A program made the translations under genes and the position numbers. From the NCBI RefSeq assembly GCF_001650715.1, contig NZ_LWQT01000109.1, positions 124,001 to 188,000 on the forward strand: a DNA stretch of 64,000 nt, read 5' to 3'. The notes beneath the pieces were generated by a model. That model had not been told where the DNA came from. It did not search any database and was given only the letters and a program-made list of their open reading frames with translations. This DNA is from Paramagnetospirillum marisnigri (GTDB lineage: Bacteria; Pseudomonadota; Alphaproteobacteria; Rhodospirillales; Magnetospirillaceae). Positions 1 through 64,000 of this stretch are shown piece after piece (the stretch's first letter is position 1; every line of letters begins with the position of its first letter).

Positions 1-275
1 TGGCGTATTTGCGCGACAACCACTTGGCACCGCCCCATCTGCGCGGCCGCGCCCTGCCCCATCAGGACCGGGTGGACTTCGCCGATATCACCGCCGCCTG
101 GGATGCCCGCAAGGTGCTGGCTTCGCTGCCGCCGCTGCTCAAGGGATATCTGCGCCTCGGTGGCGCCATCGGCGACGGTGCCGTCATCGATCACCAGTTC
201 AACACCACCGACGTGCTGGTGGTGGTCAACGCCGCCGATATCGCCGGACGCTACGTCAAGCGCTTCGCCGTATAG
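1..275 (+). CDS. C-terminal part of a probable OlsB-type ornithine N-acyltransferase (5' end outside window)
   Basis: The reading frame is open from the left edge to a TAG stop at 273-275, so only about the last 90 residues are present. The tail contains the segment PPLLKGYLRLGGAIGDGA followed by an FNTTDVLVVV-like strand. This resembles the C-terminus of the GNAT-fold family that acylates ornithine in ornithine-lipid synthesis (OlsB, sometimes labelled hemolysin-like). The catalytic half is missing, so the substrate is inferred from the tail alone. It points the same way as the histidine kinase that follows, but a 105-bp gap holding a palindrome separates them. Confidence 0.55.
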   Translation, partial: AYLRDNHLAPPHLRGRALPHQDRVDFADITAAWDARKVLASLPPLLKGYLRLGGAIGDGAVIDHQFNTTDVLVVVNAADIAGRYVKRFAV

Positions 276-311
276 CTGAAGCAGACCGTTACCTTTTGAT
301 ACTGTCTCTCG

Positions 312-352
312 GGCCAGTCCGGATATATACTTAGTATCAGTCCGGACTGGCC
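312..352. repeat. Nested palindrome upstream of the histidine kinase gene
   Basis: Twelve-base arms GGCCAGTCCGGA (312-323) and TCCGGACTGGCC (341-352) are exact reverse complements. They enclose a second small palindrome, ATACTTAGTAT. No T-tract follows, so it does not look like a standard intrinsic terminator. It may be an operator for the downstream kinase gene or a rho-type processing hairpin after the upstream gene. Function is inferred only from symmetry and position. Confidence 0.6.
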
Positions 353-380
353 GAGGGAAAGCCATGCGCTGGATGGGAAG

Positions 381-3300
381 ATGCGCATGGCCGAGATGAG
401 TCAGCCGTTTCGACGGTCTTCGGATATCCTGGGGATCGAGCGGTTTTTTGAACTGAGTTCCGACCTTCTCTGTGTCGTGGACGCCCAGGGCTACTTCCAG
501 CGATTGTCCAATTCCTGGAACCAGTTGCTGGGCTTCGAGCTCAAGGAGCTGATTGGCCAGGCCTTCATGGATCTGGTCCATCCCGACGACCGCGCCGCCA
601 CCCTGATCGCCATGGATCGCCAGTTGACCGGGCGGCGCATCATCAATTTCACCAATCGCTATCGCACCCGCTCCGGTGACTATCGTTACCTGTCGTGGCG
701 TTCCACCCCCACCGAGGACGACGGACTGATCTTCGCCGTCGCCCGCGATGTCACCGACGAAGTCAGGCAGCAACGCCGTCTGTCCGATGATCAGGTCCGG
801 CTGCGGGCGATCATGGACACCATTCCCGATCTGGTCTTCATCAAGAATTCCACCTTCCGCTATACCGGCTGCAACAAGCCGTTCGAGGAGTTCATCGGCC
901 ATACCGAGCAGGAACTGATCGGCCGCGACGACTTCCAGATTTTCCCCCCGGACGTGGCCCAGTTCTTCCGCAGCCACGACATCGCCATGTTCCAGTCGGG
1001 CCAGGCACGCCGCAACGAGGAATGGGTGACCTATCCCGATGGGCACCGGGTGCTGCTCGATACCCTGAAGGTTCCGTTCCGCGATTCCCAGGGCGGCTTG
1101 CTTGGCCTGCTCGGCATCAGCCGCGACATCACCGACCAGGCGCAGCTGCGAGGCGAAGTCCAGTTCCTCGGAGCCCTGGTGGAGCGCTGCCGCGACCCCA
1201 TCTACGCCATCAGCCCAAGCCGCGGTTTCATTCTGACCCATGCCAATGATGCGATTTGCGAGTTGCTGGGTCTGGCCAAGCCCGAGGTGATCGGCCAGCC
1301 GGTATCGCGCTTCGACCCAACCATGAGTCCGGAACGGCGAGAGGAGATCTGGGGCGATATCCAGTCCTCCGACACCCCCGTCGTGGTCCATACCGATCTC
1401 TTGCGCTCCGATGGCCAGATGGTGCCGGTGGAAATCTCGGCCAGCCGCGCCAATCATGACGGCGAGGACTTTATCGTCGGCTCCATTCGCGACGTCACCC
1501 TGCGCCGGGAGATCGAACGCAGGCTGCTGGAGCGCGAGGCCTTCTACCGCGCCTCCATCGAGGCAACCTCCGACGGCTTCTGGCTGGTGGCCGCGGATGG
1601 ACGCATCCTGGACGTCAATTCGGCCTATGCCCACCAGTCCGGCTATTCCATCGAGGAATTGCGCACCATGCGCGTCCCCGACCTGGAAGCCATCGAGACC
1701 CCCGGCGAGACCTGGAACCGCATCGAGCTGATCCGCCAGAACAAGAGCTTGACGTTCGAAAGCCAACATCGTCGCAAGGACGGTTCCATCTGGGACGTGG
1801 AGGTCAATACCGTCTATTCCGATATCGAGGGCGGGCGCATGTTCGCCTTCCTGCGCGACCTGCGCCGCCGCCGCCGCGCCGATACGCTGCTGAAGACCCG
1901 CCTGCACTTGTCCGAGGCGGGACGCACCGGCGATGTGGACCGGCTGATGACCGAGGTGTTGGACGCCGCCGAGCGTCTGACCGCCAGCACCATCGGCTTC
2001 TTCCATTTCGTCGATGCCGACCAGCAGACCCTCACCTTGCAGGCCTGGTCCAGCAACACCCTGGCCCATATGTGCTCCGCCGAGGGCAAGGGCCTGCATT
2101 ATCCGATCATGGAGGCAGGGGTCTGGGCCGAGTGCCTGCGCCAGGGCAAGCCATTGATCTACAACGACTACGCCATCCTGCCCAACAAGCGGGGCATGCC
2201 GGCCGGCCATGCCCCGGTCAACCGCATGCTGACGGTCCCCATCGCCGGGGATCAGGGTTTCACGGCGGTGATCGGCGTCGGCAACAAGGCCGAGGACTAC
2301 GACCAGGACGACCTGGATATCACGTCCGAGTTGGCGGTGATCGCCATGGACATCGTCAACTGGGTCCGCTCGGAACAGGCCCAGCGCGACATGGCCCGGG
2401 AACTGGCCCAGACCGCCCGCCACTGGAGTGTCGCCATGGATGGATTCCAGGGTGGCATCGCGGTGATCGACGGCGACCAGCGACTGCTGCGGGCCAACAG
2501 CGCCTTCTTCGCCCTGACCGAAAGCTCCCAGTCCCGGTTGGGCAAGAGACTCCATTGCCTGTGCGAAAGGGATACAAGCAGCCCCGACTGCCCGCTATGC
2601 GAGTTCCTGGCGAAACGGGAAACGGCACAAATGGTGCTGGAATCCGACAGTTGCGGCAATCCGTCCGGACGGCCGCTGGAACTGCGGCTGGTCCCCACCC
2701 GTGACCCGGCCGGGCAAATCGACAGCTTGGTCCTGTCGCTTTACGACCTCAGCCAGTCGCGGGAGCAGGAACGGCAGATCCAGCACACCATCGGTGAATT
2801 GACCAGCAGCAACGCCGAGTTGGAGCGTTTCGCCCAGGTTGCCGCCCATGATCTGCAGGAGCCCACCCGGCGCCAGGTCCTTTTCGCCCAACTGCTGAAA
2901 CGTCGGTTGGGAGACAACCTGGACGAAGAAACCAGCTCCTACCTGGATTTCATCATCCGCGACGCCTTGAAAATGCGCGACATGGTCCGCGACCTGGCGG
3001 CCTATAGCGAAACCTTCCGCTCCGCCGAAATGGTGGAAAGCCTCGACCTGGATGAGATTCTCGATGATGTCCGCTGGTCGCTGGCCTCGGAGCTTTCCGC
3101 CACTGGCGGCGAGATTTCCGGCGGCGGCCTGGGCGTGGTCCGCGGACAGCGGGCCAAACTACACCTGCTGCTGCTGAACCTGTTGTCCAACGCCCTGAAA
3201 TTCCGCCGCCCCGGCATTGCTCCCGCCATCTCCCTCGGCGCCGTATCCGACCACGGCATGGCCCTCTTGGCCCTCAGCGATAACGGCGTCGGCATCCCCG

Positions 3301-3509
3301 CGGAATATCGCGACAATCTGTTCAGTCTGTTCCGCCGCCTGACCCCGACCGACCAGACCGGCGGCACTGGCACCGGCCTGGCGCAGTGCCGTCGCATTGT
3401 CGAGGATCTGGGCGGGCGCATCTGGATCGAGGGCAACCCCCAAGGCGGCACCACGGTGAAATTCACCCTGCCCCGCCCCGCCAGTCCTCCTATCCCGCCT
3501 TCAGCGTGA
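381..3509 (+). CDS. Soluble multi-PAS/GAF sensor histidine kinase
   Basis: This 1042-residue protein has no membrane segment, so it is probably a cytoplasmic sensor. From N to C: four PAS domains (about 15-130, 135-255, 262-378, 385-500), a GAF domain (about 515-670) and a fifth PAS (about 685-800). Then come a HisKA-type helix with AAHDLQEPT (phospho-acceptor His823) and an ATPase domain with NLLSNALKFRR (N box), DNGVGIP (G1) and GGTGTGLAQCRRIVE (G2). PAS5 carries four clustered cysteines (726, 728, 737, 740), which could bind a metal or sense redox. No response regulator adjoins it. The start at 381 is the first in-frame ATG; ATG 387 is an alternative. Its 3' end overlaps the convergent alpha-E gene by 9 bp. 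Confidence 0.9.
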   Translation: MRMAEMSQPFRRSSDILGIERFFELSSDLLCVVDAQGYFQRLSNSWNQLLGFELKELIGQAFMDLVHPDDRAATLIAMDRQLTGRRIINFTNRYRTRSGDYRYLSWRSTPTEDDGLIFAVARDVTDEVRQQRRLSDDQVRLRAIMDTIPDLVFIKNSTFRYTGCNKPFEEFIGHTEQELIGRDDFQIFPPDVAQFFRSHDIAMFQSGQARRNEEWVTYPDGHRVLLDTLKVPFRDSQGGLLGLLGISRDITDQAQLRGEVQFLGALVERCRDPIYAISPSRGFILTHANDAICELLGLAKPEVIGQPVSRFDPTMSPERREEIWGDIQSSDTPVVVHTDLLRSDGQMVPVEISASRANHDGEDFIVGSIRDVTLRREIERRLLEREAFYRASIEATSDGFWLVAADGRILDVNSAYAHQSGYSIEELRTMRVPDLEAIETPGETWNRIELIRQNKSLTFESQHRRKDGSIWDVEVNTVYSDIEGGRMFAFLRDLRRRRRADTLLKTRLHLSEAGRTGDVDRLMTEVLDAAERLTASTIGFFHFVDADQQTLTLQAWSSNTLAHMCSAEGKGLHYPIMEAGVWAECLRQGKPLIYNDYAILPNKRGMPAGHAPVNRMLTVPIAGDQGFTAVIGVGNKAEDYDQDDLDITSELAVIAMDIVNWVRSEQAQRDMARELAQTARHWSVAMDGFQGGIAVIDGDQRLLRANSAFFALTESSQSRLGKRLHCLCERDTSSPDCPLCEFLAKRETAQMVLESDSCGNPSGRPLELRLVPTRDPAGQIDSLVLSLYDLSQSREQERQIQHTIGELTSSNAELERFAQVAAHDLQEPTRRQVLFAQLLKRRLGDNLDEETSSYLDFIIRDALKMRDMVRDLAAYSETFRSAEMVESLDLDEILDDVRWSLASELSATGGEISGGGLGVVRGQRAKLHLLLLNLLSNALKFRRPGIAPAISLGAVSDHGMALLALSDNGVGIPAEYRDNLFSLFRRLTPTDQTGGTGTGLAQCRRIVEDLGGRIWIEGNPQGGTTVKFTLPRPASPPIPPSA

Positions 3510-4448
3510 GGTGCAGAAGGTCTGGTGGATTTCGGCGAAGATCAGGATCAGGTGCTGCTGAATCCAGTCGATGAATTCGTGCAGGCCGTGGTTGATCACG
3601 TCGTCGATGCTGCGTTCGGTCAGCGACGCGCGCAATTCGTCCAGCAGTTCCAGCGCCCTGGCGCCGCCCCGCAGGGAATAGCGGGTCCGCAGCTGGGTCA
3701 GCAGCCAGTCCATCTGACGCACGCACAGAATCACCGAGCGCGGGAACGAATCCGAGAACAGCAGGAAGGCCGCCACCGATCGCGGCGTGATGGAGCCCAG
3801 CAATACCCGGCGCGAGGCCTGATAGCCCGCCGCCGCCTTCAGCAGCGCGTTCCAATGGCTGGTGTCCAGCGCCGAGCCCACATCCTCGGGCCGGGGCAGC
3901 AGGGTGTGATACTTGATGTCCAGCAGCCGGGTGGTCTGATCGGCGCGCTCCAGCGCCTTGCCCAGCATGTAGAAATAATGCGCCTGATCGCGGTAGAAGG
4001 TGCCCTCGGTAATGCCCGCATGCAGCTGGCAGGCCTCCTTGATCTCGGTGCACAGCGCGTTCAGATTGGCCTGGGCCGTCGCATTGTCGCTCAGGGATGA
4101 CATCCAGCTGGTCATGCGGTTGAGCTGACGCCACATCTCGATGGAGATCAGCGGCCGCAAGCTGCGCGCGTTCTCGCGCGCCGAGCGCAGCGACGAGATG
4201 ATCGAGGTCGGATTGTCGCGGTCAAGCACATAGAAATGGGGCACTGTGCGGGCATCGGCCACCCGGTGACGGGCGAAGAAGCGTTCCTCGTCGGCGTTGA
4301 TCTGCACCACCGGCAGCCAGTTGCGCCCGGCCCGGTCGCGGGCGAAGGTCTCGGCCACCCCTAGGATACGGGCCAGATTCTCGATCCGCTCCATGTAGCG
4401 GGCCAGCCAGATGATACTGCCGGCATTGCGGGCGAGAAGTTCGCTCAT
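3501..4448 (-). CDS. Alpha-E (DUF403) protein, amidoligase locus A
   Basis: The 315-residue, largely helical protein starts with LARNAGSIIWLARYMERIENLAR, the N-terminal signature of the alpha-E domain (PF04168). In this family alpha-E proteins are encoded next to circularly permuted ATP-grasp enzymes and transglutaminases. Comparative genomics has proposed that they act together to make or attach peptides; no reaction is proven here. The start codon overlaps the stop of the upstream ATP-grasp gene by 4 bp (ATGA), so the two are translationally coupled. Paralogues in this window lie at 21280-22221 and fused in the C-terminal part of the protein at 9414-11999. Confidence 0.92.
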   Translation of the reverse strand: MSELLARNAGSIIWLARYMERIENLARILGVAETFARDRAGRNWLPVVQINADEERFFARHRVADARTVPHFYVLDRDNPTSIISSLRSARENARSLRPLISIEMWRQLNRMTSWMSSLSDNATAQANLNALCTEIKEACQLHAGITEGTFYRDQAHYFYMLGKALERADQTTRLLDIKYHTLLPRPEDVGSALDTSHWNALLKAAAGYQASRRVLLGSITPRSVAAFLLFSDSFPRSVILCVRQMDWLLTQLRTRYSLRGGARALELLDELRASLTERSIDDVINHGLHEFIDWIQQHLILIFAEIHQTFCTSR

Positions 4449-5917
4449 GATCTTTCCTCCAGCACCCAGGTATCCTTGGAGCCGCCCCCCTGGGACGAAT
4501 TGACCACCAGCGATCCCTCCTTCAGCGCTACCCGGGTCAGGCCGCCCGACAGCACCGAGGTCCGCGCCCCGGTCACCGCGAAGGGGCGCAAATCCACATG
4601 GCGCGGCTGGACTCCCATGTCGGTCAGGGTCGGACTGACAGACAGGCCGATCATGGGCTGGCTGATGTAATTGGCGGGATCAGCCTTCAACTTGGCCCTG
4701 AACTCGTCACGCTCGGACTGGCTCGCCCTTGGCCCGATGATCATGCCGTAACCACCTGATTCTCCAACAGGTTTAACCACAAGCTCATCCAGATTCTCAA
4801 GGGTGTAATCCAGGCCTTCCTTCTCACGGCAGATGAAGGTCTCCACATTGGGCAGGATGGCCTCCTCGCCCAAATAGTATTTCACGATACGCGGCATATA
4901 GGCATAGACCGCCTTGTCGTCGGCGACGCCGGTTCCCGGTGCGTTGGCAATGGCCACATTGCCCTTGCGGTAGGCGTCCATCAGTCCGGGCACCCCCAAC
5001 ATGGAATCGGGGCGGAAGACCTTGGGGTCCAGGAAGGCATCATCGATGCGGCGATAGATGCAATCCACCGGAGCCCGTCCGGCGGTGGTCAGCATGTAGA
5101 CCCGGTCGTTTTCCACCACCAGGTCGCGGCCCTCCACCAGCGGCACCCCCATCTCGCGCGCCAGGAACACATGCTCGAAGAAGGCCGAGTTGAAGATTCC
5201 CGGCGACAACAGCACGATGCGGGGCTCGTCCACGCCCACGGGCGAAATCTCCTCCAGGGCCCGGCGCAGCATCAGGCCGTAATTGTCCACCGGCCGCACC
5301 CCGATGCCTTCCATCAGGTCGGGGAAGGACTGCAGCATCAGATTGCGGTTTTCCACCACATAGGACACGCCCGACGGCGTGCGGGCATTGTCTTCCAGCA
5401 CCCGGAACTCGCCTTGCTGATCCCGGATCAGGTCGATGCCGCAAACATGGGAATAGGCGCCACAGGGAACCTTCAGGTCACGCATGAACTCGTGGTAGTT
5501 GGCGTTGCCCAGGACCAGATCGGCAGGCACCACCTTGTCGGCCAGGATGCGCCGCCCATGATAGAGATCGTCCAGGAACAGGTTGATGGCGGTGACCCGC
5601 TGGATGATGCCGGCTTCCAGGCGCTGCCATTCCGAGGCGGTGATCACCCGGGGCATCACGTCGAACGGCAGGATACGGTCGATGGCGTCCTTGTCCGAAT
5701 AGACGGTGAAGGTGATGCCAAGGTCGAACAGCTCCTTCTCCGCCGCCGCCAGGCGCAGACGCAAGGAATCCTCGTCCAACCCGTCCAGTCGCTGGTAAAG
5801 CGCTGCAAGCTCGGCATGGCCGTCGGGGCGAAAAGAGGTCATCTCACAGAAATACGGACCCCGATCATAGCGCGCCAACAGGCCCTGGATGGGCGGGGCT
5901 CCCTGTTCCTGCTGCAT
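4445..5917 (-). CDS. Circularly permuted ATP-grasp amidoligase-like protein, locus A
   Basis: The protein has 490 residues, normal for the circularly permuted ATP-grasp family (DUF404/DUF407). Visible family motifs are LEDNARTPSGVSY near residue 175, the nucleotide-binding stretch VVKPVGESGGYGM near 382, and VNSSQGGGSKDTW close to the C-terminus. Members are predicted to form amide bonds using ATP. The ATG at 5917 has GGGAGA about eight bases upstream. It is the first gene of a two-gene operon with alpha-E and diverges from the transglutaminase operon at 6088. The paralogue at 22202-23659 keeps the same motifs. A shared 11-mer lies upstream of both genes. Confidence 0.92.
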   Translation of the reverse strand: MQQEQGAPPIQGLLARYDRGPYFCEMTSFRPDGHAELAALYQRLDGLDEDSLRLRLAAAEKELFDLGITFTVYSDKDAIDRILPFDVMPRVITASEWQRLEAGIIQRVTAINLFLDDLYHGRRILADKVVPADLVLGNANYHEFMRDLKVPCGAYSHVCGIDLIRDQQGEFRVLEDNARTPSGVSYVVENRNLMLQSFPDLMEGIGVRPVDNYGLMLRRALEEISPVGVDEPRIVLLSPGIFNSAFFEHVFLAREMGVPLVEGRDLVVENDRVYMLTTAGRAPVDCIYRRIDDAFLDPKVFRPDSMLGVPGLMDAYRKGNVAIANAPGTGVADDKAVYAYMPRIVKYYLGEEAILPNVETFICREKEGLDYTLENLDELVVKPVGESGGYGMIIGPRASQSERDEFRAKLKADPANYISQPMIGLSVSPTLTDMGVQPRHVDLRPFAVTGARTSVLSGGLTRVALKEGSLVVNSSQGGGSKDTWVLEERS

Positions 5918-5969
5918 CGCCTAGTCTCCCTGACGGTATCAAACGTATCGAGGGTAGCACCCGGCAGGG

Positions 5970-5980
5970 ATTTGTTCAAA
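5970..5980. promoter_or_regulatory. ATTTGTTCAAA motif in the divergent amidoligase promoter region
   Basis: The 11-mer ATTTGTTCAAA lies 53 bp upstream of the ATP-grasp start at 5917. The same 11-mer occurs at 23758-23768, upstream of the paralogous ATP-grasp operon. Its core, TTTG-TT-CAAA, is a small palindrome. Read on the minus strand it also contains TTGAAC, followed after 17 bases by TACCCT, a weak sigma-70-like pair. It could be a shared operator or a -35 element. Confidence 0.35.
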
Positions 5981-6087
5981 TTCCAGGCAGCGGTGCAGCC
6001 ATGCCGGAATCCAAGGCTTTTTTGACGGCGGGATGCCTATGCTTGTGCTACCCTTTCAGCCCATTTCGCCCAGGAACCGATGAACCG

Positions 6088-9000
6088 ATGGCCATCAACG
6101 TCAAGCTCAGGCACACCACCCGCTACCGCTACGATCGTCCCGTCACCCTGTCGCCCCAGGTGGTTCGGCTGCGCCCCGCCCCCCATTCGCGCACGCCGGT
6201 CCTGTCCTATTCCCTGGATATCGAGCCCAAGACCCATTTCATCAACTGGCAGCAGGACCCCCAGGGCAATTGGCTGGCGCGGCTGGTGTTTCCGGAAAAG
6301 GTCAATGGGTTCACGGTGGATGTGGACCTTGTGGCCGACATGTCCATCGTCAATCCCTTCGACTTCTTCCTGGAGCCCGAGTCAGAGCATTTCCCCTTTT
6401 CCTACGACAAGGGGCTCGACCACGAGCTGAAGCCGTTCCTGCTGTGCGAGGAAGCCGGGCCGAAGCTGCGGGATTATGTCGCTTCCATCGATATTTCCAA
6501 GCCGACCCAGACCACCAATTTCCTGGTGGCGCTGAACCAGCGCCTGCAATCGGATATCAGCTACACCATCCGCATGGAACCGGGCGTCCAGACGCCGGAG
6601 CAGACCCTGACCCTGCGAAGCGGCTCGTGTCGCGATTCCGCCTGGCTGCTGGTGCAGATCCTGCGCCGCCTGGGCCTCGCCGCCCGTTTCGTTTCGGGCT
6701 ACCTGATCCAGTTGGTTCCCGACGTCAAGGCGCTGGACGGCCCCACCGGGGCCGAGCACGATTTCACCGATCTGCACGCCTGGACCGAGGTCTATCTGCC
6801 CGGCGCCGGCTGGATCGGCCTTGACCCCACCTCGGGCCTGCTGACCGGCGAGGGGCATATCCCCCTGGCGGCCTCGCCCGATCCCACCAGCGCCGCCCCC
6901 ATCACCGGCGCGGTGGAGATGTGCGAAGTCACCTTCGAGCATCACATGGACGTCACCAGGGTCCTGGAAACGCCCCGCGTCACCAAGCCCTATACCGAGG
7001 AGCAATGGCAGGCGGTCCTGTCCCTGGGCGAGGTGGTGGACCAGCATCTGGCCAAGGGCGATGTGCGCCTGACCCAGGGCGGCGAACCCACCTTCGTGTC
7101 CACCGAGGACATGGATGGCGAGGAGTGGAATACCTCCGCCGTCGGCCCCACCAAGCGCACCTATGCCGACACCCTGATCCGCCGCCTGCGCGACCGCTAT
7201 GCTCCCGGCGCCCTGATCGCCTATGGCCAGGGCAAGTGGTATCCCGGCGAAAGCCTGCCACGCTGGGCCTTTTCCCTGATCTGGCGCGAGGATGACGAGG
7301 CGGTCTGGCGCAATCCCGAACTGATCGCCCTGGAAAAGGACGACCACCAGCCGACCCACGAACAGGCCCGCGACTTCTCCATGGCGCTGACCCGGCATCT
7401 GGGGGTGGATTCCGCCTTCGCCCTGCCCGCCTGGGAAGACCCCGCCTATTACCTGCTGCGGGAACAGGCCCTTCCCATCAATGTGGATCCCATCGACAGC
7501 AAGCTGGAAAATCCCGAGGAACGCGCCCGGCTGGCCCAGGTGTTCCGCCGCGGCCTCGGCACGCCCACCGGCTATGTGCTGCCGTTGCAGCCCTGGCAGG
7601 CCAAGGACACCTTCCGCTGGATCACCGGCCCCTGGCCCACCCGCGACGGCAAGCTGATCACCATTCCCGGCGATTCGCCGCTGGGCTTCCGGCTGCCGCT
7701 GGAATCGCTGCCGTGGATTCCGTCCGACGACTATCCCTATCACAATGAACGCGACCCCTTCGAGCCGCGCCCCTATCTGCCGCCGCCCAAGCGCCGCCAG
7801 ACCACCCAGACCGAGCGGGTGCCCGGCTCCGGCGCCGCCAAGGGCGTGGTGACCCAGCAGGTGCCGGTGGACCTGCGCCCGCGCGAGACCGCCAACGGCT
7901 TGGTGTCGGAGAATGTGCGCACCGCGCTGTGCGTCCAACCCCGCGACGGCCGCATCAACGTCTTCCTGCCGCCGGTGGAAACCGCCGAGCAGTATCTGGA
8001 CCTGATCGACGCGGTCGAATGCGCCGCCGCCGAAGTGGGAACCCCGGTGCATGTGGAAGGCTATCCGCCGCCCAACGATCCCCGCCTGAAGATCATCAAG
8101 ATCACGCCCGATCCCGGCGTCATCGAGGTCAACGTCAACCCGGTGGACAACTGGCGCGACCTGGTGGAAACCACCGAGACCCTGTACCAGGAAGCCCACC
8201 AGACCCGCCTGGGCACCGAGAAATTCATGGTCGATGGCCGCCATGTGGGAACCGGCGGCGGCAATCACATGGTGCTGGGCGGCTGGACCCCCGCCGACAG
8301 CCCCTTCCTGCGCCGCCCCGACCTGCTGGGCAGCCTGATCCGCTTCTGGCAGAACCACCCGGCGCTGTCATACCTGTTCTCGGGCCTGTTCATCGGCCCC
8401 ACCAGCCAGCATCCCCGCGTCGACGAGGCCCGCGACGATACCCTGTACGAGTTGGAGATTGCGCTCAGCCAGTTGCCGCCGCCCGGCACCAATGTGGCGC
8501 CCTGGGTGGTGGACCGGGTCTTGCGCAACGTGCTGATCGACGCCTCGGGCAATACCCACCGCACCGAGCTGTGCATCGACAAGCTGTATTCTCCCGATGG
8601 CCCCACCGGACGGCTGGGGCTGGTGGAATTCCGCGCCTTCGAGATGCCGCCCCATCCCCGCATGAGCCTGGTGCAGCAATTGCTGCTGCGCGCCCTGGTG
8701 GCCCGGTTCTGGGAAGACCCCTATACAGAGAAGCTGATCCGCTTCGGGTCGAGCTTGCGCGACCGCTTCATGCTGCCCCACTGGGTCGAGAAGGATTTCG
8801 ACACGGTGCTGGAATGGCTGCGGGCAGGCGGCTACGACTTCGACCGCGCCTGGTTCGCCCCCCATCTGGAATTCCGCTTCCCCATGATCGGCGCCATCAC
8901 CCATCACGGCATCCGCCTGGAACTGCGCAATGCGCTGGAGCCCTGGCATGTCATGGGCGAGGAGCCCGGCGCGGGCGGTACCGTCCGCTATGTGGATTCC

Positions 9001-9417
9001 TCGGTGGAGCGGGTCCAGGTCAAGGTCTCCAACCTGGAAGGCGACCGCTACGTCGTCACCTGCAACGGCCGTCCGGTGCCCCTGGCCCCCACCGGCATCC
9101 GTGGCGAGCTGGTGGCGGGGGTACGCTATCGCGCCTGGGCACCCGCGTCTTGCCTGCATCCCACCATCGGCATCCATACGCCGCTGCTGTTCGATCTGGT
9201 CGACACCTGGACCGGCCAGGCGGTGGCGGGCTGCACCTACCACGTCGCCCATCCCGGTGGGCGCAGCTATGACAGCTTCCCGGTCAACTCCTACGAGGCC
9301 GAGGCCCGCAGGCGGGCCAGATTCTTCCCCTTCGGCCATACCCATGGTCCGATCAGGGTGGACGGGCCGGTGATTCATCCCGATTATCCCAATACCCTGG
9401 ATCTGAGACTGCAGTGA
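6088..9417 (+). CDS. Transglutaminase-like protein with DUF2126 C-terminal region
   Basis: The 1109-residue protein begins with a bacterial transglutaminase N-domain (KLRHTTRYRYDRPVTLSPQ). The papain-like core follows: catalytic Cys181 in LRSGSCRDSAW, then HAWTEVYLPGAGW and DPTSGL supplying the His and Asp. The rest, from about residue 320, matches the large DUF2126 region usually fused to this enzyme type. Such proteins are probably amidases or peptidases paired with ATP-grasp ligases. The ATG at 6088 was chosen over an upstream frame extension because AGGAA sits about 9 bases before it and the domain starts there. The gene overlaps the next by 4 bp. Confidence 0.92.
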   Translation: MAINVKLRHTTRYRYDRPVTLSPQVVRLRPAPHSRTPVLSYSLDIEPKTHFINWQQDPQGNWLARLVFPEKVNGFTVDVDLVADMSIVNPFDFFLEPESEHFPFSYDKGLDHELKPFLLCEEAGPKLRDYVASIDISKPTQTTNFLVALNQRLQSDISYTIRMEPGVQTPEQTLTLRSGSCRDSAWLLVQILRRLGLAARFVSGYLIQLVPDVKALDGPTGAEHDFTDLHAWTEVYLPGAGWIGLDPTSGLLTGEGHIPLAASPDPTSAAPITGAVEMCEVTFEHHMDVTRVLETPRVTKPYTEEQWQAVLSLGEVVDQHLAKGDVRLTQGGEPTFVSTEDMDGEEWNTSAVGPTKRTYADTLIRRLRDRYAPGALIAYGQGKWYPGESLPRWAFSLIWREDDEAVWRNPELIALEKDDHQPTHEQARDFSMALTRHLGVDSAFALPAWEDPAYYLLREQALPINVDPIDSKLENPEERARLAQVFRRGLGTPTGYVLPLQPWQAKDTFRWITGPWPTRDGKLITIPGDSPLGFRLPLESLPWIPSDDYPYHNERDPFEPRPYLPPPKRRQTTQTERVPGSGAAKGVVTQQVPVDLRPRETANGLVSENVRTALCVQPRDGRINVFLPPVETAEQYLDLIDAVECAAAEVGTPVHVEGYPPPNDPRLKIIKITPDPGVIEVNVNPVDNWRDLVETTETLYQEAHQTRLGTEKFMVDGRHVGTGGGNHMVLGGWTPADSPFLRRPDLLGSLIRFWQNHPALSYLFSGLFIGPTSQHPRVDEARDDTLYELEIALSQLPPPGTNVAPWVVDRVLRNVLIDASGNTHRTELCIDKLYSPDGPTGRLGLVEFRAFEMPPHPRMSLVQQLLLRALVARFWEDPYTEKLIRFGSSLRDRFMLPHWVEKDFDTVLEWLRAGGYDFDRAWFAPHLEFRFPMIGAITHHGIRLELRNALEPWHVMGEEPGAGGTVRYVDSSVERVQVKVSNLEGDRYVVTCNGRPVPLAPTGIRGELVAGVRYRAWAPASCLHPTIGIHTPLLFDLVDTWTGQAVAGCTYHVAHPGGRSYDSFPVNSYEAEARRRARFFPFGHTHGPIRVDGPVIHPDYPNTLDLRLQ

Positions 9418-11999
9418 AGGACGCCCAGGTGGTGCTGGAGGGGGAGGCGAAGATACAACGGCGACTGAAGATCCGGCAGGGCAACCCGACGGTGTCGCTC
9501 CAAAGCGTCTATCGGCCGCTTCCCGGCACCTATGACGAGGTGCTGGGCGAGGACGGCGAGATTCGCCCCCATTGGCGGCAATTCACCGAAGGGCTGATGC
9601 GCTTCGAGCCCGAGGAGATGCGCCGACGCTGGGACATGGGGCAGCGTCTGCTGCGCGACAACGGCGTCACCTACAATGTGTATGGCGACCCCGAGGGACT
9701 GGACCGCCCGTGGCGGCTGGACCCCTTGCCGGTGGTGCTGTCGCAAGACGAATGGCACATGATCGCCGCCGGAATCGAGCAGCGCGCCACCCTTCTCGAA
9801 ACCATCCTGTCCGACCTTTACGGCAAGCGCACCCTGCTGTCGCGCGGCCTGATCCCGTCCTCGCTGCTGCACGCCAATCCAGGGTTCCTGAGGCCCTGCC
9901 ATGGCTGGCTGCCCGCCGGCAAGCGCCGCATGCATGTCTATGCCGCCGATCTGGCCCGTGGCAGCAACGGGCATTGGCGGGTGGTGGGCGACCGCACCGA
10001 AAGCCCCTCGGGCTCGGGCTATGCCCTGGAAAACCGCTCCATCGTCAGCCGCGTCCTGCCCGAGCTTCACCGCTCGCTGCAGGTGGAACGTCTGGGGCCG
10101 TTCTTCGATACCCTGCGCCGCCAGTTGCAGATGCTGTCGCCCCGGCACAAGGACGACCCCCGCGTCGTGCTGCTGACCCCCGGCCCCTACAACGCCACCT
10201 ATTTCGAGCATGCCTTCCTGGCACGGCAATTGGGCATCACCCTGGTCCAGGGCGAGGACCTGACCGTGCGCGACAACAATGTCTACCTCAAGGCCCTGAC
10301 CGGCTTGCAGCGGGTCGACGTGATCTTCCGCCGCACCGGCGGCGTCTGGTGTGATCCGCTGGAACTGCGCGGCGATTCCACCTTGGGGGTGGCGGGCCTG
10401 CTGCAATCGGCCCGGGCGGGCAATGTCGCCCTGGCCAACGCGGTGGGCACCGGCCTGCTGGATGGCGCCTCGCTCATGGGCTTCCTGCCCGCCCTGGCCC
10501 GCGACCTGCTGGGCGAGCAACTGGCCCTGCCCTCGGTGGCGACATGGTGGTGCGGCGAGCCCGAGTCCTGTCGCCATGTGCTGGCCAATCTGGAACGGCT
10601 GATCATCCGCCCCGCCTTCGCCAATCGCGACCAGCCGGTGGTGGGTTCGGCCCTCACCGAATCCGAGGCCAATTCCCTGCGCACCGCCATCGCGGCCCAT
10701 CCCTGGGACTGGGTGGCGCAGGAGATCGAGGGCACCTCCACCGTACCGGTCTGGACTGGCGGCCATCTGGAGCCGCAGCATTGCGTGCTGCGCGTCTTCG
10801 CGGTGGCCACCGAACGCGGCTGGCAGGCCCTGCCCGGTGGTCTGGCCCGCCTGTCGGCCGAGCGCGAATTGCTGACCACCCGCCTGCAGGCTGGCGGCGG
10901 CGGCAGCAAGGATATCTGGATCGCCGCCGGTCGGCGTGATCTTCAGACACCGGCCAAGCTGCGGGCCCCGGCGGTCCGCCTGACCCGTGACAACCGCGAC
11001 CTGCCGTCGCGGGTGGCCGACAACATGTTCTGGCTGGGCCGCTATCTCGAGCGCTGCGAGGCCACCACCCGGCTGCTGCGCGCCGCGCTGGGCCATATGG
11101 AGGACAGCCTGGCCCAGGACGATGGCGAGCAGGCCCGCGCCACCTTGCACACCATGGGCCTGCTGGGCATGGAGATGCCCGCCGACATCCTGGAAGAGGA
11201 TAACCCCGAGAATCTGCCCTACCGCCTGACCCAGTTCCATGTGGATGAGTCCACCACCGGCCTGGCTAATTCCGTGGACAGGCTGATCCGGGTGGTGACC
11301 AATCTGCGCGACCGCTTGTCCACCGACACCTGGCGCGCGGTGCAGCGGCTGCGGGACGAGGTCGGCCTGCTGGAGGCCGAAAGCCTGGATGGCGACATCA
11401 TCGGGCGACTGAATTCGGTGGTGCTGACCATGCAGGGCATCAGCGGCCTGGCCATGGAGAACATGACCCGGGGGCCGCAATGGCTGTTCCTGGATTCGGG
11501 CCGCCGCCTGGAACGCGCCATCGCCATCGTCGACAATCTGAGCGGCGCCCTGACCGATGTGGAGAGCGAGGACGCCATCGCCCTGGACCTGTTGCTGGAA
11601 ATCTGGGACAGCGTCATGACCTACCGCTCCCGCTATCTGGCCTCGCCCCGTCTGGCGGGCGTGCTGGACCTGCTGCTGTGCGACGAAAGCAATCCGCGTT
11701 CGCTGGGCTTCCAGGTCGGCACCTTGTCGCGCCATGTGGACAGCTTGGCCGGCATCGGCGAGGACAGCGGCTTCTACAAGCCGGAACAGAAACTGATGAC
11801 CATCCTGTCGGGCACCATCCGCACCACCGATGTCACCGTCCTGGCCCGCTACGAGCGCGACGCGGGCTATCACGACGCCGAGCGGCTGCTGGATTTCCTG
11901 CGGTCGCGACTTTGGGAACTGTCCGAGCAGCTCTCGCGCAGCTACTTCACCCATGCCCAGTGGCGCCTGCCGGTGGCCCGCATGGAGGTGATGCCGTGA
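9414..11999 (+). CDS. ATP-grasp/alpha-E fusion protein with a diverged nucleotide site
   Basis: This 861-residue protein joins a circularly permuted ATP-grasp region (about 20-500) to an alpha-E domain (from about 530, starting RVADNMFWLGRYLERCEATT). The start is GTG at 9414, overlapping the previous stop as GTGA. Relative to the two stand-alone ATP-grasp paralogues, the conserved VVKP...GSGGYGM stretch reads IIRPAFANRDQPVVG here. The Lys and the glycine loop are therefore changed. The LEDNARTPSG motif is also altered, to GDRTESPSGSGY. The C-terminal GGGGSKDIW is kept. The fusion shows that the two domains work together. Whether this copy still binds ATP is doubtful. Confidence 0.9.
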   Translation: MKDAQVVLEGEAKIQRRLKIRQGNPTVSLQSVYRPLPGTYDEVLGEDGEIRPHWRQFTEGLMRFEPEEMRRRWDMGQRLLRDNGVTYNVYGDPEGLDRPWRLDPLPVVLSQDEWHMIAAGIEQRATLLETILSDLYGKRTLLSRGLIPSSLLHANPGFLRPCHGWLPAGKRRMHVYAADLARGSNGHWRVVGDRTESPSGSGYALENRSIVSRVLPELHRSLQVERLGPFFDTLRRQLQMLSPRHKDDPRVVLLTPGPYNATYFEHAFLARQLGITLVQGEDLTVRDNNVYLKALTGLQRVDVIFRRTGGVWCDPLELRGDSTLGVAGLLQSARAGNVALANAVGTGLLDGASLMGFLPALARDLLGEQLALPSVATWWCGEPESCRHVLANLERLIIRPAFANRDQPVVGSALTESEANSLRTAIAAHPWDWVAQEIEGTSTVPVWTGGHLEPQHCVLRVFAVATERGWQALPGGLARLSAERELLTTRLQAGGGGSKDIWIAAGRRDLQTPAKLRAPAVRLTRDNRDLPSRVADNMFWLGRYLERCEATTRLLRAALGHMEDSLAQDDGEQARATLHTMGLLGMEMPADILEEDNPENLPYRLTQFHVDESTTGLANSVDRLIRVVTNLRDRLSTDTWRAVQRLRDEVGLLEAESLDGDIIGRLNSVVLTMQGISGLAMENMTRGPQWLFLDSGRRLERAIAIVDNLSGALTDVESEDAIALDLLLEIWDSVMTYRSRYLASPRLAGVLDLLLCDESNPRSLGFQVGTLSRHVDSLAGIGEDSGFYKPEQKLMTILSGTIRTTDVTVLARYERDAGYHDAERLLDFLRSRLWELSEQLSRSYFTHAQWRLPVARMEVMP

Positions 12000-12874
12000 A
12001 ATACCGCGTCCGCCACCTCACCACCTATCGCTATACCGAGCCGGTACAGTTGTCCCACCACGCCGCCCATCTGCGCCCGCGCGAGGTGCCGGGGCAGCAG
12101 GTGGGCAAGGTCAGCGTCTCCATCCGCCCCGAACCGGCGGTTCTGCATGATGGCGGCCAGGATTATTTCGGTAATCCCACCACCTTCTTCACGATCCAGG
12201 ACCCCCATTCAACCTTGCAGATCGATGCCTGTTTCGAGGTGGAAACCAGCAGCCAGCCCCCCCTGCCCCAGATCGCGGTACCGGCCTGGGACGACATCCG
12301 GCTGGATACCTGGCCCGGCGGGCGCGGCCTGGACGAATCGGTGATGGATTTCGTCTTCGCCTCGCCCCAGGTGCCCATGCTGGCCGAGGCGACGGAATAC
12401 GCCCTGCCCAGTTTCCCGCCCGGCCGCCCCCTGACCGAGGCGGTGATGGACCTGATCGGGCGCATCCACGAAGACTTCACCTTCGACCCCGAGGCCACCA
12501 GCGTCGGCACGCCGCTGTTGGCCGTGTTCGAGGATCGGCGCGGCGTCTGCCAGGACTTCGCCCATGTGGGCATCGCCTGTGTCCGGGCCATGGGGCTGGC
12601 GGCGCGCTATGTCAGCGGCTATATCCGCACCATCGCGCCGCCGGGCAAGGAAAAGCTGGTGGGCGCCGACGCCTCCCATGCCTGGCTGTCGGTCTATCAG
12701 CCCGGCTGGGGCTGGCTGGATGTCGATCCCACCAACAATATCGCGGCGGGCCACGACCATGTGGTGGTGGCCTGGGGCCGCGACTATGACGATGTCAGCC
12801 CGCTGCGCGGCGTGGTGCTGGGCGGCGGCGACCACCAGGTGCACGTCGCCGTGGACGTCATCGAGATGGTGTAG
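11996..12874 (+). CDS. Transglutaminase family protein, last gene of amidoligase locus A
   Basis: The 292-residue protein starts at a GTG that overlaps the stop of the fusion gene by 4 bp. The N-domain is recognised from VKYRVRHLTTYRYTEPVQLS. The catalytic core has Cys185 in RRGVCQDFAHVG, then LAARYVSGYIRT, SHAWLSVYQPGWGW and DVDPTNN, so Cys-His-Asp are all present. No signal peptide or membrane segment is visible. In this gene family the transglutaminase fold usually hydrolyses or transfers amide bonds, which fits a partner that reverses or finishes the ligase reaction. The convergent nifW gene ends 11 bp downstream. Confidence 0.9.
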   Translation: MKYRVRHLTTYRYTEPVQLSHHAAHLRPREVPGQQVGKVSVSIRPEPAVLHDGGQDYFGNPTTFFTIQDPHSTLQIDACFEVETSSQPPLPQIAVPAWDDIRLDTWPGGRGLDESVMDFVFASPQVPMLAEATEYALPSFPPGRPLTEAVMDLIGRIHEDFTFDPEATSVGTPLLAVFEDRRGVCQDFAHVGIACVRAMGLAARYVSGYIRTIAPPGKEKLVGADASHAWLSVYQPGWGWLDVDPTNNIAAGHDHVVVAWGRDYDDVSPLRGVVLGGGDHQVHVAVDVIEMV

Positions 12875-12885
12875 CGGAGGCCCCC

Positions 12886-13182
12886 TCAGGCCCCGCCCAC
12901 CGGCCGCAGATCGTTCAGCGAGACGAAGCCGGGCATGGAATCCTTGAACACCTTGAAGGTCTTGGCGCCGCGCCCTTCGGCAAATTCGGCATGGGCGGCG
13001 GCCAGTGCCTCGCGATACTGGGTCTCGTCGGCCTCCGGCCCCTTGTCGCGCAGCAGTTCGCGGAACCGCTTCAGGATGTGCAGGCGACTGACATTGACCA
13101 CCTGCTGGTCAAAGGGAACGTCCAGGGCCTCGAAGAACTGTTCGGCCGAGGACAAACCGGCAAGCTTTTCCTGAATGGACAT
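12886..13182 (-). CDS. nifW: Nitrogenase-stabilising protein NifW
   Basis: The 98-residue protein matches the usual NifW length and pattern, including LSSAEQFFEALDVPFD near the N-terminus and LHILKRFREL in the middle. NifW helps protect or mature the MoFe protein and is linked with oxygen tolerance of nitrogenase. It follows nifV by 12 bp and is the last gene of the iscA-like/nifV/nifW unit, whose promoter lies at 14841-14856. Confidence 0.93.
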   Translation of the reverse strand: MSIQEKLAGLSSAEQFFEALDVPFDQQVVNVSRLHILKRFRELLRDKGPEADETQYREALAAAHAEFAEGRGAKTFKVFKDSMPGFVSLNDLRPVGGA

Positions 13183-13194
13183 GGCGGCGGACTC

Positions 13195-14334
13195 CTAAAC
13201 CAGACCGAGCGAGCATTCCGCCGCTTCCGTATGGAAGCGACGCAGGTCGTCGGCGGTGGGGGTGGTCTTGGTACGGGCGGCATGGCTGCGGACCTGGGCT
13301 AGCAAGTGACGGGCCTCGGGGGTCGAGACCGACAAGCCGATCTCGCGGCAGGCATGCAGCACCGAGGTCAGGCCGGAATGCTTGCCCAGCACCACCCGAT
13401 GGTCGCGGCCCAGTTCGGCCGGGTCCAGCGCCTCGTAGGTGCGGCGATCGCGCAGCAAGCCGCTGACATGAATGCCGGATTCATGGGTGAAGATATTGGC
13501 GCCGACGATGCTCTTGTCCACCGGCACCGGGCGGCCGGAGGCATCGGCCACCAGCTTGGACACCCCGGACAGCGCCGTCTTGTCGATGCCGGTCTCCAGG
13601 CCATAGAGGTGCTCCAGCGCCACCACCACTTCCTCCAGCGGCGCGTTGCCCGCCCGCTCGCCGAGGCCGTTGACGGTGGTGCTGACATGGCTGGCCCCGC
13701 CCTTGACCGCCGCCAGGGAATTGGCATTGGCCAGGCCGAGGTCGTCATGGGCGTGCACCTCGAGCTCGATACCGGTGGCGGCCCGCAACTGGCGGAAGCG
13801 GTCATGGATGCCGAAGGGATCCATGATGCCCATGGTGTCGGCGAAGCGGAAGCGCTGGGCGCCCGCCCGTTCGCAGGCCTCGACAACTCGACAGAGGAAA
13901 TCGGGATCGGCGCGTGACGAATCCTCGCCCCCCACCAGCACCGCGAAACCCATGTCGCGGGCCTTGCGGATCATCAGATCAAGATGCTCGAGCGCCCAGG
14001 CGCGATCACGCCCCAGCTTGGCCGCCAATTGCAGGTCGGAAACCGGCAAGGACAGATTGACCGAATCGAGACCGCAGCGGGCGGCGGCCTCCAGGTCATC
14101 GTCGCGCATGCGACACCAGGCGATCAGGCGGGACGACAGGCCAAGGGCGGCCACCGCCCGGATTCCGGCCTGTTCCTCCTCGCCCATGGCGGGAATGCCC
14201 ACCTCGATCTCGGGCACCCCGGCCGCGGCCAGGGCGCTGGCGATGGCCAGCTTCTCGTCGAGGCGGAAGGCCACCCCGGCGGTCTGCTCGCCATCCCTGA
14301 GCGTGGTATCGTTGACGACGATCCGCCCGGCCAT
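13195..14334 (-). CDS. nifV: Homocitrate synthase NifV
   Basis: The 379-residue enzyme condenses acetyl-CoA with 2-oxoglutarate to homocitrate, the organic ligand of FeMo-cofactor. The N-terminal [16 protein letters not shown] is the metal and substrate site of the isopropylmalate/homocitrate synthase TIM barrel. [16 protein letters not shown] and a later GKHSG loop are also present. It lies between the iscA-type gene and nifW. A 126-bp spacer with GC-rich hairpins separates it from the upstream gene, but I found no separate -24/-12 element there. Confidence 0.95.
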
Positions 14335-14432
14335 GCTCTTCTCCCTAGATCCAACTCGACATCCGAGTCCGGACTTGCCTCTCAGGCGCCGGGCGCCGCA
14401 TCAGCGGCGCCGACCCTTGGTCGCAACTCCTC

Positions 14433-14453
14433 GCCGGTGACGGGGTCACCGGC
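14433..14453. repeat. Hairpin between the iscA-type gene and nifV
   Basis: GCCGGTGAC, a three-base loop GGG, and GTCACCGGC form a perfect nine-base stem directly after the iscA-type stop codon on the minus strand. No T-tract follows, so transcript processing or 3'-end protection is more likely than termination. Confidence 0.6.
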
Positions 14454-14460
14454 TCGTCGG

Positions 14461-14796
14461 TCAGCCGCAGCTCTTGACGGCGCAGGAGCAGCCACCACCA
14501 CCCGACGCGGCGGGGGGCGGCGTGTTGGGATTGTCGAACACGAAGCCCGAACCCATGGAGGAATTATCCACATAATCCATGGTCGCCCCCACCAGCCACA
14601 AGGCGGAGCCGGGATCGACGAACACTTTCACGTCGGAGAATTCGAGAACCTGATCGTCATCGGCGGCGGCATCTTCCAGGCCCATATTATAGGAGAACCC
14701 GGAACATCCCTTTTGGACCATGATGCGAAGGCCCTGGTACTCGCCCTTGCACACGTCGCGGATAACGTCGACGGCCTTGTCGGTGAGGGTCAACAT
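14461..14796 (-). CDS. nif-associated IscA/HesB A-type iron-sulfur carrier
   Basis: The 111-residue protein shows the A-type fold signature, with GLRIMVQKGCSGFSYNM and MGSGFVFDNPN. These proteins carry or deliver Fe-S clusters, here presumably for nitrogenase. In typical members a CGC pair directly follows the NPN segment. Here a proline, alanine and glycine linker precedes a tail with three cysteines (CSCAVKSC). The start at 14796 has AGGAGG close upstream. It is first in the unit with nifV and nifW and lies 45 bp below a good sigma-54 element. The usual nifU and nifS are not in the window. Confidence 0.9.
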   Translation of the reverse strand: MLTLTDKAVDVIRDVCKGEYQGLRIMVQKGCSGFSYNMGLEDAAADDDQVLEFSDVKVFVDPGSALWLVGATMDYVDNSSMGSGFVFDNPNTPPPAASGGGGCSCAVKSCG

Positions 14797-14840
14797 GACG
14801 GCATCCTCCTTGAGGTAACTGAAACCCTGCCCTATTGCTG

Positions 14841-14856
14841 AGCAAGGAAGATGCCA
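14841..14856 (-). promoter_or_regulatory. Sigma-54 (-24/-12) promoter for the iscA-type gene, nifV and nifW
   Basis: On the minus strand the sequence is TGGCATC-TTCC-TTGCT, with GG and GC ten bases apart as RpoN requires. The expected start site is about 34 bp before the first codon at 14796. An exact NifA site lies 61 bp upstream of the -24 end. Confidence 0.85.
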
Positions 14857-14897
14857 ACTTATAACGCTATGTTTTCATACTGTTTTTCAGGAAAAAC

Positions 14898-15512
14898 TCA
14901 GACAACGACCAGACAATGTCGGCTTTGCGACAGGGGGGTGGCCGACAGCAGCGATGCCCCATCCTCGGCGCCGAAGCAGATGGCGAAGTCGGTGCAGACC
15001 TCGCAATTGGGCGACTTGCAGATGATGACACCTTCGCGCTGGCAGAGTTCGCGGTAGAAGAACTTCTTCCACTTCATGTCACGGCTGTTGAGCTCGGCCA
15101 GACCGACGAAATGGCGGCGCATCAGCCCCGACAGATCGGCGCGACCGGTCAGTCCCAGGTCCTGCCACAGATGGTTGGCCCCCAGTGACCGGCGGGCAAT
15201 CACATGGGCCAGCCATTCCTCCTCCACCAGACCGCGAGTCCGATGCTCGATCAGCAGGGCGCGCAGATCGGGTTCCTCGGGGGCCAGGCATTCATCATCC
15301 TCGTCCGACAGCCCGGCCAGCAGGCCGGGGGCCGAAGGGAAATAGCGCCCGACCAGGGCGGCGAGGTTGAAGGCCGACAGCCCCAGACCGGCGGTCAGGG
15401 GTCGTCGGCTTTCCCCCAGGGTGATGGCGATGGCACAGGCGAACAGATGGCGGTCGAACGGGTCGCCGCTGCCGGTCCCCGCCATCAGGCGGGAATAGAT
15501 ATGCTTGGCCAT
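14898..15512 (-). CDS. nifQ: Molybdenum-handling protein NifQ
   Basis: The 204-residue protein ends with the NifQ cysteine signature C-x4-C-x2-C-x5-C (ICKSPNCEVCTDFAICFG). This binds a Mo-Fe-S cluster used as the molybdenum donor for FeMo-cofactor. The frame is open upstream, but ATG 15512 was chosen because AGGAGAAAAT precedes it and MAKHIYSRLM fits the family start. It closes the nifENX operon. Its last codons contain the NifA site that serves the next promoter. Confidence 0.92.
   Translation of the reverse strand: MAKHIYSRLMAGTGSGDPFDRHLFACAIAITLGESRRPLTAGLGLSAFNLAALVGRYFPSAPGLLAGLSDEDDECLAPEEPDLRALLIEHRTRGLVEEEWLAHVIARRSLGANHLWQDLGLTGRADLSGLMRRHFVGLAELNSRDMKWKKFFYRELCQREGVIICKSPNCEVCTDFAICFGAEDGASLLSATPLSQSRHCLVVV
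14917..14932. promoter_or_regulatory. NifA upstream activator site inside the 3' end of nifQ
   Basis: TGT-CGGCTTTGCG-ACA is an exact match to the NifA consensus TGT-N10-ACA. It lies within nifQ codons, upstream of the -24/-12 element at 14841-14856. Confidence 0.8.
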
Positions 15513-15537
15513 CGCATTTTCTCCTTCCCGGCCAGGA

Positions 15538-15834
15538 TCAGGCCGGCACGGCCTCGTGGGTCTGGGCGTTGGTGCCACAGACCGCCTGACACGAGCCGCA
15601 GCCGATGCAGCTTCCCGCCTTGTCCAGGACCATGACCTTGCGCACGATCTCCTCGCCGTCGTCGAAGGGATCGCACATCTCATCGTCTTCGTTGATGCCC
15701 ATCAGCTTCATGACGGCCTGGGTGCAGACCTTGAAGCAACGGCCACAGCCGATGCACAGCTCGTCGCTGATGGCGGTGAGGTATTTCGGAACCCAGGGGC
15801 TTCCGTCACGGGTGATGAACTGGCGAAACGACAT
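15538..15834 (-). CDS. fdxB: nif-specific ferredoxin III (FdxB type)
   Basis: The 98-residue protein has two 4Fe-4S cysteine motifs, CIGCGRCFKVC and CIGCGSCQAVC. They are separated by an acidic insert (GINEDDEMCDPFDDGEE) typical of nif-specific ferredoxin III. It probably supplies electrons to nitrogenase or to cofactor assembly. ATG 15834 is used because GGGAGAG precedes it and the family begins close to this point. It sits between the nifX-associated gene and nifQ. Confidence 0.92.
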   Translation of the reverse strand: MSFRQFITRDGSPWVPKYLTAISDELCIGCGRCFKVCTQAVMKLMGINEDDEMCDPFDDGEEIVRKVMVLDKAGSCIGCGSCQAVCGTNAQTHEAVPA

Positions 15835-15862
15835 GGAAACTCTCCCTCTTTCGGGTTGTGTG

Positions 15863-16309
15863 TCAGGCGGCGGCGACTTCGGGGAACTTGGCGATGGTGG
15901 CCACACCTTCTTCGATGATCTTCTCGGCCTTGGTGATCATGTCCTCGACGCTGTCGAAGCTCCAACGGTGCAACTCGCGCACATAGTTGTTGACCGCCAC
16001 CAGCTTGCCGGCGGTCAGCAGCATGCGGCCCCAACCCTCGTGATGAATCTTCATGATGGGCGCCACGGCGACGCCGCTGCGGTTCTCCACCGCCATGGCG
16101 ATGGCGTTGAAGTACTGGTCGAGCCGCCACAGGATGTCGGGATCAGGATCACCGAACAGCGGAATCTCGCGGCGCTGCGCCTTGGTCATGATGAAGGGGG
16201 CCATGATGGCCTCGTCGGGCATGGTCTCCCAGGCGCCGCTGGAATCATGGGCGCGGATGAACATCAGCAGCGTCTTGATGAAGGGGTGGTCGTAACCGGT
16301 GGCGGACAT
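15863..16309 (-). CDS. NifX-associated nitrogen fixation protein (DUF269)
   Basis: The 148-residue protein matches the DUF269 family, which almost always follows nifX. Recognisable parts are HPFIKTLLMFIRAHDS and WRLDQYFNAIAMAVENR. Its biochemical role is not settled; context points to FeMo-cofactor assembly. It lies 22 bp below nifX, in the same transcript, with AGGAGAA before the ATG. Confidence 0.93.
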   Translation of the reverse strand: MSATGYDHPFIKTLLMFIRAHDSSGAWETMPDEAIMAPFIMTKAQRREIPLFGDPDPDILWRLDQYFNAIAMAVENRSGVAVAPIMKIHHEGWGRMLLTAGKLVAVNNYVRELHRWSFDSVEDMITKAEKIIEEGVATIAKFPEVAAA

Positions 16310-16331
16310 GGGGTGTTCTCCTCGTTATTGT

Positions 16332-16826
16332 TCAGTCTTCGTCGATGAAGCGTTCGTCACCGGCATCGGCGCCGCGCATGGCCTTCCTGAGCCAGGGCGG
16401 CGGGTTGCCCTTCAGCATGGTGCGTACCCTCTCGATCACATCGGCGATGGATTCGTCCACGGGCAGCTTGATGGGATGGACCTTGGCGCGGACCACGCGG
16501 GCCGCCGCCGGGCCGCCGATGGCGCGGCAGAACAGCAGCGACGAGCCTTCCAGGGCGTTGATCTTGGCGGCCAGGCGATCCTCGCCATCTTCCTTGTGAT
16601 TGCCGTCCTCGTTGCTGACATTGTCGAACTGGACGGCTTCCAGGAAGGTGTGCCCCTCGGGGCCGATGTCGTAGAACATGAAAGTCTTGGCGCTGGCGAA
16701 ATGGGCGTCAACGCGCTGACGATCCTGGGTGGCGACGGCGATTCTCATGTGACCTCCTTTGAGTGGCGGCGGGCGGCCGCTGTCATCCTCGGCCGGATCA
16801 ACCAGCCGCAGCCGCCTTGTGGTCAT
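16332..16826 (-). CDS. nifX: FeMo-cofactor carrier protein NifX
   Basis: The 164-residue protein holds the NifX/NafY-type cofactor-binding domain (MRIAVATQDRQRVDAHFASA, then LLFCRAIGGPAAARVV). It carries cofactor precursors between NifB and NifEN. Two starts are possible. ATG 16826 gives an N-terminus with RRLRLVD, which I recall from alphaproteobacterial NifX proteins, has GGAG seven bases upstream, and overlaps nifN by 29 bp. ATG 16748 has a stronger AGGAGGT site and would give 138 residues. I prefer the longer form on family grounds. Confidence 0.88.
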   Translation of the reverse strand: MTTRRLRLVDPAEDDSGRPPPLKGGHMRIAVATQDRQRVDAHFASAKTFMFYDIGPEGHTFLEAVQFDNVSNEDGNHKEDGEDRLAAKINALEGSSLLFCRAIGGPAAARVVRAKVHPIKLPVDESIADVIERVRTMLKGNPPPWLRKAMRGADAGDERFIDED

Positions 16827-18150
16827 GGTCGTGCTCCGAATGGGCGTGGCCCGGCCGTTCCATCAGGATATTGCCGAGTTGGGTGATCAGGTCGCGGGTG
16901 CCGCGATAGCCCGCGCTGACCAGATGGGCGGCGCCCAGGCGGTCGAACACCGGGAACCCCGCCCGAAACAGCGGAATGCCGTGGCGGGCCGAAACCTGCC
17001 TTGCGTTGGAATTGGCGATGATCAGGTCGCAGCCGCCCGCTTCGAGGATCTGGTCCTCCAGGTCCTCGAAATCGCCGACGATCACCCGCTCGGCGGAGAG
17101 CTCGGCCAGCAGCGGCTGGGCCTGGGTGGTCACGGCGGCGGCGACGATGCCGCCCATATCGGCCACCAGCTTGCCATAGGTCCAGACCAGCGAGGGTTCG
17201 CCCGCGATGGCGACATGACGGCCGCCGAAATAGAAGTGGCCGTCCAGCATGGCGTCCACCAGTTGCGAGCGGGCGCGGCGCTGGCGGGCGGGAACCGGCA
17301 CCCCGGCCACTGTGGACAGCGACACCATCAGGCGGTCCACCGCCTCCAGGCCCGTCACCCGATCCAGCAGCACGAAGGGAACCCCGGTCTTTTCCTCCAG
17401 GGTCTTGGCGGCGATGCGCATGTGCTCGCCGATGGCGATGGTCAGGCGCGAGCGGCCCAGTTCGCGCAACTGCGACACGCTGGTGCCGCCGAGCGTGGTG
17501 GGGGTGTAGGAGTCCGGCACATGACCGTCCAGCGAGTCCGACAGATCGGGCAGCACCACGCATTCCAGGCCGAAATCGGCGATGATGTCCTTCAGGGCCT
17601 CGACATCGCCGGGGGTGAGATGGCAGCCGGGCAACAGGTTGACCCGGTTCAGCTTGGCCTGATTGCCCGGAGCGGGCGCCAGTTGGCGGATCATGGCGGT
17701 GACCGCCTTGCCCCAGCCGGTTTCCAGCGAGCCCGAGAAATCGGGGGCCGAGACGTCGACCACGGCGATGTCGTGCAGCTCCTTGTTGCGGGCGCGGATC
17801 ATCTTGACGTCGCCCGCCATGTCCTCGCCCCGGGTCTCGGTCAGCGCCGTTGAAATCAGGCCGATGATTTCCGGCTTGGCCCGCTTGGCGATGTTCAGCA
17901 GCCCCTGCTCCACCTGATCCATGCCGCCGAGGATGGTGCTGATCTCGTTCATGGCGGTGGTCTGCAGCGGAATGGCCTCGCGGAAGTGGCGGACCATCAT
18001 CACCAGGGCGAAGGCGGTGCAGCCCTGGCTGCCGTGGAACATGGGCAGGCAGCCCTTCATCCCCATGAAGGCGAGGGCGGCGCCCAGCGGCGCGCTGATC
18101 TTGAGCGGACTGGTGGACAAGGCCTTGTTATGGTCGACGATGAGGGCCAT
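16798..18150 (-). CDS. nifN: Nitrogenase cofactor scaffold subunit NifN
   Basis: The 450-residue protein is the beta-type partner of NifE; together they complete FeMo-cofactor. Family marks include GCLPMFHGSQGCTAFALVMM near the N-terminus and LPDLSDSLDGH in the middle. The start at 18150 lies four bases after the nifE stop, so coupling is likely. The extreme C-terminus is rich in histidine (GHAHSEHDHDHK). I do not know this from well-studied NifN proteins; it may bind metal. The 3' end overlaps nifX. Confidence 0.95.
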   Translation of the reverse strand: MALIVDHNKALSTSPLKISAPLGAALAFMGMKGCLPMFHGSQGCTAFALVMMVRHFREAIPLQTTAMNEISTILGGMDQVEQGLLNIAKRAKPEIIGLISTALTETRGEDMAGDVKMIRARNKELHDIAVVDVSAPDFSGSLETGWGKAVTAMIRQLAPAPGNQAKLNRVNLLPGCHLTPGDVEALKDIIADFGLECVVLPDLSDSLDGHVPDSYTPTTLGGTSVSQLRELGRSRLTIAIGEHMRIAAKTLEEKTGVPFVLLDRVTGLEAVDRLMVSLSTVAGVPVPARQRRARSQLVDAMLDGHFYFGGRHVAIAGEPSLVWTYGKLVADMGGIVAAAVTTQAQPLLAELSAERVIVGDFEDLEDQILEAGGCDLIIANSNARQVSARHGIPLFRAGFPVFDRLGAAHLVSAGYRGTRDLITQLGNILMERPGHAHSEHDHDHKAAAAG

Positions 18151-18154
18151 GGCG

Positions 18155-19537
18155 CTATTCCTGCTCCCAGGGGGCCGGGGCGCGAACCTGCGCCCAGATG
18201 GGGTTGTTGATGGACAGGTCGATCTCGCGCACCAGGGCGACCATGCCGTCATAGGCGGCGAAGCCGTGGTGGCGTTCCTGGTTGATGTCGATCCAGGGCG
18301 TGCGGGCCTTAAGCGCCACGAATTGCGAGCGCCCGCCCGACAGCATCATGTCGGCCCGGCCGTCCTTGAACATGGCGTACATGTCCTTGGGCGTGATGGC
18401 GTCGGCCAGCTTCTCCTCGTCGCCGCCCAGGCGCTCCAGGGCCTTCTTCTTGTCGGCCTCGGTGGCCTTGCGCACGGAGGAGCCCACCACCTCCATGCCC
18501 ACTTCCTGCAGGGCCTGGATCACCGACCAGCTCTTGACGCCGCCGGTATAGAGCAGGACCTTCTTGCCCGCCAGCCGGGGCTTGTACTGCTCCAGCCGGG
18601 CCCAGGCCTTGGCCTCTTCCTCGGCGATCAGCGCCTCGGTGCGCTCGGTCAGGCTGGGATCGGCGCCCCGCTCCACCAGCATGCGGGCGATATTGCGCAG
18701 CGCCTCGGACGTGTCGGAAATGCCGTAGAACGACCCCTCGAAATAGGGGATGCCCCAGGTCTCCTTCATCTTGCGCGCCAGGGTGATCAACGCCTGGGAA
18801 CACAGCACCATGTTGGCCCGGGCGGTGTGGCAGGCCGCCACCTCGCGATAACGGGCGTCGCCAGTGATGGAGGCGCGCAGGCGGATGCCCAGCCTGGCCA
18901 GCAGCGGCCGGAACTGGTCCAGCTCGCCCGCCACATTGTATTCGCCCAGGATGTTGATGTCGGTGGGGCCGACATCGTCGGGTTCCACCGTGCCGATGAC
19001 ATGCTCGAACAGGGCCTCGCCGCCCAGGCGGTTGCCCAGATTCTTCGATCCGGCGAAGCCCGGCGCGTTGACCGGCACCACCGGCGTGCCCAGCCGCTCG
19101 GTGGCGGCGCGGCACACCGCCTCGACATCGTCGCCGATCAGGGAGCCGACGCAGGTCTGGTAGACGAAGACGGCGGCGGGATTGTAGCGAGCGATGGCCT
19201 GCTTGATGGCCCTGTACAGCTTCTTCTCGCCACCATTGACGATGTCCAGATTGGTCATGTCGGTGGTGAAGCCGCGGCGGTAGAGGTCGGAGCCGGTGCT
19301 CCAGGAATTGCGGCCGTCCCAGGAATTGCCCTCGCAGGCGATGGGACCGTGAACCAGATGCACCACATCGGTGATGGGCTGAAGCGCGATCTTGGCGCCG
19401 TCGAAGGCGCAGCCACCGGCGGCGGCCCCGGGCACCAGCGACTTGCCACAGCCCTTCTTGCGCTCCTTGTCGGACTTCGCCTGATTGGTGGCGCAGCCCG
19501 GTTCGTTCATCAGCTCCTGAATCTTGTGCTTGAGCAT
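18155..19537 (-). CDS. nifE: Nitrogenase cofactor scaffold subunit NifE
   Basis: The 460-residue protein matches the usual NifE length. It shows GCATNQ and GGCAFDGAK near the N-terminus, VHGPIACEGNSWDGRNS, and YQTCVGSLIGDD, which carry the cluster-binding cysteines shared with NifD. It forms the NifEN scaffold on which the NifB product matures into FeMo-cofactor. It is first in the nifE-nifN-nifX-DUF269-fdxB-nifQ operon and has a clear sigma-54 promoter and NifA site upstream. Confidence 0.96.
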   Translation of the reverse strand: MLKHKIQELMNEPGCATNQAKSDKERKKGCGKSLVPGAAAGGCAFDGAKIALQPITDVVHLVHGPIACEGNSWDGRNSWSTGSDLYRRGFTTDMTNLDIVNGGEKKLYRAIKQAIARYNPAAVFVYQTCVGSLIGDDVEAVCRAATERLGTPVVPVNAPGFAGSKNLGNRLGGEALFEHVIGTVEPDDVGPTDINILGEYNVAGELDQFRPLLARLGIRLRASITGDARYREVAACHTARANMVLCSQALITLARKMKETWGIPYFEGSFYGISDTSEALRNIARMLVERGADPSLTERTEALIAEEEAKAWARLEQYKPRLAGKKVLLYTGGVKSWSVIQALQEVGMEVVGSSVRKATEADKKKALERLGGDEEKLADAITPKDMYAMFKDGRADMMLSGGRSQFVALKARTPWIDINQERHHGFAAYDGMVALVREIDLSINNPIWAQVRAPAPWEQE

Positions 19538-19572
19538 CTGAAGACCTCCCGGTGCGGTTCACCGATCAGTCT

Positions 19573-19588
19573 CGCAAACGTCGTGCCA
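19573..19588 (-). promoter_or_regulatory. Sigma-54 promoter of nifE
   Basis: The minus strand reads TGGCACG-ACGT-TTGCG, an almost ideal -24/-12 element. The predicted transcript starts about 25 bp before the nifE ATG at 19537. Confidence 0.9.
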
Positions 19589-19638
19589 GGAAGAAAAACG
19601 GCGGAAATACAGGCCTTTCAACCGACAATCATCGCCTT

Positions 19639-19654
19639 TGTCGTATGTCCGACA
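19639..19654. promoter_or_regulatory. NifA upstream activator site for nifE
   Basis: TGT-CGTATGTCCG-ACA matches TGT-N10-ACA exactly, 51 bp upstream of the nifE -24 element. It ends one base from the stop codon of the Anbu gene. Confidence 0.85.
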
Positions 19655-19655
19655 T

Positions 19656-20405
19656 TCAATCCTTCGTCGGATTCAGCACCCATTCCGGCTCGGGCAGCTG
19701 CGAGAAGATCTTGCGCAGACCTTCGCCCCAGGTGCGCCGCAACGACTTGAAATAAGGGTCCTCGTCGGTGACGCGATAGCGGATGGAGGCGCGGCAACCA
19801 TCGGCCGGAACCACGACCACATCGATGGGCAGCGCCACTGAGATGTTGCTTTTGATGGTGGAGTCGAAGGACACCAGGGCGCATTTCACCGCCTCTTCCA
19901 GCGAGGTCTCGGGCGTGATCACCCGCTCGATGATGGGCTTGCCGTATTTGGTCTCGCCGATCTGGAAATAGGGGGTTTCGTCGGTGGCCTCGATGAAATT
20001 GCCTGCCGCATAGACGTTGAACAACCGCATGCGGCGATCCTTGATCTGTCCGCCGACGATCAGCGACGCCACGAAGTCGGCGCCGTGGCTCTTGAGATGG
20101 GCGCCGTCCATCTCGAACACCTCGCGCAGGGTCTGGCCGACCATGCGGGCCACGTCATACATGGACTTGGCCTTGTACAGGCTGCGGCTGGCCGCCTTGG
20201 ACCCCAGCCGCTCCTCCAGCAGGCTGATCACCGACTGGGTGATGGCCAGATTACCCGCCGTCAGGATGACGATCACCCGGTCGGGGGCACCGTCGAAGAC
20301 GAAGCTCTTGCGGAAGGTGGCAACGCTGTCCACCCCGGCATTGGTTCGGGAATCCGAGACGAACACCATTCCGGCCTTCAGGCGCATGCCCAGGCAATAG
20401 CTCAT
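19656..20405 (-). CDS. Anbu proteasome-type peptidase
   Basis: The 249-residue protein has the Anbu (ancestral beta-subunit) signature MSYCLGMRLKAG, then SDSRTNAGVDS, and a beta-sandwich Ntn-hydrolase pattern with ILTAGNLAITQS. Family members self-assemble and may use the residue after the initiator Met (Ser2 here) as N-terminal nucleophile; that is not settled. Anbu genes are known to co-occur with circularly permuted ATP-grasp, alpha-E and transglutaminase genes, exactly as here. It is last in the operon that begins at 23659, about 59 bp after the transglutaminase gene. The nifE control region begins at its stop codon. Confidence 0.93.
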   Translation of the reverse strand: MSYCLGMRLKAGMVFVSDSRTNAGVDSVATFRKSFVFDGAPDRVIVILTAGNLAITQSVISLLEERLGSKAASRSLYKAKSMYDVARMVGQTLREVFEMDGAHLKSHGADFVASLIVGGQIKDRRMRLFNVYAAGNFIEATDETPYFQIGETKYGKPIIERVITPETSLEEAVKCALVSFDSTIKSNISVALPIDVVVVPADGCRASIRYRVTDEDPYFKSLRRTWGEGLRKIFSQLPEPEWVLNPTKD

Positions 20406-20464
20406 TCTATGTCCCCCCTCAATTGCCGGGCGGCGAATTGGAGCGCGGGCGCCCCCGCCCCCCC

Positions 20465-21283
20465 CTATTGCTGCGACTGCGACTGGGACTGCACCTGCTC
20501 CACCGACAGATCGACCGAGAGGTCCTCGCCCTTGCCGCCCGAACGCAGTCCCACCACCGGCGCCGCCCCGGCATAATCGAAGCCGACGGCAAGCCGGACA
20601 TAGGCATCGGTGGCCGACTGGCAATTGGCCGGGTCGAAGCTGACCCAGCCCAGCCCCTCGACGAAGGCCTCGGCCCAGGCATGGCTGGCCATCTCGGAGC
20701 GCTCGGAATGGAGATAGCCCGAGACATAGCGCGCGGGCAATCCCAGCACCCGGCAACAAGCGATGAACAGATGGGCGTGGTCCTGGCAGACCCCCTTGCC
20801 CGATGCCAAGGCCTCGGCCGCCGTACTGGTGACGTCGGTGGAGCCGGTGGCATAGACCACCCTCTCGGCGATGGCGCCGGTCATCTGGTGCAGGGTCGGA
20901 ACCGTGCCGGTGCCGACACAGGACGCGGCGAAGGGCTTGGCTAGGTCGCGAATGGCGTCATCCGCCAGGGTCAGCGGCGTCGGACGCAGGAACATGGGCG
21001 GCGGCAGGCCGTCATCCAGGGGCAGGATGCCCCAGGTGTCGTTGGTCTCGATCTCGCCCTCCACCAGGATGGTCAGGGCGTCATGGGCTTCGACCTCGCT
21101 GGCCACATGGGCGCGGTTGCCGAAGCCATCGGTCCAGGGCACCAGGCTGGGCGGCCCCGATACCGACCAGGACAGCACCCGCTGGCAGCGGTCCTGGCGC
21201 GGCGTCAGACGCAGATACTGAACGGCGCGGCGGGCGGGTTCCGCCAGCCGATAGCGGGTCTCGTGGCGAATGCGCAGTCTCAT
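20465..21283 (-). CDS. Transglutaminase family protein of the Anbu operon
   Basis: The 272-residue protein starts MRLRIRHETRYRLAEPA (transglutaminase N-domain). It keeps Cys166 in GKGVCQDHAHLF, then LPARYVSGYLHS, SHAWAEAFVEGLGW and DPANCQS, so the Cys-His-Asp set is complete. The C-terminus ends in a short Ser-Gln repeat. The ATG at 21283 overlaps the alpha-E stop by 4 bp. It is likely to act with the ATP-grasp and alpha-E partners on the same product. Confidence 0.92.
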   Translation of the reverse strand: MRLRIRHETRYRLAEPARRAVQYLRLTPRQDRCQRVLSWSVSGPPSLVPWTDGFGNRAHVASEVEAHDALTILVEGEIETNDTWGILPLDDGLPPPMFLRPTPLTLADDAIRDLAKPFAASCVGTGTVPTLHQMTGAIAERVVYATGSTDVTSTAAEALASGKGVCQDHAHLFIACCRVLGLPARYVSGYLHSERSEMASHAWAEAFVEGLGWVSFDPANCQSATDAYVRLAVGFDYAGAAPVVGLRSGGKGEDLSVDLSVEQVQSQSQSQQ

Positions 21284-22221
21284 GGCACCATCATGAATTC
21301 GGTTTGAAGCACGTTGGACAGGTCCGCCACCTCGTCGATGACGCCGCCCAGGAATACGTCGAGGCCGGTGCGCATCAGGTCGCCCACCTGGGCCGAGCCG
21401 ATACGGTGGCGCAGCAGCCGCGCCCGCTTCAGCGAGCCCTCTCCCGCCTCGAGTTTCTCCAGTCCCAGGATGATCTCGTCGGCCACCGCCGCCAGCGAAC
21501 GCGGCATATCGGGACGCAGCAGCAGCAGGTCGGCAATGCGGTGAACCTGCAGGTTGTCGGCATAGATCTCGCGATAGGCCTTGTGGGCCGACAGCGCGTC
21601 CAGCAGCACCATGCGCCGGTAATAGGCGTTGGCATCGTGCTGGCCCGCGCTGTAGTCCGAGCCCTGCAGCGACGGCCATTTCACCCGCAACAGACGGGCG
21701 GTGGCATCGGCGCGCTCGATGGCGCCGCCCAGGCGGGCGAACCAGAAGGCCTCGCCCCGGCGCATGGAACCGTACAGGCAACCCCGGAAGACATGCGAGC
21801 GGGTCCGCACCCATTCCAGATGGGTGACGATGCCCTGGCGCTGGAGGTCCTTCCAGCCCAGATCGGCGACACCGAGCCAGGTCTGGTTGAGCCCCTCCCA
21901 CAGATCGGTGGTCAGCATGTGCCGCGTGGCGCGCGCATTCTCGCGGGCATTGCCCAGGGACGCCTTGATGCTGACCGGGTTGTTGCGCCCCAGGATGGCA
22001 TAGGAGAGAACGCGGCCCTCGGTCACCGCCTCGTTCTCCTCGCGGAATGCCTCGTAGCGGCCGGTCACCAGCAGCGGCGTATGCCAGTCCGACAGCCGCT
22101 GCTCGCCGGTGGCGGGCAACAGGGCGCTGCGCAAGCTGGCGTCCAGCAGCCGGGCCAGGGCTTCCGCCCGCTCCACATAGCGGGCCATCCAGAAAATGTT
22201 ATTAGCGGCGCGCGCGAGCAT
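21280..22221 (-). CDS. Alpha-E (DUF403) protein of the Anbu operon
   Basis: The 313-residue helical protein begins MLARAANNIFWMARYVERAE, the alpha-E signature. The start at 22221 was preferred to an in-frame ATG at 22242 because AGGAGG lies six bases before it. It overlaps the end of the ATP-grasp gene by about 20 bp. In size and motifs it resembles the alpha-E protein at 3501-4448. Confidence 0.92.
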   Translation of the reverse strand: MLARAANNIFWMARYVERAEALARLLDASLRSALLPATGEQRLSDWHTPLLVTGRYEAFREENEAVTEGRVLSYAILGRNNPVSIKASLGNARENARATRHMLTTDLWEGLNQTWLGVADLGWKDLQRQGIVTHLEWVRTRSHVFRGCLYGSMRRGEAFWFARLGGAIERADATARLLRVKWPSLQGSDYSAGQHDANAYYRRMVLLDALSAHKAYREIYADNLQVHRIADLLLLRPDMPRSLAAVADEIILGLEKLEAGEGSLKRARLLRHRIGSAQVGDLMRTGLDVFLGGVIDEVADLSNVLQTEFMMVP

Positions 22222-23659
22222 GGCCAGCCTCCTTGCCAGCATCTTCCAGCACCCAGGTATCCTTGGTGCCGCCGCCCTGGGACGAATTTACCACCAGCGA
22301 GCCCTCGCGCATGGCGACGCGGGTCAAACCGCCCGGCACCACCACCGTTTCCCGTCCGGTCAGGACATAGGGCCGCAAATCCACATGGCGGGGCGCGATG
22401 CCCTTGTCGACGAAGGTCGGCACCGTGGACAGGGACAGGGTCGGCTGGGCGATGAAGCTTTCCGGCGAGGACTTGATCTTGGCCTTGAACTCGGCCAGTT
22501 CCGCCTTGGACGCCGCCGGTCCCACCAGCATGCCGTAACCGCCCGAGCCATGGACCTCCTTGACCACCAGTTCCGGCAGATGGGCCAGGGCATAGGCCAG
22601 GTCGTCGGGCTTGCGCAACTGCCAGGTGGGCACGTTGGACAGGATCGGCTCCTCGCCCAGATAGAAGCGGATGAAGTCGGGCACATAGACATAGACCGAC
22701 TTGTCGTCGGCGACGCCGCCACCCACCGCGTTGCAGATGGTCACCTTCCCCAGGCGATAGGCCGCCAACAGGCCCGGCACTCCCAGCATGGAGCCGGGAT
22801 TGAAGGCCAGCGGGTCGAGGAAATCGTCATCGATGCGGCGATAGATCACATCCACCCGCCTTGGCCCCTTGGTGGTGCGCATATAGACGGTGGCGTCGTC
22901 CACATAGAGGTCGGAGCCCTCCACCAGATCGATTCCCATTTCCTGGGCCAGGAAGGCGTGCTCGAAATAGGCGCTGTTGTACTGGCCCGGAGTCATCAGA
23001 ACCACCTTGGGCTCGTCCACGCCCCCGGGCGCCACGGCGCGCAAGGTCTCCAGCAACAGTTCGGGATAGTGGTTGACCGGGGCGACGCGCTGGCTGGCGA
23101 ACAGCTCCGGGAACAGACGCATCATGGCCTGGCGGTTTTCCAGCATGTAGGAGACGCCGGACGGCGTGCGGGCGTTGTCCTCCAGCACGTAAAAGGTGTC
23201 CTCGTCGACACGGACCACGTCGATTCCCGCCACATGGGCATAGACCCGCTTGGGCACCTTCATGCCCAGCATCTGGGGGCAGAAGGCCTCGTTGGTCAGC
23301 ACCAGATCGGCGGGAATGATCCCGGCGCGCAGGATGTTCTGGTCGTTGTAGACGTCATCGAGAAAGGCATTGAGGGCGCGCACCCGCTGGCAGACGCCGA
23401 GCGCCACCTTGTCCCATTCGGCGGCCGCCAGGATGCGGGGCACGATGTCGAAGGGAATCAGACGCTCGACCCCACCCTCGGCGCCATAGACGTTAAAGGT
23501 GATGCCCGAGCGGCGGAATATGGAGTCGGCGGATTTGTGGCGGCGGTCCAACTCGTCGATGGACATGGCGTGCAGCCAATTTGAGTAGTCCGCATAGGGC
23601 GGGCGCATCTTGCCCCCCTTGCCATGCATCTCATCGAAGGCCGACTTCTTTCCCGACAT
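22202..23659 (-). CDS. Circularly permuted ATP-grasp amidoligase-like protein of the Anbu operon
   Basis: The 485-residue protein keeps all motifs of the locus A enzyme: FRRSGITFNVYG, LEDNARTPSGVSYM, VVKEVHGSGGYGM and VNSSQGGGTKDTW. It is predicted to be an ATP-dependent amide-bond-forming enzyme; substrate and product are unknown. A G-run plus GGAG precedes the ATG at 23659. It is the first gene of the ATP-grasp/alpha-E/transglutaminase/Anbu operon. A sigma-54 type element lies 47 bp upstream of the start. Confidence 0.93.
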   Translation of the reverse strand: MSGKKSAFDEMHGKGGKMRPPYADYSNWLHAMSIDELDRRHKSADSIFRRSGITFNVYGAEGGVERLIPFDIVPRILAAAEWDKVALGVCQRVRALNAFLDDVYNDQNILRAGIIPADLVLTNEAFCPQMLGMKVPKRVYAHVAGIDVVRVDEDTFYVLEDNARTPSGVSYMLENRQAMMRLFPELFASQRVAPVNHYPELLLETLRAVAPGGVDEPKVVLMTPGQYNSAYFEHAFLAQEMGIDLVEGSDLYVDDATVYMRTTKGPRRVDVIYRRIDDDFLDPLAFNPGSMLGVPGLLAAYRLGKVTICNAVGGGVADDKSVYVYVPDFIRFYLGEEPILSNVPTWQLRKPDDLAYALAHLPELVVKEVHGSGGYGMLVGPAASKAELAEFKAKIKSSPESFIAQPTLSLSTVPTFVDKGIAPRHVDLRPYVLTGRETVVVPGGLTRVAMREGSLVVNSSQGGGTKDTWVLEDAGKEAGHARARR

Positions 23660-23705
23660 CGGGCTCCCCCCCTAGGGTTATCCACATACTTATCTCTTAC
23701 CGCCT

Positions 23706-23721
23706 TGCAATGCCGAGGCCA
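23706..23721 (-). promoter_or_regulatory. Putative sigma-54 promoter of the Anbu/amidoligase operon
   Basis: On the minus strand the 16-mer is TGGCCTC-GGCA-TTGCA. It has GG and GC ten bases apart and differs from the nifB promoter (TGGCATC-GGCA-TTGCA at 33644-33659) at one base. The implied 5' leader is about 36 nt. No exact TGT-N10-ACA was found between it and nifK, so the activator could be NifA at a distance, NtrC or another protein. Confidence 0.6.
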
Positions 23722-23757
23722 AGGGGGCAGGCGGACATTCAACGGGCATAGAACTAA

Positions 23758-23768
23758 ATTTGTTCAAA
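23758..23768. promoter_or_regulatory. Second copy of the ATTTGTTCAAA motif
   Basis: This 11-mer equals the one at 5970-5980. It lies 37 bp upstream of the -24 end of the putative sigma-54 element, a place where a regulator could bind. It is embedded in an AT-rich tract that stands out from the GC-rich surroundings. Confidence 0.35.
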
Positions 23769-23797
23769 ATTTAATCAGACATGACCTTTGGAGAAGC

Positions 23798-23827
23798 AAA
23801 ACCCCCGGAGCGTTGCCGCTCCGGGGG
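23798..23827 (-). terminator. Intrinsic terminator after nifK
   Basis: CCCCCGGAGCG (23802-23812), loop TTGC and CGCTCCGGGGG (23817-23827) form an 11-base perfect stem. On the minus strand the hairpin is followed by TTTTGCTTC. It closes the nifHDK transcript before the Anbu operon promoter. Confidence 0.88.
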
Positions 23828-23854
23828 AATTGACCCTTGCGCCTGGGAGGTTGG

Positions 23855-25390
23855 TTAGCGCGTCAGGTCATAGGAGATGTCGCTGGCCGCATCGGTGACT
23901 TCGAAGATACGATCCAGGATTTCCACCAGAACCCGCAGCGCGCCCTGGTAGCCCATGGTCGGGAAGCGGTGATGGTGGTGACGGTCGAAGATGGGGAAGG
24001 TCAGACGGATCAGGGGGATACCGGTGTCCTTCTCCAGGTACTTGCCGTAGGAGCTGCCGATCAGCAGATCGGTGGGCTCGGTGAACAGCAGGGACCGCAT
24101 GTGCCACAGATCCTTGCCAGCATAGGCCTTGCAACCGGCGCCGAACGGCGAGGTGGCGAACAGGGCTTCCATCTTGGCGGCCCAGTCCTTGCCACCGTTG
24201 GTGGACAGGCAGTGGGTCGGCTCGCAGCCCATTTCCAGCAGGAAAGTGGCCATGGCGTAAACGAAGTCGGGATCACCGAACACGGCGACCTTTTTGCCGT
24301 GCAGATAAGCCTGGCTGTCGGCCATGGCGTCGACCAGACGGCCACGCTCCTTCTCGATGCTGTCGGGGATCGCCTTGCCGGAGAGCTCGGAGATCTTCAT
24401 CAGCAGCGCGTCGGTGGCGCCCACGCCCATGGGGTAGTGGAACGACGTGGTGGCCTGGCCCTTGGTGCCGATGTATTCCAGCGACTTTTCCGAGCAGTAG
24501 TGCTGCAGGCCGATGGTGGCCTTGGCATTGATGGCGTCGCGGACGTCATCGAGCTTGGTGCCGCCGTCATACATGCGGTAGGTGCCGTCGGAAGGAGTGT
24601 CGTAGATGTCCGACACGTCGGAGATGAAGGTGTAGTCGACGCCCATGGTGTCGAGGTAACGCTTCAGCTCGCGGTTGTTGGCCACCGCATACCCGTCGAA
24701 GCCGGGGATGATGTTGATCTTGCCGTTGGTGGCGCCAGCCTTCAGTTCGCCCTTCTCGCGATCCCAGAAGTAGTTCAGCACGCCCTTGATCATGTTGTCG
24801 TAGCCGGTGGTGTGGCTGCCGACGAAGGAGGGGGTGTGAGCGAAGGGAACCGCGAAATCGGCCGGAACCGATTCCTTTTCCTTGGCGGTGGCGATGAAGG
24901 CCGAAAGGTCGTCACCGATGACTTCCGCCATGCAGGTGGTGGAGACGGCGATCATCTTGGGCTTGTAGAGGGTGTAGGAGTTCTGCAGGCCGTCAACGAT
25001 GTTGGTCAGGCCGCCGAACACCGCCGCGTCTTCGGTCATGGAGTCGGAGACGCAAGGCACCGCTTCCTTGAAGTGACGGGCCAGATGCGAACGGAAGTAA
25101 GCGACACAGCCCTGCGAGCCGTGCACATAGGGCATGGTCTCTTCGAAGCCCTGGGCGGCGAACACCGCACCCAGAGGCTGGCAGGCCTTGGCCGGGTTGA
25201 TGACGGCCTTCTCGCGAGCGAAATTCTTTTCGCGATATTCCCAGGTCTTGGTGTATTCGGCCTGGGCGGCCACGGCTTCGTCGGACGGACGGCACTCGAA
25301 CTTGGCCTTCTTGTCCGCGAACATCTCCGTGTATTCGGGCTCCTTGAACAGGGAGACGTGGTCCTTGGTCTTTTCAGCGCTCTGAGGCAT
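23855..25390 (-). CDS. nifK: Nitrogenase MoFe protein beta subunit NifK
   Basis: The 511-residue protein carries the P-cluster cysteine regions KACQPLGAVFAAQG, VHGSQGCVAYFRSH and VSTTCMAEVIGDD. The N-terminal extension beginning MPQSAEKTKDHVSLF is typical of group I NifK. The start at 25390 has GGAGAG upstream. With NifD it forms the N2-reducing heterotetramer. The gene follows nifD after a 98-bp spacer with a strong hairpin and ends before the terminator at 23798-23827. Confidence 0.98.
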   Translation of the reverse strand: MPQSAEKTKDHVSLFKEPEYTEMFADKKAKFECRPSDEAVAAQAEYTKTWEYREKNFAREKAVINPAKACQPLGAVFAAQGFEETMPYVHGSQGCVAYFRSHLARHFKEAVPCVSDSMTEDAAVFGGLTNIVDGLQNSYTLYKPKMIAVSTTCMAEVIGDDLSAFIATAKEKESVPADFAVPFAHTPSFVGSHTTGYDNMIKGVLNYFWDREKGELKAGATNGKINIIPGFDGYAVANNRELKRYLDTMGVDYTFISDVSDIYDTPSDGTYRMYDGGTKLDDVRDAINAKATIGLQHYCSEKSLEYIGTKGQATTSFHYPMGVGATDALLMKISELSGKAIPDSIEKERGRLVDAMADSQAYLHGKKVAVFGDPDFVYAMATFLLEMGCEPTHCLSTNGGKDWAAKMEALFATSPFGAGCKAYAGKDLWHMRSLLFTEPTDLLIGSSYGKYLEKDTGIPLIRLTFPIFDRHHHHRFPTMGYQGALRVLVEILDRIFEVTDAASDISYDLTR

Positions 25391-25408
25391 GACTTCTCTC
25401 CTTCTCAA

Positions 25409-25446
25409 CTCCCCGCGCCCCCGGGTATTGGGCGATGCGCGGGGAG
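25409..25446. repeat. Strong hairpin between nifD and nifK
   Basis: CTCCCCGCGC and GCGCGGGGAG pair perfectly over ten bases around an 18-nt loop. Without a T-tract it is likelier to be an mRNA-stabilising or processing element than a full terminator, which could adjust the NifD to NifK ratio. Confidence 0.75.
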
Positions 25447-25488
25447 GAGTTAAACGGAAACAACCAGTTAGTTAGCTTGGATAGGAGT

Positions 25489-26946
25489 TCAGGCGGCCTT
25501 CCAGGGGGCCTTGAACTTGCTCCAAACCGGGCTGTTGATGGCCATGTCCATGTCACGGGCGAAGATGGCGAAGCCGTCATAGCCGTGATACGGACCGGAG
25601 TAATCCCACGAGTGCATCTGGCGGAAGGGCACGCCCATCTTCTGGGTCGCGTACTTCTCCTTGATGCCCGAGCCGACCAGGTCGGGACGGATCTTCTCGA
25701 TGAACTTCTCCAGTTCGTAGCCGGTCACGTCGTCATAGATCAACGTGCCTTCCTTGACGTAGTGGCCGGTGCGCTGATAGTCGTCGTTGTGGCCGAATTC
25801 GTAGCCGGTACCGACGATCTTCATGCCCAGGTCCTCGTAGGCATTGGCGACGTGACGGGGGCGCAGGCCGCCCACATACAGCATCACCTGCTTGCCATCG
25901 AGCCGCGGCTTGTACTTGGCGACGATGGAGTCGACCAGGCCCTGGTACTTGGCGATGACCTTCTCGGCATTGGCCTGGATGGTCTCGTCGAACTGCGCCG
26001 CGATCTTGCGCAGGGAAGCGGCGATCTGGGTCGGGCCGAAGAAGTTGTATTCAACCCAGCTGATGCCGTACTTCTCTTCCATGTGGCGGCAGATGTAGTT
26101 CATCGACCGGTAGCAGTGGATGAGGTTCAGCTTGGCCTTGGGGGCCCGAGCCATTTCCGCCAGGGTGGCGTCGCCCGACCACATGCCGATGACGCGCAGG
26201 CCCATCTCTTCCAGCAACTTGCGGGACGGCCAGGCGTCGCCACCGATGTTGTAGTCGGCGATCAGGTTGACGTCATAGGGGCCGGTCTCGAACTCGGGCA
26301 CGCCCTTCTCGAAGACCCAATCCCGGATGGCGTCATTGGCGATGTGGTGGCCCAGCGACTGGGACACGCCACGGAAGCCTTCGCAACGCACCGGAACGAT
26401 GGTCTTGCCGGTTTCCTTGTGCTTCTTCTTGGCGACGGCCTCGATATCGTCGCCGATCAGGCCGATCGGGCACTCGGACTGGATGGAGATGCCCTTGTTG
26501 AGGGGGAACATCACGTCCAGTTCGTCGATCATGGCGTCCAGGTTCTTGTCGCCACCGAACACGATGTCGCGTTCCTGGAAGTCCGAGGTCACCTGCATGG
26601 TGACGAAGCTGTCGATGCCGACGGTGCCGTTGAAGTAGTTCCGGCGCTGGGACCAGGAATACTGACCGCAGCCGACCGGGCCATGGCTGATATGGACCAT
26701 GTCCTTCACGGGACCCCACACCACGCCCTTGGAACCGGCATAGGCACAGCCACGGATGGTCATGACACCGGGGATCGACTTGATGTTGGACTTCACGCCA
26801 CAGCCGGTGGTGCCGGCTTCGTCGGTGGGCTTGGCCACCGCGAGATGCTTGGCGCGGCGCTTGCCGGACTTTTCCGGATACGCGTCAAGGACTTCCTTGA
26901 TCAGCGCCTCGGCGGCGGCGGAATCATTGGTATAATCGAGGCTCAT
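25489..26946 (-). CDS. nifD: Nitrogenase MoFe protein alpha subunit NifD
   Basis: The 485-residue protein shows P-cluster ligands in [15 protein letters not shown] and [10 protein letters not shown], and [13 protein letters not shown]. The FeMo-cofactor cysteine is in [11 protein letters not shown] and the cofactor histidine in QMHSWDYSG. It is the catalytic subunit of molybdenum nitrogenase. ATG 26946 is used because AAGGAGAGGG precedes it and MSLDYTND fits the family start. Confidence 0.98.
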
Positions 26947-26971
26947 GGCCCTCTCCTTCGTCTTTGGGGAA

Positions 26972-26999
26972 TGAGCCCTCCATCCTTTAGGAGGGCTCA
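26972..26999. repeat. Hairpin between nifH and nifD
   Basis: TGAGCCCTCC and GGAGGGCTCA form a ten-base perfect stem with an eight-base loop, just after the nifH stop on the minus strand. Such intercistronic hairpins often protect the nifH message and raise NifH over NifDK. No T-tract follows. Confidence 0.8.
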
Positions 27000-27014
27000 C
27001 CGTTCACCAGATCC

Positions 27015-27932
<918 letters not shown>

Positions 27933-27980
27933 TTAGAAACTTGTCGGCGGAGGACCCAACCTCTGCCACGCCTTCCTCAT

Positions 27981-27996
27981 CGCAACCGGCGTGCCA
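27981..27996 (-). promoter_or_regulatory. Sigma-54 promoter of nifHDK
   Basis: The minus strand reads TGGCACG-CCGG-TTGCG, essentially consensus. The predicted start site lies about 65 bp before the nifH ATG. Confidence 0.93.
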
Positions 27997-28086
27997 ACTC
28001 CGCCGCTGCACCGCAAAAAACTTTTTCATTATGTTTTTCAATGCGTTGACCATGCCGATCAGGCAGATGCACGGTTTTTAGGCGTC

Positions 28087-28102
28087 TGTACGGAACCCGA
28101 CA
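28087..28102. promoter_or_regulatory. NifA upstream activator site 1 of nifH
   Basis: TGT-ACGGAACCCG-ACA is an exact TGT-N10-ACA, about 91 bp upstream of the nifH -24 element. Confidence 0.88.
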
Positions 28103-28116
28103 AAGCCGCGACAGAG

Positions 28117-28132
28117 TGTTCCAAGCCCAACA
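28117..28132. promoter_or_regulatory. NifA upstream activator site 2 of nifH
   Basis: TGT-TCCAAGCCCA-ACA is a second exact site, offset by exactly 30 bp from the first. That is close to three helical turns, so both sites face the same side of the DNA. Confidence 0.85.
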
Positions 28133-28170
28133 GCGGCCAGGACTCTGGGGCCGAATGTGGGGTTCATGAC

Positions 28171-28186
28171 GGGTATGTTTCTTGCA
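28171..28186 (+). promoter_or_regulatory. Possible -24/-12 element facing draT
   Basis: GGGTATG-TTTC-TTGCA keeps GG, a ten-base spacing and TTGCA, but departs from TGGCAC at several places. It would start transcription about 28 bp before the draT ATG. It may be chance. Confidence 0.35.
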
Positions 28187-28224
28187 TGCGGTTTTGGTGA
28201 CATCCGGGGGGAACCACAGGAACC

Positions 28225-29064
28225 ATGACCGAAAAGCAGCTTCCGCGCCTTGGCCACAGCACCAACCTGATGGGCCTGTCCACCAATTTCCTGGGCAGCA
28301 CCAGCTTCAATGACGATCCGCATGACCTGCACATCTCGGGCGTGCGCGAGATGAACCCCACCATGTTCGAGATGCTGGAGCAGTCGGACAGCCTGGAGGA
28401 TGCGGGCGACGCCTTCTATAAATACATGATGGCCATGTTCGGCATCGATCCCGAGCAGCACGAGGCCGAAGCCGAGGCCAAGGGTAAGGACGGCAAGCGG
28501 AATGTCAGGCGCTACCGGTCCAGCTTCCTGCGGCTGCTGAAGGGCTGGGGTTATGATTCCAACGGCCCCGAGGGCGCCGTCCTGAAAGGATGGGTGGAAA
28601 GCCGCTTTGGCCTGTTCCCCACCTATCATAAGGAGATGATCACCCGTTTTTCCACGGCTGGCTGGATGGCCTATGTGGAAGAGAAGATGTCCTCGCGCTT
28701 CCACAACAATTCCATCTACTGCCAGCTCGACATGCTCTACGAGTTCTGTCAGTGGGCGCTGACCCGCCATGTGGCGGTGGGAAAGCGCCATGTCACCCTG
28801 TACCGGGGCATCAACTCCTTCGACGAGCACCAGATCGTCGAGCGCATCGACAAGAAGACCGTGGTGATGCGCCTCAACAACCTGGCGTCCTTTTCCAGCG
28901 ACCGCACCGTGGCCGACTGTTTCGGCGACACCATCCTGACGGTGTCGGTGCCGCTGGTGAAAATCGTCTTCTTCAACACCCTGCTCCCCATTCACCCGCT
29001 GAAGGGCGAGGGCGAGTACCTAGTGGTCGGGGGCGATTACCGCGTCTCCGCCTCCTATTTTTAA
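28225..29064 (+). CDS. draT: Dinitrogenase reductase ADP-ribosyltransferase DraT
   Basis: The 279-residue enzyme transfers ADP-ribose from NAD+ to NifH Arg101 when ammonium rises or energy falls, turning nitrogenase off. The R-S-E pattern of arginine ADP-ribosyltransferases is visible as TLYRGINSF, LASFSSDRT and EGEYLV. The N-terminal HSTNLMGLSTNFLG segment is also DraT-like. AGGAACC precedes the ATG. It diverges from nifHDK and lies 17 bp upstream of draG; PII proteins normally control its activity. Confidence 0.96.
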   Translation: MTEKQLPRLGHSTNLMGLSTNFLGSTSFNDDPHDLHISGVREMNPTMFEMLEQSDSLEDAGDAFYKYMMAMFGIDPEQHEAEAEAKGKDGKRNVRRYRSSFLRLLKGWGYDSNGPEGAVLKGWVESRFGLFPTYHKEMITRFSTAGWMAYVEEKMSSRFHNNSIYCQLDMLYEFCQWALTRHVAVGKRHVTLYRGINSFDEHQIVERIDKKTVVMRLNNLASFSSDRTVADCFGDTILTVSVPLVKIVFFNTLLPIHPLKGEGEYLVVGGDYRVSASYF

Positions 29065-29081
29065 AGAGAAAGAGTCCGATC

Positions 29082-29966
29082 ATGAGCGTTCCGTCCCTGT
29101 TTGATCGTGCCCTGGGCGCCTATCTCGGCTTCGCCGTCGGCGACGCACTGGGCGCCACTGTCGAATTCCTGACAAAAGGCGAAATCCAGGAAAAGTACGG
29201 CGTCCACCGCAAGATGATCGGCGGCGGCTGGCTGCATCTGGCGCCGGGCCAGATCACCGACGACACCGAGATGACGCTCTGCCTGGGCCGCTCCCTGATC
29301 AACAAGGGAACCCTGGATGCCAAGGATGTCTGCGACGAATTCGCCGAGTGGCTGAAGACCGGACCGGTGGATGTGGGCAACACCTGTCGCCGCGGCATCC
29401 GCCGTTACATGACCCATGGCAGCGTTGAAGGCCCCTATTGCGAGGGCGATGGCGGCAACGGCGCCGCCATGCGCAATCTGCCGGTGGCGCTGGCGACCCT
29501 GGGCAAACCCGAACTGATGGAACAGTGGACCCTGGCCCAATGCCACATCACCCACCACCACCCGCTATCGGACGACGCCTCGGTGACCCTGGGACGCATG
29601 GTGCAGGAACTGGTGCTGGGCAACGGCATGAAGGCGGCGCGCGAGGAGGCGGGCAAGCTGGTGGACAAACACAAGAGCTTCCGCTTCGAATCGGTCCGCT
29701 TCCAGTCCACCGCCTATATCGTCGACACCATGCAGACGGTGCTGCACTACTATTTCATCACCGACTCTTTCCGGAACTGCCTGATCGAAGTGGTCAACCA
29801 GGGCGGCGACGCCGACACCACCGGCGCCATCGTCGGCATGCTGGCCGGTGCCACCTATGGGGTGCAGGACATCCCGGCGCCATGGCTGAGCAAGCTGGAC
29901 AAGAAGGTGGCCTCGGACATCCGCACCCAGGTCAACGGATTGCTGAAGCTGGCGGACGCGTCGTAG
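29082..29966 (+). CDS. draG: ADP-ribosyl-dinitrogen reductase hydrolase DraG
   Basis: The 294-residue enzyme removes ADP-ribose from NifH and restores activity. Dinuclear metal ligands typical of the DraG/ARH fold are visible in ITDDTEMT, the GGNGAAMRNLP loop and QGGDADTTGAIVGM. The start at 29082 follows AGAGAAAGAG. The length is the one I recall for the Rhodospirillum protein. It shares a transcript with draT. Three 17-bp repeats and a hairpin follow its stop. Confidence 0.97.
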   Translation: MSVPSLFDRALGAYLGFAVGDALGATVEFLTKGEIQEKYGVHRKMIGGGWLHLAPGQITDDTEMTLCLGRSLINKGTLDAKDVCDEFAEWLKTGPVDVGNTCRRGIRRYMTHGSVEGPYCEGDGGNGAAMRNLPVALATLGKPELMEQWTLAQCHITHHHPLSDDASVTLGRMVQELVLGNGMKAAREEAGKLVDKHKSFRFESVRFQSTAYIVDTMQTVLHYYFITDSFRNCLIEVVNQGGDADTTGAIVGMLAGATYGVQDIPAPWLSKLDKKVASDIRTQVNGLLKLADAS

Positions 29967-29974
29967 CACTCATA

Positions 29975-30024
29975 CAAAGTTGAAGGGGCGGCAAAGTTGA
30001 AGGGGCGGCAAAGTTGAAGGGGCG
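29975..30024. repeat. Three tandem 17-bp repeats after draG
   Basis: The unit CAAAGTTGAAGGGGCGG occurs at 29975-29991, 29992-30008 and, lacking its last base, 30009-30024. The GAAGGGGCG part of the last unit is the left arm of the hairpin that follows. The terminator arm appears to have been duplicated by slippage. Confidence 0.9.
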
Positions 30025-30045
30025 CCCCTCGCGGGACGCCCCTTC
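30016..30045. terminator. Hairpin terminator between draG and the convergent nifB operon
   Basis: GAAGGGGCG (30016-30024) and CGCCCCTTC (30037-30045) form a nine-base perfect stem, with a possible inner CCC/GGG pairing. T-runs are weak on both sides. It lies between converging genes and may act in both directions. Confidence 0.6.
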
Positions 30046-30069
30046 GTCGATCTGCGAGCTTCCGCCACC

Positions 30070-30453
30070 TTACCGCCGCAGATCGATCTCGACGCCCGGC
30101 TCACCCGAGAATTCCACCAGGATATCCTCGTTGCGGACGATGTACTGACAGGCCAGCCGGTAGGGCGGGGGCATGTCGTTGGTTTCGGCATCGGCCAGTT
30201 GGGCCTTGGTCAGCTTGCCGTTCACCGACAGGGTCACCTTTTCCTTGTCGGTCAGATGGATGCCCGACGGACGCTTGTCGTCCAGGATGGTGACCTTGAT
30301 CAGGCAGGAGCCGCACTGGCCGTCCTGGCACTGGCAGGGAATGGCAACGCCATGCTGCTTGGCGACGCCCAGCAGGGTCTTGTTGTCGCCCGCCACCGCA
30401 TAGACGGTGATGTCCTTTTCCAGGGTGGGCGCGCTGAAGGTTACATTGGCCAT
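30070..30453 (-). CDS. Shethna FeSII-type 2Fe-2S ferredoxin
   Basis: The 127-residue protein has a plant-type 2Fe-2S site (CQDGQCGSCLIKV, with a further Cys in YRLACQYIV). Sequence similarity to the Azotobacter FeSII (Shethna II) protein is visible along its length, including KTLLGVAKQHGV, LTDKEK and DEILVEF-like ends. FeSII binds nitrogenase and protects it from oxygen by forming an inactive complex. The same role is inferred here. It is the last gene of the nifB operon, 32 bp after the SIR2-like gene. Confidence 0.85.
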   Translation of the reverse strand: MANVTFSAPTLEKDITVYAVAGDNKTLLGVAKQHGVAIPCQCQDGQCGSCLIKVTILDDKRPSGIHLTDKEKVTLSVNGKLTKAQLADAETNDMPPPYRLACQYIVRNEDILVEFSGEPGVEIDLRR

Positions 30454-30485
30454 GGTCTTTTGGTCCTCTCCAAGGTTTGGGTGGC

Positions 30486-31334
30486 TCAGTTGGCCGCGGT
30501 CAGGGTGGCAACCGCCTCGGACAGCGGCATGGTCACGGGCTTGATGCCTTCCAGTTCCAGGAACTTGTACTCGTTGCGGGTCAGGTCCTCGGGAACAACG
30601 GCATAGCGTGGGCCGCCGGAGCGCTTGCAGATCTGGCGGGCGAAGGTCCGCAGGATCTGGTCGTAGAAGCGACAGCCCAGGAAGACGAAGCCCCTGCCCG
30701 CCCGGCGGGTCTTCACCGCCTCGGGAATGGGGGTCTGGATGTCGATATCGGTCAGCACCTCCACATAGTCGGAGTCCGACACCAGCACGTCGCCGGTGGG
30801 CTGCGCCGCCCCGTGGGGCTTGTAGAGCACGGTGCCCCAGTTGTCGGCCTGATCGTCGGCGACGATGGCACCATCGGGGGTGACCGCCCGGGTCCAGACG
30901 CCGCCGTCGATGCGCCGTGCCTTGGAGGCGCCCTGGATGATGCCCCAGTCGGTGCGACCGGCGGCGTTCAGCGCTTCACGCATGGCGCCGTCATACCAGG
31001 TGTCGACGATCAGCGGCAGCTTGGGCAGCCCGGCCAGCCAGCGGTGCAGGGCATTGGGCTCGGGGACCGTCTTGAAGATGTCCGCCATCATGCGGTCGAC
31101 GGTGACCCGGTGCTTATGGGTCTCGATATACTGGGCGGCGTGCCACAGATTCTGTTTGATACGGCCGGGAACCCCGACCTTGCTCGCCATCAGCAGCGAC
31201 AGCTCGCGCGCTCCCGACGGCACCGGCGAAGCGCCATCCACCAGCAGAACATCCGGCCCCAGGAAAGGGATCAGATTGCCCGCGGCGATTTCGCCACCGA
31301 TTCCGGCCAGGAGAGACGTGGGGGAGTCCAGCAT
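30486..31334 (-). CDS. SIR2-like protein in the nifB operon
   Basis: The 282-residue protein resembles the SIR2-like (SIR2_2) domain. It has a nucleotide-loop-like segment NLIPFLGPDVLL near residue 20, a KPHG motif where sirtuins place the catalytic His, and FLGCRFYDQ near the C-terminus. The classical GAGxS motif is modified. It may bind or cleave NAD+; the substrate is unknown. ATG 31334 is two bases after the nifT stop, so coupling is strong. Its position inside a nif operon and close to NAD-using DraT suggests a role in protecting or tuning nitrogenase. Confidence 0.75.
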   Translation of the reverse strand: MLDSPTSLLAGIGGEIAAGNLIPFLGPDVLLVDGASPVPSGARELSLLMASKVGVPGRIKQNLWHAAQYIETHKHRVTVDRMMADIFKTVPEPNALHRWLAGLPKLPLIVDTWYDGAMREALNAAGRTDWGIIQGASKARRIDGGVWTRAVTPDGAIVADDQADNWGTVLYKPHGAAQPTGDVLVSDSDYVEVLTDIDIQTPIPEAVKTRRAGRGFVFLGCRFYDQILRTFARQICKRSGGPRYAVVPEDLTRNEYKFLELEGIKPVTMPLSEAVATLTAAN

Positions 31335-31336
31335 GG

Positions 31337-31552
31337 TCACTCCTCGCCGCCGCCGATCTTGCGGGCCTCCACCGTGATGGGCAGCCGGGTGTCGGCCGGC
31401 ATCTCGGGCATGGCGAAGGTCCAGCCGTTGGCGATCTTCGCCCAACCGCCCCACAGTCCTTCCTTTTCCATCTCGACCACGTTCTCTTCCAGGTCCTTCT
31501 TGGGGACATAGATCTCGTAGACTTCACCCTTCTTGCGGACCATGACCTTCAT
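31337..31552 (-). CDS. nifT: NifT/FixU family protein
   Basis: The 71-residue protein has the NifT pattern MKVMVRKKGEVYEIYVPKKD with a Trp-rich WGGWAKIANGW core. Its function is unclear; the gene is conserved near nifB and nifZ. It overlaps nifZ by 4 bp and ends two bases before the SIR2-like gene. Confidence 0.92.
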   Translation of the reverse strand: MKVMVRKKGEVYEIYVPKKDLEENVVEMEKEGLWGGWAKIANGWTFAMPEMPADTRLPITVEARKIGGGEE

Positions 31553-31818
31553 GACGGCATTCCCTCCAATTCGTGAGCCCGCATTCCCACCAGACGCTCG
31601 GCATCGACGAATTCGACCGCGTAGATGTAGAAACGGTTGAGATAGGTGCCCACATTGTGGACATAGCCGACCTCGCCCTTGCGGATCAGGACCTCGCCCA
31701 TCTTGGCACCGGGATAGGTCCCGTCGTTACGGACATCCCGCAGCGAGACGACCTGATCGCCGCGCTCGAACGTGGGCGGTTCCCACAGTTCGAAGACTTC
31801 TTCCGCCGCGTCGCTCAT
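31549..31818 (-). CDS. nifZ: Nitrogenase maturation protein NifZ
   Basis: The 89-residue protein has the SH3-like NifZ signature with FERGDQVVSLRDVRNDGTYPG and VGYVHNVGTYLNRFYIYAVEF. NifZ helps form the second P-cluster in the MoFe protein. It lies between fdxN and nifT on the nifB transcript. Confidence 0.93.
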   Translation of the reverse strand: MSDAAEEVFELWEPPTFERGDQVVSLRDVRNDGTYPGAKMGEVLIRKGEVGYVHNVGTYLNRFYIYAVEFVDAERLVGMRAHELEGMPS

Positions 31819-31884
31819 GGGCCACTCCTATCCTCGGATTGCCGACGGGCCGCCTTGGCGCGGCCCGCCGCCTTCGGTCGGGCG

Positions 31885-32073
31885 TCAGCCCTGGACGATG
31901 CAGCCCTCGACCGGGCAGACCGCCTGGCACTTGGTGGCGTCGCCGTCGCATTCGGTGCAGGCCGAGGCCTTGATCACATAGGTGCCGCCCTTGCTGCTGA
32001 TGGCGGCATTGGGGCATTCGAATTCACACGCACCACAGGAGGTGCACTCGTCAGCGATGATCTTGAGAGCCAT
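31885..32073 (-). CDS. fdxN: 2[4Fe-4S] ferredoxin, FdxN type
   Basis: The 62-residue protein has two cluster motifs, [12 protein letters not shown] and [16 protein letters not shown]. The second has the longer cysteine spacing usual in nif-linked ferredoxins next to nifB. It probably donates electrons to NifB or nitrogenase. It lies 47 bp below nifB, with GGAGAAC before the ATG. Confidence 0.93.
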
Positions 32074-32120
32074 GATGTTCTCCTTCCTTCTCTAAGCCGG
32101 GCGGGCCGCTTTGGGGCCGG

Positions 32121-33605
32121 TCAGGCGATGGACGCGGACTCGGTCCTGGTGCCGAACCGTTCGGCGTACCAGGCCGCGACCGCGGTCTCGATATATTCGA
32201 ACGGGTAGAGGTCGACGGCCTCGATCCCCGCTTTCTTCAGGTCATCCTTGGGGCAGCGGCCGATCTTGGCCACGAAGACGGTGTCGATGCCTTCCAGCGC
32301 CGCCAGGACCACATCCAGCTTGTCGTCGTCGCCATAGCCGCCGACACAGTAGTTGTCGGCCTTGCGATGGCCCGAGAAGCGCACGCCCTTGGCGTCCACC
32401 TCGAAAATCTGGAATTCCTGGGCATGGCCGAAATGCTGGTTGATGCGGCCGCCGCCCTTGGTGCAGATGGCGACCAGCTTGCGCGGGGCCTCTTCCACGG
32501 TCTCGGCCAGTTCGGCCTCGGCCACCGCCACCGCCTTGTTATGGTCGGCGCGCTCGCGCTCCACCACTTCGCGGTACAGGCGACGGGGCTCGGGATCGTA
32601 GCTCGGCATCTCGGGGATCTTGTCCAGGGTGAAGTCCTGGGACAGGTCCTCGCCCAGCATGCCCACCGCGTCGGCGCGACACTGGCGGCAGTGGCGCATC
32701 AGATTGGCGCCGCCCGCCAGCTTGTCCTGAATATCCTTCAACTCGGCGGGCTTGGGGCCGCGCTGGCCCGACAGGCCGAAGGCGGTACCGTGTGCAGCGT
32801 CGGAAATCAGCGGCATCACATTGTGCAAGAAGGCGCCGCGCGCCTTGATGGCGGCGTTGACCTCCAGCAGATGCTGATCATTGATGCCGGGGATCATCAC
32901 CGAGTTGATCTTGGTCAGGATGCCCTTCTCGGTCAGGCGCTCGAGGCCTTCCATCTGCCGCTCGTGCAGGATGCGGGCGCCCTCGACGCCGGTGTAGCGC
33001 TTGCCCTTGAAGTAGATCCAGGGATAGATCAGCGCGCCGATCTCGGGGTCCACCATGTTGATGGTGATGGTGACGTGGTCGATATTGTGCTCGGCCAGCT
33101 CATCCACATGGTCGGGCAGCGCCAGGCCATTGGTGGAGACGCAGAATTTCAGGTCGGGCAGCACCTTGGACACTTCGCGGAAGGTGGCCGAGGTATGGCG
33201 CCAATCGAACATGGAGTCGCCGGGACCGGCAATGCCCAGCACCGAAAGCTGCGGCACCTTGTTGGCCACCGCCACCACCTTGCGCGCCGCCTGTTCCGGG
33301 GTCAGCTTCTCGCTGGTGACGCCGGGGCGCGATTCGTTGGCGCAGTCATACTTGCGGTTACAGTAGTTGCACTGGATGTTGCAGGCTGGGGCGACCGCCA
33401 CATGCATGCGGGCGAAGTAGTGATGGGCCTGCTCGGAATAGCAGGGATGGTCCTTCACCTTCTCCCAGATATGGGCGGGCATGTCGCCCTGGGCATCGGA
33501 CGAGCCGCAGGAGCTCGAGGAACAGCCGCCGCCGACAGCGGGCGCGACTTCGGAAACCGGGCGGGACCGCGTGATGCTGGTCAGGGGTACGACGTTGCTG
33601 GACAC
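32121..33605 (-). CDS. nifB: Radical SAM FeMo-cofactor synthase NifB
   Basis: The 494-residue protein builds NifB-co, the 8Fe-9S-C core. The radical SAM site is CNIQCNYCNRKYDC, and other cluster cysteines lie in GGGCSSSSCG and CRQCRADAVG. A NifX-like domain is fused at the C-terminus (from about 390: RKLVAICTKGGGRINQHFGH). The start is taken as GTG 33605, because GAGGAG lies seven bases before it and no ATG fits. The promoter lies 39 bp upstream. Confidence 0.96.
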   Translation of the reverse strand: MSSNVVPLTSITRSRPVSEVAPAVGGGCSSSSCGSSDAQGDMPAHIWEKVKDHPCYSEQAHHYFARMHVAVAPACNIQCNYCNRKYDCANESRPGVTSEKLTPEQAARKVVAVANKVPQLSVLGIAGPGDSMFDWRHTSATFREVSKVLPDLKFCVSTNGLALPDHVDELAEHNIDHVTITINMVDPEIGALIYPWIYFKGKRYTGVEGARILHERQMEGLERLTEKGILTKINSVMIPGINDQHLLEVNAAIKARGAFLHNVMPLISDAAHGTAFGLSGQRGPKPAELKDIQDKLAGGANLMRHCRQCRADAVGMLGEDLSQDFTLDKIPEMPSYDPEPRRLYREVVERERADHNKAVAVAEAELAETVEEAPRKLVAICTKGGGRINQHFGHAQEFQIFEVDAKGVRFSGHRKADNYCVGGYGDDDKLDVVLAALEGIDTVFVAKIGRCPKDDLKKAGIEAVDLYPFEYIETAVAAWYAERFGTRTESASIA

Positions 33606-33643
33606 CGGCAGTCTCCTCGTCAAAGGGATCACGAGAAGGCTAT

Positions 33644-33659
33644 TGCAATGCCGATGCCA
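33644..33659 (-). promoter_or_regulatory. Sigma-54 promoter of the nifB operon
   Basis: The minus strand reads TGGCATC-GGCA-TTGCA, with -24 GG and -12 GC correctly spaced. The predicted leader to the GTG start is about 28 nt. Confidence 0.9.
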
Positions 33660-33703
33660 GATTGTGCAGCGCCGAAAAACGGCGGATTTCCGCGATTCAG
33701 GCC

Positions 33704-33725
33704 TCTGTCGCATGTGCGACAGAGC
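33704..33725. promoter_or_regulatory. NifA site of nifB inside a 22-bp palindrome
   Basis: CTCTGTCGCA and TGCGACAGAG are perfect reverse complements around two central bases. The inner TGT-CGCATGTGCG-ACA (33706-33721) is an exact NifA site. It lies 47 bp above the -24 element and just after the nifA stop codon, so it might also form a hairpin in the nifA transcript. Confidence 0.88.
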
Positions 33726-33735
33726 GTCGCGGATG

Positions 33736-35439
33736 CTACAACTGGCGGACTTCGATGTTGTGTTTCTTCAGGGCGTAGCCGATCTGGCGCGGGGTCAGCC
33801 CCAGCAGACGGGCGGCCTTGGCCTGGACCCAGCCGCATTTTTCCATGGCCTGGACCAGACGGTCGCGTTCCGAGGCGTCGTCTCCCAGCTCGGCGGGCAT
33901 CCCCGCCTCGCTTTGCGCCGCCGGGGCATCGGCCACGGACGGGGCGACGGGATGGGGATGGGAGTGCGACTGAGGCGGCACCAGCGGGCCGGTGGGCACC
34001 GGCACCGGATTGGAGCGCTGGTTCACCACCGGCTGCGCCTCCTTGCTCCACAGGCTCGACGACAGACAGGTGTCGCGGTTGCACGACAGGTCCATCTGGT
34101 CGATCACCTGGCCCCGGGTCATGGTGGCGGTGCGATAGACGCAGTTTTCCAGCTCGCGCACATTGCCGGGGAAATAACAGCGCTGCAGCGCCTCGAGGGC
34201 ATTGTGCGAGAAGGTGAGCTTGCGGCCGTTCTCGGTGTTGAACTGCTTCAGGAAATACATGGCCAGCAGCGGGATGTCGCCCTGGCGCTCGCGCAGCGGC
34301 GGCAGGAAGATGGGCACCACGTTGAGGCGGAAATAGAGGTCGGAGCGGAAGCTGCCCTCGCTTACCGCCTTTTCCAGGTCGCGGTTGGTGGCGGCCACCA
34401 GTCGGACATCGACCTTGACGGTCTTGGTGCCGCCGACGCGCTCGAACTCGCCTTCCTGCAGCACCCGCAACAGCTTGGCCTGGAAATTGGACGAAATCTC
34501 GCCGATCTCGTCCAGGAACAAGGTGCCGGTATGGGCCAGCTCGAACCGGCCCTTGCGATCGGCCACCGCGCCGGTGAACGAACCCTTCTCGTGGCCGAAC
34601 AGCTCGGATTCCAGCACACTCTCAGACAGCGCCGCGCAATTGACCTTGATGAAGGGCTTTTGCGCCCGGGGCGACAGGATATGGACGGCACGGGCCACCA
34701 GTTCCTTGCCGGTGCCGCTTTCGCCGCGCAACAAGATGGTGGCCTTGGTGGAGGCCGCCTGCTGCACCTGGGCGAATACCCGGGTCATGGCCTCGGAATT
34801 GCCGACCACATCCTCCAGTCCCTGGATGGGCAGGCTCGGCCCCACATCGGCCATCTGCTTCTGCAGGCGGGTGGTGTCGGCCATCAAGGTGGAGCGGTCG
34901 TTGGCGATCTTGCGGTGGAGGGCGGCGGTCTGACCGATCAGGGTGGCGACCATGGTCAGGAAGCGTAAATCGTGCTCGAAGGTGTATTGGGGGCTGCCGT
35001 CCCACACCCGCTCCACCGACAGGGCGCCGAACGCCTTTTCCGTGGTCTTGATGGGAACACAGAAGAACGAGACGTCCTCGCCTTCCAGCGCCACATTGGC
35101 GGCGATGTATTCGGACAGCAGGGGCTCGTCGGCGGCATTGGCCGCCACCATGGGAATGCCGGTGGAAATCACTTTCTCGGCGGCGGTAAAGGGGTATTTG
35201 ATGCCGCCGGAACGGGCCATCTGCAGCGACATTCCGGTCACGGCGACCAGATTGGCCTTGCCGTTCTCGTCGTTCAGCAGAACCGCCCCGTGACGCATAT
35301 TCAGATAGGCGGAAAGGATATTGAGAACTTCGTGGAGGGCCTTGTTAAGGTCGAGAGTCGCCCCGAGAATCTTGCTGATCTCATAGACGCCGATCAGCGG
35401 CAGGGCGCTTTCATCGCTCTTATTGACACTCATTCTCAT
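33736..35439 (-). CDS. nifA: Nitrogen fixation transcriptional activator NifA
   Basis: The 567-residue enhancer-binding protein has a GAF domain (about 25-180) and an AAA+ domain (about 205-445). The AAA+ domain shows Walker A GESGTGKE, a GSFTGA sigma-54 loop and Walker [11 protein letters not shown]. The C-terminal helix-turn-helix is [18 protein letters not shown]. Between them the cysteines follow C-x11-C-x19-C-x4-C, the pattern of oxygen-sensitive alphaproteobacterial NifA. No nifL is near. The linker from about 470 to 520 is rich in Pro and His. ATG 35439 is used; ATG 35433 is an alternative, and neither has a strong ribosome site. It should activate the four nif promoters described here. 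Confidence 0.97.
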
Positions 35440-35805
35440 TATCAGATACCCATCACTTCCATATCACGCCGCGATGCAGTCCCCCCCGAATTTTATCTTT
35501 TCTTGCCTCATTCTTATTCCAACCACGCCCCCACGTCCACCATCCCATGCTGACATCGGTATGACAGAGGTGGAAATACCACGTCCCCGCAGCTTTGGCA
35601 TGACCTCGTCGTCACATCAGAATGCCACATGGTGACACAGGCGTCATATGGGATAGATCGCAGGGAATAACACCCTTCCCCGCTCAGAAAATCCAGCCGT
35701 CGCCCATCGCCGAACCCGACCAAGGCCAAGACCGTCCCGACTCAAGGCTATTGCCTTTTTGTTCTTTTTTGTTTTTACTATGTTCTCGCATTGACGGAGG
35801 CTCGC
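35440..35805. other. Divergent intergenic region upstream of nifA
   Basis: This 366-bp stretch has no credible gene. It is less GC-rich than its surroundings and has a T-rich tract at 35751-35781, with a weak TTGCCT/TACTAT pair facing the 58-residue gene. A GTCAC/GTGAC inverted pair lies at 35611-35636. I found no convincing -24/-12 element or TGT-N10-ACA here, so nifA itself may use a housekeeping promoter. Confidence 0.6.
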
Positions 35806-35982
35806 ATGGACGACACCCTTGATATCACCGCGCGACGGATGATGATCCGCTTTGGCGACGCCGCAGGACGGATCGTCGCCGATCGCGCCCGTGAACTGGC
35901 CCGACGCGGTGACTGGCGCGCCCAGGACACCCAGCTATTGGTCCTCAACCGGATCGAGGCCATGGGAGTCCCCGCGCCGTGA
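35806..35982 (+). CDS. Small hypothetical protein (58 residues) divergent from nifA
   Basis: I do not recognise this protein. It is short and charged, with DITARRMMIRFGDAAGRIV and a WRAQDTQLLVLNRIEAM segment, and looks helical and soluble. ATG 35806 has GGAGG seven bases upstream, a clear ribosome site, and the gene overlaps the next one by 4 bp. These points make it a likely real gene. The frame also continues a few codons upstream, but without a ribosome site. Confidence 0.7.
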   Translation: MDDTLDITARRMMIRFGDAAGRIVADRARELARRGDWRAQDTQLLVLNRIEAMGVPAP

Positions 35983-36302
35983 TCGGGGTTACCGCCAAAC
36001 AGGGCAGCGCCCCGCAGGGCGGGGCCGCCACCCAGGCCGAGATCGTCGCCCTGCGCGCCCTCGCCTGGCTGATGTCCGACGAGGACCGCGCCCTTCGCTT
36101 CCTGACCGCCAGCGGCTGCGACGCGACATCCCTGCGGCGCCGCGCCAATGACCCGCTGCTGCTGGGCTCGGTTCTGGACGTGATCATGGAGGACGAGGCC
36201 TCGCTGATCGAGTTCTCCGCCTGGGCCGACTTGGAACCCGCCGCCGCCGCCCGGGCGCGGCGCCTGCTGCCCGGCGCCTGGTCGGAGTCTCAGCTTCCAT
36301 AA
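35979..36302 (+). CDS. DUF3572 family protein
   Basis: The 107-residue protein fits the alphaproteobacterial DUF3572 family, with ALRALAWLMSDEDRALRFL and LGSVLDVIMEDEASLIEF. The function is unknown. GTG 35979 overlaps the previous stop (GTGA), so the pair is coupled. Its end overlaps the convergent monooxygenase-like gene by 13 bp. Confidence 0.85.
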   Translation: MIGVTAKQGSAPQGGAATQAEIVALRALAWLMSDEDRALRFLTASGCDATSLRRRANDPLLLGSVLDVIMEDEASLIEFSAWADLEPAAAARARRLLPGAWSESQLP

Positions 36303-36859
36303 AGCCAGGGGCGCAGCAGCCGCGTCACCCGGGGCATCAGGACATAGGTCATCACCAACACCTGGGCCGAGACGAAAGCCAGGGCCTTCAGCCACAGGGG
36401 CCACCCCGCCACCAGCGGCCCGAAGGCGAGGTTGAGACCCATCACCACCGTGTAGGCCACCATTGTGATGACCAGGGCCATCTTGTGGGGCGACGGGCTG
36501 GCGCTGACCGGAACCTCGGGCAGGTCGAACCAGAATTCAAGGCCGGTGACCTTCTTCACCGCCGCTTCGCCCTCGACGATGTCGCCCAGGCGATCCAGCC
36601 AGCGCTGGCGCGCCTCGGACACTTCCCAGGCGTGGCAGTTGTGATAATCGCGGAAGCGATAGATGGTGACATAGGCGTCGTCGGTGGCCGGAGCCGGCCG
36701 CAGGGCGCTGACCCCCAGATAGCCGGGCCAGGTCGCGGCCTCGGCGGTGACACCCGCCACCCATTCCTCGTAGCGGGCTTCGCAGCCCGGCTTGATCCGT
36801 CGGGCGACGGTCACCGTCACCGGCCCTCCCGTCTCCGGGGCTTGGGTCTCCTCGGCCAT
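36290..36859 (-). CDS. Membrane-anchored antibiotic-biosynthesis-monooxygenase-like protein
   Basis: The 189-residue protein has an ABM-type ferredoxin-like fold at the N-terminus (VTVTVARRIKPGCEARYEEW, then YVTIYRFRDYHNCHAWE). Two membrane helices follow near the C-terminus (about 125-147 and 155-175). Related proteins are annotated as monooxygenases, but their substrates are unknown. ATG 36859 was chosen because GAGGA precedes it. Confidence 0.8.
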   Translation of the reverse strand: MAEETQAPETGGPVTVTVARRIKPGCEARYEEWVAGVTAEAATWPGYLGVSALRPAPATDDAYVTIYRFRDYHNCHAWEVSEARQRWLDRLGDIVEGEAAVKKVTGLEFWFDLPEVPVSASPSPHKMALVITMVAYTVVMGLNLAFGPLVAGWPLWLKALAFVSAQVLVMTYVLMPRVTRLLRPWLYGS

Positions 36860-36978
36860 GCTGATCCTCGTTTCCACGTCGCTCTGGTCCTGCCCCTAAG
36901 GTAGTGCTTGCGGTTCAGGGTTGAAACCCGTCATCGTCCGCCGCCACAATGGCCACGGTGGATACAGGAAGGCAGCAC

Positions 36979-37845
36979 ATGAAGATTCTCGCGTTTTCCC
37001 TGGCCCTGACCGTCCTTGCCGCCACCGCGAGCCCCAGTTGGGCGGCTGCCCCCGCCCCATCCCCCTCGCCCACCCCGGCGACACCGTCCGGCCCGGTCCA
37101 GGCTTCGGTATCGGTGGAGAACTATGCCCTGGTGGAACGCGCCCCGGTGCGCAACGGCTTCTCACCCTTTTCCATCGAGGCCACCGGCCTGCTGCCCGCG
37201 CCAAGGAAGCGCGAGAACTTCACCCCCACCGAGGACGAGCATTTCTACACCCTGCGCCGCACCGTCGAGCGGTTCTTGCAGCGCAAGGAGGTGGCCGTGG
37301 GCTGGTCGCGATCCAATGACGCCACCATCGCCTTTTCCAGCGAGCTTTCCCGCCTGCGCAATGCCGACGGCATCGCCTATGCAGTGGAGGGCGAGATGGT
37401 AGTGCGCGGCAACAGTCCGCTGCCGCTGGGGCTCAGCCTGACCGCCCCGGCCGATGGCCCGGTGATGCGCTATTCCGCCGGGCTGATCATCGCCGACCAG
37501 GTGGTGCTGATGCGAGAAGGCGTGTTGGAGCCGGGCAGCCGCAAGGCCGGTTGGATGGTATCGCTGCGCCCCAGTGGCGAGGATGCCGCCATTCCGGTGC
37601 GCGCCGTCTTCGCGGTGCGGGCCGAGGGCAGCGACTCCGAGGCCAACCGCAAGGCCCTGGCCGCCGTCAGCGCCCTGCTGACCTCATCCAGCGACGGCCG
37701 CGCCGCCGTGGCCGAGCGTCCCACCGACGCCTCGGAATGGCTGAAGCCCATGAAGGTCTTCGTCCGTCCCGGCCAGATTCCCGGGGCGGCTGCCGCCCCG
37801 GCCAAGGGCGACAAGAAGAAGCCCGAGGGCGGGGCGAAACACTAA
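36979..37845 (+). CDS. Exported hypothetical protein with signal peptide
   Basis: The 288-residue protein has a clear signal peptide (MKILAFSLALTVLAATASPSWA) and then a Pro/Ala/Ser-rich linker. The mature part has repeated beta-like stretches (VGWSRSNDATIAFSSELS, GLIIADQVVLMREGVLEPG) and a lysine-rich tail. I do not recognise the family. AGGAAGG precedes ATG 36979. Confidence 0.75.
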   Translation: MKILAFSLALTVLAATASPSWAAAPAPSPSPTPATPSGPVQASVSVENYALVERAPVRNGFSPFSIEATGLLPAPRKRENFTPTEDEHFYTLRRTVERFLQRKEVAVGWSRSNDATIAFSSELSRLRNADGIAYAVEGEMVVRGNSPLPLGLSLTAPADGPVMRYSAGLIIADQVVLMREGVLEPGSRKAGWMVSLRPSGEDAAIPVRAVFAVRAEGSDSEANRKALAAVSALLTSSSDGRAAVAERPTDASEWLKPMKVFVRPGQIPGAAAAPAKGDKKKPEGGAKH

Positions 37846-38055
37846 TTGGCCCGATCGGACAAGCCCACCCGCGCCGAACCGCCCGAGCACTGCACCGTCA
37901 AGGACCGCTGCCGCCGGGCCCGCGCCCAACTTTGCCTGGACTGCGGCACCAAGCAGGCTTCCCGGCCCCCCAGGAAGATCGAGACAGCGCCGGATCAGCC
38001 CCCGCCTCCCTCGCCCCCATTGCCGCCTTTCCCGTCCTCGCGCTCGCGCAAATAA
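37846..38055 (+). CDS. Possible small Cys-rich protein (uncertain)
   Basis: A 69-codon frame starts at TTG immediately after the previous stop. It contains C-x5-C and C-x2-C (HCTVKDRC, LCLDCGTK), as a small zinc-ribbon might. The second half is a Pro-rich run overlapping the end of the convergent ferredoxin-like gene. It could be real and coupled, or chance. Confidence 0.25.
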   Translation: MARSDKPTRAEPPEHCTVKDRCRRARAQLCLDCGTKQASRPPRKIETAPDQPPPPSPPLPPFPSSRSRK

Positions 38056-40037
38056 TCGTCGGTGGTCCGGGTCAGGCGCGGCGGAGCGGCGGCCATGGGC
38101 CGTGCCTTCTCTTCCAACTCATACTGGGCGACCACCCGGCAATCCTCGCACATGCGGATCAGATCCAGCCGCCCGGGCTGGGCGAACATGGAATGGCCGC
38201 TCATGCGCTCGACCATGCGCTCCACCGCCGATGTCGAGGCGAAGGGCTTGCCGCAGCGGATACAGCCATAGGGCTCCTCCTCCTTCAGCACCTGACGGAG
38301 CTTGGCCGAGGCGCCAAAACTCAGGCGCGGCACCAGGGCGATGGCTTTTTCGGGACAGGTGACCCGGCACAGGCCGCACTGAACGCAATTGGCCTCCAAC
38401 AGGCCCAGCGACGGCTTGTCGGGATGCCCCGACAGCGCCTTGGCCGGGCAGGCACCGATACAGGCCATGCATAGGGTGCACTTCTCCTGGTCGACGGTGA
38501 TGGCGCCGAAGGGATCGCCGGGGTCCAGAGGCAGGCAGTCCACCGGCGTCGGCGCATGGCGGTGGAGATGGGCAAGCGCCAGGGCCAGGGTCTGGCGCTT
38601 GCCGCCCAGCACCAGGAATTCGGCCGCCGGTTCGACACCCCTGGCCCGTTCGCCCGCCAGCAAAGCCCCCAGGGCGGCGGGGTCGGCCTCGGCCGCCACC
38701 TCCACCCGCGAAGCCCAGCCCAGGGCCGCCGCCACCCGGTTGCTCAGATCGGCGGCGGCCTTGACCGGGCCCAGATCGTCGCGCCGGGCCGGATCGGCCA
38801 GCACCACCACCTTCGAGACTCCCTTGGCCAGGGCGGTCAGCAGCAGGTCAGGCCCCAGTGCTGCCACCCCCGCCACCGCCAGCGGCAATACCCAGGCGGG
38901 CAGGCCGGAGCCGAAGCGGGCCAGCGCCGCCATCAGTTCGGCACCATGCCCGGCCTCGTGCAGCAGCAGAACCGGCCGGGTACCGCCCATCGCGGCATGG
39001 GTTTCCAGCAGGGCGGCCAAGCGGCGATAGAGGCCATTGCCCGCCGGAACATCGAAGCGGATGGCGCCGGTGGGACAGGCGGAGGCGCACAGCCCGTGGC
39101 CGTCGCAGGCATGGGCATCGACGGCGATGGCGTCGCCCTTGGGCGCCAGCGCCCCCGAGGGACAGAGGTCGAGGCAGCGGGTGCAGGCGATCTGGCCGTT
39201 GCGGGAATGGGCGCACAGATCGGCGGCGACCTTGATCCAACGCGGCTTCTCGAACTCGCCCACCAGCCCCAGGATATCGGCCAGGGCCTTTTCCAGCGCC
39301 ACGGCATCGCGGGGATCAACCACCACCCAGCCGTCGCGGGGCGAGACCAGGGCGGGGCCGCCCGACAGGTCGAGCACGATATCGGCCGACAGGGCACGCT
39401 CGCCCACCGGCGCCTCGAAGGCCAGCACGCCCCGCGCCGAGGGCGAGGCCCCGGCCAGACCGGCGACGGTGACGGAAAAGGCGCCGAGATGGCCCGAGGC
39501 CTTAACCGGCTTGCCCGCGAACAGGCCCAGGGCACGCACCGAGGGCGGAATCAGGTCGGCCTCGCGGCCGGGGAGCAGCAGGCAAGTCACCGCCCTCTCA
39601 GTTCCCAGCCGTTTTGCCGCGTCCAGCGCCGATTGGCGGTTGCCCAGAACCAGAACCCGGCCTTCCGAGGTCAGGGTGACCGAGGGCGTCGGCTCGATGT
39701 CCAGCACGGATTCGGCCAGCAGCGCCGCCATCTTGGGCGCCGCCTCGGCCGCCGTGTCGGACCAGCCCGCCCGGTCGCGGATATCGACGCAAAGCGGCTC
39801 TTGCGCCCCCGCCATGCGGGCCAGTTCCTGGAACAGCGGCGCTTCCTGGCCGCAGGCCACCAGCAGCGGCTCGCCCTCGGCCAGGGCGGTGCGATAGGCC
39901 TCCACCTGGGCGCGGCACAACTGGGTGAAGACGCGGCCCGGCGGCTCGGTCCCCAAACCCTTGGCCAGGGCCTTGGCGTCCAGCGGCATGGAGTTTTCAC
40001 ACGAACACAACAGAACCCGCCGACCCGCCACTTTCAT
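37995..40037 (-). CDS. Multi-cluster 4Fe-4S protein of the formate dehydrogenase locus
   Basis: The 680-residue protein starts with a Cys-containing segment RRVLLCSCENSMP. It carries several 4Fe-4S motifs: ACTRCLDLCPSGAL and CDGHGLCASACPTGAI in the middle, and CTLCMACIGACPAKAL plus CVQCGLCRVTCPEKAI near residue 560. Further CxxC pairs lie near the end (GCIRCGK, MCEDCR). Such proteins recur beside fdhD and DUF3305/3306 genes and probably move electrons for the formate dehydrogenase system. ATG 40037 has GGGAG upstream. It diverges from fdhD. Confidence 0.85.
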   Translation of the reverse strand: MKVAGRRVLLCSCENSMPLDAKALAKGLGTEPPGRVFTQLCRAQVEAYRTALAEGEPLLVACGQEAPLFQELARMAGAQEPLCVDIRDRAGWSDTAAEAAPKMAALLAESVLDIEPTPSVTLTSEGRVLVLGNRQSALDAAKRLGTERAVTCLLLPGREADLIPPSVRALGLFAGKPVKASGHLGAFSVTVAGLAGASPSARGVLAFEAPVGERALSADIVLDLSGGPALVSPRDGWVVVDPRDAVALEKALADILGLVGEFEKPRWIKVAADLCAHSRNGQIACTRCLDLCPSGALAPKGDAIAVDAHACDGHGLCASACPTGAIRFDVPAGNGLYRRLAALLETHAAMGGTRPVLLLHEAGHGAELMAALARFGSGLPAWVLPLAVAGVAALGPDLLLTALAKGVSKVVVLADPARRDDLGPVKAAADLSNRVAAALGWASRVEVAAEADPAALGALLAGERARGVEPAAEFLVLGGKRQTLALALAHLHRHAPTPVDCLPLDPGDPFGAITVDQEKCTLCMACIGACPAKALSGHPDKPSLGLLEANCVQCGLCRVTCPEKAIALVPRLSFGASAKLRQVLKEEEPYGCIRCGKPFASTSAVERMVERMSGHSMFAQPGRLDLIRMCEDCRVVAQYELEEKARPMAAAPPRLTRTTDDYLREREDGKGGNGGEGGGG

Positions 40038-40098
40038 TGATCGCTCTCCCATTGCCCGCCATCCGGGGGACGCCTACTCTAAAGCTCAGGAGGCCCCG

Positions 40099-40980
40099 AT
40101 GATAGATCAAGAGATGTTGGTGAAGCCCGATCCCGAGGACGGGCGTCTGTATCAGGTGGTGGGCGGCATCGACCACGAGGGAAAACCGGTGGAGGCGGCG
40201 GTGATCAACGAACGCCCGCTGACCATCTTCCTCAACGGCCGCGAGATCGTCACCGCCATGACCATCGGCGACCACCCGGAATACCTGGCGCTGGGCTATC
40301 TGCTGAACCAGAACATGCTGCGCCCCGACGACGAGGTCCGCGCCGTCGACTATGACGCCGAGATCGAGACGGTGGTGGTGCGCACCACCCGCCAGACCGA
40401 TTACGAGGAGAAGCTGAAGAAGAAGATCCAGACCTCGGGCTGCGCCATGGGCACGGTGTTCGGCGATGTGATGGAAAAGTTCGAGACCGTCACCCTGGAC
40501 TCCCAGGCCCGCTTCCACACGTCGTGGCTCTATGGCCTGCAAAAGGCCATCAACACCATGCCGTCGCTCTATCTCAAGACCGGCGCCATCCACGGCTGCG
40601 TGCTGTGCGAGCAGGACCGGCCGCTGATCTATATGGAGGATGTCGGCCGTCACAACGCCATGGACAAGATCGCCGGATACATGTTCCGCCACGGCCTGAC
40701 GACCACGGGCAAGAGCCTCTATACCACCGGGCGGCTGACCAGCGAGATGGTGATCAAGACGGTGCAGATGGGCATCCCGGTGCTGCTGTCGCGCTCGGGC
40801 TTCACCGCCTGGGGCGTCGACCTGGCGCGCAAGGCGGGGCTGACCCTGATCGGCCGCGCCAAGGGCAAGCGCTTCGTCGCCCTGGCCGGAACCGAGCGCA
40901 TCGTGTTCGATGCCGACCCTACCCAGGCCCATGACGAGCCCGGCCACCTCTCGCGCAAGGGCAGCCGTGATGACGAGTAG
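40099..40980 (+). CDS. fdhD: Formate dehydrogenase sulfurtransferase FdhD
   Basis: The 293-residue protein activates formate dehydrogenase by passing sulfur from a desulfurase to the molybdenum cofactor. The catalytic pair is Cys167 and Cys170 in HGCVLCEQ, followed by MEDVGRHNAMDKIAG. The start at 40099 has CAGGAGG five bases upstream. A long in-frame extension exists but lacks family similarity. Confidence 0.95.
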   Translation: MIDQEMLVKPDPEDGRLYQVVGGIDHEGKPVEAAVINERPLTIFLNGREIVTAMTIGDHPEYLALGYLLNQNMLRPDDEVRAVDYDAEIETVVVRTTRQTDYEEKLKKKIQTSGCAMGTVFGDVMEKFETVTLDSQARFHTSWLYGLQKAINTMPSLYLKTGAIHGCVLCEQDRPLIYMEDVGRHNAMDKIAGYMFRHGLTTTGKSLYTTGRLTSEMVIKTVQMGIPVLLSRSGFTAWGVDLARKAGLTLIGRAKGKRFVALAGTERIVFDADPTQAHDEPGHLSRKGSRDDE

Positions 40981-41030
40981 GAATTCCGCCGACGCCCTTC
41001 CCCTCCCAAGGTGCGAAATGTCCGCCTTCT

Positions 41031-41165
41031 CCCTCTCCCGCTTGCGGGAGAGGGCCGGGGTGAGGGCTTGGTGGCCGCGAGTCGATGCTGATTGGCGCGC
41101 CGACGCGCGCGCCCTCACCCGTCTCGGCTACGCCTCGCCACCCTCTCCCGCAGGCGGGCGAGGGG
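41031..41165. repeat. Dispersed palindromic element, copy 1 (between fdhD and mobA)
   Basis: Two GC-rich palindromes flank an inner inverted pair. The first is CCCTCTCCCGC-TT-GCGGGAGAGGG (41031-41054) and the second is CCCTCTCCCGCAGGCGGGCG with flank (41141-41165). Between them GGGTGAGGGC and GCCCTCACCC face each other. The same layout recurs at 47414-47542. It looks like a REP/BIME-type mobile palindrome. Confidence 0.85.
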
Positions 41166-41241
41166 ATAGCATCCTTCACCCGATTGCCCAGAGTCCCCTC
41201 CCCCGGCCGGACCGGGGATGGGAGTTCAGGAGTATGGCCCG

Positions 41242-42378
41242 ATGACGTCTCCCCTTCCCCCCATCGCCGGACTGATCCTGGCGGGCGGGCTGTCGCGGCG
41301 CATGGGCGGCGGCGACAAGGCCCTGATCGAGGTGGACGGCCAAAGCCTGCTGGACCGGGTGATCGACCGGCTGCGGCCCCAGGTCGGACAGATGATCCTC
41401 AACGCCAATGGCGATCCCGACCGCTTCGCCTCCTTCACCCTGCCGGTGGTGCCCGATGTGGTGGCGGGTTTTGGCGGGCCGCTGGTGGGTGTGCTGACCG
41501 GGCTGGAATGGCTGGACGACCACACCCTGGACACCGACTGGATGGTCAGCGTCGCCGCCGATACGCCCCTGTTCCCCGAGGATCTGGTGCAACGGCTTTA
41601 CGCCGCCGTGGTCGAGCAGGGCGCCGACATCGCCGTGGCCTGTACCGATGACCAGCCCCATCCCGTCTTCGCCCTGTGGCCCAAGCGTCTGGCCGCCGCG
41701 CTGCGCGCCGCCGTGGTGGGCGAGGACATGCGTAAGATCGACGCCTGGACCGCACGCTACAAGGTGGCTCATATCCGCTGGCAACCCAAGCCGGTGGACC
41801 CGTTCTTCAACGTCAATACCCCCGAGGACGTGGTGCGGCTGCGGCTGCTGCTGGACGGCAGCTTCCCCGCCGAGCCGCCGCTGATGGCCGAGACCGAACT
41901 GGCGGTGGTGGTGGAACGGCGCGACGGCGCCAGCGAGTGGATCAAGGAGAGTTGGCGGCCGGTGGAGGTCCTGGCCGAACCGCCCGCCGCCGCCCAGCCC
42001 TGGCTGATGTTGCGCCGGGACGACGGCTTCGAGCACTATCTCGCCAGCGGCGTGCCGCTCCGGCTGCACCGATCCGATCTCGCCAGCTATCGCTACAATC
42101 TGGGCGGCGCCGAACCTCGCCTTTACGTGGTGCTGCGCCAGGACGCGGACGCCCCCACACCGGTGCGGGTCGTCCTGGTCACCGCCGCCCCCGACGAGGC
42201 CCAAGCCGCCAGCGAAAGCGGCGAGGACATGGTGGACGGCCTGCCCATGCCCGCCCCGCTGCGCGACTGGGTGGAACTGTTCTGCGCCTGCCATCCCCCC
42301 GACGAACCCATGCGCAAGCGCAAGCGCGACACCAAGGATGCCGAGGCCGCCTTCGCTGGCAAGGGCGGTCGGCCGTGA
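41242..42378 (+). CDS. mobA: MobA-type molybdopterin guanylyltransferase fused to DUF3305
   Basis: The 378-residue protein has a MobA domain (about 1-215) with the GTP-binding LILAGGLSRRMGGGDKAL and a PLVGVLTGLEWL segment. MobA adds GMP to molybdopterin to form the cofactor used by formate dehydrogenase. From about 220 the sequence is DUF3305 (AVVVERRDGASEWIKESW, then YRYNLGG). These are usually separate genes, so the fusion supports a joint role in maturation. ATG 41242 has AGGAG eight bases upstream. The gene overlaps DUF3306 by 4 bp. Confidence 0.9.
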   Translation: MTSPLPPIAGLILAGGLSRRMGGGDKALIEVDGQSLLDRVIDRLRPQVGQMILNANGDPDRFASFTLPVVPDVVAGFGGPLVGVLTGLEWLDDHTLDTDWMVSVAADTPLFPEDLVQRLYAAVVEQGADIAVACTDDQPHPVFALWPKRLAAALRAAVVGEDMRKIDAWTARYKVAHIRWQPKPVDPFFNVNTPEDVVRLRLLLDGSFPAEPPLMAETELAVVVERRDGASEWIKESWRPVEVLAEPPAAAQPWLMLRRDDGFEHYLASGVPLRLHRSDLASYRYNLGGAEPRLYVVLRQDADAPTPVRVVLVTAAPDEAQAASESGEDMVDGLPMPAPLRDWVELFCACHPPDEPMRKRKRDTKDAEAAFAGKGGRP

Positions 42379-42809
42379 CCGAGCCCTTCCTGTCGCGCTG
42401 GTCGCGCAAGAAGCAGGCCGCCAAGACGGAAGAGACGCCCGCGCCTGCGCCCGACGCCACGCCTCCAGACCCGGAGGAGCCGCCTCCTCCTTCCGAGCTT
42501 CCCGTTCCCGAGCTTCCCGCCATCGAGTCGCTGGATGCCAGTTCGGACTACTCCGCCTTCCTGAAACAAGGCGTGCCACCCGACCTGCGTCAGCAGGCGC
42601 TGCAAAGGCTGTGGGCCAGCGACCCCGGACTGATGGCGCCCGAGGTGATGGACCTCCATATGGGCGATTACACATCGCCGGTGGTCGCCGAAGTGGTCAA
42701 GACCGCCTGGCGATTGGGCAAGGGAGTGCTGGACGCCGCCGAACTGGCCGAGGAGGAGAAGCAGGCAGCCCAGGCCGCCACCGCGCCCCAGCAGCCCGAC
42801 GATGTGTGA
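42375..42809 (+). CDS. DUF3306 family protein of the formate dehydrogenase locus
   Basis: The 144-residue protein starts at GTG 42375, overlapping the previous stop as GTGA. It has the DUF3306 opening PFLSRWSRKKQAA, a Pro/Glu-rich linker, and YSAFLKQGVPPDLRQQALQR, then MGDYTSP. The function is unknown, but it regularly accompanies DUF3305 and formate dehydrogenase genes. Confidence 0.88.
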   Translation: MTEPFLSRWSRKKQAAKTEETPAPAPDATPPDPEEPPPPSELPVPELPAIESLDASSDYSAFLKQGVPPDLRQQALQRLWASDPGLMAPEVMDLHMGDYTSPVVAEVVKTAWRLGKGVLDAAELAEEEKQAAQAATAPQQPDDV

Positions 42810-43031
42810 ATTTATGTTTTTTACTCAGTCGATTCGAAAAATAAATACATCACTGTAAATATCATATCTCAGGTTTTTGCTTCACTTTCAGGCATCTGTA
42901 TCACGTCGCCTCCATTGCCCATCTATTCTTGGCTTATCCTTGACTGGTCAGACCAAAAGAGAGGATGATCTCCCGGTCGTGCTTTGCGCGGCCAAGGCTT
43001 CGGCGCCAGATCCGAACCCATGGGAGACGAA
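42810..43031. other. Promoter region of the formate dehydrogenase operon
   Basis: This 222-bp AT-richer spacer lies between the DUF3306 and TorD-like genes. It contains the GntR/FadR-like operator at 42945-42955. I found no good -24/-12 match. Confidence 0.6.
42945..42955. promoter_or_regulatory. FadR/GntR-type operator candidate
   Basis: TGGTC-A-GACCA is a perfect 11-bp palindrome. It matches the TGGTnnnACCA form recognised by FadR-subfamily GntR regulators. It lies 77 bp before the first codon of the TorD-like gene. No GntR gene is in the window. Confidence 0.45.
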
Positions 43032-43637
43032 ATGCAGGTCGGCAATACCGCCAGATCCATCGCGGAAGAAGATTTCCTGCGCGCCCGCTTCTACGGCTTG
43101 CTGTCCACCTTGCTGGCGGCACCGCCGCCCGATGATCTGCTGGCCCGCCTCGCCCACCTTGAACCCGATGCCACATCTCTGGGCACCGCCCTGGGCGAGC
43201 TGGCCCGCGCCGCCGCAGGGGCCGAGGCCGACGCGGTCGCCGAAGAATATCAGGCCCTGTTCATCGGCGTTACCGGCGGCGAGCTGGTTCCCTATGGGTC
43301 GTGGTACCTGACCGGCTTCCTGCATGAGAAGCCCCTGGCCGAGTTGCGCGCCGACATGGTCCGTCTGGGCCTCGAGGCTTCGCCCGGCACCTCCGAACCC
43401 GAGGACCATGTCGCCTCGCTGCTGGAAATGATGCAGGGACTGATCACCGGCCTGGTCGGCGAACCGCTGTCGCCCGCCGAGCAGAAACGGTTCTTCGATA
43501 CCCATATGGCGCCCTGGATACCCCGGTTCATGACCGATCTGGAACGGGCGGAGTCCGCCCGCTTCTACCGCGCCGTGGCCCAGGTCGGCCGTGTCTTCCT
43601 TGATATCGAAACCCAAGCCTTCGCCATGGTGGACTGA
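43032..43637 (+). CDS. TorD-family chaperone for formate dehydrogenase
   Basis: The 201-residue, all-helical protein fits the TorD/DmsD chaperone family, with FLRARFYGLLSTLLAAPP, EEYQALFIGV and PYGSWYLTGFLHEKPL. Such proteins bind Tat signal peptides and help insert molybdenum cofactor. The start at 43032 has GGGAG six bases before it; ATG 43020 is an alternative. It leads the structural operon. Confidence 0.9.
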   Translation: MQVGNTARSIAEEDFLRARFYGLLSTLLAAPPPDDLLARLAHLEPDATSLGTALGELARAAAGAEADAVAEEYQALFIGVTGGELVPYGSWYLTGFLHEKPLAELRADMVRLGLEASPGTSEPEDHVASLLEMMQGLITGLVGEPLSPAEQKRFFDTHMAPWIPRFMTDLERAESARFYRAVAQVGRVFLDIETQAFAMVD

Positions 43638-43668
43638 TCGCCACCCTCTGATGCCCATGGAGCATGCG

Positions 43669-43878
43669 ATGACCGAACGCCCTGAAAAGTCCAAGTCCGT
43701 CCTGGATCGCCGCGCCTTCCTGCGCGGGGTCGGCCTTTCGGCCGGAGCCGCCGGAGCGGCGGCGATGGCCGTCGGGTCCAGCAATGCCGATGCCAAGGCG
43801 GGAACGGAAAGCCGCCAGGGAGCGGGCTATCGCGAAACCGAACACGTCCGTCGCGCCTACGAAGCCGCTGGCTTCTAG
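43669..43878 (+). CDS. Formate dehydrogenase region Tat-target protein
   Basis: The 69-residue protein has a twin-arginine motif (DRRAFLRGVGLSAGAAG), an Ala-rich hydrophobic stretch and a short hydrophilic tail. It matches the small Tat-target family found before formate dehydrogenase genes. The role is unknown; it may be an exported small subunit or a maturation helper. GGAG precedes ATG 43669. Confidence 0.88.
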   Translation: MTERPEKSKSVLDRRAFLRGVGLSAGAAGAAAMAVGSSNADAKAGTESRQGAGYRETEHVRRAYEAAGF

Positions 43879-43892
43879 AGAGGGGAAACGCC

Positions 43893-46778
43893 ATGCTGAT
43901 CAAGAAGCGCGAAGGCTCCGCCAGCCAAAGCCGTCTGTCCGAAACCCTGGCCTCGGTCTCCGCCGGTTCGGTGGACCGCCGCACCTTCCTCAAGCGATCG
44001 GGCCTCACCGCCGGTGGCGCCGCCCTGGCCGGAAGCATGGCTGCGGGCACGGTGCGCCGGGCCGAGGCGGCGCCTGCCGCCCCCGACGCCAAGGCCGAGA
44101 TCAAGAAAAGCATCTGCACCCACTGTTCGGTGGGCTGCACCGTCAATGCCGAGGTCTCCAACGGCGTGTGGACCGGCCAGGAACCGGCCTTCGACAGCCC
44201 GCTGAACCTGGGCAGCCACTGCGCCAAGGGCGCGGCGGTGCGCGAGCATGCCCATGGCGACCGCCGCCTGAAATACCCCATGAAGCTGGTGAACGGCAAA
44301 TACACCCGCATCAGCTGGGACCAGGCCATCACCGAGGTGGGCGACCGGCTGCTGAAGATCAGGGAGACCAGCGGCCCCGATTCGGTCTACTGGCTGGGAT
44401 CGGCCAAGTTCTCCAATGAACAGGCCTATCTGATGCGCAAGTTCGCGGCGCTGTGGGGCACCAACAATGTCGACCACCAGGCCCGCATCTGCCATTCCAC
44501 CACGGTCGCGGGCGTCGCCCAGACCTGGGGCTATGGCGCCATGACCAATTCCTACAACGACATCCACAACGCCAAGGCGATGTTCTTCATCGGCTCCAAT
44601 GCCGCCGAGGCCCATCCGGTGTCCATGCTCCATATCCTCAAGGCCAAGGAGCAGAACAAGGCGCCGCTCATCGTCTGCGACCCCCGTTTCACCCGCACCG
44701 CCGCCCATGCCGACGAATATGTCCGCCTGCGTCCCGGCACCGACGTGCCGCTGATCTGGGGCATCCTGTACCACATCTTCGAGAACGGCTGGGAAGACAA
44801 GGAATACATCCGCAAGCGCGTCTGGGGCATGGAGCAGGTCCGGGCCGAGGTCGCCAAATGGACTCCGGAAGAGACCGAGAAGGTGACCGGCGTTCCCGGC
44901 GCCCAGGTCAGGCGCGTCGCCGAGATGCTGGCCAAGAACCGCCCCGCCACCGTGGTGTGGTGCATGGGCGGCACCCAGCACACCGTGGGCAACAACAATG
45001 TCCGCGCCTACTGCATCTTGCAACTGGCGCTGGGCAATATCGGCGTTTCGGGCGGCGGCACCAACATCTTCCGCGGCCACGACAATGTCCAGGGCGCCAC
45101 CGATATGGGCCTGGACGTCACCACGCTCCCCGCCTATTACGGCCTTGCCGCCCCGGCCTGGAAGCACTGGTGCCGCGTCTGGGGCCTGGACTACGAATGG
45201 GTCAAGGCCCGCTTCAAGACCCCGGAACTGATGGAAGCCCCCGGCATCCCGGTGTCGCGCTGGTATGACGGCGTCAACGAGGCCAAGGAAAACGTCGCCC
45301 AGCCCGATACCATCAAGGCCATGGTCTATTGGGGCCACGCCCCCAATTCCCAGGTACGCCAGCCCGAGCTGAAGAAGGCCATGGAGAAGCTGGACACCCT
45401 GGTGATCATCGATCCCTATCCCACGGTATCGGCGGTGTTGCACGATCGTACCGACGGGGTCTATCTGCTACCCGCCGCCACCCAATACGAGGTGGACGGT
45501 ACCCGCACCGCCTCGAACCGCTCCATCCAGTGGAGCGAGCGGGTGATCAAGCCGATGTTCGAGTGCAAGGCCGATCACGAGATCATGCAGTTGTTCGCCA
45601 ACAAGTTCGGCTACGGCGCCGAGCTGACCAAGAACATCAAGGTCGAGAACAACGTCCCGGTGATCGAGGACATCCTGCGCGAGATCAACAAGGGCGCCTG
45701 GACCATCGCCTATACCGGCCAGTCGCCGGAACGCCTGAAGCTGCACATGCAGCATCAGCAGACCTTCGACAAGACTACCTTGAAGGCGGTGGGCGGCCCG
45801 TGCGACGGCGATTATTACGGCCTGCCCTGGCCGTGCTGGGGCAACGCCTCCGCCAAGCATCCCGGCACCCCCAACCTCTACGACACCTCCAAGCCGGTCA
45901 AGGATGGCGGATTGAACTTCCGCGCCCTGTTCCCCGAATACAAGGGCGAGAGCCTGCTGGCGGTGGATTCCTTCCCCGAGGGCTCCGAGCTTCCGGCGGG
46001 CCATCCCGGCGTCACCTTCGGCATGCTGAAGAAGCTGGGCTTCGAGGCCGACTTCACGCCGGAGGAACTGGCCGTCATCCAGAAAATCGGCGGCGAGAAG
46101 GTGGACGACGTCGCCTGGACCGTGGACATGTCGGGCGGCATCCAGCGCGTCGCCGTCAAGCATGGCATCGCGCCCTTCGGCAACGGCAAGGCCCGCGCCG
46201 TGGTGTGGAACTTCCCCGACCCGGTGCCGATCCATCGAGAACCGCTCTACACACCGCGCCGCGATCTGGTGGAGAAGTACCCCACCTATGCCGACAAGAA
46301 GATGATGCGACTGCCCTTCCTCTATAAGTCCGTCCAGGACCGGGATGTCTCCAAGGAGTTCCCCATCATCCTGACCTCGGGCCGCATGGTGGAATACGAG
46401 GGTGGCGGCGACGAGACCCGCTCCAACCCCTGGCTGGCCGAGCTGGCGCCCGAGATGTACGCCGAAATCAACACCTTCGACGCCAACAACGCGGGCATCC
46501 GCAATGGCGACATGGTGTGGATCTTCGGCCCCGAGGGCGGCAAGGTCCGGGTCAAGGCCCGCATCACCGAACGGGTGGGACGCGGCGTCGCCTTCATGCC
46601 CTTCCATTTCGGCGGCCATTTCCAGGGTAAGGACCTGCGGTCCAAATACCCGCAGGGCTCCGATCCCATCGTGCTGGGTGAAAGCACCAACACCGCCCAG
46701 ACCTATGGCTATGACGCGGTGACCGGCATGCAGGAGACGAAAGTCACCCTGTGCCGCATCGAAAAAGCCCAGGCGTGA
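43893..46778 (+). CDS. fdhA: Formate dehydrogenase catalytic (alpha) subunit
   Basis: The 961-residue molybdoenzyme oxidises formate to CO2. The N-terminus is a Tat signal (VDRRTFLKRSGLTAGGAALAG), so it acts in the periplasm. A 4Fe-4S site follows (CTHCSVGCTVNAEV, then HCAKGAAV). The active site has Cys200-His201 in RICHSTTVAG, so it is a cysteine rather than selenocysteine enzyme. GHAPNSQVRQP and the C-terminal cofactor domain are also present. It is followed by beta, a lipoprotein and gamma genes. Confidence 0.96.
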   Translation: MLIKKREGSASQSRLSETLASVSAGSVDRRTFLKRSGLTAGGAALAGSMAAGTVRRAEAAPAAPDAKAEIKKSICTHCSVGCTVNAEVSNGVWTGQEPAFDSPLNLGSHCAKGAAVREHAHGDRRLKYPMKLVNGKYTRISWDQAITEVGDRLLKIRETSGPDSVYWLGSAKFSNEQAYLMRKFAALWGTNNVDHQARICHSTTVAGVAQTWGYGAMTNSYNDIHNAKAMFFIGSNAAEAHPVSMLHILKAKEQNKAPLIVCDPRFTRTAAHADEYVRLRPGTDVPLIWGILYHIFENGWEDKEYIRKRVWGMEQVRAEVAKWTPEETEKVTGVPGAQVRRVAEMLAKNRPATVVWCMGGTQHTVGNNNVRAYCILQLALGNIGVSGGGTNIFRGHDNVQGATDMGLDVTTLPAYYGLAAPAWKHWCRVWGLDYEWVKARFKTPELMEAPGIPVSRWYDGVNEAKENVAQPDTIKAMVYWGHAPNSQVRQPELKKAMEKLDTLVIIDPYPTVSAVLHDRTDGVYLLPAATQYEVDGTRTASNRSIQWSERVIKPMFECKADHEIMQLFANKFGYGAELTKNIKVENNVPVIEDILREINKGAWTIAYTGQSPERLKLHMQHQQTFDKTTLKAVGGPCDGDYYGLPWPCWGNASAKHPGTPNLYDTSKPVKDGGLNFRALFPEYKGESLLAVDSFPEGSELPAGHPGVTFGMLKKLGFEADFTPEELAVIQKIGGEKVDDVAWTVDMSGGIQRVAVKHGIAPFGNGKARAVVWNFPDPVPIHREPLYTPRRDLVEKYPTYADKKMMRLPFLYKSVQDRDVSKEFPIILTSGRMVEYEGGGDETRSNPWLAELAPEMYAEINTFDANNAGIRNGDMVWIFGPEGGKVRVKARITERVGRGVAFMPFHFGGHFQGKDLRSKYPQGSDPIVLGESTNTAQTYGYDAVTGMQETKVTLCRIEKAQA

Positions 46779-46792
46779 GAGGGAGATAGATC

Positions 46793-47383
46793 ATGGCCCG
46801 CATGAAATTCCTCTGCGACGCCGAGCGTTGCATCCACTGCAGCGGCTGCGTCACCGCCTGCAAGAACGAGCACGAGGTGCCCTGGGGCATCAACCGCCGC
46901 CGGGTGGTCACCATCAATGACGGCAAGCCGGGGCAGCGCTCGCTGTCGGTGGCCTGCATGCACTGCTCGGACGCGCCCTGCATGGCGGTCTGCCCGGTGG
47001 ACTGCTTCTACCAGACCAATGACGGCATCGTGCTGCACAACAAGGATCTGTGCATCGGCTGCGGCTACTGCTTCTACGCCTGTCCGTTCGGCGCGCCACA
47101 ATACCCGTCCACCGGCAATTTCGGCGGACGCGGCAAGATGGACAAGTGCACCTTCTGTGCCGGCGGCCCCGAGGAGGATCACTCCAAGGCCGAGTTAGAA
47201 AAGTACGGCCGCAACCGCATCGCCGAGGGCAAGCTGCCGCTCTGCGCCGAGATGTGCGCCACCAAGGCCCTGCTGGCGGGCGACGGCGACATGGTGTCGA
47301 CCATCTATCGCGAACGGGTGATGGCGCGCGGCTTCGGCTCCGGCGCCGCCGGATGGGGCCACGCCTACGGCAAGAAGGGCTGA
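46793..47383 (+). CDS. fdh3B: Formate dehydrogenase iron-sulfur (beta) subunit, Fdh3 type
   Basis: The 196-residue electron-transfer subunit contains four 4Fe-4S cysteine groups: CIHCSGCVTACKNEH, CMHCSDAPCMAVCP, CIGCGYCFYACPFG and a CTFC...CAEMC set. It takes electrons from the alpha subunit to the membrane cytochrome b. GGGAGA precedes the ATG, 14 bp after the alpha stop. It lacks its own signal, so export would be with the alpha subunit. Confidence 0.95.
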   Translation: MARMKFLCDAERCIHCSGCVTACKNEHEVPWGINRRRVVTINDGKPGQRSLSVACMHCSDAPCMAVCPVDCFYQTNDGIVLHNKDLCIGCGYCFYACPFGAPQYPSTGNFGGRGKMDKCTFCAGGPEEDHSKAELEKYGRNRIAEGKLPLCAEMCATKALLAGDGDMVSTIYRERVMARGFGSGAAGWGHAYGKKG

Positions 47384-47413
47384 GATCATGGCCAAGGCCG
47401 CCCCCTCCTCCTT

Positions 47414-47542
47414 CCCTCTCCCGCATGCGGGAGAGGGTGGCGAGCATCGCGAGCCGGGTGAGGGCTGGCAGATGCTCGCGCCCTCACCCTCCCACCGCCC
47501 AAGGGCGGCGGGCCCCTCCCTCTCCCGCATGCGGGCGAGGGG
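47414..47542. repeat. Dispersed palindromic element, copy 2 (inside the fdh operon)
   Basis: CCCTCTCCCGC-AT-GCGGGAGAGGG (47414-47437) opens the element. An inner GGGTGAGGGC/GCCCTCACCC pair follows, and a second palindrome with CCCGCATGCGGGCGAGGGG closes it. The layout equals copy 1 at 41031-41165. It lies between the beta-subunit and lipoprotein genes, and its second palindrome supplies the ATG of the lipoprotein. Confidence 0.87.
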
Positions 47543-47798
47543 AGTCTGGCTGGTCGCCGTTGTCATTCTCCTTGTCGGCTGCAATGCCGAGGAGCGTGGC
47601 CATGTGGTGCGGCTCGACAAGGGCGGCTATAAGGGGATGGCGGACACCGCCATCTCCGACGCCACCCGCGACGCGCTGCGGGCTCGTCAGGCTTGGCAAA
47701 GCGAGGGCTCGTCCCGGGCGGTCACCGCCCAGGGCGGCGGCCTGATTCCCACCGGCGAGGCCCAGGCCACCGGCCGCATCGCCGGACAGAGATTCTGA
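47529..47798 (+). CDS. Small lipoprotein in the formate dehydrogenase operon
   Basis: From ATG 47529 the protein has 89 residues with a lipoprotein signal (VWLVAVVILLVGC) and lipobox Cys near position 18. The mature part has HVVRLDKGGYKGMADT and a Gly-rich end. The family is not recognised, but the position between beta and gamma suggests an envelope partner. An in-frame ATG at 47388 would add 47 residues read straight from the repeat; the signal peptide favours 47529. Confidence 0.7.
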   Translation: MRARGVWLVAVVILLVGCNAEERGHVVRLDKGGYKGMADTAISDATRDALRARQAWQSEGSSRAVTAQGGGLIPTGEAQATGRIAGQRF

Positions 47799-47812
47799 GG
47801 CGGAGGAACGCC

Positions 47813-48793
47813 ATGCGCTGGACCACCCTCTTGGCCGTGTTGATGATCGCCTTGGGCTGCTGGAGCCTTCCGGCCACCGCGGCATCCTCCGATGGCGACG
47901 TTCCCACCTCGGCCCAATCGGGCCGTATCACCGACACCGACACTTGGCGGGCCATCCGCCAGGGCGAGGCCGGATTCATCTCCGGCCAGCCCGAACAACG
48001 GGGCCAGTTGATCCAGTCGGAAGGCGAAGCCTGGCGTGCCGCCCGTAACGGCAAGCTGGCCTGGTATGGCGGGCTGGCCCTGGTGGGCGTGGTCCTGGCC
48101 ATCGGCGCCTTCTATCTGATCCGAGGCAAGATCATGATCGAGGGCGGCCCGTCGGGACGCCAGATTCTCCGTTTCAACAAGATGGAGCGCATCGGCCACT
48201 GGCTGACCGCCGGGTCCTTCCTGGTGCTGGCCGTCACCGGCCTGAACCTGATGTTCGGGCGCTGGCTGCTGGAACCCATCATCGGCAAGACCCTATTCTC
48301 CTGGCTGGCCTGGGCGGGCAAGTGGCTGCACAACCTGTCGGGCTTCGTCTTCATCGCCGGGCTGGTGGTGATCTTCGTGCTGTGGGCCAAGGACAATCTG
48401 TGGGACCGCTACGACCTGGGCTGGATTCTGCATGGCGGCGGCTTGCTCAAGAAAGGCGACCATCCCCCTGCCGCCAAGTTCAACTTCGGCCAGAAGACCC
48501 AGTTCTGGATGGTGATCGTCATCGGCACGCTGGTGTCCTCGACCGGTGTCAGCCTGCTGTTCCCCTTCACTTTCGCGGATATGGCGGGCATGCAGGTGAT
48601 GCACCTGATCCATGCCGCCCTGGCGGTGCTGATGGTCATGGCCATCCTGGGCCATATCTATATCGGCACCATCGGCATGGAAGGTGCCAGCACAGCGGTG
48701 ACCACCGGCTATGTGGATCGGAAATGGGCGAGCCTGCACCATTCCGTCTGGGTCGAGGAAACCGAGGCCAAGGAACCCAAGGCGGCGGAATAG
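47813..48793 (+). CDS. Formate dehydrogenase cytochrome b (gamma) subunit
   Basis: The 326-residue membrane protein has a signal peptide (about 1-24) and a periplasmic stretch. About five membrane helices follow (near 83, 127, 165, 230 and 265). MERIGHWLTAGSFLVLAVTG and LHNLSGFVFIAG hold histidines likely to bind haem. It anchors the enzyme and passes electrons to quinone. GGAGGAACGCC precedes ATG 47813. Confidence 0.93.
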   Translation: MRWTTLLAVLMIALGCWSLPATAASSDGDVPTSAQSGRITDTDTWRAIRQGEAGFISGQPEQRGQLIQSEGEAWRAARNGKLAWYGGLALVGVVLAIGAFYLIRGKIMIEGGPSGRQILRFNKMERIGHWLTAGSFLVLAVTGLNLMFGRWLLEPIIGKTLFSWLAWAGKWLHNLSGFVFIAGLVVIFVLWAKDNLWDRYDLGWILHGGGLLKKGDHPPAAKFNFGQKTQFWMVIVIGTLVSSTGVSLLFPFTFADMAGMQVMHLIHAALAVLMVMAILGHIYIGTIGMEGASTAVTTGYVDRKWASLHHSVWVEETEAKEPKAAE

Positions 48794-48816
48794 CGGAGTC
48801 CATCGCCCCCTCCCAA

Positions 48817-48847
48817 CCCTCCCCCGCCCTGCGGGGGAGGGCTTTTT
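48817..48847 (+). terminator. Intrinsic terminator of the fdh operon
   Basis: CCCTCCCCCGC, loop CCT, GCGGGGGAGGG form an 11-base stem followed by C-TTTTT. It overlaps the stop of the convergent hexapeptide protein gene by two bases. Confidence 0.9.
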
Positions 48848-49466
48848 ATTTCCCCTTGGGCTTGTGCCGGGTCAGGTCGTCGGGCCAGATGCGGCTGGGG
48901 TCGAGCGTTTCGCGGCCCGGCTCGGGCTCGGACAGCGGCTGGCAGGGCTTGAAGCTTTCCAGGCACTTCTTCGCCAGTTGCTGATAGGCCTCGGTGCCCC
49001 GGGTCTTGCGGGCAATCTCCTCGGCGGAAAGCTCACGCAGCACCTTGGCCGGAATCCCCGCCGCCAGGGTGCCGGGGGGGATCTTCGCCCCCGCCGGGAC
49101 GAAGGCCATGGCGGCGATGATGGCGTTCTCGCCGATCTCGGCGCCGTCATAGATGGAACTGCTCATGCCGATCAGGGCGTTGCGCCGCACGATGCAGCCA
49201 TGCACCACCGAGCCGTGGCCCACATGGCCATTGTCTTCCACCGTGGTGTGGAACCCCGGCGTGCCGTGCAGGATGCAGTAATCCTGGATGTTGACCCCGG
49301 CGCCGATGATAACGCTGGAGAAATCGGCCCGCAAGCTGGCCCCCGGCCCGATATAGCAATTGGGGCCGATACGGACGTCGCCGATCAGCACGGCGGTGGG
49401 GTGGACAAAGGCGGTGGGATGAACCACCGGGACCATTCCCTCGAACGAGTAGCACAGGCCGGTCAT
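48846..49466 (-). CDS. Gamma-carbonic-anhydrase-like hexapeptide protein (PaaY-like)
   Basis: The 206-residue protein has the left-handed beta-helix repeats of the gamma-carbonic-anhydrase family (AVLIGDVRIGPNCYIGPGAS), with metal-site histidines in CILHGTPG and GHVGHGSVVHGC. It is close to PaaY/CaiE proteins, which act as thioesterases or enhance acyl-CoA enzymes. GGAGG precedes ATG 49466. It overlaps the thioesterase gene by 4 bp. Confidence 0.88.
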   Translation of the reverse strand: MTGLCYSFEGMVPVVHPTAFVHPTAVLIGDVRIGPNCYIGPGASLRADFSSVIIGAGVNIQDYCILHGTPGFHTTVEDNGHVGHGSVVHGCIVRRNALIGMSSSIYDGAEIGENAIIAAMAFVPAGAKIPPGTLAAGIPAKVLRELSAEEIARKTRGTEAYQQLAKKCLESFKPCQPLSEPEPGRETLDPSRIWPDDLTRHKPKGK

Positions 49467-49906
49467 GGAATCCTCCGAAAGCGCTCGAACACGGCACGGA
49501 TGTCGTCCGGGATGGGAGTCGGACGCCCCGAGTCGCGCTCGACGAAAACATGGATCCAGTGGCCCTCGGCCGCCGCCTCGTCGCATCCCTGCTCGAACAG
49601 GGCTAGGCCGTAGCGGGCGCTGGTGCGGCCCATCTGGTCGATACGGATGCCAGCCACCACGCCGGTGGGATAGGACAGCGGCCGCAGGAATTTGCAGGTG
49701 CTTTCTGCGGCGAAAGTAATAACCGGGGCATTCATCAGGTCGATGCCGCAAGGCCCGCGCAGGAAGTCCACCACGATGAACTCGAAAAAGCGCTGATAGA
49801 CCACGTTGTTGAGATGGCCGAACATGTCGTTGTCCGACCAGCGGGTCTGGATATCCACCCGATAGGGATAGTCGGACTGGCGGCCGATCTCTTTCTTGTG
49901 ACTCAC
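49463..49906 (-). CDS. 4-hydroxybenzoyl-CoA-thioesterase-like hotdog protein
   Basis: The 147-residue protein is of hotdog type, with TRWSDNDMFGHLNNVVYQRFFE holding the Asp/His catalytic region of acyl-CoA thioesterases. GTG 49906 overlaps the previous stop as GTGA. It lies in an operon with a hydroxybutyrate-dehydrogenase-like gene and the PaaY-like gene, so a role in acyl-CoA turnover is likely. Confidence 0.88.
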   Translation of the reverse strand: MSHKKEIGRQSDYPYRVDIQTRWSDNDMFGHLNNVVYQRFFEFIVVDFLRGPCGIDLMNAPVITFAAESTCKFLRPLSYPTGVVAGIRIDQMGRTSARYGLALFEQGCDEAAAEGHWIHVFVERDSGRPTPIPDDIRAVFERFRRIP

Positions 49907-50685
49907 TGCGCCGTCCAGCCGCCATCGGCGGTCAGGCTGGCACCGGTCATGTTGGCGGCGGCGGGAGAACACAGGAACACCGCCAGGGCGCCCAACTGCT
50001 CGGGGGTGGTGAAGGACTTGGATGGCTGCTTTTCCGACAGCAGGTCGCGCCCGGCCTGCTCGATGGACACGCCCTCGCGGACGGCGCGGGCGTCGATCTG
50101 GGCCTGTACCAGGGGGGTCAGCACCCAGCCGGGGCAGATGGCGTTGCAGGTCACGTCGATCTCGGCGGTTTCCAGCGCCACCACCTTGGTCAGGCCCAGC
50201 ACCCCGTGCTTGGCGGCCACATAGGCGGCCTTGTTGACCGAGGCCACCAGCCCGTGGACCGAGGCGATATTGACGATGCGGCCCCAGCCGCGCGTCTTCA
50301 TGCCCGGCAGGGCGGCGCGAATTCCTTGGAACACGGCGGTGAGGTTCAGGGCGATCACCGCATCCCAGCGTTCCAGCGGGAACTCCTCCACCGGCGCCAC
50401 ATGCTGGATGCCCGCATTGTTGACCAGGATGTCGAGACGGCCCAGTCGCGCCTCGGCGTCGCGCACCAGACCGCCGGCTCCATCGGGTTTGGACAAATCG
50501 GCACCATTGTAATGCACCGTTACCCCGAAGTCCCGTTCCAGCCCGGCCCGCAGCGCCTCGATGGCACTGGCCTCGCCGAAGCCGTTGAGCATCAGGCTGG
50601 CGCCTTGGGCCGCCAGCGCGCGGGCCACTCCCAGGCCGATGCCGCTGGTGGACCCGGTGACCAATGCGGTCTTGCCCTTCAACAT
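49903..50685 (-). CDS. Short-chain dehydrogenase, probable D-3-hydroxybutyrate dehydrogenase
   Basis: The 260-residue protein is a Rossmann-fold SDR, with TGSTSGIG (NAD binding), NNAG and a YVAAK catalytic pair. It closely fits bacterial 3-hydroxybutyrate dehydrogenases, for example in NAICPGWVLTPLVQ and SEKQPSKSF. It would interconvert 3-hydroxybutyrate and acetoacetate during polyhydroxybutyrate use. It is first in a three-gene operon. Confidence 0.9.
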   Translation of the reverse strand: MLKGKTALVTGSTSGIGLGVARALAAQGASLMLNGFGEASAIEALRAGLERDFGVTVHYNGADLSKPDGAGGLVRDAEARLGRLDILVNNAGIQHVAPVEEFPLERWDAVIALNLTAVFQGIRAALPGMKTRGWGRIVNIASVHGLVASVNKAAYVAAKHGVLGLTKVVALETAEIDVTCNAICPGWVLTPLVQAQIDARAVREGVSIEQAGRDLLSEKQPSKSFTTPEQLGALAVFLCSPAAANMTGASLTADGGWTAQ

Positions 50686-50746
50686 GGCTGTCTCCCTTCG
50701 CTCCTCTTGGTCTTACCAAGGCGCAATTGCGCAATCAAGTACCTAT

Positions 50747-50929
50747 TTACCGCTTGAAGAAGGCCTCGGCCCCCAGCTTCACCGCTTCCTTGCGCTTGAT
50801 GGCCTCCCTGACGCGGAGGATTTCGGCCTCCAAATCGCCGATATAGTCGCGCAATTCCTCGATGGACATGGGATCGAGAGTCTTCAATGTGGCGGCCGCC
50901 TTGCGCGGCTCCAGATCGTCGGCGTCCAT
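50747..50929 (-). CDS. DUF1192 family small protein
   Basis: The 60-residue protein matches DUF1192 of alphaproteobacteria, with a heptad-like helix SIEELRDYIGDLEAEILRVR and an AEAFFK end. The function is unknown. It lies in the common position divergent from a quinone oxidoreductase gene. Confidence 0.88.
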   Translation of the reverse strand: MDADDLEPRKAAATLKTLDPMSIEELRDYIGDLEAEILRVREAIKRKEAVKLGAEAFFKR

Positions 50930-51007
50930 GCTAGCCCCATCCTCTCTTGCCTTAACCCGTCGAAGGTACCAGATTGGCGCCGAGTTCGACAAATCCGGGA
51001 ACCTTCC

Positions 51008-52000
51008 ATGCTGCCCGAGACCATGACCTGCGTCGAGATTTCCACCCCCGGCGCGCCCGAGGTGCTGAAACCGGCCACCCGCCCGACGCCCACCCCCCGC
51101 ACCGGCGAGGTGGTGATCAAGGTGGCCGCCGCCGGGATCAACCGTCCCGACGTGCTGCAACGCCAGGGCGCCTATCCGGCGCCGCCCGGCGCCTCGGACC
51201 TGCCCGGCCTGGAAGTGGCGGGCACCATCGCCGCCCTGGGCGAGGGAGTCACCGCCCCTGCCCTGGGCGCCGAGGTCTGCGCCCTGGTTCCCGGCGGCGG
51301 CTATGCTGAATATGTGGCGGTGGACGCGCGGCTGTGCCTGCCCCTGCCCACTGGCTATGACATGGTGCGGGCGGCGGCGCTGCCGGAAACCTTCTTCACC
51401 GTCTGGCACAATGTGGTGGAACGCGGCCAGTTGAAGGCGGGGGAAAGCTTCCTGGTCCATGGCGGCGCCAGCGGTATCGGCACCACCGCCATCCAACTGG
51501 CCAAAGCCCTGGGCGCCACGGTATTCACCACCGCGTCCGGTGCGACCAAGTGCAAGGCCTGCGCCGATCTGGGCGCCGACCGCGCCATCGACTACACCGC
51601 CGAGGACTTCGTCGAGGTGATCAAGGCAGAGACCAAGGGCAAGGGCGTCAATGTGATCCTCGACATGGTGGGCGGCGACTATATCCCGCGCAACATCAAG
51701 TCGCTGGCCGCCGATGGCCGTCTGGTGTCCATCGCCTTCCTGCGGGGATCGAGCGCCGAGGTCAACCTGATGCCGGTGATGCTGAAGCGCCTGACCCTGA
51801 CCGGCTCGACGCTGCGTCCCCAGTCCAACGAAGCCAAGGCGCGCATGGCCCAAGGGCTGGCACGGACTGTCTGGCCGCTGATCGAAGCCGACAGGATCGC
51901 GCCGGTGATCCACGCCACCTTCCCCCTGGCCGAGGCCGCCGAGGCCCATCGCCTGATGGAAAGCAACGCCCATATCGGCAAGATCGTGCTGACACTCTGA
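51008..52000 (+). CDS. Zinc-free NAD(P)H:quinone oxidoreductase (MDR family)
   Basis: The 330-residue enzyme is of the medium-chain reductase family. It has GVNRPDVLQRQG-like INRPDVLQRQGAYP, VHGGASGIGTTAIQLAKALG (NADPH binding) and no catalytic zinc cysteines. It fits the PIG3/QOR type that reduces quinones. ATG 51008 is used; ATG 51023 (MTCVEIS) is also possible. Confidence 0.9.
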   Translation: MLPETMTCVEISTPGAPEVLKPATRPTPTPRTGEVVIKVAAAGINRPDVLQRQGAYPAPPGASDLPGLEVAGTIAALGEGVTAPALGAEVCALVPGGGYAEYVAVDARLCLPLPTGYDMVRAAALPETFFTVWHNVVERGQLKAGESFLVHGGASGIGTTAIQLAKALGATVFTTASGATKCKACADLGADRAIDYTAEDFVEVIKAETKGKGVNVILDMVGGDYIPRNIKSLAADGRLVSIAFLRGSSAEVNLMPVMLKRLTLTGSTLRPQSNEAKARMAQGLARTVWPLIEADRIAPVIHATFPLAEAAEAHRLMESNAHIGKIVLTL

Positions 52001-52014
52001 GGACGGCCTTATCC

Positions 52015-52776
52015 ATGACCCAGCCCCTGTACGATCTTCCCGCCTGCCTGCCCTCCGGCGTCGTCGAGGACCAGGACAATATCAACCGCTTCACCGGCTT
52101 CATCAATGCCTTCGCCCATGCCGGACTCAACCTGCCGGGCGGCGCCCTGTACTTCGCAGATGGCGTCATGGCCTTCTTCCGCCAGACAGGATTCTTGGGC
52201 AACCAGGACTTCACCGCCGCCGTCGACAAACATGCCTTGTCCGTCACCGAGCGCACCACCATCTGGCGGGCCCATACCTCGGTATGGGCGGCGAAAAGTT
52301 GCGCTGGCCTCGACGGTGACTTCGTGGAATTCGGCACCCATCTCGGCACCACGCCGCTGGTGATCAACGACTGCCTGCCCGGTATTTTCTCGGCCCGCAC
52401 CCTGTGGCTCTACGACCTGTTCGAGGCCGACGAGCAGTATTTCGGCGACCTGCCCGAGGACGCCTTCGCCTTTGTCCAGCGCCGCCTCGCCGGGATCAAT
52501 GCCCGGATCATCAAGGGCGCCCTGCCGGACTCCTTCCTGGACAGCGGCCCCGAGCGCATCGCCTTCGCCCATCTGGACGTGACCCATGCCCAGATCGAGC
52601 GGGAGCTGCTGGCCGCCTTCCTGGACCGGGTGGTGCCTGGCGGTATCATCCTGTTCGGCAATTACGGGCATTGCCTGGCGCCCTACCGGGATATCCAGTC
52701 CGCCATTGATTCGGTGCTGGGCCAGTACGCGGTGCTGGAACTGCCCACCGGCCAGGGACTGTTCGTCAAGCGCTGA
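52015..52776 (+). CDS. Probable TylF/MycF-type SAM-dependent methyltransferase
   Basis: The 253-residue protein has a class I methyltransferase core with FVEFGTHLGTTPL (SAM loop) and an AHLDVTHAQIER segment. This resembles the TylF/MycF-like family, where an Asp pair binds metal. The substrate is unknown. It starts 14 bp after the oxidoreductase stop and probably shares its transcript. Confidence 0.7.
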   Translation: MTQPLYDLPACLPSGVVEDQDNINRFTGFINAFAHAGLNLPGGALYFADGVMAFFRQTGFLGNQDFTAAVDKHALSVTERTTIWRAHTSVWAAKSCAGLDGDFVEFGTHLGTTPLVINDCLPGIFSARTLWLYDLFEADEQYFGDLPEDAFAFVQRRLAGINARIIKGALPDSFLDSGPERIAFAHLDVTHAQIERELLAAFLDRVVPGGIILFGNYGHCLAPYRDIQSAIDSVLGQYAVLELPTGQGLFVKR

Positions 52777-52796
52777 GCAGGCCAAAGCGCTAGGAT

Positions 52797-52825
52797 TTGA
52801 CCGCCGGGGCATTCCTCCCTATAAC
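52797..52825 (+). promoter_or_regulatory. Sigma-70 promoter of trcR
   Basis: TTGACC, a 17-base spacer and TATAAC form a good housekeeping promoter. The predicted start near 52833 leaves a leader of about 170 nt before trcR. Confidence 0.75.
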
Positions 52826-52875
52826 TAGGGCACATTCCACGGATCGTCGCCGTCCGTCATGGGGGCCTTCGGGAC

Positions 52876-52951
52876 CCGGCGGACCGTCAGTACAGCTTGC
52901 GGGCAGGCACCCGCCCCGTCCTTAACGGATGGCGGGGTGCCAGTCCGCCGG
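52876..52951 (+). promoter_or_regulatory. Structured leader RNA of trcR
   Basis: A nine-base closing stem, CCGGCGGAC (52876-52884) with GTCCGCCGG (52943-52951), encloses a hairpin with GGCACCC/GGGTGCC arms (52906-52912 and 52935-52941) and an inner CCGT/ACGG pair. It lies between the promoter and the ribosome site. I do not recognise a known riboswitch class. Confidence 0.5.
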
Positions 52952-53006
52952 AGCCGCCGAACCATCGCTTGGGGCGGACTTCGTGAATAATGATAAAGGA
53001 GGTATC

Positions 53007-53582
53007 ATGGCCCTGCCGCTCATGCCCAAGGCGACCGCCGTCTGGCTGGTCGAGAACACCGCGCTGACCTTCGAACAGGTCGCTGATTTCTGCGGTCTGC
53101 ATCCGCTGGAAATCCAGGCCATCGCCGATGGCGAGGTGGCCGTGGGCATCGTTGGACTCGACCCCGTGGCCAATGGCCAGGTCACCCGCGCCGAGATCGA
53201 CCGCTGCGAGGCCAATCCCGATGCCCGCCTGAAGCTGACGGTGACCGACATTCCGCAGTCCAACGCCAAGCCCAAGGGCGCCCGCTACACTCCGGTTTCC
53301 AAGCGCCAGGACCGTCCCGACGCCATCGCCTGGATCATCAAGCACCATCCGGAAATGTCGGATGCCGCCATTTCCAAGCTGATCGGCACCACCAAGCCGA
53401 CCATCCAGTCGGTGCGCGACAAGACCCACTGGAACGCCGCCAATATCAAGCCGCGCAATCCGGTGACGCTTGGCATGTGCTCGGAAGCCGACCTGGAGAA
53501 GGCGGTGGCGCTGTCCGGCCGTACCCGCATGCACCACGAGGATGTCGTCGCCCAGCACGAAGAGGCCCCGGCCGAGGAATAA
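53007..53582 (+). CDS. trcR: Cell-cycle transcriptional regulator TrcR (DUF1013)
   Basis: The 191-residue protein matches the DUF1013/TrcR family of alphaproteobacteria, with ATAVWLVENTALTFEQVADF and RPDAIAWIIKHHPEMSD. It associates with RNA polymerase in relatives and affects cell-cycle genes. AAAGGAGGTATC directly before ATG 53007 is a strong ribosome site. It is followed by a bidirectional terminator. Confidence 0.93.
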   Translation: MALPLMPKATAVWLVENTALTFEQVADFCGLHPLEIQAIADGEVAVGIVGLDPVANGQVTRAEIDRCEANPDARLKLTVTDIPQSNAKPKGARYTPVSKRQDRPDAIAWIIKHHPEMSDAAISKLIGTTKPTIQSVRDKTHWNAANIKPRNPVTLGMCSEADLEKAVALSGRTRMHHEDVVAQHEEAPAEE

Positions 53583-53609
53583 GCCGGTCCGGCAACCATG
53601 ACGAAAAAA

Positions 53610-53639
53610 CGCCCGCCGGGAAAGCCCGGCGGGCGTTTT
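53610..53639. terminator. Bidirectional intrinsic terminator between trcR and the AsmA-like gene
   Basis: CGCCCGCCGGG and CCCGGCGGGCG form an 11-base stem with loop AAAG. It is flanked by an A-run on the left and TTTT on the right, so it can end transcripts from both sides. Confidence 0.92.
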
Positions 53640-56600
53640 CATTTGGCGGCGGGCTTCTCCGCCCCCTTGCGGGCGTCGGTGGCGCTGCCATCGTCGAAGA
53701 TGTTGAACAGCTTACGCAGGAAGCCCGGGGTCAACGCCGACAGGGGATTGACCATGACGCTGGGATCATTGGTCGGCCCCTTCATGGAGTAGTTGAAGGC
53801 CACAAGTCCGCCGCCCTTGTCGCCGCCGGTGATCAGCCAGCCCAGCACCGGAATATTGCCCAACACGCTATTGAGCACATAGGCGGGCACCACAGTGCCT
53901 TCCAGCGCCATCTGCGAGCGGTCCATATCCACCTGCCCCTTGGCGGTCAGGCCCAGGGCGGGTCCCCAGGCGCGGCCGTCACGGATGTCAAGCAGACCCT
54001 CTGACAGGACGAACGGAGCTTCCAGCGACGAGAAGCCGACACCTTCACCCTGAAGCACGTCGACGATGCCCGCCATGGCGATCACGGTCAGCAGCCGGGC
54101 CAGGGCCGGAGCATTGCGGATGTGATAATCACTGATGCGGGCCGTGCCGATGAAGGGCTGCTCCGGCTTGGAATCGTCGATATGGCCCTCGACCGAAAGC
54201 TCGCCGCCGGTCAGGTCGTCATAGACGTCGAAAGTGCGCAACACCGTCCCGGCATCACCGGAGGATATCTGGAAATTCCGCCGCTTCGGGCCACCGGGAG
54301 CGATGGCGGCGCTGAAGGTCTTGCCACCGGGCAATCCGCCCTTCAGCGAGATGTTCTGCCATTCCTCGGCATCGCGCTGCATGGTGACGCTGGCATTGCT
54401 CAGCGCCCCCTTGCCCGACACCCACAGGCTCTTGGCGGTGGCGTTGACCGACATGGGCGGCGGTTTGTCGGACTTCTCGCCGCGCTTCTGGGCCTCGTCG
54501 CGGGTGATGGCGGGCTCGGCGTCGAAGCTGGCGCCCTTGAACACCACATCCATGCCGCCGCCCTTGTCGGAGCGGAGCGACAAAGTCGCCTCGCCATTGG
54601 TGCGGCCATAGACCAGACGGTTCAGTTCCACCTTGCGGGCTCGCCCCTCGACAAAACTCGCGGAGCCCAGCACGTCCAGGTCTCCGGCCTTGACCGCGAA
54701 ACCAGGCACCGAGCCCACCAGCCGATGATCCAGCTTCACCAGGGCCTCGGCGGAGCCGACCTTGCCTGGCGGCTTGCTCCAGCCCAGTCCGGGCAGTTGC
54801 ATGCTGGCGGCCGTCAGGTCGATCCGGGCGTCGATCTCGCCCTTGCCGCCGTCAGAGAACGAGGCCACCACATCGGCCGCCACCGGCCCGGCGATAAAGG
54901 GAGCGACGAAGGGTGGGCCGTCGAGACCCAAAAGCTTGCGCTTGTCCTCGGGCACCTCGGGCGCCTTCAACTGGTAGCGCGAGCGGAACGGCTGGTTCTT
55001 GGCCGAGAAATTCTCGCGCCACACCAGATTGGCGGGAATCCCGGCCAGCACGATGGGACCGCTGGCGTCCAGGCCCTTGGCGTCCACATCCAGGCTGAGG
55101 ATGCCGTCATCCAGATCCAGCCCCATCATCACACTGGGAATGCGCACGCCCTTGACGGTGGCCGAGGCCTTGATGCCGATATCGTCGAGGCGCAAATCCT
55201 TGAGCAGCGGGAATTTCAGCCGCACCCGGGCCAGGGCGGCACCGCCCACCTTGGCCGGTTCGATCCCCAGCGCCCTTGCATAGCGCAGCGGCGGATTATC
55301 GATCAGTTTCAGGGCATCGGTGGCGGGGCCGTTGATGGACAGGTCGATATCGGCGAACTGGTCTTCCTTGTCCAGACCGGACAGCACCACCAACCCTTCC
55401 TTCAGCCTGAGACCGTAGACATCCCCCGCCTTCAGCGCGATGCGGAAGCTTTCGGCATCGAACGTACAAGACGCCGCCACATTGCGGGCGGGCGGCATGG
55501 GGCGCAGGTAATCGACGCTGGCGCCTTCGGCCTGCATCTGTCCCGACAGGTGGTCCAGCACCACATCGTCGAATTTCCCCGAAGCCGAGCGGGCCGACAG
55601 GGTGATGGAGCCTTCGCGCAGCATTCCCTTCGAGATGTTGGGAATCACCCAGTCACGGGCGTTCTGGGCCAGACCGTTGGGCCACAGATCCTTGACCTGA
55701 TCCACCGGGACTTCGCGAAAGCCGCCATCGGCCTTGACCGAGGTCTCGCCGCCCAGCCCGTCCACCACCGCCGCCAGGGTGAAGACCGGGCCGCCCAGGT
55801 CGATCCTGGCCTCGGCCAGATCAATGCGGCTAAGGTCACGGCTGATCTCGCCGCGCAGGGCGGCCGAGGCGACTTTGTGGCGGGTCAGGAACGGCTCGGG
55901 CAGGTCCAGGGTTCCGGCCCCGCCCGACAGATCGAATCCCAGCCGCTCGACGGCACCACCGCCGCCCAGGCGCAGGGTCACGCTCCCCGCCAGCGGCATG
56001 TCGATCACGCCCAGATGGGCGAAGGGACCACCGAAGCTCGCGAAGACCGCCGGGCGGATTCCCCCCAGGCGCAGACCGGCGTCCAGGGACCCATCCGCCT
56101 TGTGATAGGCGGCCTCCAGCCTGATCTCGCCCGCCTCGCCCGACAGCTCCAGACTGGCGCTGCCGCGCGCAGTCACCCCGTCCGCCACCCTGCGGATTTC
56201 CAGGCCGACGCCCGGCGCATGCCAGGCGGTTCCCCGGCCCTGGTCCTCGACCATCAGGTCGGCATTGCGGATGGACAGGATTTGCAGCGCCCGGCCCGGC
56301 TTGGCGGAATCGGGGGCGCCCAGCATGGCGTCCTTGATGGCGGCGACCACCGCCCCGGCATCGGCGGGAGCCTGATCCTCCTCGGCCGTTGCCGAGCCGA
56401 TGCCCCACAGGATTTGGCCGTCGGTGCCGCGCACCAGCCGCACCTTGGCGCCGTGCAGGCGGATGGAATGGGGCGCGATGACGCCTTGGAGCAAGGCGCG
56501 CCCGCTCAGCGACAGCCCCATATCCGGCACCGAGGCGATGGGCTGGCCGCCCTCTCCCACATAGGCGCGGACGTTGTAGGCGTGGATTTCCAGCATGCGC

Positions 56601-56818
56601 TCGGCGCCGCCCAGCGCCAGGACGGTGGTGTCGAGCCGGACCCGCAGCGATCCGTCCTTGGCGGTCAGGCCGCCTTCGATATAGGGGGTGAGAAAATCAA
56701 GCGCCACCGGCCCGTTGGACAGACGCCACAGGAACGCAGGGACAGCAATCAACAGAACCGCCAGGACAGCCCCGATGAATTGGAACAAACTCCTAACGGC
56801 GCCGTGAACCACTCGCAC
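53639..56818 (-). CDS. AsmA/YhdP-like envelope protein
   Basis: The 1059-residue protein has one N-terminal membrane helix (about 12-32) and a long beta-rich periplasmic body. It fits the AsmA-like YhdP group (DUF3971), and the C-terminal AsmA region has GLLDIRDGRAWGPALGLTAKG. These proteins are thought to move phospholipid across the periplasm. The open frame runs on to 57460, but that part is the antisense of glnE. The start is taken as GTG 56818 (AGGA six bases upstream); GTG 56812 is possible. Confidence 0.85.
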   Translation of the reverse strand: MRVVHGAVRSLFQFIGAVLAVLLIAVPAFLWRLSNGPVALDFLTPYIEGGLTAKDGSLRVRLDTTVLALGGAERMLEIHAYNVRAYVGEGGQPIASVPDMGLSLSGRALLQGVIAPHSIRLHGAKVRLVRGTDGQILWGIGSATAEEDQAPADAGAVVAAIKDAMLGAPDSAKPGRALQILSIRNADLMVEDQGRGTAWHAPGVGLEIRRVADGVTARGSASLELSGEAGEIRLEAAYHKADGSLDAGLRLGGIRPAVFASFGGPFAHLGVIDMPLAGSVTLRLGGGGAVERLGFDLSGGAGTLDLPEPFLTRHKVASAALRGEISRDLSRIDLAEARIDLGGPVFTLAAVVDGLGGETSVKADGGFREVPVDQVKDLWPNGLAQNARDWVIPNISKGMLREGSITLSARSASGKFDDVVLDHLSGQMQAEGASVDYLRPMPPARNVAASCTFDAESFRIALKAGDVYGLRLKEGLVVLSGLDKEDQFADIDLSINGPATDALKLIDNPPLRYARALGIEPAKVGGAALARVRLKFPLLKDLRLDDIGIKASATVKGVRIPSVMMGLDLDDGILSLDVDAKGLDASGPIVLAGIPANLVWRENFSAKNQPFRSRYQLKAPEVPEDKRKLLGLDGPPFVAPFIAGPVAADVVASFSDGGKGEIDARIDLTAASMQLPGLGWSKPPGKVGSAEALVKLDHRLVGSVPGFAVKAGDLDVLGSASFVEGRARKVELNRLVYGRTNGEATLSLRSDKGGGMDVVFKGASFDAEPAITRDEAQKRGEKSDKPPPMSVNATAKSLWVSGKGALSNASVTMQRDAEEWQNISLKGGLPGGKTFSAAIAPGGPKRRNFQISSGDAGTVLRTFDVYDDLTGGELSVEGHIDDSKPEQPFIGTARISDYHIRNAPALARLLTVIAMAGIVDVLQGEGVGFSSLEAPFVLSEGLLDIRDGRAWGPALGLTAKGQVDMDRSQMALEGTVVPAYVLNSVLGNIPVLGWLITGGDKGGGLVAFNYSMKGPTNDPSVMVNPLSALTPGFLRKLFNIFDDGSATDARKGAEKPAAK

Positions 56819-56885
56819 CCGCCTTCCTGACCATGACCGCTTGACCCTCGCTGCCCTATTCAGCAGTGTGAAGCAACCACAACCC

Positions 56886-59870
56886 ATGGGGTCGCACAAG
56901 GTGAGTTTTCCGCTAGACGAAGCTTTCTTCCCCCGAGTTGCCGAGCGCAATCGCGTCGATGTCGGTCTGGCCCGCTGGGCCGAGGCCGCCGATGGTCTCG
57001 ATGACGCCGATCTGGCCGCCTTCATGCGCTCCCTGCCGAGCCGTCCCGGCATCGGATTGCTGCTGGAAGGGGTGTTCGGCAACAGCCCCTTCCTGACTCT
57101 CTGCCTAGAGAAAGAGCCTGAATTCCTACGCCATACCCTGGATGTGGGGCCGGATGCGGCGCTGCACGGCCTGATCGCCGGGTTGGAGCGCGACCTGGGA
57201 GAAGAGACGGACCTGGCCCGGCTGACGACCCAATTGCGCGTGGCCAAGCGGCGTTGTTCCCTGTTGGCCGCCCTGGCCGATCTGGGCGGCGCCTGGCCGC
57301 TGGAAAAAGTGACGGGCTCGCTGTCGCTGCTGGCCGAGACCGCCATCCGCCTCGCCGTCCGCTTCCTGCTGCGTCGGGAAGTCGAGCGGGGCAATCTGCG
57401 ACTGCCCCATCCCGACGATCCCGAGCGGGACTCGGGGGTGATCGTGCTGGGCATGGGCAAGCTGGGGGCGGGCGAGCTAAATTATTCCAGCGATATCGAC
57501 CTGATCGTGTTCTACGACCATGAAAAGCTGGTCTATCTCGGCCGCAAGAGCATCCAGGAATGCATCATCGCCCTGACCAAGGACCTGGTACGCATCCTGG
57601 ATGAGCGCACCGCCGACGGCTATGTCTTCCGCACCGATCTGCGCCTGCGACCCGATCCCGGCTCCACCCCGCCCGCCGTGGCGCTGGTGGCGGCGGAAGC
57701 CTATTACGAGGGCTTCGGCCAGAACTGGGAACGCGCCGCCATGATCAAGGCGCGACAGGTGGCGGGCGATACCGAGACCGGCGCCGCCTTCCTCAAATTC
57801 CTGCGCCCGTTCATCTGGCGCAAGTCCCTGGATTTCGCCGCCATCCAGGACATCCATTCCATCAAGCGCCAGATCAACGCCCACAAGGGCGGCCGCACCA
57901 TCGCGGTGGCCGGTCACAACGTCAAGCTGGGCCGGGGCGGCATCCGCGAGATCGAGTTCTTCGCCCAGACCCAGCAATTGATCTGGGGCGGACGCCAGCC
58001 GGAGATGCGGGTCTCGGGAACCCTGGCGGCGCTCGGCGCCCTGTCGGCGGCGGGTCATGTGACGCCCGAAGTGGTGGCGGACCTGACCCGGGCCTATCAC
58101 TATCTGCGCAAGCTGGAACACCGGCTGCAGATGGTGGACGACAAGCAGACGCAGACCATGCCGAGCAATCCCGAGCAACTGGCCGAGATCGCGGCGTTCA
58201 TGGGCTATGCGGGCGTCGACGCCTTCGCCGCCGATCTGACCGCCCATCTGATGACGGTGGAGACCCATTACGCCCATCTGTTCGAGGATGCCCCCGCCCT
58301 GGGCGCCGGTGGCAATCTGGTGTTCACCGGCGGCGAGAATGACCCCGAAACCGTGCACACCATCACCGGCCTGGGCTTTTCCAACGCCGAGGCGGTGTGT
58401 TCCACCATCCGGGGCTGGCATCACGGACGGGTGCGGGCCACCCGCTCCACCCGTGCCCGCGAATTGTTGACCGAGCTGACTCCGGCACTGCTGAACGCAC
58501 TGGGCACCACCGCCTCGCCCGACGACGCCTTCATGCGCTTCGACGAGTTCCTGGGCCGCCTGCCCGCCGGAGTGCCGCTGTTCTCGCTGTTCTACGCCAA
58601 TCCGTCGCTGCTGGAACTGGTAGCCGAGATCATGGGCGACGCGCCGCTGCTGGCCGAGCATCTGGCCCGGCGCCCGACCCTGCTGGATTCGGTGTTGCAG
58701 GCCAAGTTCTTCGAGCCGCTGCCGCCGCAGTCCGAACTGGAGGCCGAGTTGGACAAGGCGCTGTCCCAGGCCGACGATTTCCAGCAGATGCTGGACATCT
58801 CGCGCAGTTGGGCCAATGACCGCAAGTTCCAGGTGGGCGTGCTGACGCTCCGCAGTGTCAGCGAGTCCATCGAGGCCGCCCGGGCGCTGTCCGATATCGC
58901 GGGGGCCGTGCTGTCGCGGCTGGGGCCGAGGGTGGAGGAGGAATTCGCCCGCGCCCACGGCCGCGTTGCCGGTGGCGCCTGGGTCATCCTGGCCATGGGC
59001 AAGGCGGGCGGCCGCGAGATGTCGGCCACCTCCGATCTCGACCTGATCCTGGTCTATGACGCTCCTCCGGACTCCGAGGAGTCTGATGGCGCCCGGCCAC
59101 TGGCCGCCACCACCTGGTTCGCGCGCCTCACCCAGCGCATGGTCAGCGCGCTGACCGCCAAGACCGGCGAGGGCACGCTGTACGAGGTGGATATGCGGCT
59201 GCGGCCCTCGGGCAATTCCGGCCCCATCGCCACCAGCCTGGAAAGCTTCACCCGCTATTACGACGAGGCGGCCTGGACCTGGGAGCATATGGCCCTGACC
59301 CGCGCCCGGGTGGTGGCGGGCGACAGCGCCCTGGCCGCCCGGGTCGAGGCGGTGATCAGGAACGTGCTGACCCGCGAGCGCGACTCCGCCCGGTTGCTGG
59401 CCGACGTGGCCGAGATGCGCGAGCGCATGGCCAAGGAGCACAAGGCCGCCAGCCATTGGGAGGTCAAGCATCTACGCGGCGGCCTGGTGGATATCGAATT
59501 CACCGCCCAGTATCTGCAACTGACCCATGGCCATGCCCGACCCGAAATCCTGAATACCAACACCGCCCAGGCACTGGAAAACGCCTGTGCCTGCGGCGTG
59601 TTGGAGCGGGGCGACCGCGACGCCCTGGTGGAGGCGCTGCGACTGTGGCTGGCGGTCCAGACCGTGTTGCGCCAGACCATCGCCGGAGCCTTCGACGAGG
59701 CCACGGCGCCGCGCGGACTCAAGGATGTGCTGGTCCGCGCCGCCGGACTGACCGATTTCAAGACCCTGACCGATCGCATGGATGATTGCGCCCGCGATGC
59801 CTTCGAGGTCTTCACCCGATTGGTGGCCACCCCCGCCGCCGCCCTTCCCAAGCAGGAGAATCCCGCATGA
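56886..59870 (+). CDS. glnE: Bifunctional glutamine synthetase adenylyltransferase/removase GlnE
   Basis: The 994-residue enzyme adds or removes AMP on glutamine synthetase in response to PII and glutamine. Two nucleotidyltransferase sites are visible: GMGKLGAGELNYSSDIDLI (N-terminal, removase) and AMGKAGGREMSATSDLDLI (C-terminal, transferase). ATG 56886 was chosen; GTG 56868 and TTG 56841 are in frame and none has a clear ribosome site. Its stop overlaps the peroxiredoxin start by 4 bp. Confidence 0.96.
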   Translation: MGSHKVSFPLDEAFFPRVAERNRVDVGLARWAEAADGLDDADLAAFMRSLPSRPGIGLLLEGVFGNSPFLTLCLEKEPEFLRHTLDVGPDAALHGLIAGLERDLGEETDLARLTTQLRVAKRRCSLLAALADLGGAWPLEKVTGSLSLLAETAIRLAVRFLLRREVERGNLRLPHPDDPERDSGVIVLGMGKLGAGELNYSSDIDLIVFYDHEKLVYLGRKSIQECIIALTKDLVRILDERTADGYVFRTDLRLRPDPGSTPPAVALVAAEAYYEGFGQNWERAAMIKARQVAGDTETGAAFLKFLRPFIWRKSLDFAAIQDIHSIKRQINAHKGGRTIAVAGHNVKLGRGGIREIEFFAQTQQLIWGGRQPEMRVSGTLAALGALSAAGHVTPEVVADLTRAYHYLRKLEHRLQMVDDKQTQTMPSNPEQLAEIAAFMGYAGVDAFAADLTAHLMTVETHYAHLFEDAPALGAGGNLVFTGGENDPETVHTITGLGFSNAEAVCSTIRGWHHGRVRATRSTRARELLTELTPALLNALGTTASPDDAFMRFDEFLGRLPAGVPLFSLFYANPSLLELVAEIMGDAPLLAEHLARRPTLLDSVLQAKFFEPLPPQSELEAELDKALSQADDFQQMLDISRSWANDRKFQVGVLTLRSVSESIEAARALSDIAGAVLSRLGPRVEEEFARAHGRVAGGAWVILAMGKAGGREMSATSDLDLILVYDAPPDSEESDGARPLAATTWFARLTQRMVSALTAKTGEGTLYEVDMRLRPSGNSGPIATSLESFTRYYDEAAWTWEHMALTRARVVAGDSALAARVEAVIRNVLTRERDSARLLADVAEMRERMAKEHKAASHWEVKHLRGGLVDIEFTAQYLQLTHGHARPEILNTNTAQALENACACGVLERGDRDALVEALRLWLAVQTVLRQTIAGAFDEATAPRGLKDVLVRAAGLTDFKTLTDRMDDCARDAFEVFTRLVATPAAALPKQENPA

Positions 59871-60310
59871 GCGCCCCCGATTTCACCATGACCTGCGACG
59901 ACGGCCCGGTCAGCCTGGCCGACTACCAGGGCAAGATCCTGGTGCTGTACTTCTATCCCAAGGACGACACATCGGGCTGCACCAGCCAGGCCAAGGCCTT
60001 TCGCGACGCCTTCGCCGACTTCACCGCCGCCGGGATATCGATCCTGGGCGTCTCCAAGGATTCGGTGGCCAGCCATGCCAAGTTCCGCGCCAAGCACGAG
60101 CTTCCCTTCCGCCTGGGCTCGGACCCCGATGGCGCGGTGTGCGAGGCCTATGGCGTGTGGAAGAAGAAAAGCATGTATGGCCGCGAATACATGGGCATCG
60201 AGCGCTCCACCTTCCTGATCGACAAGGACGGCGGCATCGCCCGGGAATGGCGCAAGGTCAAGGTCACCGGCCACGCCGCCGAGGTCCTGGCGGCGGCCAA
60301 GGCGCTGTGA
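59867..60310 (+). CDS. bcp: Bcp/PrxQ-type thiol peroxidase
   Basis: The 147-residue peroxiredoxin has the peroxidatic Cys38 in DDTSGCTSQAKAF. The resolving cysteine that E. coli Bcp carries five residues later is Ala here. Cys92 in DGAVCEAYGVW is placed like the resolving cysteine of other PrxQ enzymes. It reduces peroxides with thioredoxin. The start overlaps the glnE stop (ATGA), an unusual pairing of nitrogen control and redox defence. Confidence 0.93.
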   Translation: MSAPDFTMTCDDGPVSLADYQGKILVLYFYPKDDTSGCTSQAKAFRDAFADFTAAGISILGVSKDSVASHAKFRAKHELPFRLGSDPDGAVCEAYGVWKKKSMYGREYMGIERSTFLIDKDGGIAREWRKVKVTGHAAEVLAAAKAL

Positions 60311-60331
60311 TGGCGAATGCCCCCTCCCCAT

Positions 60332-60402
60332 CCCTCCCCCACCACAGGTGGGGGAGGGGGTCGAATTGCCTTTCCCCCTCCCCCGGCTTTGCCGGGGGAG
60401 GG
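60332..60402. repeat. Two GC-rich palindromes between bcp and the DUF455 gene
   Basis: CCCTCCCCCACC/GGTGGGGGAGGG (60332-60358) and CCCTCCCCCGGC/GCCGGGGGAGGG (60376-60402) share the CCCTCCCCC arm, which is also seen in the terminator at 48817. Neither has a T-tract. They belong to the wider family of palindromic elements. Confidence 0.8.
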
Positions 60403-60422
60403 TCGGAGTGGGGGCCAACATC

Positions 60423-61220
60423 ATGACCACCCTGTCCCAGGCCGCCTGTACCGTCCTGCTCTGCCCCGACCCGGCGGAGAAGTGCCGCCTGACCCGAGCC
60501 TTCGCCAAGGACTGGGCCGAGGGGCGCATCACCGAGCTGGGAGACACCACCCCGCCCGACCGCCCCGCCCGGCCCGAGCGGCCGGTCCTGCTGCCGTTCA
60601 AGGAAATGCCGCGCCGTTCCTATGGCGGCGAGCGCGGCCGCGTCAGCCTGATCCACGCCCTGGCCCATATCGAGCTCAATGCCATCGATTTGGGCTGGGA
60701 CATCGTCGCGCGCTTTACCGCCCTCGCCCTGCCCAGGGCGTTCCATGACGACTGGGTCCGGGTGGCCCTGGACGAGGCCCGGCATTTCGAGATGCTGCAG
60801 GACCTCATGGGCCGCCTGGGCGCCGCCTATGGCGATCTTCCCGCCCATGACGGGCTGTGGCAGGCGGCGGAAAAGACCGCCGACGACCTGATGGCCCGCC
60901 TCGCCGTGGTGCCCATGACCCTGGAGGCACGCGGCCTCGACACCACGCCCGCCACCATGGACAAATTGAGCCGCAACGGCGACACCATGACCCCGCCCGC
61001 CCTGGACATCATCTTCAACGATGAAATCAACCATGTGGCGGCGGGCGTGCGCTGGTTCACCTTCCTGGCGGACCGGCGGGGCATGGACGCCAAGGCCGCC
61101 TTCCACGCCGTCATGGCCCAGCGCTACCCCGCCGGGTTGAAGGGACCCTTCAACCACGAGGCCCGGGCCCGCGCCGCCTACCCCCGCGACTGGTACGAGG
61201 AACTGGACCGCAACCGCTGA
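60423..61220 (+). CDS. DUF455 ferritin-like protein
   Basis: The 265-residue protein has a ferritin-like four-helix pattern with likely di-iron ligands in ALAHIELNAIDLGWD, DEARHFEML and FNDEINHVAAG. DUF455 proteins are related to MiaE-like hydroxylases; the substrate is unknown. The frame is open through the upstream repeat, but ATG 60423 fits the family start. Confidence 0.88.
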   Translation: MTTLSQAACTVLLCPDPAEKCRLTRAFAKDWAEGRITELGDTTPPDRPARPERPVLLPFKEMPRRSYGGERGRVSLIHALAHIELNAIDLGWDIVARFTALALPRAFHDDWVRVALDEARHFEMLQDLMGRLGAAYGDLPAHDGLWQAAEKTADDLMARLAVVPMTLEARGLDTTPATMDKLSRNGDTMTPPALDIIFNDEINHVAAGVRWFTFLADRRGMDAKAAFHAVMAQRYPAGLKGPFNHEARARAAYPRDWYEELDRNR

Positions 61221-61334
61221 TCATTTCCGCCCCATGGCTGCCCCGAGAATATGGCCCTTCTCCGGGCATGACTAAAGGTGTATTATCCTATTTTCCGATG
61301 TGCTGGCTGGTCCTATTCAATCAGGAGGATAGAG

Positions 61335-63296
61335 ATGCAAGCCCTGCTGTCCCGCTTTTCCCTTCGCGTCCAGATCGGCTTGCTGGTGGTCCTGGCCGCC
61401 CTGGTCTTCGGACTTTCCTCGCTGATCCAGATGGGCAGCCGCATGGAGGCCGCCGCCAGCCTTGAAGCCGCCGCCAGCCAGCGCCGCCTGTTGGATCTCG
61501 TCACCGATGTCGGCGTGGGGTTGCTGGAGGCCCGCCGTCACGAGAAGAACTTCCTGATCCGCCATGACCAGCAATCCCAGGCCGAACACGCCCAGGCTTC
61601 GGCTGCCATGACCAAGGCCCTGGCCGAGATGACCCGCTGGCTGCCCGCCGAACAGAGTGAAAAGCGCGCCCGGGTCGAGCAGGTCGCCGCCGCCGTCACC
61701 CGCTATGGCGACAGCTTCCGCACCCTGGTGCAGGCCCAGACCAATGCCGGTCTGGGCTATTCCGACGGGACCCTGGGGCAGATGCGCGCCGCCGCCGCCG
61801 AGATGGAAGACAGCATCGCCGCCGCCCAACACCCCCGGCTGGCTTATCTGCTTCAGGCCATGCGCGGCGCCGAGCGCGACCTGTTGATCAAGCACCAGAC
61901 CGACATCTCCGCCGAATGGGCCAAGCGCTCGGAAGAGTTCGAGCGCGCGGTGCGCGCCGCCGACCTTCCCGCCGCCGTGCTGGACCGGCTGGCGGCCTAT
62001 GGCAAGGCGTTTCGCGCCGCCCAGGAAGCCCAGGCCGCCGCCAAAGCCGCCGAAAGGGTGATGATCAAGGTCCATCGCGAGGTGCTGCAGCCCGCCCTGG
62101 ACGATCTGGCCCGCCAGACCGCGGCCGAGATGACGGCCGCCCAGGATCGCGCCGCCACCCTCGCCCGCCGGGCCGAACTGCTGGGAAACGCCGTCGGCCT
62201 GGGCGGTCTGGCCCTGGTGATCGTCCTGGGATGGCTGCTGGCCCGTTCCATCTACCAGCCCCTGAACCACATGACACGGGTCATGGGCGATCTGGCTTCG
62301 GGCAATGACCATGTCGCCATTCCCGCCCAGGACCGCCGCGACGAGGTGGGCGCCATGGCCCGCGCCGTCCAGGTGTTCAGCGACACCATGCGCGAGGCCG
62401 AACGCCTTCGCCTTGAGCAGGAGGAGGAGCGCCATCAGGCCGCCCGCGACCGTGCCAAGGCCCTGCTGGCCATGGCCGACGATTTCGAGGCCTCGGTCCA
62501 GTCGAAAGTGGTCGAGGTGGATACCGCCACCGGCGGCATCCGCTCCACCGCCCAGGCCATGGCTGGACGCTCGGAACGGGCCGGAAGCCGCTCCTTGGAC
62601 GTGGGCGAGGCCGCCCGCATCACCACCGAACGCGCCGCCGCCGCCGCCGATGCCACCCGGCAGCTGGCCCAGGCCGTCAACGAGATCGCCCAGCAGGTCA
62701 GCCACTCCACCACCATCGCCCGCCAGACGGTAGAGGATGTCAATGCCACCGCCGGGCAGATGCACGACTTGTCGAGCTCGGTGCAGTCCATCGGCGAAAT
62801 CGTCCGGATGATCAACGATATCGCCTCGCAAACCAACCTGCTGGCTCTCAATGCCACCATCGAGGCCGCCCGGGCGGGCGAGGCGGGCAAGGGCTTCGCC
62901 GTGGTGGCCGGTGAGGTCAAGACCCTGGCTAACCAGACCGCCAAGGCCACCGAGGAAATCTCAAGCCATGTGGCCGCCATCCAGGAGTCCACCCAGCGCA
63001 TGGGGGAACGCATCGTCGGAGTGGTGGATATCATCCGCAAGCTGGACGAAATCAGTTCCGCCATCGCCAGTGCCGTGCAGCAGCAAGAAGCCGTCACTCA
63101 CGATATCGCCGACAGCATCGAGGAGGTGGCACATCAGGCCGATACCGTCTCGTCGAGCGTCCGCGACCTGTCCCAGGCCTCGGCCCTGACCTGCGCCGGA
63201 ACCATCCGGGTGATCTGGAGCGCCAAGAGCCTGGCCCAGGTGGTGGACGGCCTGACCGGCGAAACCGACGGCTTCCTGAAGCGGGTGCGGCAGTAG
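61335..63296 (+). CDS. Methyl-accepting chemotaxis protein with helical sensor domain
   Basis: The 653-residue receptor has a first membrane helix (about 12-32) and a long helical periplasmic domain containing [12 protein letters not shown], as in HBM-type sensors. A second membrane helix (about 285-307), HAMP (about 308-365) and the MCP signalling domain follow, the last with [20 protein letters not shown] at its tip. AGGAGGATAGAG precedes ATG 61335. The ligand is unknown. Confidence 0.93.
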
Positions 63297-63304
63297 AGTA
63301 TGTT

Positions 63305-63418
63305 GCCCCTCAATCGCCGGGCGCTCACTCCGTTCGCTTGGCTTTCGCACGCATGAGCGTGCGGGGCCTCAACTGCCCAGTCGCTTCGCTCCAGGTTGAT
63401 GGCCCCTCAATCGCCGGG
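63305..63418. repeat. 17-bp direct repeats after the chemoreceptor gene
   Basis: GCCCCTCAATCGCCGGG occurs at 63305-63321 and 63402-63418. A near copy with one change (CCCCTCAATTGCCGGG) lies at 20415-20430, upstream of the Anbu start codon. These look like a dispersed short intergenic repeat. Nothing else is evident in this spacer. Confidence 0.65.
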
Positions 63419-63426
63419 GCTCCTGA

Positions 63427-63867
63427 TCAGAACGGCGGCTTGCGGGTGGGCTTGCCGTCCTTGTCGCGATAGGGGAACAGCCCGACCCGGATACTGTCGG
63501 TCATGTGCCTCGCCCGGGCGATGGCGGAGCGCGCCAGCGGCGGCGGCAGGGTCTCGCCCGCCGCTTGCTGGAACACCTCCAGCCACTGGTCGAAATGCTC
63601 GGGCTCCACCGGCAGCCGCATGTGCGAGCTGAACACATTGCCGCGATAGCGATCGGTGCCCAGCAGCGCCTTGGACCAGAAATCGGCGACGATGACCATA
63701 TGCCCCTCCCAGTCGGGAATGGCGGCCTCGAACAGCGGCCCCAGCACCGGATGGGCGCGGCCGATCTCGTAGAAGCGGCGGACCAGCTCGGTGATCTGGG
63801 CCTCGGAACGGGGATCGACGGGGGGAGTCGCCACCCCGACGGAAATGGGTCTGCCGTGTTCGCTCAA
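63427..63867 (-). CDS. Group III truncated haemoglobin
   Basis: The 146-residue protein has the trHb III pattern: ELVRRFYEIGRAHPVLGPLF, then WEGHMVIVADFWSKALLGT, and a likely haem-ligand His in VFSSHMRLP. Group III globins bind oxygen or NO; the exact role is unknown. TTG 63867 was chosen because GGGAGA lies about seven bases before it and no ATG fits. Confidence 0.88.
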   Translation of the reverse strand: MSEHGRPISVGVATPPVDPRSEAQITELVRRFYEIGRAHPVLGPLFEAAIPDWEGHMVIVADFWSKALLGTDRYRGNVFSSHMRLPVEPEHFDQWLEVFQQAAGETLPPPLARSAIARARHMTDSIRVGLFPYRDKDGKPTRKPPF

Positions 63868-63904
63868 CGGGTCTCTCCCGGCGAAAGGGTCTTGGTGGCG
63901 ACCC

Positions 63905-64000
63905 CTATGGTAGACCGGAGCCCAAGGCCTTGGCGAGGGCCTTGAACGGCAACAGCACGCATTCATGGCGGCTCTTGTACGGGCGCACCGCTTCAAATGC
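63905..64000 (-). CDS. C-terminal fragment, possibly a NifU/IscU-like scaffold protein (5' end outside window)
   Basis: An open frame enters from the right edge and stops with TAG at 63905, giving 31 residues that include RPYKSRHECVLLPFKAL. The pattern, with a single Cys near the end, resembles the tail of IscU/SufU-type scaffold proteins. This is a guess from a short piece. The next gene on the strand is the truncated globin, 37 bp on. Confidence 0.4.
   Translation of the reverse strand, partial: AFEAVRPYKSRHECVLLPFKALAKALGSGLP

Follow-up and report, generated by a model that had tools for sequence, protein, structure and literature searches.

The window analysed here, a stretch of 64,000 nucleotides from Paramagnetospirillum marisnigri, carries on its minus strand, from 23659 to 19656, an intact operon of four genes which, by their Pfam matches, encode in order an ATP-grasp protein, an alpha-E protein, a transglutaminase-like enzyme and the proteasome-like protein Anbu. 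The first of them (22202-23659, minus strand like the other three) specifies a circularly permuted ATP-grasp protein (CP_ATPgrasp, E 6e-165), a putative amide or peptide ligase that matches the solved chain 3n6x over almost the whole length (residues 4-473, E 9e-213). The second gene (21280-22221; Alpha-E, E 6e-73) encodes a protein that is all-helical in its model; although that model is good (pLDDT 88), its best match in the PDB reached an E value of merely 0.43, and neither sequence search nor fold search returned a convincing solved relative for alpha-E, so that deriving its function from structure was abandoned. The transglutaminase-like cysteine enzyme (20465-21283, E 1e-22) retains Cys, His and Asp motifs (GVCQD, SHAW and FDPAN). 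Anbu itself (19656-20405; proteasome family, E 1.7e-9) is a predicted Ntn hydrolase, and a profile made of the window protein and 11 relatives matched solved Anbu chains at 1e-88 to 1e-117. The Ntn residues reported for Anbu are the nucleophile Thr1, Asp17 and Lys32/33 (PMC6376114); in our alignment of 12 sequences the Asp and the Lys of the window protein are retained and a Ser occupies the position of Thr1, a position that holds Thr in 10 of the 12 proteins and Ser in the window and in one relative encoded without partner genes (L033). A second, paralogous amidoligase cluster lies in the window at 3501-12874.

As the first-pass annotation had described, the operon sits between nifHDK and nifENX, all on the same strand, with nifH (27905-27015), nifD (27000-25489) and nifK (25408-23855) upstream and nifE, nifN and nifX downstream. 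Its borders can be drawn closely. A hairpin followed by a run of T, recognisable in the sequence as the nifK terminator, occupies 23798..23827 on the minus strand and is shared by the unoccupied site in the nearest relative; at the opposite end, the exact-site scan and the alignment place the NifA site of nifE (TGT-N10-ACA) at 19639..19654, abutting the anbu stop codon, and the element scan, again with the alignment, places the nifE sigma-54 element TGGCACGACGTTTGC at 19574..19588 on the minus strand. Alignment to relatives lacking the insert gives it an approximate extent of 19655..23797. In the nearest relative by nifK (G037), nifK and nifE are 202 bp apart, a space that contains the nifK terminator together with the NifA site and promoter of nifE. 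In the window that terminator flanks one end of a stretch of about 4.1 kb, and a NifA site with a nifE promoter flanks the other. NifK is followed by nifE, across a gap of 0.2 to 2.3 kb and with no Anbu, in 11 of the 14 neighbourhoods fetched for the genus, nifE falling outside the fetched stretch in the other three. Other relatives have unrelated genes in this gap, for example acetyltransferases in L064, L069 and L271, so that it appears open to cargo. We considered whether a mobile element had brought in the insert and set the idea aside, a direct repeat of 9 bases close to its borders being too weak a sign.

This arrangement is peculiar to one genome among those examined. In a survey of 55 genomes of the family, Anbu was matched in 28, nifK in 45 and both in 25, and the window's genome is the only one of these 25 where the two lie less than 5 kb apart; in six others that have them on one contig the separation ranges from 46 kb to 1.4 Mb, and in the remainder they are on separate contigs, some of them short, where closeness is not strictly excluded. 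A conserved linkage of nif and Anbu was likewise rejected, as none of 222 loci (207 with Anbu) had both within limited flanks, which in the class and phylum sets amounted to about 6.5 kb on the upstream side and 0.5 kb on the downstream side, and at no locus examined in the family, class or phylum was the Anbu operon found at a conserved spot in a relative's nif cluster. The placement, which had been offered as evidence for the regulation of the operon, therefore does not support a general conclusion, since among the genomes examined it was seen in the window genome only. The whole operon, together with its promoter, was probably relocated into the nif island in this species.

A sigma-54 -24/-12 element, TGGCCTCGGCATTGC, a perfect TGGC-N7-TTGC, is located at 23707..23721 on the minus strand, 47 bp above the ATG of the ATP-grasp gene, and the operon's element TGGCCTCGGCATTGCA differs from that of nifB, TGGCATCGGCATTGCA, in one of 16 bases; on both points we agree with the first-pass annotation. 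Such a match alone is not rare, the window having 12 perfect sites where shuffling predicts 3.7, and it is the placement before the first gene, together with conservation in other Anbu operons, that lifts this one above chance. Conservation was assessed in 187 Anbu loci, 95 with ATP-grasp upstream (17 in the family, 31 in a broader contig set and 47 in the class) and 92 without it. Fetched loci numbered 80 for the 110 other genomes of the class with a match and 20 for the 142 other genomes of the phylum with one, two lists that overlap, and two stretches recur across sets (L116 is that of L042, and L074 that of L030). Element counts omit four of the 95 (L071, L087, L179 and L184, with fewer than 100 bases upstream) and 13 of the 92 (at most 3000 bases upstream, some at contig edges). 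The scoring weights for sigma-54 sites were our own, set after the consensus.

Of the 17 other operons of the family, 16 have a strict GGC-N7-TTGC at a distance of 15-160 bp upstream of the ATP-grasp match (shuffle mean 0.84, maximum 4), L046 being the one without, and the looser score also gave 16/17; the lack of GG-N10-GC conservation in related genomes, which the first-pass annotation had named among the findings that would refute its reading, is thus not what we observed. The broader contig set, with operons mostly from Betaproteobacteria, showed the strict element in 15 of 29 (0.86 by shuffling; 21/29 by the looser score), and the rest of the class in 10 of 45 (1.2 by shuffling; 12/45 by the looser score), so that 35 of these 45 are without a strict site and most other sampled Alphaproteobacteria are without the element. 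In the phylum sample of 20 loci, ATP-grasp lay upstream in 11, five of them with the element by score, and the same score detected it at five of nine family loci that have ATP-grasp and alpha-E without Anbu. Upstream of other gene-like reading frames (the longest ORFs, rather than annotated genes) the strict element was found in 6/210 cases in the family, 12/620 in the broader contig set and 7/308 in the class. This conservation indicates that the sigma-54 promoter is real. As the family operons counted for it are not beside nif, the promoter type appears to belong to the Anbu operon itself and not to be derived from nif.

For this reason, and owing to the lack of the exact NifA site that nifH, nifE and nifB possess, the earlier description of the promoter as nif-like is misleading. 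The nif promoters of the same island resemble that of the Anbu operon in their -24/-12 sequence and differ from it in their upstream region: exact NifA sites precede the elements of nifE, nifB and nifH by 47-91 bp, whereas a scan for the exact consensus TGT-N10-ACA found none from 19655 to 28086 and none within 4.3 kb upstream of the operon. Control by NifA through a standard upstream site was rejected on the outcome of that scan. What does lie upstream, at a distance of 56 bp from where the sigma-54 element starts, is a weak NtrC-type box, TGATTAAATTTTGAACA (23761..23777, minus strand), which agrees with the template at five of ten positions and is the best match within 450 bp upstream for a matrix built from glnB/glnK boxes only, albeit a weak one (p=0.047 against shuffles). 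Of 25 Anbu promoters of the family, 12 have a palindrome resembling TGCCC-N7-GGGCA that begins 56-59 bp upstream of the element, namely six of 17 operons (the window not included) and six of eight solo Anbu genes, as judged with a template that is not fully independent, because it was drawn from known NtrC sites and a prior look at Anbu promoters. The matrix contains no Anbu sequence and represents 12 of 15 distinct boxes of P-II genes, two far-upstream ones and one from L248 having been left out.

A pair of box and element precedes the P-II genes (glnB/glnK) in eight of 26 loci scanned in these genomes and their order (26 of 29 matches, three weak ones being left out), and in Caulobacter glnBA and glnK are reported targets of NtrC (PMC10274813). 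Among promoters with a sigma-54 site, the P-II matrix gave p<0.05 for 16 of 17 operons of the family, window included, for four of eight solo genes of the family, for five of 21 in the broader contig set and for five of 12 in the class; probabilities pooled over such promoters overstate the case, because the sequences are related and so not independent. At the second amidoligase cluster there are NtrC-type boxes and no sigma-54 site. Published work describes the NtrC of Rhodobacterales as devoid of the GAFTGA loop, that of R. capsulatus working with sigma-70 (PMC10274813); the window genome's own NtrC scores above the curated cut-off and has GAFTGA. We infer that NtrC is the activator in this species and that the operon is induced through it.

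Six genomes of the window's genus, and two of a second genus in the family, have an Anbu gene with no ATP-grasp, alpha-E or transglutaminase gene upstream of it. The sigma-54 element stands directly before the gene in all seven of these solo loci that were tested, and also in L031; outside the family it precedes solo Anbu in 4/41 and 2/31 cases, against 0.8 and 0.9 by shuffling, that is, with little or no excess. In the tree, four solo genes of the genus form the sister group of the window's Anbu (support 100/99). Within the genus the solo loci have some of their surroundings in common: the gene adjacent to Anbu in L032, lacking a Pfam match, is its neighbour also in L030, L031, L033 and L056, and L030, L032, L055 and L056 share, upstream of Anbu, a DUF192 gene with tRNA-Pro, a sensor kinase and a TRAP transporter. 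The neighbour gene of the L032 type was not found in the window genome, and its one DUF192 match (64% identity), beside tRNA-Pro, has no Anbu near it. In two further genomes, G040 and G043, the Anbu gene at first seemed truncated; its sequence continues into a run of N, and neither gene is counted as broken. The simplest history would be that the genus had the full operon, that several lines lost the three partners while keeping promoter and Anbu, and that this species kept all four genes in a new location. The paralogous second cluster, which might supply partners in trans, is still present in the genomes with solo Anbu.

The reading that we favour, with a probability of about 0.68, is that of an ordinary Anbu operon which carries its own ancestral Ntr (NtrC/sigma-54) switch and was relocated whole into the nif island. 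Phosphorylated NtrC, bound at the box some 56 bp upstream, would activate sigma-54 RNA polymerase at TGGC-N7-TTGC; operon and promoter would have entered the gap bounded by the nifK terminator and the NifA site of nifE; and, having moved there with its own Ntr promoter, the operon is therefore expected to be on under nitrogen limitation together with, and not through, the nif genes. Capture by the nif regulon, with NifA instead of NtrC driving the sigma-54 promoter and the degenerate NtrC box left as a relic, would fit a position between nifHDK and nifENX with nifA 10 kb away, a promoter identical to that of nifB at 15 of 16 bases, and a box that is weaker here than in most family operons not beside nif; we nevertheless regard it as unlikely, because exact NifA sites, present at nifE, nifB and nifH, were missing from the region scanned here and this type of promoter is also found at loci away from nif. 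Constitutive expression of the operon, or its transcription by read-through from nifHDK, with the sigma-54 site unused, is distinctly unlikely: the flanking nif genes share its orientation, published text has Anbu as constitutively expressed in moderate amounts, and induction persisted in an rpoN mutant of P. putida (see below), but the nifK terminator has been retained and the element is conserved far above its frequency at other genes.

A very improbable explanation is that the juxtaposition is an error of assembly, as might be suspected of an adjacency of nif and Anbu seen in one genome only, a draft of 131 contigs; both junctions are, however, clean and far from the ends of one 216-kb contig, the terminator and the NifA site being undamaged, and the genome has a completeness of 99.99 and a contamination of 0.48.

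COG3484 is the group to which we take Anbu to belong. A survey of 2025 counts this proteasome-type protease as part of the sigma-54 regulon in the alpha, beta and gamma classes (PMC12316311), and Anbu is reported to be up in nitrogen-limited P. putida (PMC5666114, PMC6376114, PMC7801951). In that species, where proteasome-like and transglutaminase genes share one operon (PP_2685-2688) as they do here, nitrogen limitation raised PP_2686-2688 11-15 fold in the wild type, an effect assigned to NtrB/NtrC, and the proteasome-like PP_2685 merely 1.12 fold; the three genes were still induced, 14-20 fold, in the rpoN mutant (PMC7801951). The induction agrees with the NtrC/sigma-54 reading, whereas its persistence in the rpoN mutant does not and sets this operon apart from ours, as does the absence of a nif island from the available text of the published account. 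The I35_5080-83 cluster of B. cenocepacia, with ATP-grasp (DUF404/407), DUF403 (alpha-E) and transglutaminase-like genes, is a common target of NtrC and sigma-54, down 6-9 fold without ntrC (PMC5491218); the available text names no Anbu there, and the cluster is closer to the second one of the window (3501-12874). The Anbu operon of Yersinia bercovieri (YbAnbu) has the gene content and order found here; its ATP-grasp protein releases phosphate from ATP, no peptidase or amidase activity was found for its Anbu, and, in contrast to the present study, the available text does not treat the promoter (PMC6376114).

The box analysis and the published expression data thus back, with the exceptions named, the earlier proposal that nitrogen limitation induces the operon, and not the reason given for it, which was the placement and a nif-like promoter; the guess at the trigger was probably right for a different reason. 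The novelty is modest, because the nitrogen induction in P. putida and the listing of COG3484 in the sigma-54 survey were already known. What is new here is the spacing of the box, the partnerless Anbu with the same type of promoter, and the relocation; in the open-licence literature we noticed, among the matches listed, no report of Anbu in a nif island, of solo Anbu under NtrC or of that spacing.

As to function, we tentatively suggest, as one possibility, that ATP-grasp and alpha-E join an amino acid or a peptide to some substrate, and that in nitrogen starvation the product is trimmed or recycled by Anbu and the transglutaminase-like enzyme. A more speculative and improbable idea is that the operon is passing from NtrC to NifA control, with products acting on nitrogenase or its assembly proteins, and that the solo Anbu with its switch, kept elsewhere in the genus, is the unit that selection preserves.

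The conserved nitrogen switch and the genomes with Anbu alone point to nitrogen starvation as the place to look for the trigger and the substrate of Anbu. Solo Anbu genes that have kept the switch imply that Anbu may act without adjacent ligase partners, and the operon in the nif island provides a natural test of the system's importance for diazotrophs.

Besides the four-gene Anbu operon, the window carries a second amidoligase cluster (3501-12874), organized in two divergent arms, of which the minus-strand arm comprises alpha-E and ATP-grasp genes, and the arm facing away from it encodes a transglutaminase-DUF2126 protein, an ATP-grasp/alpha-E fusion and another transglutaminase. The divergent promoter between them contains two NtrC-type boxes (5973-6018), that is, matches to a matrix built from glnB/glnK promoter boxes, whose starts lie 29 bp apart, a step that is also found in four relatives (loci L268, L269, L270 and L272). 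No sigma-54 element (-24/-12, TGGC-N7-TTGC) that attains the score applied was detected with these boxes. As for the distance to nif in genomes of the same family, nif genes lie about 3 kb from transglutaminase and ATP-grasp genes of the second-cluster kind in G049 as well (locus L271), and about 2 Mb separates nifK from the second cluster in G042.

The NtrC-type box with the highest score in the whole window lies at 14828-14844 and overlaps, at its edge, a perfect minus-strand sigma-54 element (14842-14856).

A nine-base direct repeat, GACATTCAA, is present near each border of the insert formed by the Anbu operon between the nifK terminator and the nifE NifA site (19651-19659 and 23734-23742).

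Solo Anbu genes are common in this sample: the ATP-grasp gene is absent upstream of Anbu in 92 of the 187 Anbu loci, a non-random set in which some of the 92 are contig edges, with many solo loci falling within L083-L149 and others within L210-L227. This frequency, for a sample so composed, contrasts with the statement in PMC6376114 that Anbu occurs "predominantly" in a four-gene operon.
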